Shown here one piece after another: positions 1 through 64,000 of a DNA stretch of 64,000 nt (within the stretch, counting starts at the first letter, position 1; the number at the start of each line of letters is the position of its first letter). The translations under genes were made by a program, and so were the position numbers. The stretch comes from Buxus sempervirens. Its lineage: Eukaryota > Streptophyta > Magnoliopsida > Buxales > Buxaceae. Below the pieces are notes generated by a model, which was not told where the DNA came from, made no database searches, and was given only the letters and a program-made list of their open reading frames with translations. The stretch lies in the NCBI GenBank assembly GCA_947561395.2, contig OX387186.1, positions 3,068,835 through 3,132,834 on the forward strand, written 5' to 3'.

Positions 1-406
1 AAACATGCAAAGTATCACGCAAACTCAAATAACATGTAATTGTCAGTTGTCTAACTGATTAACAATAAATTGAAGCAAGCTACTAAGATGAATATCTATA
101 CAAGATAAAACTCAAAGTACCACACAAACTCACACGTCTATGCTCATTTAATTGCTACATTTACTTTTTAACTCAAGTTTAATAATGAACCCATATCGGG
201 TTAACAATTAGGACCGAGGAGGAGGACAAAAGAAAACAATAGGAGCAGGTTCAAACAAATCCAAGCTGCAAAGCTATGGGGCAAGAAGCATTGCTTTAGT
301 GGCAGGGCAAGTTGAAGGAATCCGCTACCTGGAAAAAGTGAACAAGTGACTTAATAAAATGAAACGGCAAGAGCAAGTTAGAGTATTCACAACTTGAAGT
401 ATTCAA
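1..406. other. 3' flank of the FAR1-related gene; no gene seen
   Basis: AT-rich sequence downstream of the minus-strand FAR1-related gene. It probably includes that gene's 3' untranslated region. I see no open frame with recognisable protein similarity, no tRNA and no clear repeat structure here. Confidence 0.5.
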
Positions 407-3400
407 CTAATACCGTAGGTTGTCCCATTGTGTGCTTGCATTCGGTGGATTGCCATGCTGCATCACAAATGGCTGCAAAAACGATAATTTTGTTATTACA
501 ACAGGTTTGTAAATTATTGATTGTGAGTCAAGAAATTTGAATTATTACTTGCAGCATCTGAGTGAAGCCATAATTCCCTTGAATACCCTGGGCGAAAATC
601 CTATGATCAACAACACCACCTTGTGACATTTGGTTGGAAGCAAAATATGCCTGCATATTTTGTCAGTTGCCTTATAAGAAACACCAAGACTGGGGTTGTT
701 TGCAAAACAAAAATAATGGAGTAAAGTATACCTGCACTGCTGGCGTATGTGGAGTCATCGGTGCAATAGGCATCATAAATGCATCCCTCATATAAGGTGT
801 TAGTGGAGTGCAAGAATTCTGAGTAGATTGGCTACTAGAGGTAAATGCCCCACAAGTTGCTGCAACCTCTGTTTGGTTCATGGTTTCCTCTACTGACTCA
901 TTGACCGCTTGTTTTGCTTTCTTCCGTGTACGCTTGATAGATTGTTCCAACGCACCTTTTTGCCTACGAACACTTGAGCCAACCCGACCACCCCTTACCT
1001 TCTTTTTAATACCTTTTGCCCTTGAAAGGATCTCCCTATCGTCAAAGCCGGTAGCTGGAGAATCATTGTCCCTAACACTATTGTCCCCAACACTATCTAG
1101 AAGTGTGCACTCTGGCTGAGAATTTGATTGTGAAACATTCACCCTTCCAACTTCACTTTGACTTCCTTCTTTTCTTGATGCATCATCCATATCTCTAGCT
1201 TTGTTTTTTTCTTTTACTATTCTATTCGCCTCACATTCAATCTGTTTAACCAGATCACTCGCAAAAGCAGAGGACTCTTCATGTAGTGAGGCCTTCCTTG
1301 CAGCTTGAACAAAATTGCGACACAATTCTCTAAACCTCCTCCCAATTGCTGCTTTGGAGTCCTCCTCAGCAACATTCCTTTCTTCATATGCAACCAAACC
1401 ACTCTTTGCATCTTTAGTCCATCTTTTCAAGATATATTGATCAGGAATCTTCTTTATCCTATTAGCACGAAGAATATAAAATGCATGACTGCACAATATG
1501 CCACTGAATTCAAATTTCTTACAGCTACAATTGACTGAAGTAGTTTCGCGATCGAATGTAACCGTATGTTGACGAACTCTCCTTTCGGCATCATTAGTGA
1601 CTTTATACTCAACCAATCCGCCAAATTCCCCACAAACATACATCTCACAATTAAGGACACCATCAAGTATTTCTTTACGAACTAATTCAAGGATTGCTTC
1701 TGTGTAGACGTTTCGTGCACATTCCAACATTTGATTTCCCTCAATCGGCAACGCAGGAGTACTATTTATCATCTTACAATCAGCCTTCAGTTCCTCATAC
1801 CGCCTATCATCCAGTAATTCATCGAAGCGCCCCAAGAATCGCAATAAATCCTTTTGCCTCTGTAGATGACTTTTCAGTGAAGCATTCATGCTCTCGGACC
1901 TTTGTGTCGTACTCATGTTTGCACAAAACGTGTTTCTTCCGTATGCCAGAGACCATTTCTCCTTTTCCTCAAACTTTGCTTTCAACCATCTATTGGAAGC
2001 TAAATCATATTTGTTAATCATTGTGTCCCATGCTTCTATGAATTCCTCATCGTCTTCATACTCGTAAACACATCTACTAAAATCTTTTGCAAACGATTTA
2101 TCACTGTTAAACACATCGCTAAGATCAGTGGCGGAACCAGGACTCCAAATCTGGGGGCGCAAAAAAAATTTTCAATTACACTTCTCATGAAATATAGAAA
2201 TTTTAATGAGTTGGGGGTAGGTAAACCAAAAATTTTAGAGAGGTTCTCATGAAATATAAAAATTTCAATGAGTTGGTGGGGGTCAAACTAGAAATTTTAG
2301 ATAGAGTTCTCATAAAATATAAAAATTTCTATAGGTTGGGGGGGCAAACCAGAAATTTTAGGGGGGGCAAAACATAGATTTTATTTAAAAAATATATAAT
2401 TTTTTATTAAAAGTTAAAAATTAGGGGGGGGGGGGCAATTGCCCCCCCCCTACAATCAACGTGGTTCCGCCACTGGCTAAGATGCTTTGCAGCGTTTTGG
2501 AACATGTGCCAAACACAGAAGCGATGGAATGTATCCGGAAGCACCGAAGCTATTGCACTCGTCATAGCTTGGTCATGATCAGTGAGAATTGTCTTCGGCC
2601 TCTTACCAGACATTGCTTTTACAAAGCTTTCAAATAACCAACTGAATGTCTGAACGGTTTCATCATATAATAGGGCAGCGCCAAAGATCTTGGTTTGTCT
2701 GTGATGATTAACACCAACAAATAACCCGAATGGTCTACCGTACTTGTTTGTTCTATATGTGGTGTCAAAACAAACCACGTCACCAAAGTAAGTATAATCT
2801 GCCATCATCCCAGAGTCAGCCCAAAATATGTTACTAATAAGATCGTCTTCATCTAACTGAATGGCATAGAAGAAGGATGCATCTTCCGATTGTTTTCTTT
2901 GAAAGTATTCCAATAAGGCTCCTACATCTCCCTGTTGCATGGCTACCCTACGTTTGGACCGCAAATAATTCTGACAGTCTACCCGCATGAATCCTAGGCA
3001 TTCAACGCCACCTACTTCCCTTCTCATCATTTCGACAGTTCTCTTGGGCTGTATCCCTGTCGAATCTGCAAGATCAATTTCAGCTGCCTGGGCCTCTGTT
3101 ACTTTCCGATGCGATCGTAACATATGGACCATGCTTGGCAAAAGTAACTCATGATTATGCCCCTCCTCGAACTGTGTAATTATATATTTTCTACTCGCTT
3201 CCAATACAATTTTTATTCTTGCCTTACACCCAGTCCTTGTATCTGCACGATGTTTTACAACCGCCATATCCCTTTTATCTGTCCGACGATAACCTTCCTT
3301 TGAGCAACAAAAAACCCTATCCAGCAGGATGCCCGTTCATTGATGCTTGTGCTATAAGTCTTTTCTCGTTCCGAAACCAGTTCGTCTTGCATACTCATTA

Positions 3401-3561
3401 TAAAACTGATGTGCGTCGTCTTCTGAATCAAACACCATCCCAATCTTTGGTAAATATGCTGTCTGCATCGATTCTTGCAAACCATCAACATCCCCATCGA
3501 TGGTGTCTTCAATGCCATCAATTGATCTAGATGACAATTCCTCCGCACTATCCATTTCCAC
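407..3561 (-). pseudogene. FAR1-related sequence (FRS/FHY3-type transcription factor), broken
   Basis: FAR1/FHY3-family proteins are DNA-binding regulators domesticated from Mutator-like transposases. Three exons fit: 3561-732, 650-549 and 472-407, the last ending in TAG. Domains in order: FAR1 DNA-binding region (residues ~35-130, ending KHRADTRTGC), MULE transposase-like domain (FDTTYRTNKYGRPF, then TDHDQAM, then HRFCVWHM), and a SWIM zinc finger (CSCKKFEFSGILCSH). A long basic tail follows. Two in-frame stops lie in the DNA-binding domain (TAG at 3352-3354, TGA at 3337-3339); the same frame then continues (CCSKEGYRRTDKRD). A 350-bp hAT MITE sits in the transposase-like domain. Without the MITE and one target-site copy, exon 1 is 2472 nt (824 codons) and the model has about 879 codons, a usual family length. 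A rescue by splicing is possible but not shown. Confidence 0.85.
2126..2475. mobile_element. Non-autonomous hAT element (MITE), copy 1, inside the FAR1-related exon
   Basis: The ends form terminal inverted repeats: CAGTGGCGGAACCA on the left and its reverse complement at 2462-2475. The 8-bp target-site duplication GCTAAGAT lies at 2118-2125 and 2476-2483. An 8-bp duplication and a CAGTGGCGGA-type end are usual for plant hAT elements. The 350-bp interior has no coding capacity and is made of repeated 'ATATAAAAATTTC...GAGTTGG' segments plus G- or C-rich runs. Copy 2, in the opposite orientation, is at 45316-45701. Confidence 0.9.
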
Positions 3562-5593
3562 TGTGTTTTCTGTTTACATATAAAACCCTCATTATTGTAT
3601 AAGAAAATAACCAGACTTAAAATGAAAGATCATAAGAGGCCAAGTTTGTTTCATCCTTCTTAAAACCAACAAATACAATGGATAAACAACATTCACGAAA
3701 TAATTAACATCCAAGATGATCAAGGCCATGGTACATTCAAATTGAACCCAAAAAAAAAACAATTAAATAAAATAAAGGTTTATTTAAAACGAAAAGAAAA
3801 TAAGCATTACTCAGACACAAGCACATGATCAAGCCACTAGTAAAGAATAATAATAACAAATGGACAATTACTAAAATTGAGAAACTAACTTAACTAAATA
3901 TATAAGCCTAAGGGGGTGTTTGGTGGGCAATATAGTAATATTAATAATTCATATTATATTGATTTACATATTATAATATAATAAACATATTATAAACATT
4001 ATAATATATAATAAACATATTATAATATAATAAACATATTATATTGATTTATTGCCATAAATAATATTATATTTATAATAATTTAATTATCTTAATATAA
4101 TATTATAATATATATACTATTTTACAATTTCATATTCTAATAAATTTCTTATACTAATATAATAAACATAAATTATATTATTATAATCTGATTTATATTA
4201 TAATATAATATAATATTATAGAAATGTGCAATTATTATAATTGTTACGTATATTATATAATATTATAATAGTATTATATAATGTTACAATAATATTATTA
4301 TAATACACATAATATAACATTATTATATAATATTATTAATATATAAATTTGAATATTTAAGTAAAAAGATACATATTATATAATAATATATACAACTTTA
4401 AGTAAGACATTTATTTTTCTATATATATTATATTATATTATTTTTTATGCAATTTTTTATACAAAAACTTCAAATTTAATCTCAATAATCAATGTCAATC
4501 AAACATGATTTTTAGATTCTAGTTTACAAATCTGACTTCATAATCTTGCTTATCTAAATAGGATTTTTAGATTCTTAAATCTTGAAAATATAATTTGGAA
4601 TATAGAATCTAGGTTTACTAACAAAAAAAACGAAGAAACACAATGTCACTTGAAGATTACTTGATAGTGAAAAAGCAAATAATCCATTCCATGCATTTTC
4701 AAAAATATTTAAACGTTCACTGTTCGCGCAACTCGATTCCGAAGCAACTCCTTCAAGCCGTTAGCTCCCAAAATTCGGGCAGTTCCTCAAGATGTCAGGT
4801 ATGAACTCCTTCAGACAATTTAATCAACCTGAACGCAATGTACAATGTTGCACAATTAAATTTAGATGAATTTCCAGGTCGATGGAAACCAAATGGGGAA
4901 GAAGAAGCACCTGAATCTACAGTCTCACACAATCAATCAACTTGAACTCAATCGGTGGGTGGGGCAAATCAATCATTCTCTTCTCCAACAAACGTGAGGG
5001 GAAATCAATAAATTTCAATCGTCTGTGCGCAACAGGAATCGGAGAAGACAAAGGAGGGAGTTTTGAAAACTTCGTTCGTTTCGTGTTTCGCGGGCGCAAT
5101 AGGAAGGAGAAAATCCATTCGGCCGAACCACGGTCGAATGGTTCTTATTAACCATTTGGCCGAAAAGGAAAAGTAACGGGTTTTGGCCGAAAACGGCAAC
5201 TAACCGGGCTATCGTCATTGTTAATTTGCGTTTTCGTTTTCGTTTTAAAGGGGGACACGCGTCGTGTTGAGGTCGTTCGAACGACCGTTGAAAAGAGAGG
5301 ATGCGGGTTGGGAAAAAAAAGGGTTAAAAAGATTCTGAAGGATAGCTTCGACATGGACTAGACGCTAAAATGTAAACAAAACCAAATTTCAATGAGAACA
5401 TGACGACAAATATTTTTCAATGAAAATTGCAATCCAAATGAAAAGAAAAAAAATAAAAAAAAAAGTTAAAAAAGACTCTGAAGGATAGCTTCGACTTAAT
5501 ACGTCTTCTGCATCATCATCTTCCCCGTTCAGACCATCTCGGCAGGCTTAAGATTTATAATGGATTTACGCAGAAAAAGGAATTAAAGAAACA
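3562..5593. other. Intergenic: AT-rich block and upstream regions of two divergent genes
   Basis: From about 3910 to 4480 the sequence is almost only A and T, with many 'TATAATATAATA' runs. It is preceded by GGGGGTGTTTGGTGGGC at ~3911, which resembles the start of Tourist/Harbinger-type or other MITEs; I could not fix its far end. 4700-5300 is more GC-rich and is the probable promoter and 5' leader area of the minus-strand FAR1-related gene. From about 5312 the sequence matches the upstream region of CRK-A2 and belongs to the duplicated CRK-A block. Confidence 0.5.
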
Positions 5594-7050
5594 GTGATGA
5601 TGATGCCTTCTCTCATTGTCTCAGCCGCAACCCTTGTGTCACTCCTATTAATATCTTTCCATAGCTTTGGCGGTTATGCAGCTGTACCTCTGAAGATAGT
5701 TTGTCCAGACACAAATAATAATACTTACACTCCAAACAGCAAGTATGCATCCAACCTCAAGCTCGTCCTCTCTTATCTATCCTCCAACGCAACACTTGAC
5801 AGCGGGTTCTACAATTCCACGGCAGGTGAGGACAGAGACAGAGTTTATGGGTCGTTTCTCTGTCGAGGCGATGTGACCAGCAACGTTTGCCGAGACTGCG
5901 TCGAAACGGCAATCCAAGAGACGCTTCAAGGATGCCCAAACCGAAAAGACGCAGTTTCTTGGTACGACGAGTGTCGGCTGCGTTATTCGAGCCGATGTTT
6001 CTTCTCAATCGTCGACGAAAAGCCCCAGTATTGGATGGACAATATGGGTCAGGTGTCGACAGAAGATAGCGATGGGTTTCCTCGGATTTTACAAGATGCT
6101 GTCGACAGGCTAGTGAACCGTGCTGCCTTCGATGTTTCTTCCCGTATGTTTGCGACCGGCGAAACGAAATTTCTGGATCGCGGAACCATTTACAGTCTTG
6201 TGCAGTGCTCCCCAGATTTATCGGGAAGGGACTGCAACGGATGTCTTCGGTACGTCTTTGCTCAGCTCACTGCGTGCTGTCGCAGAAACATCGGAGCACA
6301 GATTCATGTACCCAGTTGTAGTATGAGATACGAGGTTTATCCTTTTTACCGGATCGAACCTGCAGGCCCCGTTCCTTCACCCCCTTTAGTTCCTTCCCGT
6401 AAGCCAAGTACGTCTTCATTAATTGGGATAAATCTTCTGATTTTGAGAGTTAAATTGGTATTTATTTGGGGGGTTTTTTTTCGTTTTGTTGATGCAGAGA
6501 AGAAGAAGCTGAACTCCTTGAGAACCATAATTGCTATTGTTCTTTCAATTCTGATAACAGTGGTACTCCTTGGTGTCCTCTGCGCTCTGTCACGTAAGAA
6601 AGCAAAAAAGCTGAGCGTCAAGGATAAAGGTAACTTTCAGATTCAAAATTATTTTTAATGCAAATAATTGTTTGATCCTCAACCAACACCGTTTTGCTTA
6701 TTGAGCATAGTTAACGAGGGAACTCAAGATCTGGAGTCCCGGAAATGTGATTTGGACACGATCAGAAGGGCCACGGACAACTTTTCTAGGGAGAACGAGA
6801 TTGGTGATGGTGGATTTGGTCGTGTATACAAGGTATTAATATCTATCTAATGAGCTAGATTTAATTCGTTCAACTCGTTCGAGTTCACGAAGTTGCTCAT
6901 GAAACCATTTCAGGGAATTCTTTCCGATGGCCAACAAATCGCCGTCAAGAGGCTATCTAAAAATTCTGGGCAAGGCACCGAAGAGTTTAAGAACGAGGCT
7001 GCCATAGTGGCCAAGCTTGAGCACAGAAATCTTGTCAGGCTACCTGGATA

Positions 7051-7700
7051 TGTTGTGGTGAAGTCCCACCACTTGTGAATGATTTACCTAATACTTTGAA
7101 GTTCAAACAACCCAACAAAGTAATGGTAATACACCAAACACACAAACAAAGTGTAAACTAGCCACTAAGTGTGTAAGAAAATGAAATAGAAGCACAACCA
7201 CAAACAAGAGACGAGATTTAACGTGGTTCGGAACTAAGGCCTACGTCCACGGGCAATTCGGCAAGATGGAACTCCACTATCAATGCAAAAGATTACAACA
7301 AGAGAGGATTTAGAAGATTTACCTCTCTACAAGCTTGACACATAAAACATTCACCCAATCCCACAATATGCAACCTTCCACATTATGTTTGTAACCCCAA
7401 ACAATTATGAAAGAACCCCCAAATAACTTGGAACAAACCTTGCAAGAGATGGAATGGTGAAAACCCTTGTAGAGAAAACCCTTGTCTCTTCTCTTTCTCT
7501 CTCCTCTTCTTCTCACTCTCTCTCTTAATAGAACCCCATCTAGTGTCTTATAACCCACATGAGAGAGCCCCTCTCATGTACCACACTAATGGTATATAAA
7601 CTTTATTGCTACCATTTACATGAATACCCTCATATAAAGTAACAAGTCCCAAGAGAACAAAAAGACATAAGGAGAAGTGATTTTATATCACCTCTCAACA
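7051..7700 (-). repeat. Copia LTR (3' LTR in element orientation)
   Basis: 650 bp, starts TGTTGTGGTGAAG and ends CTCTCAACA as written on plus. It is almost identical to 11821-12470. The adjoining internal sequence contains the purine-rich tract on the minus strand. Confidence 0.95.
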
Positions 7701-10700
7701 ATCTCCACCTTGATAGAAAATCACCTTGCCATTGCCAAATCCACCAACTCACCTTGGCATGATACTTAGAGAAGTTAAGCTCCACTCCAACTTCTCTAGG
7801 GTCACTATTTTAGTCAACATGTCGGCTAAGTTCTCCTTGGTTCCAACCTTTAAGACTTGAATCTTCCCATCTTCAATAACTTCCCGCACATAGTGATATT
7901 GGACACTAATGTGTTTAGTTCTTCTATGATACACCGGATTCTTAGCCAAACAAATAGCACTCATGTTGTCGCAAAACAACTCCATGGATTTTGGACTTAA
8001 ACCAATCTCACCCATAAGACCTTGAAGCCACACCGCTTCTTTGCAAGCCTCCGTTAATGCCATGTATTCGGCTTCGGTACTAGACAATGCCACCGTTGCT
8101 TGTAACTTTGACATCCAATTAATCGGACCATTTCCCAAGCAAAATACATACCCGGTAGTAGACCTTCCTTTGTCAATGTCATTAGCATAGCTTGCATCAA
8201 CATGTCCATGCATTTGTCTTGAATCCTTACCATATGTGATGGCATAGTTACTGGTGCCTCTCAAGTAACGAAGCACCCACTTAGCGGCTTCCCAATGTGC
8301 CTTACCCGGATTAGCCATGAACCGACTCAAAACTCCAACCGCATAGGAAATATCCGGCCTTGTACATACCATAGCAAACATTAAGCTCCCTACAAGACTA
8401 GCATAAGGAACTTGGCTAATTTTCTTCTTTTCTTCTTCAGTCTTTGGACATTGTTCCAAAGATAACTTGAAATAAGGTGCTAGTGATGTCTTCACAGGCT
8501 TAGACTTGTCCATGCTAAACCTTCCAAGAACCTTCTCAATGAACCGTTCTTGTGAGAGTGACAAAGTCCCGTTCTTTCTATCCCTTGTAATTTCTATCCC
8601 AAGGATATGTGTAGCCGGTCCGAGATCTTTCATCTCAAATGCCTCACTCAATTGTGCCTTTAGCTCTTGAATCTTAGACTTATCTTTACCCACAAGCAAC
8701 ATATCATCAACATACAAGACCAACATCAAGTAAGTGCCATCTTCAAGTACCTTCATATAAACACAATGATCATATTGACTTCTTTCATAACCAAGGCCCA
8801 ACATGAAGGAGTCAAACTTCTTGTACCATTGTCTTGAAGCTTGCTTCAACCCATATAAAGACTTATTAAGTTTACACACCAATTCTTCCTTGCCTTCTTC
8901 AATGAACCCTTGAGGTTGCTTCATGTAAACCTCCTCCTCAAGGTCACCATGCAAAAATGCGGTTTTCACATCCATTTGTTCAAGCTCTAAATTAAACATA
9001 GCAACTAAAGCAAGAACCAAACGAATAGAAACAAGTTTAAGAACCGGTGCAAAGACTTCAAAAAAGTCAATACCTTCCTTTTGAGAAAATCCTTTTGCAA
9101 CTAACCTTGCACGGTACTTTGTAATCTTTCCATCCTTGCCTTTCTTGAATTTATAGACCCATTTGCACCCAACCGCTTTTCGCCCCTATGATAGTTCCAC
9201 CAACTCCCAAGTTTTGTTCTTGTGAAGTGCATTCATCTCTTCACCCATAGCTTGCTTCCAACTTGTAGAGTCACTACCATTAATGGCCTCTTCAAATGTG
9301 CATGGTTCACCATCTTCAGTGATTAAAGCCCTCATGGTAATAGGATCAACACAATCTTGAAGTCTTGATGGTAAATGCCTTTCACGTCTTGGACGTTCTT
9401 GAGATAGTGGTGGTTGTAGTTGTTCATGTTGCCCATTATCTTCTTGAGCTTCAACATCTCCATCAACCACTTCTTCATTAGGAGTTACATTTTCCGGAAT
9501 AAAACCACCCGGAATAACTTCAAATTGCTCCACCTCATTTTGACCTTCTTCCTTGGTAGGCTCCAAAGTCTTGTTTAGCATTCTCGATTCATCAAAGTGA
9601 ACATCACGGCTATGAATTATTTTACGAGAAACCGGATCCCATAAACGGTATCCTTTAACATTCTTTCCATAACCAACAAAGAAGCACTTTCTAGACTTTG
9701 GATCTAATTTATCCCTTTGACAACTAGGAATCAATGTATATGCATCACATCCAAATATTTTCAAATCGGAATAATCACTAGGAGTTCCATGCCATACCTC
9801 TTGAGGTGTTTTCTCTCCCAATGCCGCCGAAGGTGATCTATTCACAAGGTAGCAAGCCGTGTTGATAGCTTGCGCCCAAAACTCCTTATCAAGACCCGCA
9901 TTGCTTAACATACACCTTGCACGTTCCACCAAAGTTCTATTCATATGCTCCGCCACCCCATTTTGTTGAGGGGTTCTAACAACGGTATTATGCATGACAA
10001 TTCCTTCATCTTTGCAAAAATTGAGGAAAGTATTGTTCAAAAATTCTAAACCATTGTCGGTTCTAATCACCTTGATGCTTCTTCCACTTTGTTTCTCCAC
10101 CTCGGCTTTGAAATGCTTGAATGCAATGAAAGCTTCATCCTTTGTCTTCAAGAATGTCACCCATACCCTCCTTGAATAATCATCAATGAAAGATATGAAA
10201 TAAGATGCACCACCATGTGATTTAGTGCGAGATGGACCCCACAAATCCGAGTGAACATAATCAAGTATGTCTTTGCTAGTATGACTCCCGGCCTTGAAGC
10301 TTCTCCTATGATGCTTGCCATAGACACAATGCTCACAAAATTCTTTATCACCAAAGCACATCTTAGGAATAAGTTCCTTTTTCATCAAAATGTCCATACC
10401 TTTTTCACTCATGTGACCCAACCTTCTATGCCAAAGCCGAACCGGATATTCATCATGGTCAACCGCCACTTGTGCACCATCTACAATTGTGCTTCCAAGC
10501 AATTTATACAAGTTTCCAACCCGAATGCCTTTCATAACAATCAAAGCACCCTTAGAAACTTTAATCACTCCACCTTGTCCGGTGTACTTGTAGCCACAAG
10601 AATCAAGTTCTGATAGTGAAATCAAGCTTTTCTTCAAATCCGGTACATGTCTTACATTTTCAAGTGTTCTAACATTGCCATCAAACATCTTGAGTTGTAC

Positions 10701-11820
10701 CACACCAATACCCACAATATGACTAGTTGAGTTGTTCCCCATCAAGACATATCCACCATCACATGGTTCATATGAGCTAAACCATGACCGATGTGGACAC
10801 ATATGATGAGTAGCGGCGGTATCAAGAACCCAATTTTGATTATAAATATGACTACTACTAGCCATAAATACCTCATCTTCAATGGACCCGGATATTGATT
10901 CTTCCACTTGATTGGCTTCACTTTTGGTCTCGCCTTCATTCTTCTCTTTTTCATATTCTTTACTTGAGTTGGAACCCTTGCCTTTTCTAAAGTAGCAATC
11001 TTTCTTCAAATGCCCTTTCTTACCGCAATTCCAACAAGTACCTTTTTCAAACCGGCCTCTTGACTTTGAACGGTGACTAGATTTCCTCCTTGAAATGCTT
11101 CTAAATGATCCACCACGCTCATTAGGACGTCCTCTTATAGTAAGAGCCTCCATTTCTACCTCCAATGATGCATGCCTTCTAGATTCATTGGCAAACAAGG
11201 CACTAGTCACATCATCAAAAGTGAGTTTATCATCCATGTAACAACTTAGAGTTGTAACCAAGTTGTCATAACTATCCGGCAAAGTACATAACATGGTCAC
11301 CGCTTTATCTCGATCCTTCATAGGTTCATCAATGCTTTCAAGTTGACTAACAATATCATTAAAAGTGCTCAAGTACTCGGAGATCTTGGTGCCTTCGTTC
11401 ATCTTCAAAGAATATAACTTCTTCTTTAGAAGAATTATGTTGAGTAGAGATTTGGTTTGATACAAGCTCTCAAGCTTTGCCCACAACTCGGATGCCGTCT
11501 TCTCACCTTTTATATTAAAGATCACATTATCCGCCAAACACAAGCGAATAGTAGAGACCGCCTTCATATCCATTTTTAACCAATCCTCTTTGCTCATAGT
11601 GGATGGCTTTTCACTTATACCAAGTAAAGCTTCCTCTTGCCCATTTTGCACCAAGACATCATACATCTTAATCTTCCATAGCTCAAAGTTATTTCTTCCA
11701 TTAAACTTCTCCACCTCAAATCGGTTGCTTCCCATTTTACTACACTTTTACTCACTTAGGCAATTCCACAAACACCTTGTTCACACTTTCTTCACATAAC
11801 CCGGAAGCTCCGATACCACT

Positions 11821-12470
11821 TGTTGTGGTGAAGTCCCACCACTTGTGAATGATTTACCTAATACTTTGAAGTTCAAACAACCCAACAAAGTAATGGTAAT
11901 ACACCAAACACACAAACAAAGTGTAAACTAGCCACTAAGTGTGTAAGAAAATGAAATAGAAGCACAACCACAAACAAGAGACGAGATTTAACGTGGTTCG
12001 GCACTAAGGCCTACGTCCACGGGCAATCCGGCAAGATGGAACTCCACTATCAATGCAAAAGATTACAACAAGAGAGGATTTAGAAGACTTACCTCTCTAC
12101 AAGCTTGACACATAAAACATTCACCCAATCCCACAATATGCAACCTTCCACAATATGTTTGTAACCCCAAACAATTATGAAAGAACCCCCAAATAACTTG
12201 GAACAAACCTTGCAAGAGATGGAATGGTGAAAACCCTTGTAGAGAAAACCCTTGTCTCTTCTCTTTCTCTCTCCTCTTCTTCTCACTCTCTCTCTTAATA
12301 GAACCCCATCTAGTGTCTTATAACCCACATGAGAGAGCCCCTCTCATGTACCACACTAATGGTATATAAACTTTATTGCTACCATTTACATGAATACCCT
12401 CATATAAAGTAACAAGTCCCAAGAGAACAAAAAGACATAAGGAGAAGTGATTTTATATCACCTCTCAACA
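11821..12470 (-). repeat. Copia LTR (5' LTR in element orientation)
   Basis: 650 bp with the same termini as 7051-7700. The tRNA-Met-type primer-binding site lies immediately to its left on plus (about 11803-11820). Confidence 0.95.
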
Positions 12471-12642
12471 GGATACTGCTGGGAAGGAAAAGAAAAGATA
12501 CTTATTTATGAGTTCGTCCCAAACAAAAGCCTGGACTACTTCTTGTTTGGTTTGTATCTGTTTAACACCCTACTTTGAATTGCTTTTCCATGAACTACAA
12601 CTTAGAACTGCATTCCGGTCCTGAATTGGGTCATCATTTTGA

Positions 12643-12963
<321 letters not shown>

Positions 12964-13473
12964 TAATTCATGGGATGGTCTCGCAGTGGCTACATGGCTC
13001 CGGAGTATGCAATGCAGGGGAAATTCTCTGCCAAATCAGATGTATATAGCTATGGTGTGTTAATTCTTGAGATTATAAGTGGTAAGAGGAGCAACTCTCT
13101 CTCTCAATCTGACTGCAGCGAGGACCTCTTGAGCTATGTAAGTTGAATTCAGAGAATTACAATGAGCCCAAGATGATCTACTTATGTAAATTCAAGAACT
13201 AGATTAAAAGTTGATGGATTGTTGCAGGCTTGGAGACATTGGAAGAAAAGAACAGCATTGGAGTTGCTAGATCCCAACTTAGGCAACTGTTATTCAGCAA
13301 GTGAAGCCATGAGATGCATTCACATTGGGTTATTATGCATTCAAGAAAATGCAAAGCACCGATCTTCCATGGCATCGGTAGTTCTCATGCTCGACAGTCA
13401 CACTGTTACCCTTCCATCTCTTTCGCGGCCACTTAGAGTGGAATCAGGACAAGCGCACCAGGATTGTGAATGA

Positions 13474-16469
13474 TGTTTCAATTGCAGATCTGTAATTGAA
13501 AATTTTTTTCTCAGAGGGGTATCATCGCAGATAAATGTAAGTCAGTAGTTGGATGCAACTCGAATCAAAAGTGTCAAAAATTAGGGATTAACATTCGACT
13601 GATCCACGGTATAAACATTTGTGAAACAAAATTCCCAGATTTGGACTTGATGTTTCTTCAAGTCTTATAATCACTTTTTTATAGATTCAACAAACTGGGC
13701 ATTAAGCTTAATCTTACCTTTCTGTAATTGAGAGAGAGAGAGAGAGACAGAGATTTGAAGGACTTGCTGCGTTGAATAAGATTAGTAGAGGAATCATACT
13801 AGGTGAGGAAGGTTAACACTATCAGGGCGCAGACGAACCCTTGGACTGGCCCCTTCAACAAATTAATTACTTTTTAACTTACCGATGAGTGATTGTTTTG
13901 ATGGAATCTGTAGGAAACAGAAGGAAAATGAACTTTCTGTTGTTTGTGTAATTGGTTCATAGGTAAATGTGGGGCCAAAGAAAATTAATTTTCCAAAAGA
14001 GATATATTTTTCCACTAAAAAGATCTGTTCCTTTCATTGGAGAAAATATTTTCCATCTGATGAAAATTTTCTAGGAAAAAGTTTTACTTCTTTCCTTTTA
14101 ACTATTCGGACATGACATGGAACATGTTCTACACATATTTTTTTTCTTATATAAATGCCAAGGATCATGTTTATAGAAGTACTTAAAATATCATGCTAAA
14201 TTTTAATATCGTTTCCACTCGGTGAAAATTAGCCTTTGCTTTATGATCACGAAAATATCTAACTAGAGAGGAATAAAGGACACTTGGTGGATTCTTTCTT
14301 TCAATTGATCATATAATCTTTAAAGTTGACTCTCACATATGAGAAACTATGGCCTTTTTTTTTTCTCTCCCAGAGGAAGGCCTTCAATGCTTAACGTGTC
14401 AGCTCTTGCAAATTTGGGCTTACCCATCTCTCTTATTCGTCCTTTTCTTCTCTTGTCTAGAAGAAACCTTCTCCAGATTACCTTAAGATGAACGCTGACT
14501 GTTTATGTTTCAGTGATGGGAGAATTATCTCAAATTCATTTATACGCTCTATGATGGCTTTTTCCTTCTATTGTGGTGTATGCTCCAATTATGAATCTGA
14601 GTTTGTTGCAGTTTATAGGAGTTTATGCATATGCTTATCTTCAGGTTTCCTAGATTTTTTAATTGAAACATATTCAATAAATCAGATAAATTGGCTTGGT
14701 GACAAATGATCTCAACTATGGCATCTGTGTTACTGGTTTGCTAAACTTGGAGCCAGGTTCCCATCATATTTTTTCTTCCATTGGAAATATTCCAAAATAA
14801 GCTTTGGGATTTTAAACACTCGCCATTGTGAAAACGAAGAACCCTCCTAGAGGTTTAACATAAACGGGCCAGTTATTCTGCAAATTCGAACGAATATGAG
14901 TTACGAGGGCTAGCAAATGGGCTGAGTGTCCAGGCGGTTTATTGATGATCCACAATCCGAACCGCGTCATATACGAACCGAGAAGTGCGCAAATACATAC
15001 ACGTGGGCCGTGACACGTTTTCCTGGAAACAGGGCATCATTTAGAATGTCACTACATTCAAATAACCTCCTCACCACAAGTTCAAAAAGCCTATTTTAGG
15101 TCATTGACATTTGCCAGCATATAGAACAAAATATTCCTCAAAAAATTTAGCTATTTTATGGGCTATATTATTTTTGCATGTATTAATTTATAACTATCCT
15201 ATTATATAAAGTCAATCCCCCTTTTTTTTTTTTTTTTGGCCTGATATTTTATACCGTAAATGTCTTTCAATTTTTTCAAATTCACTCCATCACCCAGATT
15301 TGTTAACGGCGCGTGCCTTATCATAACTAATTGTCCCCTTCTTTGTTTATTTCTTCGCTATATACCTAGTGCATGCATTCTCTTAGTTATTGTAAAAGGA
15401 AACTGGGAAATTCTCGATGGAGATTTGCTACCCAAAGGGCTACTCATTCTTTTTTCATATTGACTACCATATTCCAATTACTAACTAACACCAAAGATTT
15501 GTGACCTAAGGAGTTCCTTTTCTTTTTTATGCTGTTTACTTTTTCCCTCCTCCAAAGAGCTACTCATTCTTTTTAGTCGATCTTTATAATTTGGTATAAA
15601 CCTACCAAAAAATTGTACATTCAATATATCTTACTTAAAACCTAAATTACTAATCATGAAAAGACAACAATAAACCCTACCATCATCAAAATAAGGTATC
15701 AAAACAAGACCGGTTCTCTTCAAAGGAACAAGATTTTCCTTCTTCAACATGGAGAACTTTGCTCCAGTGAAAACACCAGATCTTAATCTTGGTCTGCGTC
15801 TCCGGTCCCTTACACAGGACTTCAAATCTACAATACAGTTTGGTGTTTCTCGCCTATCTTACCTTGAATTTTCTTCTCATGAGTATTTCTTATGTATAGT
15901 TATAAGTTTTATGGCAGTGGCCCTTTAGGAATTTAAATGTGATCCATTCAAACGTATTATTTGACTTAAATTAAGGATTAGATAATCCACTTTATCGAGG
16001 TTTTCTGCTTAGAATTAATAAGGAAATGAACCAATATTGGGCTAAGGTGAAGTGCTTAACACTTCTTATTAAAAAATATAGTGGGTGGCATTGACATAAT
16101 AGGCCCCTTGGGAAGCATGCCAAATGTGCAGCTTTCCAAAATAGTCTTCGTAAATTATTGAGGAGATACATTAATAAAAGGGTACAATGGTCTAAACTGC
16201 TTTTGTTGTTTCAAAACTTGCGATCAATTTTTGCAATCGTTCCCGCCAATTTTCTCTCTTTAACTTCTAGAAAACCTTTATCAAAATAATTAAATTTCAA
16301 TGATATTTTATTATTACAAAAAAATTCTTGCAAAAATGGCCTTATACAAGTCATGTAAGGGATTGGTATAAGGGTATTTTTGGGAGAATTTGTTTGTAAT
16401 AGTAAAATATCACTGAGATTTAATCATTTTGATAAAGGTGTCCTAAAAGTTGAAACTCCAAACATTTGC
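13474..16469. other. Intergenic; no supported gene
   Basis: Holds the 3' flank of CRK-A1, including a short GA repeat near 13730-13750 shared with CRK-A2, and then AT-rich sequence. A 73-codon open frame at 14488-14709 and several shorter ones have no recognisable motif, and I do not call them. About 16080-16440 precedes the CRK fragment and looks like degraded non-coding sequence. Confidence 0.45.
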
Positions 16470-17740
16470 TAACTGAACCTATTGTTTGTAGCACATTCAT
16501 TCATGGCAGACCATGATGATTAAGTTTCTATTTGATTCTTATCTCACTAATGTTGCCATGCAGTGGATATATAGCTCCGGAGTACGCAATGCATGGGGAT
16601 TTCTCCGTTAAATCAGATATCTTTAGTTTTGGTGTTCTACTTTTAGAGATCGTTACTAGTAAAAAGACTAGTTGCTTTCGATCAAAGCATGTTAGGACTG
16701 TAAACGGGTCGAATACGGTACAGATCTACTAAGATCCGAATTCGATCCAATAAGAAAATCCGATATCCGAATTCAAACCGATTATTCGATGAATCTTTCA
16801 CATTTAATACCGAATTCGATCCGAATTCAAATCCGATCGATTATCCAATATTCAAATCCGATTACATTATATATGGAAAAAAATTTTAAGATATTATAAG
16901 CCTTAAGTTAGTAGATCAAATAAGGATGTATTAATTCAAATTTCTCTTATATTATGACTCTAAATCAATAAATATTATATGAAACCTTCATTCCTTCTAT
17001 ATTAATATATAAAAAGACTTTAAAAGCCCTAAAAAAACATAATAAATATACAAAATAAACGGTCGGATCTTTATCGGGTCGAATATGTGCAATACCATAT
17101 TCGAATCCGAATATAATCGGATCTAAAGCTAAGATCCATATTCGGATAATCAAATCAGATTCAAATCTTTATGCGACCCATTGACAGCCCTAGAGCATGC
17201 TAAGGACCTCCTAAGCTATGTGAGCGTGAATTTGAATTTCTGCAAATATCTTATTGAAGTTCAGAATTTACAGGGAATTGAAACCTTGCATGTTTCTTTA
17301 ACTTCTTAAGCACGGATATTATCCCAATATGGAAATGAAAGCTCTGAAGAAATTCTTTAATTCAGGTATTTGTACTGACAATATTTTTTTAGGCTTGGAG
17401 ACTATGGAGGGAAGGGAATGCTTTGGAGCTCATGGATTCTGTGTCCAGAGGATCTTGTTCGGTTGCAAAGGCGTTGAGATGCATCCACATTGGCTTATTG
17501 TGTGTATCCAGGATAATAAGGCTGACAGACCCACCATGGCTTCTGTTATTCTCGTGCTTACTAGCAATTTTGTCACTCTCCCACAACCTTTACATCCTGC
17601 ATATTTTCTTCACAGCAGAAAGGGGTTTGGCATGCCCTCAGCGGAATATGGTTCATAGGCAAACGAGTATGGGAACCCAACAAATCAGTTGGTGTCTCTA
17701 AATGAATTATCGATTACCGAAATGTCTCCTCGATGAGTGG
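16470..17740 (+). pseudogene. CRK fragment: last two kinase exons copied from CRK-B
   Basis: Starting within intron 5, this matches the 3' part of CRK-B (28090-28850), including intron sequence. The exon 6 equivalent begins at about 16563 ([23 protein letters not shown]) and is cut by a 500-bp MITE at 16693-17192. The exon 7 equivalent starts near 17394 (AWRLWREGNALELMDS) and its C-terminal frame has small changes, for example CVSR/IQDNKADRPTM. No signal peptide, DUF26 domain, transmembrane segment or catalytic loop lies upstream, so it cannot encode a receptor. The similarity to CRK-B runs on downstream to about 18045, matching 29145. Confidence 0.88.
16693..17192. mobile_element. hAT-like MITE inside the CRK fragment
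   Basis: About 500 bp with imperfect terminal inverted repeats (TAGGACTGTAAACGGGTCG on the left; the reverse complement of the right end reads TAGGGCTGTCAATGGGTCGC). Flanks AAGCATGT (16685-16692) and GAGCATGC (17193-17200) are a diverged 8-bp target-site duplication. CRK-B, which lacks the element, reads GAGCATGC at the same place. The interior is full of 'GATCCGAATTCGAT/ATATTCGGAT' segments and has no protein-coding capacity. Confidence 0.82.
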
Positions 17741-18045
17741 TATATTGTTGTCTGTTAATAACAATATTATTATATTTGTTTAACTAATAGTTTATGATAT
17801 TCTTATCCCAGAAAATGAAGGGAAGAATAATGACCATTATAAGCTGTCAATGAATTTTGTTTATCTGAAGGAATTACTTCAGACCTCTGAAAATTGTTAC
17901 CTAGTTGGTTTATGTGGTTATGGCCGGGTATTGATTTTTTGGCACAGGAAAATCCCACAGAACCATAAATACGGGCTTCACACTTACAAAAATCTGGTGG
18001 GATCAAAACGTTTCCATGATTCAAATCACATTAGGCATATGAAAA

Positions 18046-18309
18046 TCGTCACCCAGTCTTTCAATTTTATTGCGCTCAATAGCTATTCCTCGTACTTTCC
18101 CAATGCCTTTCCAACATGCATTTTTTGTGAGCAGCAGAACATAATCCGATATGCCTTCAAGGAAATCTAATTCACAAGCAAATGAATCAGATAAATTCAC
18201 AGGCCAATCTGCCCCGAGTTTTTTAAATAAGGTTTTCCTTAGGCTCTGTTTGTTTCACTAGAAAATGGAGAAAAGAAAACATTTTCAAGAATTTTGAAAT
18301 TTTCCGGAC
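18046..18309. other. Spacer after the CRK-B-like duplication
   Basis: Unique-looking sequence between the end of the CRK-B-like copy and the first CRK-upstream block. I see no gene. Confidence 0.4.
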
Positions 18310-18605
18310 GTTGGTTACGATCATTTACGGTGTTGGTGACATCGTTTACTGATAGCTGAAGTGTGAATGAATGACTTCCTTTTGCGTGTCAACGACTTTT
18401 ATGTAGGAAGAAATAAATAACGGGATTGAAAATTGAAAACTCGTCTCTTTCGGGAAGCCGGAGTAGGGACTCAAGGAGGTGACATTCCTCTGCGTAATAG
18501 TCTGCACGTCAATGGAAGGAACGACGTACGTGGTCCCTCAACAGATGACTTCAATTTCCGAGTCAACGAATCAATTCATGTACGTATCATTATCCTCAGT
18601 TTTTC
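18310..18605. repeat. CRK-upstream conserved block, orphan copy 1
   Basis: Closely matches 19150-19440 and 55838-56112, with a weaker partial match at 59448-59670. The best conserved ~150-bp core runs from GGGAAGCCGGAGTAGGGAC through GACGTACGTGG to AATTCATGTACGT. It contains ACGT-core sites and GTCAA (reverse W-box) sites. At 55838-56112 the block lies about 170-440 bp upstream of the CRK-E start codon. Here no CRK gene adjoins it, so it looks like an orphaned promoter piece. Confidence 0.75.
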
Positions 18606-19149
18606 TATTTATTTAAGGAAATGAATGCATATGCTATTATTTTATCTATTTTGACTTTGGTTATTTTTCAATTGATTTAATGAGATGAGAGGAAGTGAAA
18701 GCAACGTCCTTGGAAGTATATGGTTGTCAATGGACTTAATTAATGTGGATTTAAGTTAGAGGATCATATCCATGCTTTGTACACGGTTATGGTTAAGCTT
18801 ATGCTTATATCAATACGACTAAGATCTGAAACTAGTAGATTATAATAACTTTACCATAAAAAGGTTACTTTGAACTTTTTAGAACTAAGTACATATTTTC
18901 CTAACTATATATTGTAGAAGCAAAGAGGAAGTGTGCTTATTGGTTGTTCGTGCTTGTTGTGTTGTATGATAGTTCTGGCTATTGTGGAAGATAATTGATA
19001 GTTCTGGCAATGTTATTCTAGTGTGTCCTCTCTTTCTTCATCTATCTCATATCCCGAATCAATTTTGTTCCCTATTTGTCGCTATTTGTGCTCTTTGTCT
19101 TCAAAGCTCGAAAACTAACAGCTTTAATGATACTATTCGATAACTAACA

Positions 19150-19440
19150 ACTTTATGGTCATCTACAGTGTTGGTCACATCGTTTACTGATAGCTCAAGC
19201 GTGAAGGCATGATTTCCTTTTGCGTGTCAAAGACGTTTTATGCGGGGAGAAATAAATAATGTAGTTGAAGATTGACAGTCTCTTTCGGGAAGCCGGAGTA
19301 GGGACTCAAGGAGGTGACATTCCTCTGCGTAATGGTGTGCACGTCAATGGAAGGAACGACGTACGTGGTCCCTCAACAGATGACTTCAATTTCCAAGTCA
19401 ACTAATCAATTCATGTACGTGTCATCGTCCTCGGTTTAGA
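19150..19440. repeat. CRK-upstream conserved block, orphan copy 2
   Basis: Second copy of the block, about 840 bp after the first and in the same orientation. It forms the left edge of the larger duplicated segment 19150-21310. It has the same GGTGACATTCC...GACGTACGTGG core as the CRK-E upstream copy. No reading frame of CRK type lies beside it. Confidence 0.75.
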
Positions 19441-19730
19441 CTTTATAATTAATTAATTTGGCAAAGGTTATTTATTTGGTAGCCGTGGGGTGCTTCTGCT
19501 TCTTCTGCCATATATATATGTAGCAATGATTTGGCAAGTACGTACATACAAAGCCAGCCCTTTTAACTGGATCAAGAAAGTATGATTAAGGCAGAAATAA
19601 TGCTATGGGCATTACCAAAAAAAAGAAATAATGCTATGGGACTCGGCATATAAGAAAATGTCACATTTAGGATATCCGAAATGGAAAGAAACTGCATCCT
19701 GAGACACAACAACGAAACTCTTGTTTTTCA

Positions 19731-20236
19731 TAGAGCTGGCAAAAGTGACCTGAACTGATGGGTCAATTCGACCCAACTCGATTTAAATGGATTTGGGTTG
19801 CTCTGTATATTAATTGGTTCCGTAATCGGGTCAACCAGATTATAACCCGATAACTTGACGGATTATCCTATTAAGCCATTTAGTCATATAGAAACGCTAG
19901 CATGCTTAAACTGAACCTGGATTTCCGACTAGTGAGTATATATAGATTTTTTACTAATGATAGAACATTAGAACTTTAAATCTAACGTTTAAAGATGGTT
20001 CCTAATATATGAAATTTTTAGTAGAATCCAGATTCCAAATATAGAATGAGAACATGATTATCATATAATTTTTCTAATTATTTTTTTTGAAAAAAAAAAA
20101 ATCGGGTTTAGCGAGTTGAACTCGTTTATTGGTAAGTTGGATTCGATTTGGGGATTTTCCAACCCGTCATTAATCGGGTTCAATCCCACCCGATTAACCC
20201 CCAATCCTATTATGACCTGACCCATTGCCAGTTCTA
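19731..20236. mobile_element. hAT-like MITE
   Basis: Ends TAGAGCTGGCAA and TTGCCAGTTCTA are inverted repeats. The left flank GTTTTTCA resembles GTTTTCCA found just after the same right end in the duplicate at about 56780, consistent with an 8-bp target-site duplication. The interior repeats 'TCGGGTTNANCCGATT'-type segments and has no coding capacity. Confidence 0.65.
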
Positions 20237-21020
20237 GAACTTTTCCACAGCGTAGTTTCTCCTTATCTAAATGCAGCCTTGTGGGTAAAATATTTTTTTT
20301 TAAAACCTTAAAATGCCCATTACCTAATGCAAGCTCTACTTGCTCCGAACATATGCATACACCTACAACTTATCTGTTAGGTCTCAATGAAGCTGGGGTA
20401 TTACATGTTGGAACAATGAATGACGTAAAGTGGTTTTAAATCTCAACTGAGACGAATAAGTTGAGAAGGGTTAGTAACCAATTGGATGTTTGTCTTGTGT
20501 TCAATTTGAATCCGATTTAGGAAAAGTAAATTTATAAGGTTCTTTTTATTTGTTGCGAACAATGAATAAGATGGCAAAAGAAGCAGGGAATATAACAAAA
20601 GTATTTTCATCTTAAGGTCATCCATGGTATGGAGTCCACCCCCAAACCGGGCTAGTATTAGCAGCCCCTAAATGAACCCTCTACGGTTTGGTGATACTGA
20701 GTAAAGTGAAATACACAAAACACCTATATTTCCACTTACATGCGCATGCTGGCATAACAAGAACTACATGACAAGATTGCTACAATAATTCATAAAATAT
20801 AATTAAAAAGGATTGGGATTCATTTATTTAAAATATTTTTAATATAAATGATAACTACATATCTATTAAAATAATTGTCATCTCCTCGCTCTTTCTTCCA
20901 CTAATTGTAGGTAGCATGGGAGCTCTCTTGTCGCACTCCAAACCGGAACATGCGTGTCATTTCTGACACTGAGAAAGACTAAAGACTTTTCGCAGGATAT
21001 TAGTCTGTTAGGAAATTCTT

Positions 21021-22750
21021 GAACCGGTCTTCATGGAATAATCTGGACTTGTCCGGTCTTTAACCAAACTGATGTTGAGATATTAGAATTAACACCAGAG
21101 GGTCTTTCGTGCTTGAAAGAACGTTAAAACACAGAGCCCACGATACTTAGGGACAAAACACCCACCTGTCACTTTGTTTACTTCTTGAACCAGTTTCACA
21201 GAATAATCTTGCCTTGTTCGGTCTTCAATCAAACTAATGTTGAGATATTAGAATTCACACCAGAGGGTCTTTCATGCTTGAAAGAACGTTAAAACGTAGA
21301 AGCCCTCGATTCTTAGGTGTAAGGTTTAATAATTTAGTTTGGCTTAATTCAGTGTCAAAAAGAATGTGTTTAAGTGTGTTTAGAATGTTTAGGTTGAGTC
21401 CAAGAAGACATGGTTCAAACGGCGTCAAAATCGGAGTCAAATTGAAGAAGTTATGCCCAACGTTTGATCAACGTTCTCTGTCCGTTCGAACGTTCAATTT
21501 CTGGAGAGCAACGTTTGCTGAACGTTTGCTGAGCGTTCGAACGTTCATGTTCTGTAGACAAACCCGAGAGCAACGTTTGCTGAACGTTTGCTGAGCGTTC
21601 GAACGTTCATGTTCTGCAGAGAAACCCGAGGCTAGCGTTCGACCAACGTTCTCTGTCCGTTCGAACGTTCAAGTTTTAAAGGCCAACGTTTGCTGAACGT
21701 TTGCTGAGTGTTCGAACTTTCAAACAGCAAAATTTCCGAAAAGTTACGAAAAATTACATAACTTACTCGTTTCAATTCGGATTGACTTCAAACTTTTTGG
21801 GGAACCTTTAAATAGGATTAGGGACCTTCTAAACCTAAGAGAGCTACGTTTTAGAAGCCCTAAATATCCTTTTCTCTTCTGAAAACCCTTCTTTTAGGTT
21901 TTCATCTTTTGAGCGATAAAACCTTTCTTTTCTTCTTCCTTCCTCTACCTTGGAGTTCCGGGTTTGGGAGATTGATCGTGGGAGTTCCTACGGATACCAG
22001 GCGAGTTCGTTTGGGTGATCGTGTGAGAAGATCTTCAGAGTTCTGAAGTGTTGCTGTGGAGCAAATCTGAGGAGTTCCTTAGATACTTTCAAGTCTGTGA
22101 GTTGCAGAGTCTAGCATAGGGATATTGAGTCGTCTGAACTACAAGTTGTAAGTCTTCTTTTCATATTGGATCTTTTAGGTGGCTCCTGCATAGCCCGGAA
22201 GGTTTTTCTCTAGTGAGAGTTCTCATAGAGTTTTCCCTTCGTCACCAAATTGCTTGTTTTGTCTTACTTTACATGCTTTAATTATTTGCTCGCAATTTGG
22301 GTGGCTTGTTAATTGCTTTTGATTAGTTATTTGATTTTCTGGAATTACCTTGAGGATTTGTTCATGCCTATTAATTAAGGACTTGTCTTTAATTGATAGA
22401 AAAATTTTATTCCGCTGTGCTACACCTATTCACCCCCCTCTAGGTGTTGTTAGAGTCAAAACCCTGTTTTTCATTAGGGACAAAACACCCACTTGTCACT
22501 CTGTCGACTTCTTGAACCGGTCTTCACGGAATAATCTGGCCTTGTCCGGTCTTCAACAAAACTGACGTTGAGATATTAGAATTCACACCAGAGGGTCTTC
22601 TGTGCTTGAAAGAACGTTAAAACGCAGAGGCCATCGATTCTTAGGGACAAAACACCCACCTGTCACTCTGTCTACTTCTTGAACCAGTCTTCACGGAATA
22701 ATCTGGCCTTGTCCGGTCTTCAACCAAACTGATGTTGAGATATTAAAAAG
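21021..22750. repeat. ~166-bp tandem repeat array, interrupted by a solo LTR
   Basis: Units begin GAACCGGTCTTCACGGAATAA and run through 'GAGATATTAGAATTCACACC', 'GAACGTTAAAACGCAGAAGC' and GGGACAAAACACCCACC. Starts at 21021 and 21187 are 166 bp apart. The array is cut at 21318 by a solo LTR and resumes at 22474 with further partial units to about 22745. The same family recurs at 57729-58215 and as a remnant at 29444-29520. It is non-coding and its function is unknown. Confidence 0.8.
21318..22473 (+). mobile_element. Solo LTR, copy 1 (LTR retrotransposon)
   Basis: 1156 bp, begins TGTAAGGTTTAATAA and ends CCCTGTTTTTCA (TG...CA). TTAGG is duplicated at 21313-21317 and 22474-22478, inside a tandem-repeat unit whose uninterrupted copies read ATTCTTAGGGAC. 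No internal retroelement sequence is present, so this is the solo LTR left by recombination. An internal run of AACGTTTGCTGA and GTTCGAACGTTC motifs repeats several times. The superfamily cannot be assigned from the LTR alone. A second copy is at 44066-45139. Confidence 0.88.
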
Positions 22751-24416
22751 GATTTTTAGTGGTGTAATGGCAAACGTAAGGAAAAGTTTGCCAATTCAAT
22801 TCAAGGGTATGTATATGAATGTCATTGGAGACTGATCCGAGAGACCGATGGAAGATAAATTGCTCCCAACTACGGCCTTTGACCGTGTTTGCTTAATTAT
22901 TTATAATTTACTTAGAAAGACCTTACAACTCATATGGCCCCGTTACGTACCTAAGAGGGAATATAAAAGTAGGCGTCAAGTATTGAACACCAAGCCAACC
23001 TTGTGAGGATAAACATAATTTTATTTTTAAAAAGCATCTCTCGAAATGTGTGGGTGCAAATTTACTTTTTAAAAAGCAAGTACCTCCTCTGCATGTGCAC
23101 TTCAAATGTGTGGGTCTAAATTTACTTTTTAAAAAGATGACGATCTCTGATTTATCAGAGTTTTGATGCTTCTGTCTCATAATCTCCGGAGATATCGACA
23201 AAGCCTTTAATTGCCTTATCTTTTTGCTTTTGTCATTGAGACTGTGGAAGACTGATCAAATGGGGGTCCTACCAGATATTTATAGGTTTGACATTGCCCA
23301 ACATTATTTGATCTTATCTTAAAAAGTTAAAATTCAAATTAAGCACTTAATTTAATTAAGTAATCCCAAATACGTTCAACTTAAAGGTGAGTCGTATAAT
23401 TCCAACATAAAAATCTTGCGTTAAATTTTAAAAAAAATATTCAATACTCAAAAGATTCCTGTCAGCTTTAATAGCAGACGTTGTCAAGGGTGTTATTTGA
23501 GAAAACTTTGTAACGGACTATCCAAATCAACTACCCAAGCAATTAACCCTTTTCGTTATTCTTCCTCTATTAGTTATTTTTTCTCTTTCTTTAAGTACTT
23601 ATTAAAGCATTTCTATATAATTATAAACTTCCATTACGTAGATTAAAACTCAAAACAGAATCAAATCAAATTTCAACTCATAATTTTAATTCAAAATAGC
23701 ACGAAAATTAATAGATTAACACGTAAAACGAACTGAAAAACCGAAAGTTTACATATATGTTCACTTTTCACACACAATTCGTACATCAAGGATGGAAAAT
23801 GATTTGCAAAATAACTTTGATGACTACAAAATTTCATATTTTGTATATATATTATATGTAATATAATAGTATAGTTCAGTTTTTTTGGTTTGGTTTGGTT
23901 TATTAGTCACCTAAACTATGAACAGAACCAAACCAATTCGGTTTAAACTTTCTCTAACCAAAACTGAACCAAACTATGAATGAAACCAAACGAATCAAAT
24001 TTTGGTTTACACCAAACCAATTGACACCCCTAAATACTTAGTCCTTAAAATTTTTACACATGGGATGCATGTTAGTGTGACTTATGATTTGTGAGGAGGT
24101 CGGCCGGTCTCATTTAATAGGTAGACAAAATAGCTCAAAGTTCTACTGCATGAGTTAAAATAAGGGTAGAAGTATAACCGAGCGGTAGACATCCCAAAGT
24201 TTGCTGGCTCCCGGTGTTGAGCATTAAATGCTTTTTAATATTTTAAAAATTAAACTTCTCTCTTACGTTGGCTTACATCTCTTACGTTTTTTTCTTACAT
24301 TGGCTTTTTTTTTTTCGGTAAGATATTTATTTATTTATTTATTTTACATGGGCTCCCGTAGACTTGTAATGATAGTAGCATTAAATGCAGATGGAGAGGG
24401 ATAGGAGAGGAGAGAA
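22751..24416. other. Intergenic repeat-derived sequence; no gene
   Basis: No supported coding region. At 23880-24034 a GGTTTGGTTT-rich stretch ends in AATTGACACCCCTA, a common end of plant hAT-type MITEs (TAGGGGTGTCAATT). I could not find its left end, so it may be truncated. Confidence 0.4.
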
Positions 24417-24629
24417 ATGAAATCCTCCGTCGTGTTTCCTTGAAGTATTTTCTGAGGTAACCGTGAGATGCTGCCATGTGGAGTCTCACGGCCACTGTTT
24501 TTTTATGTGAGGCCCACTTAATACATTTATAACATATGAAAAACAGTAATCGTGAGATGGTCCACATGATAGCATCTCATGGCCACATCAGGGAGCAAAT
24601 CAGGGAGGCAAGACAGACGATTTCAACTC
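24417..24629. mobile_element. Foldback MITE, copy 1
   Basis: About 213 bp that folds on itself: TGAGATGCTGCCATGTGGA and its near-inverse around 24560-24590, with outer ends ATGAAATCCTC and the reverse of GATTTCAACTC. GAGAGAA flanks both sides. Copy 2 at 33508-33726 shares the whole structure. Long inverted arms suggest a Mutator-like or foldback non-autonomous element; the family is not certain. Confidence 0.7.
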
Positions 24630-25364
24630 GAGAGAAGAGGAAAAGTAGGAAAGGAGCAAAAGTGGGAGAGCTCTATCAAAAAAAGAGGAAAAGTGGGAGT
24701 GTTACCAGAAAAAAAAAAAAAAAAAGAAAAAATTGGGAGAGGAGAGAAAAATGGGGAAAAGTAAAATAAAAAAAATCTGGGGCCCACTTAAAAAAAATCT
24801 GGGATAAAAAAAATCTGGGAGAGTAGAGGAAAACGACTCTTCCAATGCTGGTACATCAGCCCCAGAGCACCGCACGTTGACATGTCAAATGCCACCCCCG
24901 TTCTGCTTAATATAATAGATTTTGAGAACTTGGTGGCATCCAAAATAACTGCCTTGTAGTTGCGGGGACTGAGTCCAGCGGAGGACCTTCGATCTCCATC
25001 AACCACTCTTGAATTGCAAGCTTTCCCTTGCATTTTAAATTTCTAAACCAATTGAAAGGCACATATATCAATCTACATTGATACAATAGACTGATGGAAG
25101 ATCTGAGAGGAACGTTCACATGATATTTTTGGTGCGGAAGATTTCTGTCCATGGATTATACTTGTCCTAAGTCCTAACTACTCTTGTCACGATCAGAGCA
25201 TAATCTCTGACATTTCTTTGGGGCTTTTTTCTTCTTCTTATTCAAACAGAAAGCCATACAAAACCACTCGCTAGTGGATTTTGTATTCCTCAGAGCTCAT
25301 ACGCCTCTGTTACATAAAACCAAATCCTTTCCTCTCCTTCTGCTTGCATACCTAGACGGCGAGC
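24630..25364. promoter_or_regulatory. Upstream region of CRK-B with a purine-rich tract
   Basis: 24640-24830 is purine-rich on plus (GGAAAAGTGGGAG repeats and A-runs), and its open frames are low-complexity artefacts. 24850-25364 is the likely promoter and 5' leader of CRK-B. I see no unambiguous TATA box or start site, so this is a positional assignment only. Confidence 0.35.
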
Positions 25365-28844
<3,480 letters not shown>

Positions 28845-29144
28845 GCGGTATATTATTGTCTGTTAATAACGATATTATTATATTTGTTTAACTAATATTT
28901 TATGATATTCTTATCCAAGAAAAATGAATGGAAGAATAACGACCATTGTAAGCTATCAATGAATTTTGTTTATCCGAAGGAATCACTTTAGACCTCTGAA
29001 AATTGTTACCTAGTTGGTTTATGTGGTTATGGGTATTGAATTTTTAGTCTAGGAAAATCCCACAGAACCCATAAATACGGGCTTCACACTTACAAAAATC
29101 TGGTGGGATGAAAACGTGTCCATGATTCATATCACATTAGGCCC
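28845..29144. repeat. 3' flank of CRK-B, duplicated at 17741-18045
   Basis: Non-coding sequence matching the flank of the CRK fragment, so the duplication carried about 300 bp beyond the stop codon. It ends sharply at a Cassandra-type LTR. Confidence 0.75.
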
Positions 29145-29443
29145 TCATGGATTTGTTCTCAAGGAATAATACGAGAAAATTTCCTAGTGGTCATCCATCC
29201 TAGCATTATTCTCACCCGTGCACGCTTAACTTGAGGGTTCCAAGGAGATTTAGTCCCGTGTTATGCCTTAAAAGGCATCTTGCTAAGTAAGGAATCACAA
29301 GACCACTTATAGCATTCCCAAGCGATGTGGGATCTCAACCATATGCACATCCTTGCTTGGTAGCTCGCCACTGTAGTTTCTTGCCCAGGTCTCTCACCCT
29401 GCTCACATCTTAGCCGCTCACTCAAACAACCAGGATGTCACAC
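29145..29443 (-). mobile_element. Cassandra-type LTR with 5S rRNA-derived promoter
   Basis: Cassandra elements are non-coding TRIM retrotransposons whose LTRs carry a 5S rRNA-like RNA polymerase III promoter. On the minus strand this ~300-bp piece starts TGTGACATCCTGG. It contains the 5S A-box AAGTTAAGCGTGC (29220-29232) and, 15 bp on, GCTAGGATGGATGACC (29189-29204), which matches the 5S intermediate element and C-box at one mismatch. No second LTR was found nearby, so it is a solo or partial LTR. The exact left end is uncertain. Confidence 0.85.
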
Positions 29444-30235
29444 AAAACACCCACCTATCATTCTATCTACTTCTCCTTCCACATTGACACAGTCGTCCTT
29501 GTTTCACAAGGGTCGCTACAATAATTCATAAAATATAATTAAGAAGGATTGGGATAGGTGGTTTACACACAATAACTACATGGAAAGGGTTGCTACAATA
29601 ATTCATAAAATATAATTAAGCGGCCACTAATGTCGATGTCATCTCCATAGATTAACAGAATGGGGGTTGAGGACAGCTCTGAGCTCTTCGTGGGGGGACC
29701 TGATTATGACCCCAGTATGCTAACCTGAACCCGAGCATGAGTGCCAAATAATAATCATGCACCAAAAATCTAAAACGGCTTAGGTAACCGCATCAATTTT
29801 CCAAGCGTAGAGGCTTCCTTTGGATACCGAGAAACTGCAAGGAAATAGGGGTTTCTGTATGTATAGAGAGCGTCTGGAAATCAGGAAAAGAAAAAAGAAA
29901 ATGTTGTGCGACACTGCGACCCAACGCGTAAATAAGGTTGGCAACATCCAATCACTACGGATGAGGCCTCACAAGAAGATATCATACACTCAAGTCTAAA
30001 AGATATCATAATGAATAGTAGGGTAGGAGTGCTAAACGGGCCGGCCCAGCACGACCCAGGCCTGTATAGCACGTGCTGCGGCTCGCTAGGCCCATTAACC
30101 AAATACCCTGGCACAGCCCAACCTGCAACACGCCTGGGGTTGGGTCGTGCTGTGCCGAGCCACCGACTGGCCAGGCTCCTTTTTTTAAAAAAAAAAGAAC
30201 AAAGAAAATTGGAAAAAAATAGTAAAAAATCATAA
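29444..30235. other. Repeat remnants, no gene
   Basis: 29444-29520 matches the tail of the ~166-bp repeat (ACAAAACACCCACC ... CATTGACACAG). 29520-29640 matches non-coding parts of the segmental duplications. 30016-30180 is a GC-rich repeat of GGGCCGGCCCAGCACGACCC type, common in plant genomes but not assigned to a family here, followed by an A-rich tract to 30235. Confidence 0.5.
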
Positions 30236-33200
30236 AAAAGATTGGAGAACAAGTGGCATAGTGACATGATCACTATCTTGAGTGCATTGAGGTGTGGGAA
30301 TTTCAACAACTGATAGAACAAGTGGCACCTCACTTTGGGAAGTAGAATTTATGTTTTGTGCTAGAGTTTTAGATTCAAGAGGAGAACTTGAAAGAGCATT
30401 GCAAGTTGGAAGGGCAAGTTTAACAATTTCTATTGAAATTTTTGGTGTAGAGTCCTGCACAGGTGTGAATTATTTATCATGAGTTTGTGAAGAGTGAAAC
30501 CATTCATTAAATTCTACTAATTGTAAACTCCCTGTGTGCTCCATTGACCAAGGATCGGGTTGTCGATATGGAAGGATGCCTTCATTGAATGCAACATGTT
30601 GTGAAATGAAGAACTTCTTGCTTGTAGGATGATAGCATCGATACCCCTTGTATTGATTACTATATCTTGCAAAAACACACGGAACAGTTTTAGCATCGAA
30701 TTTATTTCTCTTCGTATCCCAAGTGTAAGGATAACAACGAGACCCAAAAACTTGTAAACACGAGTAATCAGGTTGACGATCATGCAACTTAAAATAGGGA
30801 CTGTCAAACTCAATTGCTGAGGAGGGTAATCGATTCATGAGGAAAACTGCCGTGTGAAAGGCTTCAACCCAAAAAAATTTTGGTATTCCACTATGGAAGA
30901 GCATAGTCATTCCAAGTTCTCTTATTACACGATGACGCCTCTTGACAGATCCTGTTTACTGTGGAGTATGTGGACAAGAAAGCTGATAAATTATTCCTTC
31001 CTTTTGAAAGTGTCTAATGAGGCTGGTATTGACGAATTCTCCTCCTCCATCTGAATGGAATATCTTAATTTTCTGATCAAGTTGCCTGGAAACATAACTT
31101 TCAAAAGCCAAATAAGCAGAATAAAAATCTGATTTATGACGTAAAGGAATAAACTAGCAATACTTGGAGAAATCATCAACAATACAGGCATAAAAATGAA
31201 ACTTTCCTATAGATATCTAAGGTGCAGGACCCCAAAGATCACAATGGATTTTTTCAAACACAGCAGTACTCACAGAATCAAATTGACTAGAAGGAAATTT
31301 ACTCAACTTTCATAATTGACAACTTTCACACAAGGAATTTATCTTATTAGAACTACCACTTTTAATGAATCCTCTAGACTTTAAAAGATTAACAGCAGAT
31401 TTTTGTGGATGACCCAAACGTTGGTGCCAAACATCCTCTGTAGCTATCATGAATCGATTTGAGAAATTGGCTTCATGAGGAGATGACAAGATGTAGAGAT
31501 CACCCTTGTGTCGACCTATCATTACAATTCGACCTGTCTCTCATTCCTTTATACAAAAATCAGCATTAGAAAATTTACATTTCAAAGGAAATCGATCAGT
31601 AAGTTGACTAACAGATAAAAGATTATGTGCTAAAGAGGGAACAAGTAACACATCTCGTAATTTTAAGTTTGAATTCCCATGCCTAATTAAAGTGTCACCA
31701 ATTGCTTTAATGGATAAAGCTGTTCCATCACCCACTAAAACAAAGTCATTGCCTAAATATGAACGTAAGTTAGAGAGCATCTCAACATTACCTGTCATGA
31801 GATTGGAAGCCCCAGTATCAACTATCCATTCAGTATATGCCACTGTTGTGTCCAATGTAAGTGTTGCTAGAGCTTGTGGTATTTCTTCAGTTTGTATTGG
31901 ATTTGTCTTGAACCAATTCCAGCAAATAGATTCAATATGTCCATCCTTGCCACATATTTGGCATTTCTCATCACAATAGCGTTCACATTCTGTAAGAGTC
32001 ATACGTCGAAAACGTGTGCCATCAAGTAGCATTGGTCCTTGTTGTGAACCACTTCCACGAGAAGAGAAAGTACCTGTGTTGGTAGGCTGAAATCGACCTT
32101 TGGAGGAAATACTACCACCAAAGTTGCGATTATTGGTGTTATTAGTTTGTTGATTTTTTTGGTCTCTGCCCATAGAAGGCAAATTGGTGAGGTTCACTCC
32201 ATTGTGTACGTTGCTCATACCCTTGGAGCAAGGAGACTAATTCAGAATAAGGAGGCATAGGAGGCTTGAGCATGGTGGTAGTGAAGGTCTCATATTTTGG
32301 ACCCAAGCTTGTAAGAAGAGAATAGACTTTAACTTTGTCTGGAACCGGGCTTCCGATAGCTGCAAGGCTATCACATAATTTCTTGAACTTACGTAGATGA
32401 TCGACAATTGTGGTAGCAGCATCTTTCCTAAGATATGTCAATTGTTGACGAAGAGTGAATTCTCGTTCCTAGGAATCTTGTGCATAAGCATCTTGGAGTG
32501 CATCCCAGACTTGTTTGGAGGTTTCAAGACCAACAAGTCCAAGTGCTTCTTCTGTCAGGGTGCCAATGACCCACCCTCGAAGTAAGCGATCTAACTTTCT
32601 CCATTTGAGATATTCGTCAGTGATTTGTGATGTGCTTGTGGAGGTGATTGCCTCAGTATACATGGTCGGAATAGCCATGTCACCTGTGAGATGTCCAACT
32701 AGATCTTGACTTTCAGCAAGTGCGAGGACCTGTTCTCGCCATAGGGAATAATTGTCTTGGTTGAGTTTGAGAGTGACAAAATTGCCAACGTTGAGAGAGA
32801 GAAGCCATGGGGTTGATAAAAGATTAACTCTCGTACTCACAATGGCTCTGATACCAAGATAAAAAACGGAAATTTATTGAACTGTCTTCTCAACGTGAGT
32901 ACAGAGGGTATAAAAGGCACTATTTAAAGCCTTAGATTCTCAACGTTAAGCTAATCTTACAAGATTTGATTAGGAGAAAATCTCTCCTGATTTAACAACT
33001 GTTAAGCTAATCCTACAAGGTTTGATTAGGAGAAAATCTCTACTAATCCTACAAGGTTTGATTAGGATAAGATCTCTCCTAATTGAACAACTGTTACACT
33101 AATCCTACAAGGTTTGATTAGGAGAAAATCTCTCTTGATTGATAGATACGCGGTTTGACTCTCCTTGAATTTTGAATGAATCAGTGTGTTGGGATTGCAG

Positions 33201-33295
33201 ATCAATCTTCATCCTTATCTCTTCATTGATCAAATCAGTTTCCTGATTTGAACTTAGGGTTTGCTGATTTGAACCTGGGCTTGAATCTGTACCGT
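30236..33295 (-). mobile_element. Ty1/copia element, partial and decayed
   Basis: Minus-strand copia remnant. Recognisable parts in element order: one LTR (about 33295-32858, with internal ~60-bp repeats at 32948-33140), a tRNA-Met primer-binding site (TGGTATCAGAGCCATT, about 32840-32857), gag (WREQVLALAESQDLVGHL), a CCHC-type zinc knuckle, protease (WIVDTGASNLM), the GAG-pre-integrase region (WHQRLGHPQ) and the end of the integrase region (FGSRCYPY). Reverse transcriptase, RNase H and a second LTR were not found. The element is broken in several places and is clearly older than the copia in CRK-A1. It abuts the CRK-C ruin on the right. Outer limits are approximate. Confidence 0.85.
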
Positions 33296-33507
33296 TAATA
33301 GTGTTACCTCCGACATGTGTCAGGATTGCATCAGTAATTCGACTCAGCGGATCATACAACTATGCCCCGATCAAAAGGATGCGATCATATGGTACCTAGA
33401 GTGCATGTTACGCTACTCGAATCAATCCATATTCGCCACCAGGGAAGACCGTACATCCTGATTATATTTGGTCAAACTCAGGTGTCGTCCCAGAAGGGGA
33501 GAAGAGG

Positions 33508-33726
33508 GAATGAAATCCTCTGCCGTCTCCCCCTGAAATGCTCCCCGATGTGGCCGTGAGATGCAGCCATATGGACCATCTCACGGCCACTGTTTTTTCA
33601 TATATTATAAGTGTATCAAGTGATCGCCACATGAAAAAACAGTGGCCATGAGATGCTCCACATGGCAGCATCTCACGGCCACATCAGGGAGCATTTTAGG
33701 GGGACATGGCAAACGATTTCAACTCC
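33508..33726. mobile_element. Foldback MITE, copy 2, inside CRK-C
   Basis: About 219 bp with long inverted arms (GATGTGGCCGTGAGATGC near 33548 and its inverse near 33680). GAGAAGAG occurs on both sides (about 33499-33507 and 33727-33734), a likely 8-9-bp target duplication. Same family as 24417-24629. Confidence 0.75.
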
Positions 33727-33895
33727 GAGAAGAGTGACTTTAATCAAGCACTGGGAAATTTGCTGAACAGCCTTATAATCAGGGCGGTGGCTGGTCCTAG
33801 ACTCCTGTTCGCAACTGGAGATGCTAACTGCGTACACTATCCCTAAGATAGTGTCGGGTTTAGTGCAGTGCACTCCAGATAGTGATTGCAAGCAA

Positions 33896-34200
33896 ATTCT
33901 ATATTGCAATCAGCAACCTGGAGATTCTCTTCAGCTTCCTTGGAGAATTACGCCTATCCTAAACTCCATAACTCTTCTGTGTTCTGAGTTTTCAGTTGTT
34001 CAAGTTTCTCACATTTATAGAGAGGGTAATGGAGCTGCTGATTGGTTAGAAAATTTTTGTCTACATAAGTATTCTTGTTTTTGGCTGCGGAATCCTCCCT
34101 TAGATCTTCGCTGTATCTTGTATGATGAGGCACGTGATGTTGTAAGAGTTAGACCTTCATAGTAATGAAAGTTTCTTTTCGTTACCCAAAAAAAAAAAAA
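33896..34200 (+). mobile_element. 5'-truncated LINE tail (L1-type, RNase H end)
   Basis: About 305 bp. An open frame ending at 34162 resembles the RNase H end of plant L1-type LINEs (VSHIYREGNGAADWL). It is followed by a short 3' UTR and a poly(A) run (34188-34200). AAGCAA is repeated at 33890-33895 and 34199-34204, a short target-site duplication. The insertion cuts the second DUF26 domain of CRK-C. Confidence 0.78.
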
Positions 34201-35176
34201 GCAATGCCTGCAATCAGCAGTTAGTGACGTCCCCATTTGTTGCGATGGCCAAATCACAGGTGGAATTCAGAGTTCCAGTTGTAGTTTAAGATACGCGCCC
34301 GGCCCTTCCTATGACTCAACAGCCTTTGCACCTCTACCACCACCATCTCCTCCTCCTGCAACCTCAACGACACCACTGCCGAGCAACGCCACTATTACGT
34401 ACCGGTGGTGAGTTCTATTTCCTAGTACCTCCTGTTGCGCTTTGGATTTACGTTTCATTTCTCTCATCCTCCGGTCACTCTCAACTCTCAACTCACAACT
34501 AGGCCCCAAATCCTTGTTCTGAACTGAATCTTAGCCTTTTCTCTAATTTGAATTAGGTTTGCAATTGTGTGTTCCAATTGATTCAATTTATTATAAAATT
34601 CCTTTAGATTTATAATATTTTATGGTGTGCGCAGGGAAGGGTTGGAGTTCGATTCTCAAATAACCGTCATAAGTATCTTTGTTCCTACAGTCATCATAGT
34701 ATTGATACTTCTCACAGTCATCTGGTTATTTCTACAGAGGAGGACACCAAAGGTAAAGGTTGATGGGGTAAGCAAGTCCATGGCTTTTATGATCATAAAA
34801 TTTAGGCCATGCAAGTACTGCGGGCAAAGTCTCTTCTAGAAACATCATGTAGCATCCATTGTTTCAAATAACTGGGTGCGGTTCTAGCAGGATTAATTAT
34901 AACTAATTTAGTTTGCATTTTTACTTTCTTATATAGCTACGTTTGTTGAAGACGTGGACGTGAGTAGAAGTGCTGAATTTTTGCAATTCGACTTTGAGCT
35001 TCAACAAATGGTTTCTCTGATGCTAATTAATGTGCTTGGAGAAGGTGGATTCTGTACTGTTTATAAGGTTATAACTAAATTTTCAACAGCAGGCAATTGA
35101 AATATCATATTTAATTTGGGTTCTCTTATATACATAGTTATGTCTTTACCTATCAACTTAAGCTTTTAGGTGCAAC

Positions 35177-35398
35177 GTTCGTTTAATATAGTATCAGATC
35201 GGGGAGGTCTTGTGTTTCAACTCCCATAGGCAAATTCGATTTGGCATTTATTCGTATATAAGATGTTCATATCCTGTGTTTGTCATCTCCACGTATGTTT
35301 CCATGCTCCCCTATGTCTGTCCTCCTCATGTATGTTTCTGTGTGAAGTTGCACATATAGAGAATGTTAAAATATCATATTTAAGCTTTTAGGTGCAAC
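35177..35398 (+). mobile_element. SINE-like insertion in a CRK-C intron (tentative)
   Basis: About 204 bp lies between exact 18-bp direct repeats, TAAGCTTTTAGGTGCAAC (35159-35176 and 35381-35398), as expected for a non-LTR target-site duplication. Near the left end TAGTATCAGATCGGGGAGG and GTGTTTCAACTCCC loosely resemble tRNA-type promoter boxes. There is no clear poly(A) tail, so a small LTR-derived repeat is an alternative. Confidence 0.4.
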
Positions 35399-35957
35399 AG
35401 TCAAATGACACAGGCAAACTTAGAATTTTATTGTCCAAATTTCTTTAATTTAAACTGGGAGTTTCTTGAAAGTACTTTTGAATCCTCTTGCATGCTTCTT
35501 TCATTCATTAATTTTCAGGGTGTGCTTTCCAATGGACAAGAAATAGCCGTGAAGAGGCTCTCTAAGGATTGAGGACAAGGTGAAGTAGAATTTAAGAACG
35601 AAGTTGTCGTCTTAGCTAAGCTTTTCCACAAGAATCTGGTCGGGCTCCTCGGTTTCTGCTTGGAAATAGGAGAAAAGCTTCTCATCTATGAATTCATGCC
35701 AAATGCAATCCTATCACTTCATATTTGGTAATTGCCGGCATTTCCCCTTAAATCTTGAATTTCATTTCTGTCTTAACAGTTGGGTTTGATTGCGTAAAAC
35801 ATGTGAGTTTTTCATAGAGAATGGAAATGTGCCATTAATTCATCTTTCAGTTTCGTGGTGAATGGCTTCTTAAATTTCTTGCTGAACCATTACGTACGAA
35901 ATTTGATCTTTTACTTTGCTGAATATGAAGATCCGGTGAGGCGTGCACAATTGTAAT

Positions 35958-36389
35958 GTTGTGGCAAATCAGTGTAATTTGTGTCATTTGCTCTCTACTA
36001 ATACATCAAATAAATTGGTTTGGTATGTGTAAATTCATCTGGGCATAAATGTGAGGAAACTACCTTTCGCCATCATGTGGTTACCACAGCCGATGGCCCC
36101 CTCTGTTGAGGGATTATCAATCCCGCCTAGTTGCGGACCCATATTTAGGCTTTTCTAACGGTCTTCTGTTGGAAGGTATGGCTTTGTCCATTTGCCTAAT
36201 TTCTGTTAAGAAAACTTCTGCAAGTATGCATTGGGGTATAACATCCATAGTGTTTAGCTTCTCTTTTGGTTATGGTTATGGTTATGGTTTGGTTGGTTTT
36301 CTGTTTAGCTGGGTTGTAATCGATTTGATTGTATTTGTCATTCATATTAATGAAATTGATTAACCTGGCTTATTATAAAAAAAAACCTG
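35958..36389 (+). mobile_element. Probable LINE 3' end
   Basis: CRK-C similarity stops at about 35957. The following ~430 bp ends in 'TTGTATTTGTCATTCATATT', AATGAAATTGATTAAC and an A-run (36380-36388), the usual look of a plant L1 3' UTR. The 85-codon open frame at 36106-36363 has no recognisable domain. Confidence 0.45.
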
Positions 36390-39176
36390 CTACAAAGGCA
36401 ATTATTTAAATGACTGAATTAAATAAATGCACAAGCTTGCTGCTGACGCTCAAATGACTTGACTATTTGCAATATATTTAGATAGAAACACAAGTCATGG
36501 GTCATATGTAAGGATGGCAATGGGGCTGATTAATGGGTAACCTGCCCGTCCCGCCCTAATGGTTAGGGTTTGATATTGCTAAAATTAGGGTTAGGGGTGG
36601 GTTTGGGTTTCTCTTAACCCGCCAGAACCCAACCTTAATATAAATATTATTTTCATATGTATTGCATATAAAAAAATACATATTTATTAATGAATATATT
36701 ATTAGTTTACATATTATATATTTTTTTTAAACAAAATTTTTTTTGCAATTTTTACTGCAACGGGTCAACCCGATAAAGAGCAGGTTCGTATTCACCAAAA
36801 CCCATCCCAAGCCCGCCTAGTTTCCATGCCTAGTCATAGGTCACACCCACATTTGTGCTGAACGAAATGATCGTGACAGTGGGCTAATCATGACCCTACA
36901 AATAAACCTTATAGTTTCGATGATGCTAGAGGGAGATAAAGACAGCTACGTAACAGCAGTTTGTCTATTTAACTTAAAAAGAGAATTTAAAATTAGTATA
37001 TCCAATTTCATCCCATAAAAAGCTCATTGAAAACTGATATTTTCATTCAGATAAAAAATTAAAGAAATGAAATGATTGTTACGTATACACCTACGAAAAT
37101 TTAGAATAAATATGTGATTAGGTAACGCTACACACATTCAGTTGCAATTTCCTCGTTCAAAGATAATATTTTATTTGAGGGTTTTGTCATAACTAAAAAT
37201 AAGTATGTTATAAATAGTTATTTTTACTATTATATAAAGCGAAGTCCTTCTTTTCTCGTTAATATTTCTTACCCAATATGCTTTTCATTTTTTATAATAA
37301 TTAACTCTTATATCTTCATTTAATGTTACGTATGACTTATTAACTACCTAACATTATATACCTAAAATGCCTTTTATATATAATTTGCTATGCACATAGC
37401 TCCTGACTCCCCTAGTTTGAAATAAATGCATTATATCTTTATCATAAGTATAGAATTCAGTTTTAGATAACATTTTTGTATGTAATTAGATAATAATTAT
37501 ATATAGAGGTTAAAATTATGATAAATGCTTCCATCTTAATAATTTTTAATAAACAAATAATCATGGTCATCTTAATCTCTCCATGCTTACACTCAAGATT
37601 ATTTTCTGAAAGCGCGTGACTTTTCGAACCATTATACTTTAGGTTAGGTTGGTGCAGCCGACAGTTGGAATTATGTGCACAATTGGGGCCTGTTCGGTGA
37701 AGTCGCATTCGAAATGACTGGACCTTGGATCTAATGAGTAAAACTTGGTTGACCGTCAACATTTCTCTGCTTATACAAGACCACTGAGATTCCAAGTTTG
37801 AGCGTTACGGGCATTGAGATGGCCTTAGAATTTGGGGGTTAACTTAGATTGAAATTTGGAGCATAACACGAATCAAATCAGTGTTTTTTTTATTTCTATA
37901 AATGTATCAGGTGGGTCTTACTTGAAAAACATTGATAGTGAAATGACAGCATCTCATAACCATAACAGTTTACAATGTAGTAGAACTTGCAGACGAGACG
38001 AATTTGTCGGCGATGTTTGTCTGTAGAGACTTTTATTTTAGCAGTTAGATACTATCACGTGAAGCATCTTAATATCACTGTTTTTTTTATTATTGTAAAT
38101 GTTTGAAGTGAGGTCATGCAGTCAAACATGATAACGATTTTATTGCATCGCAAATACCATGGATTTGGTTGACCCGTTCCTTTTTACGTATTGCAGATTT
38201 GCAGTGGCGGCTATAGGTGAAGAGGGGACCAGCGGTGTCTGGCAAGTGGTAACGAAGCAAGGTTTTTTTTTGTTTTTTGGGTAACAGTCACGACGCAAGT
38301 TGATTAGGATTGTTGTTCAATTATTTCAGTGCAAAGAATCTAAAGCGCGTCTTGAAGACTTTTCCGCCGTCACGCAAAGCAAAACCCCATTGGGGACCCA
38401 CGTTTGGATTGGATTTGTTTGATGAATATTAACCCACAGGCTTTGGCTGGCCAAATGGTTTTGACGAAGAAAACTCACAGCTTGACTTCAAATATTTGGC
38501 ACGACTCCCTAGAATAAGTTTAACTTTTCCTTGCAATTGAGCAATTTTTTTTGGCTCTTACAATCACCTATATAAATAAAATACTACAACATGGCAATAA
38601 AGGATATATATCCTTGTTAATTTATTATTCGTTAACAGCTAATTGCGCATGCAAGTTTGGTGATACCTTGTGGAGCTTAATTAATTAGGCCAACATGTTG
38701 GGTCCTAACCCACTTGGGGGCGACATCCACTCGTATGCATGGTTGGTTGCAACTTGCAACACGTTAAAAGTAATCGAACCTACCAAAATATATACCTAAT
38801 TCGAGACAGGATTGGTCCGTTTCGGTGACTACTTGAAAAGAAGCATGCAAGGGTGTCTCGACTTAAAAAGGGGATGGGTAAACAAGTTAATTCATATATT
38901 TTTTTCGGTGCTCCGAAAGGCTTTGACTGCTCCCTTGGGGTTTTTCTATATTTAGTTTTTTTACCTTTTATTTTTTCATATTGACGTTTTTAGCAGTCCT
39001 GAGTGTCCTCGTCGCCAGTCGCCATCGTTGGTTCTTCAAAATTTCCCGGCTCCGAGCAAGCATCACAAGACTTCCTAAGCTTCAACGAGTTTCAGCCCAC
39101 TACCTCTAACTAAAATTCTCACAACCCCCTCTACTTGAATTGGCGATACACAATCATCTGGCACCATTAACAGAGC
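36390..39176. other. Intergenic; MITE remnants and CRK-D upstream region
   Basis: No supported gene. 36511-36836 is a likely hAT-type MITE (TAAGGATGGCAATGGGGC at the left, TTTCCATGCCTAG at the right; CGGGTCAACCCG inside). 37880-37985 and 38045-38110 look like decayed relatives of the foldback MITE (GACAGCATCTCATAACCA). The last ~700 bp is the CRK-D promoter area. Confidence 0.5.
38461..38955 (+). promoter_or_regulatory. Putative CRK-D promoter with W-box cores
   Basis: TTGAC, the core of the WRKY-factor W-box, occurs at 38461-38465, 38482-38486 and 38923-38927. The third is TTTGACT, about 250 bp before the ATG. A TATA-like CTATATTTA lies near 38947. WRKY control is common for CRK genes, but these short motifs also occur by chance, so this is an inference. 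Confidence 0.3.
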
Positions 39177-42922
<3,746 letters not shown>

Positions 42923-43445
42923 CATATGTGGAGATATGAGGGCAAGTACTCGAAACTGTCACCACGGGTGACGGAGCAGTATCTGCTTATGGAACACTTC
43001 AAATAACAGCATCCCAATGGCGGTGTCCATAAACTGTAACAGCTTCTTTTAATCTGAAATGTAGTTTATAGATAAAACTCTCCCTGTCTCTCGTTTACTC
43101 GAAGCCTGCTCACTTCCTATGTTTCACCTCTTTGTCTTGGATTGCAATGAAATCTATGCTTCTGTACCGATCTTATCCATTATTTAGATGAAAGGGACCT
43201 GATTTTGAGACTCTTTAGGATGTAATGGACGGATGTATATATATGTATTTTGTTATAAGGGGAAAGCGAAAGATTTTGGGCCGACCTCTTCCTCAAAATG
43301 AAATGAAATGGGATTTTCTTGAAGTGTCAATTTCGTCCTCGTAATTTGATGTTGATAGACATTGCAAATATGAATTGTGGATGAGTCTCTACTGTCTGAA
43401 CCGAATTCCTCTACTCCGTGAGCGTTTACGGCGACTTTTACTGCG
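42923..43445. other. 3' flank of CRK-D
   Basis: Probably the CRK-D 3' untranslated region followed by non-coding sequence. I see no further gene. Confidence 0.5.
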
Positions 43446-43510
43446 AGCGTGTACAAGTCAGTCCTCGGGCTGAAACTAAGCCGGCTTGATCACCTTAGTC
43501 CGGGTTACCT

Positions 43511-43801
43511 TCAGCTCCGATCTGCGTTCCAAGAGCCACATGAGGTGCCTCCGTCACGGCCGATGAAGTCATGAAGGTGCCGGTTCCTCAATTCTTCCGG
43601 ATTTGAATTTTCCTTCATAGGTCCAGAAGGCCAAGAGAACCTACCTTTTCCCGAAGCTTTCCCTCTTCCCCATTCACCTTCGTACATACACCCATAAGCC
43701 CATAGACACTCCCCGGTATCTTGAGGAACGTCTCCAATGAAGCTGCCGGAGTAGAGATCCCAATTTGAGACGAACCTCTCAACTGGCACTTGTAGCGGCA
43801 C
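43511..43801 (-). pseudogene. Fragment of a phosphatidylinositol-4-phosphate 5-kinase (MORN region)
   Basis: Plant PIP5Ks make PI(4,5)P2 and carry N-terminal MORN repeats. The minus-strand frame reads DLYSGSFIGDVPQDTG, then YGCMYEGEWGRGKASGKG, then FSWPSG, then FIGRDGGTSCGSWNADRS. That is two to three MORN repeats, with a short out-of-register stretch between WPSG and FIG. The lipid-kinase domain is absent, so this is a gene fragment, probably carried by a mobile element. Confidence 0.82.
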
Positions 43802-44065
43802 CGCCGGCGGTTGCCGTGGTTGTTGGGACTACTTCTAGACCCCGCTTTAGATAGGCTCCGGTGGATGGCGAACGGTGACGGAAGCACTATGACTTCTTCT
43901 GGCTTTCTTCCTTTTCCTTCTCTTCGTTAGTTTTGTTTCTTTTGATTGTTGTTGTTGTTCTCCTCTTGATTAACTAAGAAGGTTTCTTTCACTTTGATTT
44001 TGGTTATCACCGTTACCTCGCCTGAATCTTTAACTGCAAGAAACTTTCTACATTCCAGCAAATGT

Positions 44066-45139
44066 TGAAAAACAGGGTTTTGACTCTAAATAACACCTAG
44101 AGGGGGGTGAATAGATGAAGCACAGCGGAATAAAATTTTCTATTAATTAAAGACAAATCATCAATTAATAGGCATGAACAAATCCCTAAAATAATTACTA
44201 AGCAGCAAGCCAACCAAATTGCGAAACAATTAAAGCATGTAAAGAGAAACAAAACAGGCAATTTGGTGACGAAGGGAAAACTCTATGAGAACTCTCACTA
44301 GAGAAAAACCCTCCGGGCTATGCAGGAGCCACCTAAAAGATCCAATATGAAAAGAAGACTTACAACCTGTAGTTCAGACGACTCAACATCCCTATGCTAG
44401 ACTCTACAACTCACAGACTTGAAAGTATCTGAGGAACTCCTCAGATTTGCTCCACAGCAACACTTCAGAACTTTGAAGATCTTCTCATACAATCACCCAA
44501 ACGAACTCATTTGGTACTATGGGAACTCCCACGTGCAATCCTTCCCAACCTGAAACTCCAAGGCTCTGAACAAGGAAGAATAGAAAGTTTGATAGCTCAA
44601 AGGAAGAAAGGAAGAAAGAAGGTTTCTCTTTCTCACACACAAAAGATCTAAGGCTCCAAAAACGTCTTAGATCGATTTTAGAAACGTCTAAACACTCCTT
44701 ATATGGGATAGGAAGAAGTAGAAAAGGAATAAGAAACAAATCAGAAAAGTTCGGAATTTTAAAACTGAATTTCCTTAACGAACGTTCGAACGCTCAGCAA
44801 ATGCAGATCGAATGTTCAATACGATAACTCACTTTTCCTCTTCTCGTTTGAACAGCCAGCGAACGAGAGTCAAACGCTACTCTCGGGTTTCTCTGTGGAA
44901 CATGAACGGTCGAACGGCCAGAGAATGTCGAACACTAGTCTCAGGTTTCTCTGTGAAACATGAACGTTCGAATGACCAGAGAACGTTGGTCGAACGCTGG
45001 TCATAACTTCTTCAATTTGATTTTGATTTTGACGCCGTTTGAATTATGTCTTCTTGGACTCAAACTAAACATTTTAAACACACTTAAACACTTTCTTTTT
45101 TACACTGAATTAAGCCAAACTAAAATATTAAACCTAACA
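44066..45139 (-). mobile_element. Solo LTR, copy 2 (same family as 21318-22473)
   Basis: 1074 bp, reverse orientation. It starts TGAAAAACAGGGTTTTGAC and ends AAACCTAACA. AATGT is duplicated at 44061-44065 and 45140-45144. Its similarity to the plus-strand copy covers the full length, including the 'CACCCCCCTCTAGG' stretch and the TTCGAA-rich part. The two copies differ at many sites, so they come from separate insertions. Confidence 0.88.
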
Positions 45140-45315
45140 AATGTCATCGGCTACAAATTCTTGCAATATCTTATTTGAATCCACAATAAACCGTGCCTCT
45201 TCATGGCCAAATGTCTTCTGCAAAAATTTTTTTGCAGAAGGGATAACGGAAGGGCAGGAAAAGTGTTCTTGCGAGAAGGCGCCAAAACAAAGCTTCTGCG
45301 AGTATGGGCTGAAGG

Positions 45316-45519
45316 CACTGGCGGAACCACATGAAGCTTAGGGAGGGGGCAATTGCCTCCCCTAACTTTTAGTTTTTTAATAAAAACTATGTATATTTAT
45401 ATATTTATTAATTAAAATTTATGTTTTGCCCCCCTAAAATTTCTGGTTTGCCCCCCCAATCCATTGAAATTTTTATATTTTATGAGAATCCTCTCTAAAA
45501 TTTTTGATTTGGCCGTGCG

Positions 45520-45552
<33 letters not shown>

Positions 45553-45701
45553 CTCATTGAAATTTCTATATTTCATAAGAACCCCCTCTAAAATTTCTGG
45601 TTTACCCACCCCCAACTTATTGAAATTTTTATATTTCATGACAAGTGTTAATTAAAAATTTTTTTTGTCCCCCCAGGTTTGAAGTCCTGGTTCCGCCACT
45701 G
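45316..45701. mobile_element. Non-autonomous hAT element (MITE), copy 2
   Basis: 386 bp. Ends are CACTGGCGGAACCA and TGGTTCCGCCACTG, with target-site duplication GCTGAAGG at 45308-45315 and 45702-45709. It is inverted relative to the copy at 2126-2475. A run of about 30 cytosines (~45519-45550) accounts for most of the length difference. Confidence 0.9.
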
Positions 45702-45867
45702 GCTGAAGGTGACCCGGGCTGGGTGATCAAGCCGGTTGGGTTTTCAACCCGGGTTAAGTAAGCTGGGTTGAAGGGCGTGCACCGAGGACTGACCTGTACA
45801 CGCGTCATACGCTGAATCTAGTACAGGTACCGCACGACATTTTAGACTTTGAAAGTCCGAAGGAAAA

Positions 45868-48915
<3,048 letters not shown>

Positions 48916-49257
48916 TGTATTATCAGAATTATGTTTGGATTTGATGTCTCCATTGGTTTTGGATTAAACAGATGTCTGGCATGGATATAAATCCAACCTG
49001 ACAATCTTAATTAATAATTATATCACAGATGAATTTGGGAAATGTGAAAGAGTGAAAAAGAGTGTTTTAATAAAATTGAAAATAAAAGTCTTTTATAAAG
49101 CCTACAAGCAAGGAACTTTATCCTTTCGTCTACAACCAAAAAAAGGGGGCAAAAAAAGACATTTAACTGAAAAAAGTACTCTAAATTTTTTTTTTCAAAA
49201 GAAGCAAGTTTTTTTCTATTTGAATGCTACGAATTATGCATCGAGGGACTGTAAACT

Positions 49258-50090
49258 ATTGTTGGTGAACATGGAACTCAGTTGTCTAGTGGACAGAAGC
49301 AGAGAATTGCTATAGCTGGAGCATGAAAGATCAACGAATTCTACTTCCGGATGAAGCTACCAATGCTCTTGATGCAGAGTCTGAAAGAATTGTGCAAAAG
49401 AAATTAAACAGGATTACGGTAAACTGAACGACAGTCATTGTTGTCCACCGCTTGAGTACAGTGAGAAATGCCGATGCGATTGCTGTCATTCACCAAGGGA
49501 AGATTGTTGTGAAAGCTACTAATTGGTCTCCTTCGGTTTATGGATTAATAGGTTAATTCTGCACTAATGTCATAAGGCTTTATTGGATGTGACCAAGTTG
49601 CTGGTAATAAAAGGAAAGTACTTTCTGCTGAATCCCGAACATTGTCAATTGCTAAGGCTCGCATTTGGAGCTAGTTGGGATAGAGCTAGCACATATTGCC
49701 AGCTTATGCTCTTGCAAGAAGTACATAAAGAGTCAGAAGAACAAGATTTATATGACCAAGATAGATCAGAAATTAATGCAGTTTTTGGCAGGCAATCAAG
49801 TCAACTAGCTTCTTTTCGACAGTCCATAAATCAGGGATCATCTGGAGTAGGAAAGAGCAGCCATCATTCATTCTCAGACTCTTTTGGTCCATCTACTGAA
49901 CTCAGTGTACAAGAAACTAATCCAGCAGGCACCGAGGCAAGATTCTCAACAGAGGCACATAGGCACATCCATCCCATCTGTAAAAACAACCTGAGCTAGT
50001 ACCAATTTTATGCCTTGCCTATCTTAACAAGCCAGAGATACTCGTGATACTACATATATTTTCAATTGCTGATGGGATTCAATGGATATG
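49258..50090 (+). pseudogene. ABCB-type (P-glycoprotein/MDR) transporter fragment
   Basis: ABCB transporters are ATP-driven membrane exporters, some of which move auxin. Pieces in order: [20 protein letters not shown] (ABC signature with LSSGQ for LSGGQ), [20 protein letters not shown] (Walker B and D-loop, with P for L), [20 protein letters not shown] (H-loop) and IHQGKIV to about 49515. An unrelated ~175-bp stretch follows. The inter-domain linker then resumes at about 49693 (CQLMLLQEVHKESEEQDL, then GSSGVGKSSHHSFS), and a trace of the second half lies near 50020 (AYLNKPEILVIL). Frames change between pieces. This is the end of the first nucleotide-binding domain plus the linker, and it is non-functional. 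Confidence 0.85.
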
Positions 50091-50809
50091 TTGAAATAAA
50101 GCTCATGGAGGGATTCAGTGCAACTTCAAAGGTTTCCTAAGGAACTGTGCAGGGGGATCTGAAATAGATGATGCTTCACTGTCAAATTGCACGTTGATGG
50201 CATTGAGATACCATGAATTGGCAGATCAACGCAAAGGCAGGAAATGATTATGATATTTTCCTAATTAGGGCAGTTTTGAGTGTGTTTCAGTAATTTGGCC
50301 ATAACTTTGGCTACGGGTATTAGAATCTCGCATAAGACCCCAATTCGGAAAGCTCTTTTCGGCGCGCACGCCGTGGATACTCACCTAAGTTGGTGTGTAT
50401 ATTTTTCAACCTCAAATTCTGTTGTCCCCTCTGAATCACTATTTTTAGTTATTTTTTGCTATTTCTAGTAATATTTCATTTGTCAATTAGGAAGTGATTT
50501 TAAACCCAACTTGGGTCAAATTTTTCGCAAGTTGCTTATTTTATTATGTATTTCATTTAAGCATGATTTAGGAGATTTTGCCATTTTTAGTAACTTTCCA
50601 ATACAGACGATTTTTGGCTATAAAGTTCGACTTGTGGACTGATTTTAGGATTACTTGATTAATAATATTTAGTTGAACCTTAGAGACGTATTCTTTGTGT
50701 TTTTGGCCAACTTTCTTGTGTTCTTCACTGTGAATCACCTGCTAGAACTAGCCTGCAGAATAATCGCTATTCTGTCCGGCGTCAACAAGTCATAAACTTA
50801 TTAACTATA
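50091..50809. other. Unassigned non-coding sequence
   Basis: No recognisable gene. 50270-50800 (GGCCATAACTTTGGCTACGG and following) has the look of repeat-derived plant sequence, but I cannot assign it to a family. Confidence 0.35.
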
Positions 50810-51900
50810 CAAAAAATCTGCATACAAGCTTAGGCAGCAACTTTATGCCTCATAAGGATGTCCCTACAAATTCCTTTGAAAATCTCTGACGCCAAACTGG
50901 ACCTATTGAAAAATTCGCCTATTATGTTCCAACCATACATGGTAGACGCTGGCTGCTACAAAATTTCTATTGATATCATGTTTACCATTTGACATCAATT
51001 TGTTTTTCATGCTCCATTCCATAATCTCATTCAAGCTCCTACCAGCATATGTGTGACCCGGCCATTGTCTTGAATACCTGAGTCCACACACTCTTGGAGA
51101 ATGGGCATGTAGCAACAAGGTGATCCATTGTTTCAACATTTGCTTGGCATAAAACAAAACTAGTGTCAGTGATTATGTTCAGTGAAGCTAGAATACTCCT
51201 AGTGAGGAGATTATGATGAACAGCCAAGAGAATAATTGAGTGTTTTTGTATTGACATCTTTGACCACACTAGCCTGTGCCATTTTACCTTTTGGAATTTC
51301 AAAGGCCCCTTCCTCTAACAGGTTTTCATGTACCCAAGCAACCCACAGAGATTCTTTCTTGGATATAATTCACCACACACAATGAAAGGTGGCAGCCTTA
51401 TTCCATGTCGTGATATCAATTAGGCCTAATCCACAGTCACTCTTTGGAGAACACACTACATTCCAACATACTGGAGTTATCTTTTTCCTAGCATTAGACC
51501 CACTCGATAAGAAATGTCTACATATCTTGTCAATCTTATCAAGAATGGCCTTAGTGAACCAATAGACATTTAACCCAAATTTCACAAGGAGTTGAAGTCT
51601 ACCTTCATATGATAGAACTTTTGCTGCCCATCATTGTAGCCTACAGTTTAGTCTTTCCATTAGTGGCTCACAGTCCTTTGCTGCCAATTTTGATGCTAAA
51701 AGTGGCAGACCAATATGTTTAACAGGAAGATATATACCCTTCAGATATTGAGAATTTTGATGATATTTCACTCTTCAAAGCCTCCAAAACTGCACCATAA
51801 AATATTTTACACTTCCTGGGATTTATCTTCAAACCTGTAAAATTCCCAAATATGTTAACAGCATGGAAAAGAAAAGAGATAGACTGTGATCCATGCTTGT
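50810..51900 (-). mobile_element. LINE fragment (L1-type): end of reverse transcriptase and zf-RVT domain
   Basis: Minus-strand frames resemble the C-terminal part of plant LINE polyproteins. ITPVCWNVVCSPKSDCGLGL and WNKAATFHCVW mark the end of the RT region. WHRLVWSKMSIQKHSIILLA, CQANVETMDHLVATCPFS and VYHVWLEHNRRIFQ mark the zinc-binding RVT domain and what follows. The frames are broken and there is no endonuclease or catalytic RT core, so this is a truncated, dead copy. Limits are approximate. Confidence 0.85.
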
Positions 51901-53102
51901 AAGTGGAATTCTTTATTCCATACTTGTAAAGCCCGAAGTAATTAGGGCGAGGCTTAGGCTAGGAGTGTTGAAGCACGACACAACCTAGCTTTCCCTGGTA
52001 TTTGGACTCTCATGCATGTAGGAGGTTAAGATTAATGGTTTGGATGACCTTTTAATACTATTTTGTCATATTAATAGTTATTTTATAACTCTTTTTTGTT
52101 ATTTAATTACTTAAGTTATTTTTCAATAAGTATTAAAAACTTTAAATTTGGGTGAGAGTATAAATTTTTTAAGTATCTTTTGCTAATAAATAAAAATTAA
52201 AAAGATTTTGCACAAGTTGGCCTAGCCAAGCAAAGGTTTAGCTTCTAATATTATTTTAGGGCCGACCTTGGGCATTAGAATTAGGCCTGAACAAGCTCAT
52301 CTTGGACAAGCCGATTACCAGTTACCACCCCTCGGTGATCCATATTCGAACCAAGATTTTGACCATTATCTGCTTATGTTCTGTTCATATTTAATAACAT
52401 TCTCTATGAGTCACATACAATCATATTTTAACATATCTGATCATGTTTGATATGTCTACCTATAAACATCAGCTGAGCTTGAGCTTTAAGAAAAGGTTCA
52501 CTTAGTTAATGGGCCTAAGTTGAGCTGCCTTGCTCAATTAAAGCTTGGCTCACTTAATTTATTATATCGAATTATAACCCTAGTGAAAGGGGCAAGTGAA
52601 AGCTTTTGTATAGAAATAGCTAAATAATTTAATTTGCTAATAGAAAGTTCTTTTTTAAAAAATTTATAAGCTTCATATGTATTCGGATTCATAAATCATA
52701 CTTAAAAGCTCATATTCGGATTGTAATATGTTTAGATTGTAGGTTAAGGACATTGAAGACATTTGTCACCAATAGGGTGTGCGATTATTTTTTCACTAAA
52801 AAATCATTTTTAAAGTATCATTGAAAGACCAAAACAGCTTCAAAGATGGTGTCATTAGTGTAGATGTAAAATTGAATGGTCAAAATTTCTGATTTATTAA
52901 GGTAATATGATTAAGTAATCTAAGTAAATTATTTGATTTAATGTGAAGAACCATAGCAGCAGTGGTGGAGTGGCAACAGGTCTAATCTTTGATATTTTGC
53001 TCAAATCCATGCTCAAACTCTTACATATGTTGTTTTCATGCTGTAACTATGATATCAATAGCATTTGATCTATGATATGAAATACTCTGTATATAATTTG
53101 TT
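51901..53102. other. Intergenic; no gene seen
   Basis: AT-rich, with 52260-52560 resembling MITE-type sequence (GGGCCGACC, then GGCCTGAACAAGC). The part next to 53103 is the 3' flank of CRK-E. No supported coding region. Confidence 0.4.
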
Positions 53103-55672
53103 TCACGTGTCAAAGTTATTTGAGCTTTGATCAGGCTCCATTGTTCCGTGCACGAAAAATGCAGGTTGTGAAGGTGATGGTAAGGTGATGGAGACGCAAT
53201 TCAGCATCAGAGCAACAGAAGCCATGGTTGGTCTGTCAGCTACATTTTCCTGGACACATAACAACCCAATGTGAACGCATCTCATCACTTCACTGCTCAG
53301 GTAGCTCTCCCTCAGTGTTGGATCCATCAAGTCCATGCCTCTCCCTTCTCTCCATGCCCTCCATGCCTGCAAGATCCTCAATCATTAGATGACACAGGTC
53401 ACCCAACTTAGTGTAGTAAATTGATCACAAATTACTCACCAAACTACACAAAACTGGCCACTAAAATTCATACTCACATAACTCGGGAAGTCCTCTGCGC
53501 ACTCTGATTTAATGTTCTTCTTGCCACTCACAATCTCTAGAAGCAAAACACCAAAACTGAATACATCTGACTTAGCTGAGAACTGGCCGTGCATTTCATA
53601 CTCTGGTGGCATATATCCACTGCATGCCAACATCAACAAGATTAGTCTATAGTTTATGTACACTTTGGAAGCTCTGTTTCTTTTATTTTACTAAATTCTC
53701 TATACTCCAAGTACATGGCAAGAGTGTCTTGATTTCAAAATCTTCATTAGAACTTTTCTGATTCTCCTTATAATAATGCTTAAGACTTACCGAGTTCCTA
53801 CAATATGGATTGTTTTGCCTTGAGATTGGTCCAGTACAAGAAGCCTTGCCATATGAAAATCTGAAATTTTCGCATTCATCTCATGATCTAGCAATATATT
53901 ACTGGCTTTCAAATCACGATGAATGATCCTTAGTCGAGACTCTTCATGAAGGTAAAGAAGCCCTCGAACAATCCCTCCTATTATATTGTAACGCCTTCCC
54001 CAATCTAATTCCGCACGTCTCGCTGGATCTACAGGTTCAACGAAACAGTGATCAAGGAAGGGTTTAGAAGCCATTGTTTCAGTTGAAATGAAATTCAGTG
54101 TCAAGGTAATGTACATACCAAATAGGAAGCGATCCAAGCTTGTGTTCGGCACAAATTCGTAGATCAGTAGCATTTCTTCCTCTTCCAAGCAGAAACCTAA
54201 AAGCTTAACTACATTCCTGTGATGAAGCTTTGCTAATAAAACAACTTCGTTCTTTAACTCTCTATCGCCTAGTCCAGAGCATCCAGAGATCCTTTTCACA
54301 GCTATATTTTGTCCATTCCGAAGGATGCCCTGAAATTCAACAAAAGAAACTCGCAGAATTCTCTTGATATAATTCAACACGATTTAAATCATCCAACTTT
54401 GGATGTTTTAATGTGCAAAAAATTGAATTACCTTATAGACAGAGCCGTATCCACCTTCTCCGAGCTTATTAGCGTCGGAGAAATCATTTGTTGAAGCTTT
54501 TACTGTAGCCAAGTCAAATTGCAAATATTCCTCCCTTATAAGGTCGTCCGCACCTTCACGAGTGGTAACAAACAATAAAATTCTGGAGCAAATTAATGGA
54601 TGAAAGTTTCCAAACATGTAATCTGCAGTTACTCACATTCAGATTTTTCCTGCGGCTTTCTCCTCAGAGACAAGAACCAGATGATGCAGAGCAGTATCAC
54701 AATGATGGATGCAGAAATGGTGATTACAACGATCGTTCCAGTTGAAACAGTCCTTTTATCTGCAAGATCAGAAGTATATTTTCATGCTTAAACCATCTAT
54801 ACAAATTGAAAATGTTCAAATTATCCATAAAAAAGAAGAGGGGACATACCAGGATGGGTAATAGTAGTTTCATTCCTTGGTGACGGCAATGGCGGAGAAG
54901 TTAGAGGAGGAGATGAAGCTGGTGTATCATCGTCATAGTTCTCATAGAAAGGGTTGGTCGAGTACTTCAAATTACAACTGGGCATAAAAACTGTCCCTCC
55001 TCGTTTAAGAGCACAACAGTTCGGAAGCTCTCTAATGGCGGTTTTCAGGCATGTACCACAATCACTTGGAGATATATCAGGAGTGCACTGCACCAGCGCA
55101 TATATGGTCTCAAAAATTGAGAAGTATGCATGCCCTTTGGCAAACATGGCTCTCGAACTACCAGAAGCAGTTTTCACCAGTCTGTCTAACAAACCTATCG
55201 TAATGTTATTGAACTGATCTGGGTTTGAGCTGTTAAACTGATCTGACCGAGTAGAGGAAGGCTTGACCTCCATATGTGAAAATATGGAGCGACTGGAGTA
55301 CCTTAACATGCATTGCTCATACCATATAAGGGCCTCCTTCTGAACAGGGCATCGTTGTAAGACATCCTGAGTCGATGCATTAACGCAGAGACGGCACGCA
55401 TCGGCCGGAGTATCTCCTCTGCAAAGGAACAGGGCATAGACCTTGTCGGGATTCTGGCCGGCGGTGGCGTTGTAAAAGCCATTGGTGAGTGTTGTGGGGT
55501 TTAAGGGTACAGAAGAGAGGAGGTTTTGAAGGTTCTGTTGGTACGTACTGTTAGTAGTGTAGTTGCCTGTGTCTGAACAGTTGTGGGCTCTGTATTTCCG
55601 TTGCGCAGATACGGTGAGAGAGAGGTGCGGGAGAAGGGCACAAAGAAGGAAGAGAAACACGTATGAACCCAT
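53103..55672 (-). CDS. CRK-E: cysteine-rich receptor-like kinase with an altered DFG motif
   Basis: Seven exons on minus: 55672-54850, 54759-54637, 54553-54432, 54329-54119, 54028-53791, 53619-53478 and 53366-53103. They sum to 1923 nt (640 aa) with no internal stop. Seen: signal peptide ~1-23; DUF26 motifs [13 protein letters not shown] and [13 protein letters not shown]; Pro-rich linker; transmembrane helix ([17 protein letters not shown]); glycine loop GEGGYG; AVKRISG lysine; HRDLKASN loop. The magnesium-binding DFG reads DFH (His about residue 485, codon 53853-53855), and the APE region reads [11 protein letters not shown] in place of [11 protein letters not shown]. The other CRKs here keep DFG. 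The open frame plus altered catalytic motif suggests a pseudokinase or weakly active receptor rather than a decayed gene. It is the only CRK here on the minus strand. Confidence 0.93.
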
Positions 55673-55837
55673 GGCGAGTGAGTGAATGCTTGTTCACGTT
55701 TTAGCTCTTTGATCCTCAATAAATCAAGACTTCCCTTGACTGGCTCTACAAAGATTTTTTTTTTTTTTTTTTTTTGCGTGTGGAAACTGACTCTACAAAG
55801 ATGGAGATTCTCTACAGTTTGATTGAATTGTTATGGT

Positions 55838-56112
55838 CATCTACAGTGTTGTGTTGGTCACATCGTTTACTGATAGCTCAAGTGTGAAGACATGACTTCC
55901 TTTTGCGTGTCAAAGACGTTTATGTAGGAAGAAATAAATAACGTGGTTGAAAATTGAAATCGTCTCTTCCGGGAAGCCGGAGTAGGGACTCAAGGAGGTG
56001 ACATTCCTCTGCGTAATGGTGTGCACGTCAATGGAAGGAACGACGTACGTGGTCCCTCAACAGATGACTTCAATTTCCAAGTCAACCAATCAATTCATGT
56101 ACGTATCATCAT
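55838..56112 (-). promoter_or_regulatory. Conserved upstream block of CRK-E
   Basis: Lies about 170-440 bp upstream of the CRK-E start codon. It is nearly the same as orphan copies at 18310-18605 and 19150-19440. The core holds GACGTACGTGG (ACGT cores) and several GTCAA (W-box core on the other strand). A promoter role is inferred from position and conservation and is not shown. Confidence 0.5.
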
Positions 56113-57990
56113 CCTCGGTTTGAGACTTTCTAATTAATTAATTTGGCAAAGGTTATTTATTTGGTAGTTCATGGGGTGCTTCTGCTTCTACCGTATATAT
56201 GTAGCAATGATTTGGCAAGTATGTATAAAGCCAGCCCTTTTAACTGGATCAAGAAAGTATAACTAAGGCCGATTTCCTTAGAAATAGTAAAAAAATTTAA
56301 ATACAGTCCTTGACCAAAACACTGGACTCTGTTTGGAAAGAAAATGAAGGATTTCACTTGTATGGAGCGATTGTAAACCGGGATATAGGGGAAAAAGATT
56401 GCTATGGGACTCGGCATATGAGAAAATGTCCATTTAGTAACCCTAGCATGCTTAAACTAAAGCTGGATTTTCGACCAGTGAATATCCATATATTTTTTAC
56501 TAATGATAGAACATTAGAACTTTAAGTCTTTAATGTTTAAAGATGGTTCCTTGTACAATAAATTTTTAGTAAAATCCAGATTCCAAATCTAGAATGAGAA
56601 CATGATTATCATGCAATTTTTCTAATAATATTTTTTCACCAGAAAACAAAAAAAATCGGGTTTGGCGGGTTGGGTTCGGTTTGGGGTTTTTCCAACCCGT
56701 CATTAATCGGGTTAACCCGACCCAATTAACTACCAACCCTATTATGATCTGACCTGAACACGACTCGTTGCCAGCTCTAGTTTTCCACAACATAGTTTCT
56801 CGTTATCCAAATGCAGCCTTGTGGGTAAAATATTTTTTTTAAAAAACCTTAAAATGCCCATTACCTAATGCAAGCTCTACTTGCTCGGAACATATGCATA
56901 CACCTACAACTTATCTGTTAGGTCTCCATGAAGCTGGGGTATTACATGTTGGAACAATGAATGATGTAAAGTGGTTTCAAATCTCAACTGAGACGAATAA
57001 GTTGAGAAGGGTTAGTAACCAATTGGGTGATTGTCTTGTGTTCAATTTGAATCCGATTTAGGAAAAATAAATTTATAAGGTTCTTTTGATTTGTTGCTGA
57101 ACAATGAATAAGATGGCAAAAGAAGCAAAGAATATAACAAAAGAAAGCAACCATAGAACACTAGATTTTACGTGGTTTGGTATTAACACATTATGTCTAC
57201 GAGCAGAGAGGATGAAAAGAATCACTAACAAGCGAAAGAAATTTATCAAGATTTTTTCTGTCAATAAATAAATACCTGAACTTGAACAGAAAGATAAAAA
57301 AATCCTAAACGTCTCATTCAAAACAAATCTCTCAAAACGCACCGAAACAAATGTATTTTTATCTTAAGGTCATCCATATTATGGAGTCCACCCCAAAACC
57401 CCAAAAGGGCTAATATTAGCAGTCCCTAAGTGAACCTTCTACAGTTCGGTGATACTGACAAGGATTGCTACAATAACTCATAAAATATAATTAAAAAGGT
57501 TTGGGATTCATTTATTTAAAATATTTTCAATATAAATGATAAATACATATATATTAAAATAATTCTCATCTCCTCGCTCTTTCTTCCACTTGTAGCTGGC
57601 ATAGGAGCTCTCTTGTCGCACTCCAAACCGGAACATGCGTATCATTTCTGATAATTAGAAAGACTAAAGACTTTTCGCAAGACTTTTCTGTCGAGCAATA
57701 CGTATCTTAACATCATGCATGAATTGTTGAACCGGTATTCACGGAATAGTCTGGCCTTATCCGGTCTTCAATCAAACTGATGTTGAGATATTTGAATCTA
57801 CACCAGAGGTTCTTTCGTGTTTGAAACGCAGAAGCCCTCGATTCTTTGGGACAAAACACCCACCGGTCACTCTGTCTATTTCTTTGAACCGGTCTTCACA
57901 GCATAATCTGGCCTTTTTCGGTCTTCAACCAAACTGATATTGAGATATTAGAATTCACACCAGAGGGTCCTTCGTGCTTGAAAGAACGTT
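55838..57990. repeat. Segmental duplication partner of 19150-21310
   Basis: Same non-coding order as 19150-21310: promoter-like block, GGCAAAGGTTATTTATTTGG, the right part of a hAT-like MITE ending near 56780, and the TTGGAACAATGAATGA and 'GTTGAGAAGGGTTAGTAACC' segments. An additional ~210 bp (57130-57360) containing GATTTTACGTGGTTTGG resembles a decayed LTR segment. No gene. Confidence 0.78.
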
Positions 57991-58215
57991 AAAACGTAGA
58001 AGCCCTCGATTCTTAGGGACAAAACACCCACCTGTCACTCTGTCTACTTTTTGAACCGGTCTTCACGGAATAATCTCGCCTTGTCCGGTCTTCAACCAAA
58101 CTAATGTTGAGATATTAGAATTCACACCAGAGGGTCTTTCGTGCTTGAAAGAACGTTAAAACGCAGAAGCCCTCGATTCCTAGGGACAAAACACCCACCT
58201 GTCACTCTGTCTACT
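57729..58215. repeat. ~166-bp tandem repeat array, copy 2
   Basis: Three units starting at 57729, 57886 and 58055 (spacing 157 and 169 bp), each beginning GAACCGGT(A/C)TTCAC. Same family as 21021-22750. The last unit ends with CCACATTGACACAG, as does the remnant at 29444-29520. Confidence 0.85.
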
Positions 58216-59487
58216 TCTTCCACATTGACACAGTTAGCCTTGTTTCACAAACCATGGGTGGCTCCGTGAAGTTGGATTGTTACATGTTGGAACGATGAAT
58301 GATATATAGGATACAACAAAAGAGTTGAGAAGGATTAGTAACCAATTGGATGGTTGTCTTGGGTTCAATTTGAATCCGGCCGTATTAAGAAAAGTAAAAT
58401 TTATAACGTTCTTTTGATTTGTTGCTGAATAATGAATGAGATGGCAAAAGAAGAAAAGAATATACAAAAACAGAGCAAACATATAACACCAGATTTTACG
58501 CAGTTTGGCTTAACAGCTTATGTGCACGAGCAAAGAAGATGCGAAAAATCACTAACAAGTGAGAGAAATGTATCAAGACTTTTTCTGTAAAACAATAAAT
58601 GAATGCTTTAACTTAATTAGAAAGCCAGAAAATCCTAAGAGTTTCGTTCCAAACAAATCTCTCAAAATGCACAAAAACAAATGTATTTTCATTTTAAGGT
58701 CATCCATAGTGTGGAGTCCACCCCCAAACCCCAAATGGACTAGTAGAAGCAACCACTGAATGAACCTTCTAGTTCGGTGATACTAAGTAAAGTGAAATAC
58801 AAGATACCTATATCACATGATTTATAATCCTATTAAATGTGACTTTGATTTGATAACATTAATAATCATATATTTCTATTTACATGGGAACACTGGCATA
58901 CCAAAGATGATAGGGGGTTTATACAAGAACTCCATGATAAAGGTTGATACAATAATTCAGAAAAATATAATTAGAAACGATTTGGATTCATTTATTTGAA
59001 ATATTTTCAATGAAAATGATAATTACATAAATATTAAAATAATTCTCATCCCGCTCTTTCTTCCACTTGTAGCTAGCATGGGAGCTATCTTGTCCCACTC
59101 CAAACCAGGACATGGATGTCATTTCTGATACTTACGCACGAAATTTGTCAGTTATAGGAAATTCTTGAACCGGTCTTCCCGTCAGTACGGCGCTTTCTTA
59201 TCTGGTTGGGATCCAGCGGTATATTAATCTAGCCTTAATTATATGGGCTCCAAGACTGATCACGACCAAACTGATGTTGGCATATTTGATTGTTTACGTT
59301 TTAGTTCTTTGTGTTTTTTTTTTTTTTTGGTGGTAAAGTTACGTTTTAGTTCTTCGAACCTCAATAAATCAAGACTTCACTTCACTGACTGTACGGATAT
59401 CGATGTTCTCTACCGTTTGATGGTTTGATGGACTTGTTAAGGTCATCTACAGTGCTGGTCACATCGTTTACTGATACATATACATAT

Positions 59488-59518
<31 letters not shown>

Positions 59519-59825
59519 ACACATCGTTTACTGAGAGATATATATATATTTATTTATTGGTCATATATATTGGTCACGTCGTTTACGGATAGCTAAGTGT
59601 CGAAGGCATGACTTCCTTTTGCGTGTCAAAGACTTTAAAGACATAAATAATGTAGCTGAAATCGTCTCTTTCAAAGACTTTCATTTCTGTTTACCAAAAA
59701 AACAAAAAGACTTTCATTTCTGGCTTACCAAAAAACAAACAAAACAGACTTTCATTTCTGGATGTAATTAATCTTCTTAAGTTGTTTCCATGAAAGTTCT
59801 CGCTCCTCTGCAAACATGAATAAAA
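58216..59825. other. Repeat field: partial segmental copy, microsatellite, CRK-upstream block remnant
   Basis: 58250-59170 is a diverged third copy of the 56930-57720 type sequence (TTGAGAAGGATTAGTAACC). 59490-59518 is a (TA)n microsatellite. 59448-59670 repeats the phrase ACATCGTTTACTGATA several times and keeps part of the CRK-upstream block (GACTTCCTTTTGCGTGTC). No gene. Confidence 0.6.
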
Positions 59826-59834
59826 ACAAAACAG

Positions 59835-61453
59835 CGACCGATTTCCTCTACGGCGAGTTCCCTACGGCTTTTTTTACGGCCCGAATGATAAAGGGACGCG
59901 TGGATTATGAAGGTCTCGTGACATTCACGAGACCTTCATTCGTTTTTTTTCCACGGGCCGACAAAGACCAACCGGTCTTCCAACCCAAAACAAATCGACC
60001 GGTTGGTCCCAAACCAAAATCATGAGACCAAATAAAAAATGCTTGGGTTTTCTTTGTTTTTTGAGTTTTTACCTTACGCCCAAGCGCGCCAAAATTGCAT
60101 AGAAAGCATCACTCTCGGGGTGGTGATGGTCGCAACAAGGAGAAAATACCAAGAAGGAATCGCAGGGTTTTTAAGCTCGATTTATATTTTTTTACAAATT
60201 ACGGCTTGACGCTCGAGCGGCTTCAAGTCGCACGCAGAGCGTCACTCTCGGGTTTTCTGAGTTTTTTTAATTTAGTCTTGACGCTCGAGCGGCCCGAAAT
60301 CTCCCCGAAAGTGCCATACTTGGACTTTTCTGGGTTTGCGCATGGCACGTTTGACGCTCGAGCGGCGCAAAACGTGAAGAAATTTTTAAAAACCTTGGCC
60401 AATTGGGACCCTCCCGCTCGAGCGGCGCGAAATCGCGCCTAAAGCACCATACTTAGCGAATTTTTTAACCTCATACATTGTCCCTGCCATGGATGGACTT
60501 GTAACTAGGCATGGTTTGACTTATACCTAGGCATGGTTGGACTTGTAACTAGGCATGGTTTGACTTGTAACTAGGCATGCATGGTTTGACTTGTACCTAG
60601 GCATGGTTTGACTTGTAACGAGGCATGGTTTGACTTGTACTTAGGCATGGTTTGACTTGTAACTAAGCATGGTTTGACTTGTACCTAGGCATGGTTGGAC
60701 TTGTAACTAGGCATGGTTTGACTTGTAACTAGGCATGGTTTGACTTGTACCTAGGCATGGTTTGACTTGTAACTAGGCATGGTTTGACTTGTACCTAGGC
60801 ATGGTTGGACTTGTAACTAGGCATGGTTGGACTTGTAACGAGGCATGGTTTGACTTGTACCTAGGCATGGTTTGACTTGTAACTAAGCATGGTTTGACTT
60901 GTACCTAGGCATGGTTGGACTTGTAACTAGGCATGGTTGGACTTGTAACGAGGCATGGTTTGACTTGTAACTAGGCATGGTTTGACTTGTACCTAGGCAT
61001 GGTTTGACTTGTAACTAGACATGGTTTGACTTGTACGTAGGCATGGTTTGACTTGTAACTACGCATGGTTTGACTTGTAACGAGGCATGGTGGGACTTGT
61101 AACCAGGCATGGTGGGACTTGTAATCTGGCATAGTGGGACTTGTAACTTGGCATGGTGGGACTTGTAACGAGGCATAATAAGACTTGTAACGGGGCATGG
61201 TATGACTTGTAACCGGGTATGGTGGGACTTGTGATCTTGCATGGTGGGACTTATGACGGGGCATGGTATTACTTGTAACCGGGCATGGTGGGACTTGTAA
61301 TCTGGCATTGTGGGACTTGTAACTAATATTTAATTTTAACCTTTATAAATTTTCTTGTGACTTAATTTTAGTAATTTTTCTTATGCTTCGTAATGATAAT
61401 GTTGATTTCTGTGCAATTTGCGCCTGCTCGAGCGTCAAGCCATGATTTAACAA
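59835..61453 (+). repeat. Left terminal inverted arm of the Pack-MULE
   Basis: In order: the terminal ~90 bp; a perfect 13-bp-arm hairpin GAAGGTCTCGTGA...TCACGAGACCTTC (59919-59947); subterminal motifs GACGCTCGAGCGG at 60208, 60280 and 60353, with a relative at 60414; the 22-bp array (60485-61324); and an inner unique part ending CATGATTTAACAA. The repeated CTCGAG motif near the ends may be where transposase binds; this is inferred from position. Confidence 0.9.
60485..61324 (+). repeat. 22-bp tandem repeat, about 38 units (left arm)
   Basis: Unit TAGGCATGGTTTGACTTGTAAC with two alternating variants (GTAACTAGGC and GTACCTAGGC) and a diverged inner set (GGTGGGACTTGTAATCTGGC). It gives long but meaningless open frames because 22 is not a multiple of three. 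Confidence 0.92.
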
Positions 61454-61683
61454 ACTTAGAAAACCCGAGAAGGCCGATTTTGCGGCGATTTGCGCCCGCT
61501 TGAACGTCAAAGCAAATTTAAGCAAAACTCAAAAAAGTACGGGGAAGACGACCCCTCCATTCTCTTGCGTTTCTTTTTGTCATACATTCCTTTAATCAGG
61601 AACGTAGGATTACACTTTCTTAAAGCTTTAATTGCTTGTGCATCTTGTTGACCATTAATTAATTAAGTGGGAAGTGCTTGCAG

Positions 61684-61828
61684 GAGTGGCTGCAACAAGG
61701 GATACGCGTTTGTTAACTTCACAAAGCCAGGAGCTGCATGGAAGTTCAACATCTGCTATCATGATCATAAGTGGGACGTCCTCCATTCCAAGAAGATATG
61801 CAAAATCACGTACGCTAGAATTCAGGTA

Positions 61829-61904
<76 letters not shown>

Positions 61905-62160
61905 CATCTTCCATGATCACTTTCTTCTTCACTTAATTTGGTAGAAATTAGTTAACTACAAGCTAGCTGTTCAACAAGATAGCTAGTTAAGGCCTCAGTC
62001 TTTCTGTATCTCTCTCTCACTACTGTTCTTAAGTTTGTTTTGGTAATGGTTGTGACATCAGGGTAAGGTACAACACTTCCAAAACTTGACCTTTATGTGT
62101 GCGTCTGATGACTTACTACTCGTCTACTTCATCCCCTACTGTGACGGTGCAGGAAAGGCA
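61684..62160 (+). pseudogene. Captured MEI2-like RRM fragment (two exons and the intron)
   Basis: MEI2-like and terminal-ear proteins carry a C-terminal RNA-recognition motif (RRM_2). Exon 61684-61825 reads RSGCNKGYAFVNFTKPGAAW, then DVLHSKKICKITYARIQ, with an intact acceptor (TTGCAG) and donor (GTAGGA). Exon 62062 to about 62160 continues in phase: GKVQHFQNLTFMCASDDLLL, then VYFIPYCDGAGK, where the family has HFKNSRF and FSPPRDG. The rest of the protein is absent. Retention of the intron shows the capture was from genomic DNA and not from mRNA. Confidence 0.88.
61831..61903. repeat. (AT)n microsatellite in the captured intron
   Basis: About 73 bp of uninterrupted AT dinucleotides, just after the donor of the captured MEI2-like exon. 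Confidence 0.97.
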
Positions 62161-62192
62161 AAACAGTACTCGGTACAAGAAGGCCGATTTTG

Positions 62193-62347
62193 GGGTTCAA
62201 ATCCTTGTATTTCACTTGGGTTCTTAGTCGCTGGTTCTCGAACTCCACTTCCACAAACGGGGAAGACGACCCCTCCCCGTCCTTTGGCATCAAGTTGTGT
62301 GCTGCAACGACTTCAAGGACAAGCTTCTCTCTTGTGGGGTTATTCAT
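62193..62347 (-). pseudogene. Captured MCTP/QUIRKY-type C2-domain fragment
   Basis: MCTPs are multiple-C2, membrane-anchored proteins at plasmodesmata (QUIRKY, FTIP1). The minus strand reads KLVLEVVAAHNLMPKDGEGS, then SPFVEVEFENQRLRTQVKYK, then DLNP, a textbook first C2 domain, and then breaks into MULE-derived sequence. Only about 50 residues are present. It lies antisense to the MEI2-like piece. Confidence 0.88.
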
Positions 62348-62394
62348 CCTCTCTATACAAGAAAAACCAGGAAGAAAAGAAAGAGAGGAGAGGT

Positions 62395-62438
62395 AACGCA
62401 GAGAAGGGTTGTCATCGTGCCAACCCTTTTCTGCGTTA
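62395..62438. other. Hairpin in the Pack-MULE core
   Basis: AACGCAGAGAAGGGTTG and CAACCCTTTTCTGCGTT form 17-bp arms with one mismatch around a 10-base loop. A second small inverted repeat (AGGGGCTG...CAGCCCCT, about 62449-62511) follows. Role unknown. Confidence 0.7.
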
Positions 62439-62549
62439 AAACTTTATAGGGGCTGAATATTAGCCGGATTGGGCAAACCAAGCCGGCTGGTTTTCTGGGC
62501 CAGCCCCTACAAATGAGTAAGTATATCACGTGAAGTCACGAGAATAAAG

Positions 62550-62621
62550 TTTACACGCGTCTTGCTTTAATTGACGCTGTAAAATGGCCGTAGGGGACCT
62601 CGCCGTAGAGGAAATCGGTCG
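62550..62621. repeat. Internal, diverged copy of the MULE terminus
   Basis: GCCGTAGGGGACCTCGCCG through GGAAATCGGTCG (62587-62621) repeats the element's right end (63955-63988) in the same orientation, and similarity extends about 70 bp inward. It differs from both outer ends, so it may mark an older, nested or ancestral MULE end. No matching left terminus was found in the core. Confidence 0.75.
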
Positions 62622-62631
62622 GCCACGCGTC

Positions 62632-63988
62632 TTGTTAAATCATGGCTTGACGCTCGAGCAGGCGCAAATTGCACAGAAATCAACATTATCATTACGAAGC
62701 AAAAGAAAAATTACTAAAATTAAGTCACAAGAAAATTTATATAGGTTAAAATTAAATATTAGTTACAAGTCCCACCATGCCAGATTACAAGTCCCACCAT
62801 GCCCGGTTACAAGTAATACCATGCCCCGTCATAAGTCCCACCATGCAAGATCACAAGTCCCACCATACCCGGTTACAAGTCATACCATGCCCCGTTACAA
62901 GTCTTATTATGCCTCGTTACAAGTCCCACCATGCCAAGTTACAAGTCCCACTATGCCAGATTACAAGTCCCACCATGCCTGGTTACAAGTCCCACCATGC
63001 CTCGTTACAAGTCCAACCATGCCTAGTTACAAGTCCAACCATGCCTAGGTACAAGTCAAACCATGCCTAGTTACAAGTCAAACCATGCCTAGTTACAAGT
63101 CAAACCATGCCTAGTTACAAGTCCAACCATGCCTAGGTACAAGTCAAACCATGCCTCGTTACAAGTCAAACCATGCCTAGGTACAAGTCAAACCATGCAT
63201 GCCTAGTTACAAGTCAAACCATGCCTAGTTACAAGTCCAACCATGCCTAGGTACAAGTCAAACCATGCCTAGTTACAAGTCCAACCATGCCTAGGTAAAA
63301 GTCAAACCATGCCTAGTTACAAGTCCATCCATGGCAGGGACAATGTATGAGGTTAAAAAATTCGCTAAGTATGGTGCTTTAGGCGCGATTTCGCGCCGCT
63401 CGAGCGAGAGGGTCCCAATTGGCCGAGGTTTTTAAAAATTTCTTCACGTTTTGCGCCGCTCGAGCGTCAAACGTGCCATGCGCAAACCCAGAAAAGTCCA
63501 AGTATGGCACTTTCGGGGAGATTTCGGGCCGCTCGAGCGTCAAGACTAAATTAAAAAAACTCAGAAAACCCGAGAGTGACGCTCTGCGTGCGACTTGGAG
63601 CCGCTCGAGCGTCATGCCGTAATTTGTAAAAAAATATAAATCGAGCTTAAAAACCCTGCAATTCTTTCTTCTTGGTATTTTCTCCTTGTTGCGACCATCA
63701 CCACCCCGAGAGTGATGCTTTCTATGCGATTTTGGCGCGCTTGGGCGTAAGGTAAAAACTCAAAAAACAAAGAAAACCCAAGCATTTTTGATTTGGTCTC
63801 ATGATTTTGGTTTGGGACCAACCGGTCGATTTGTTTTGGGTTGGAAGACCGGTTGGTCTTTGTCGGCCCGTGGAAAAAAACGAATGAAGGTCTCGTGAAT
63901 GTCACGAGACCTTCATAATCCACGCGTCCCTTTATCATTCGGGCCGTAAAAAAAGCCGTAGGGAACTCGCCGTAGAGGAAATCGGTCG
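62632..63988 (-). repeat. Right terminal inverted arm of the Pack-MULE
   Basis: Reverse complement of the left arm with a handful of substitutions seen by eye. It is 262 bp shorter, close to 12 units of the 22-bp repeat (264 bp), so nearly all the length difference is repeat number. Confidence 0.9.
62763..63336 (-). repeat. 22-bp tandem repeat, about 26 units (right arm)
   Basis: Same repeat as 60485-61324 read on the opposite strand, with the same order of inner (CCCACCATGCC) and outer (TCAAACCATGCCTAG) variants. Confidence 0.92.
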
Positions 63989-64000
63989 ACAAAACAGACT

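Follow-up and report, generated by a model that had tools for sequence, protein, structure and literature searches.

Positions 59835-63988 of the window (the whole 64-kb stretch of DNA analysed) hold a 4,154-bp element that is well supported as a transposed, non-autonomous Mutator-like element (MULE) with captured gene pieces. Because a third, older end lies inside it, its palindromic arms are better explained by one normal end to which an inverted copy of the element's own first 1.6 kb was added later. We think it rather probable that this is a two-layer Pack-MULE, in which an old element gained an inverted copy of part of itself and the composite then transposed. The features on which this reading draws are as follows (a dot marks features without strand).

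59826-59834, +, left target-site duplication ACAAAACAG
59835-61453, +, left palindromic arm, with 98.8% identity to the right arm when the arrays are left out
59835-59975, +, terminal block of the putative old left terminal inverted repeat (TIR), pairing with 62483-62621 at 70.3% (E 4e-13)
59907-59939,., short subterminal hairpin with a 15-bp stem and 3-nt loop, found in the right arm as well
60181-60310, +, GCTCGAGC-bearing modules of the putative old left TIR, pairing with 61406-61534 at 70.2% (E 8e-15)
60488-61325, +, 22-bp tandem array, 38 units
61406-61534, -, modules in inverted orientation, interpreted as the inner portion of the old right TIR, running about 80 bp past the palindrome end at 61453
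61539-61558, -, 20-bp patch identical to MCTP-derived 62257-62276 (E 8e-6)
61684-61825, +, captured MEI2-like exon, an RRM_2 fragment (E 2.4e-11), preceded by an intron-like 3′ splice site
62062-62152, +, another captured MEI2-like exon, in phase with that at 61684-61825
62178-62192, +, 15-bp filler where the C2 homology stops, identical to left-module 61468-61482 (E 0.006)
62189-62347, -, captured MCTP-like fragment comprising a start codon and the N-terminal half of a C2 domain (E 1.7e-9)
62394-62438,., snap-back hairpin, 45 nt, 84% self-complementary
62483-62621, -, third, internal terminus, interpreted as the right TIR of the older element, with CGGTCG as its last bases at 62621
62622-62631, +, seam GCCACGCGTC, joining the old right end to the appended arm
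62632-63988, -, right palindromic arm, which copies 59835-61453 in inverted orientation and has an array of 26 units at 62760-63333
63989-63997, +, right target-site duplication ACAAAACAG

The preliminary description of this DNA had the element coordinates and the perfect 9-bp duplication at both flanks correct, and its arm lengths of 1,619 bp (left) and 1,357 bp (right) were borne out, the arms making up 71.6% of the element. Its assignment to the Pack-MULEs is well supported by that duplication, which falls in the 9-11-bp range of MULEs, by the long inverted ends, and by the RRM_2 and C2 fragments of host genes in a non-autonomous element. MULE TIRs are typically of about 100-500 bp, and here there are an old pair of 145 columns, a module pair of 131 columns and the much longer outer arms. 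The idea of a transposed, gene-carrying MULE stands, that of simple palindromic ends gives way to a reading with an older third end inside, and the proposed silencing of MEI2 and MCTP genes is not supported. No transposase family matched in a Pfam scan of three internal and ten arm reading frames, and Rfam gave no matches at gathering scores in 59000-64000. The window has four copies of the 9-mer ACAAAACAG, at 44249, 59739, 59826 and 63989, all of them on the + strand and none on the other; the copy at 59739 is part of a small upstream tandem repeat, which also contains the right flank ACAAAACAGACT, and this places the target within or close to a repeated A-rich motif.

Strictly outside the 22-bp arrays, the arms agree at 645/652 and 126/128 positions, together 771 of 780 aligned (98.8%), with 5 gap bases; when alignable array edges are included, the two larger blocks are identical at 709/717 and 387/391 positions. 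The right-arm array is 12 units shorter than the left, and ten distinctive units (NOPQRSTUVO) stand in identical order in both, which points to a common ancestry of the arms. Long TIRs that are modular and internally repetitive, as these are, are a feature of FARE and other foldback elements. Nine of the ten arm reading frames had no Pfam match, and one hit a phage terminase domain below threshold (E 0.074).

The element terminus, CGACCGATTTCCTCTACGG, is found a third time within the element: a 19-bp terminus query gave three matches in the window, against a mean of 0.00 in 100 shuffles. The internal terminus shares an identical 23-bp run with the outer ends and 70% identity over 145 columns, and thus resembles the extra terminus of MULEs with multiple TIRs, with similarity over at least 100 bp and no duplication of its own. 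Within 59835-62621 the best two inverted block pairs are nested and both of about 70% identity (131 and 145 columns), and no hits turned up in five mononucleotide shuffles made after removal of the AT-rich stretch. The element has two tiers of identity, about 70% in the old pairs and 98.8% in the arms. All ten occurrences of GCTCGAGC in the window lie inside the element. The internal terminus, the 22-bp arrays (38 and 26 units) and the arm modules running past the palindrome are all absent from the preliminary description.

Between the modules and the internal terminus lies DNA resembling host genes. The first MEI2-like exon is followed at its 3′ side by GT and an (AT)n-rich, intron-like stretch. 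The joined peptide of both exons matches RRM_2 positions 44-92 (E 8e-12), a match that covers only about five residues of exon two; the second exon's own reading frame matched no Pfam family, and we assume that its MEI2-like resemblance extends beyond the RRM_2 match. The C2 homology of the MCTP-like fragment ends at about 62189. Elsewhere in the window, DNA resembling the captured pieces was limited to AT-tract matches. The 20-bp patch, the 15-bp patch, the snap-back hairpin and an 11-bp repeat at the seam (CACGCGTCTTG at 62624-62634, repeating 62554-62564, with a 3-nt overlap with the arm and an E of 1.3 when taken alone) suggest template switching.

We infer the order of events, template switching as their cause, and the movement of the composite. 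The first layer would be an old non-autonomous Mutator-like element of 2,787 bp (59835-62621), whose left TIR would have comprised the terminal block and the GCTCGAGC modules, followed by the 22-bp array, and whose right TIR (modules at 61406-61534, terminal block at 62483-62621) would have been split by the captured MEI2-like and MCTP-like DNA. In the second layer, a template switch just beyond 62621 may have copied the first 1,619 bp backwards, giving an inverted partial duplication in which the outward-facing left end is present twice. A transposase acting in trans would then have mobilised the composite as a single unit, leaving the perfect 9-bp duplication at this site. The outermost ends carry the target duplication, which speaks for the two-layer reading and suggests that the composite was still mobile. 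Against it, the window shows just one copy and no single-layer intermediate (59835-62621); the 15-bp patch is marginally significant; and the 10-nt seam is only partly explained, the 11-mer being its sole shared sequence. The 12-unit difference between the arrays implies several changes after the duplication, or an arm taken from another copy.

Instead, the element could belong to a foldback family, as FARE or FB, with long modular arms from the start that were kept alike by gene conversion and an internal terminus gained later along with the gene fragments. We regard this as unlikely, while acknowledging that tandem arrays within modular arms are characteristic of foldback elements as described (PMC4486113, PMC3169594) and that extra TIRs are considered to be acquired, possibly, like other captured DNA (PMC3310237). 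The modules are also repeated and pair in several registers (60181-60310, 60042-60116 and 60253-60383), which weighs against the two-layer reading as well, since their 70% may reflect general module similarity instead of one old TIR pair. However, a single split TIR of the same 70% could comprise both the internal terminus and the inverted modules, which is unexpected under chance acquisition, and the left modules run on beyond 61453, whereas the right arm breaks off 10 nt from the internal terminus.

A somewhat weaker candidate is that two related copies came to lie in opposite orientation, nearby or nested, followed by deletion of part of one and of any inner duplication. Nested insertion with loss of the inner duplication, or recombination, is among the possible origins of extra TIRs in one account (PMC3310237), and the unequal arrays (38 versus 26 units) would allow for separate copies, but this scenario requires a separate deletion that stopped no more than 10 nt from an intact terminus, as well as 98.8% identity between the copies. 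Moreover, the 9-mer next to the internal end, GCCACGCGT (62622-62630), occurs once in the window and its reverse complement is absent, which gives no support to reading the internal end as a nested insertion with a duplication of its own. Long-read library errors are known to produce palindromes, but an assembly or chimeric-read artefact is highly improbable here, as the arms are distinguished by 9 substitutions and 5 gap bases in their array-free parts and by a difference of 12 units in array length, the loop of 1,178 bp is asymmetric, the target duplication bounds the outer ends and the window contains no N.

An exact scan for the 19-bp terminus found no loci in viral_contigs and three in genome_contigs, where the matches extend to 21-22 bp and in one case (L003) to 25 bp with one mismatch. 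All three lie inside bacterial reading frames containing TDFLYG, two of which presumably belong to sulfite reductase flavoproteins, and were rejected as coding coincidences. A FAR1/FHY3-like gene at 672-3336 carries a MULE domain; no element terminus was found near it, or anywhere in the window other than in this element. One MULE reported ‘with unusual structure’ (PMC9168764) was set aside as a parallel, the description there concerning unusual reading frames and not arms.

A hairpin RNA from the element, as proposed earlier, is physically plausible; arm-to-arm pairs account for 1,339 of all 1,800 pairs in the predicted fold. Small-RNA action on host MEI2-like and MCTP genes is unsupported: the gene fragments lie in the loop, and for the captured stretch 61559-62393 the longest complement within the element, among the matches listed and with AT-tract hits filtered out, is 16 nt (14 identical). 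Predicted stem small RNAs would match the element family and not the MEI2 or MCTP genes. Compared with 2,000 mononucleotide shuffles, CpG counts were 52 versus 36.2 in 59835-60487 (1 shuffle as high), 11 versus 6.6 in 61326-61540 (79 as high), 11 versus 8.5 in 62483-62621 (362 as high) and 19 versus 33.0 in the captured 61541-62397 (2 as low). The left array is CpG-poor (o/e 0.29), and TCG/TTG changes account for 3 of 12 substitutions in the two larger arm blocks including array edges. These counts would argue mildly against long, heavy methylation of the arms, but the GCTCGAGC modules alone may explain them. The element is probably passive, hairpin-prone and non-autonomous. It is doubtful that it is a mobile counterpart of Mu killer (Muk), a Pack-MULE that duplicated part of itself in inverted orientation, so turned into a hairpin locus, and transposed afterwards. 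If it were, read-through at landing sites could yield double-stranded RNA against its own family's ends, with the promoters of an autonomous partner among the targets and the gene cargo unpaired in the loop, making a self-limiting element that spreads its own silencer.

Solo-TIR elements among the multiple-TIR MULEs, as described by Ferguson and Jiang (2012; PMC3310237), similarly have an extra complete inner terminus and a 9-11-bp duplication at the outer ends only, and some types carry gene fragments. That study's screen is reported to have sought a pair of TIRs on the same side separated by less than 600 bp, whereas about 1.2 kb separates 62621 from the outer terminal block here, and this intervening DNA repeats, in inverted orientation, the first 1.6 kb of the opposite end, forming a giant palindrome. 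Muk of maize (PMC3440606) is described as a partial inverted duplication of a Mutator element whose outer TIRs both derive from one end of the parent, a pattern comparable to the 98.8% of the arms and the 70% of the old right end. However, Muk, with a proposed hairpin transcript of about 4 kb, duplicates part of a transposase gene and silences MuDR in that account, whereas the ten scanned arm reading frames here match no transposase, the old right end and captured genes are kept inside, and the 9-bp duplication flanks the whole.

Foldback elements such as FARE of Arabidopsis, Tm1, FB and MuTAnT (PMC4486113, PMC3169594, PMC8277862) also have long modular or palindromic inverted arms with hairpin potential; in these reports Tm1 and FB4 have repetitive TIRs, and MuTAnT, Tm1 and FB4 have 9-10-bp duplications. 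The likeness drawn is one of architecture, and the palindrome here is interpreted as a later layer added to an older element. Two of the sources cited (PMC3310237, PMC8277862) treat the mechanisms of gene capture by MULEs and of their gain of extra ends as unresolved, and a transduplication mechanism is reported for Pack-TYPE elements in a 2026 review (PMC13317346). The present element keeps several junctions of one history, namely old TIRs split by captured DNA, filler patches and a younger inverted self-copy, suggesting that one template-switching process could cover end duplication, gene capture and palindrome formation. The Ssk-FB4 Pack-MULEs of Drosophila, for which fork stalling, template switching and later transposition are proposed (the FoSTeST model, PMC8277862), similarly join a repetitive-TIR element to captured gene DNA, but an animal FB element is involved there, whereas here the element's own end also appears to have been copied in inverted orientation.

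The element lies where the preliminary description had placed it, with outer ends at 59835 and 63988 and the target-site duplication ACAAAACAG on both sides in the window sequence. Its arms, said there to fill about 70% of the element, together measure 2,976 of 4,154 bp (71.6%), and strictly outside their tandem arrays 771 of 780 aligned positions are identical between them (645/652 plus 126/128, with 5 gap bases), an identity of 98.8%.

Features of the palindromic Pack-MULE (window positions)
59835 and 63988: outer ends, CGACCGATTTCC...GGAAATCGGTCG
59835-61453: left arm
Between the arms: loop of 1,178 bp
61684-61825: part of an RRM_2 domain, AG before and GT after, Pfam E 2.4e-11
62062-62152: in-phase continuation of the RRM_2 fragment
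62189-62347, opposite strand: start codon and first half of a C2 domain, Pfam E 1.7e-9
62632-63988: right arm

Setting AT-tract matches aside, the best two inverted pairs inside 59835-62621 join 60181-60310 to 61406-61534 (70.2%) and 59835-59975 to 62483-62621 (70.3%), one nested within the other; no inverted-pair match appeared in five mononucleotide shuffles of this interval, made after removal of a 400-bp AT-rich stretch. Such nesting would be expected of one old terminal inverted repeat (TIR) pair whose right half was split by inserted DNA. The pairing register of the modules, the motif-bearing segments of the left TIR, is ambiguous since they repeat, with alternatives at 60042-60116/61395-61469 and also involving 60253-60383. 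These modules extend to ~61536, beyond the palindrome end at 61453 (58/81 identical, exceeding all 1,000 shuffles), and the right arm stops at 62632, 10 nt short of an internal terminus, suggesting that the palindrome (98.8%) is a younger layer on top of an older element (70%).

With up to three mismatches allowed, the 19-bp terminus occurs three times in the window (mean 0.00 in 100 shuffles), at both outer ends and, facing rightward, at 62603-62621. Over 23 bp this third copy and the left end agree at every position; one alignment matches 110 of 158 columns, a second gives 70.3% across 145 columns (E 4e-13), and the similarity past the first 29 bp is above all 1,000 mononucleotide shuffles. 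The nine bases 3' of it, GCCACGCGT, occur nowhere else on either strand within the window, so the internal terminus has no target duplication here.

Each arm carries a 22-bp tandem array, with 38 units on the left and 26 on the right. Ten units near the inner end (coded NOPQRSTUVO) share their order between arms, and the outer units are more uniform, with neither their number nor their order agreeing. It follows that both arms descend from a common ancestor, and the arrays were later altered by whole units. Such a pattern would not be expected from an assembly error. The CpG-rich arm segment outside the array, 59835-60487, holds 52 CpGs against 36.2 expected, as high in 1 of 2,000 shuffles; CpG observed/expected is 0.65 in the window portion preceding the element.

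The reading frame at 62062-62152 alone matched no Pfam family; joined to 61684-61825, the peptide matches RRM_2 (E 8e-12), extending just a few residues into the second piece. An AG/GT-bounded fragment followed by a second in phase gives the cargo the look of intron-containing DNA. Against solved structures, the C2 fragment best matches synaptotagmin-7 (E 8e-8) and next an MCTP2 C2 domain (E 1.6e-4). We take the sources to be MEI2-like and plant MCTP genes, labels based on the RRM_2 and C2 matches plus family sequences.

The C2 homology stops at ~62189, within a 15-bp stretch (62178-62192) equal to left-module 61468-61482 (E 0.006), and a 20-bp MCTP-derived piece recurs at 61539-61558, at the junction of modules and MEI2-like intron (E 8e-6). 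A snap-back hairpin occupies 62394-62438 (E 4e-8), and an 11-mer at the seam (62622-62631) has a second copy 70 bp upstream (E 1.3 alone). Judged by sequence, patches, hairpin and seam repeat together resemble filler from a polymerase switching templates, a process proposed for Pack-TIRs in PMC8277862; for one tandem-TIR family, PMC3310237 raises slippage from one repeated motif to another without settling on a cause.

The predicted + strand fold reaches -3,075.7 kcal/mol against -1,297.8 for a single control with the right arm reversed, and 1,339 of its 1,800 pairs join arm to arm. The hairpin RNA proposed earlier is plausible in physical terms, but its supposed action on MEI2-like and MCTP genes is not supported, as the captured fragments lie in the loop. 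Among the matches listed, AT-tract matches left out, the longest complement to 61559-62393 is 16 nt (14 identical); the internal terminus and modules have complements of 28 and 26 nt within the arms, as would be expected of old TIR pieces. Small RNAs from the predicted stem would target the element's own family.

Elsewhere in the window, 5313-7050 and 12471-13752 duplicate 45866-48862 (98.7% over 1,740 bp, 89.5% over 1,284 bp) and carry a receptor-kinase-like ectodomain gene, with a Stress-antifung domain in the first copy, the one scanned. That copy is interrupted by an element at 7051-12470, Copia-like by reading-frame appearance, with LTRs 99.4% identical; the other retains the uninterrupted insertion site near 47599-47603. 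A FAR1/FHY3-like gene (672-3336, minus strand, two reading frames) has FAR1, MULE and SWIM domains, and the 19-bp scan of the window found none of the palindromic element's termini in its region. Local duplications ~1.33 kb apart and a 167-bp tandem repeat occupy 56993-59134, parts of which also match 19153-21317. Terminus matches of 21-22 bp at three loci in other contigs (L001, L002, L003) were rejected as coincidence; they lie within bacterial coding sequence with the peptide TDFLYG.

Most likely, an old Pack-MULE of 2,787 bp later gained, beyond its right end, an inverted copy of its own first 1.6 kb and then moved, an event order and cause that we infer. The resulting composite would have had the same left end facing outward on both sides and would then have been mobilised by transposase in trans; no transposase was found in the 10 arm reading frames scanned. 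No MULE is described as an inverted, self-duplicated Pack-MULE in the titles and abstract openings covered, from a literature largely outside subscription journals. According to PMC3440606, both TIRs of maize Muk derive from one end, and partial copies meet in an inverted duplication, the same geometry as in the Buxus sempervirens element.
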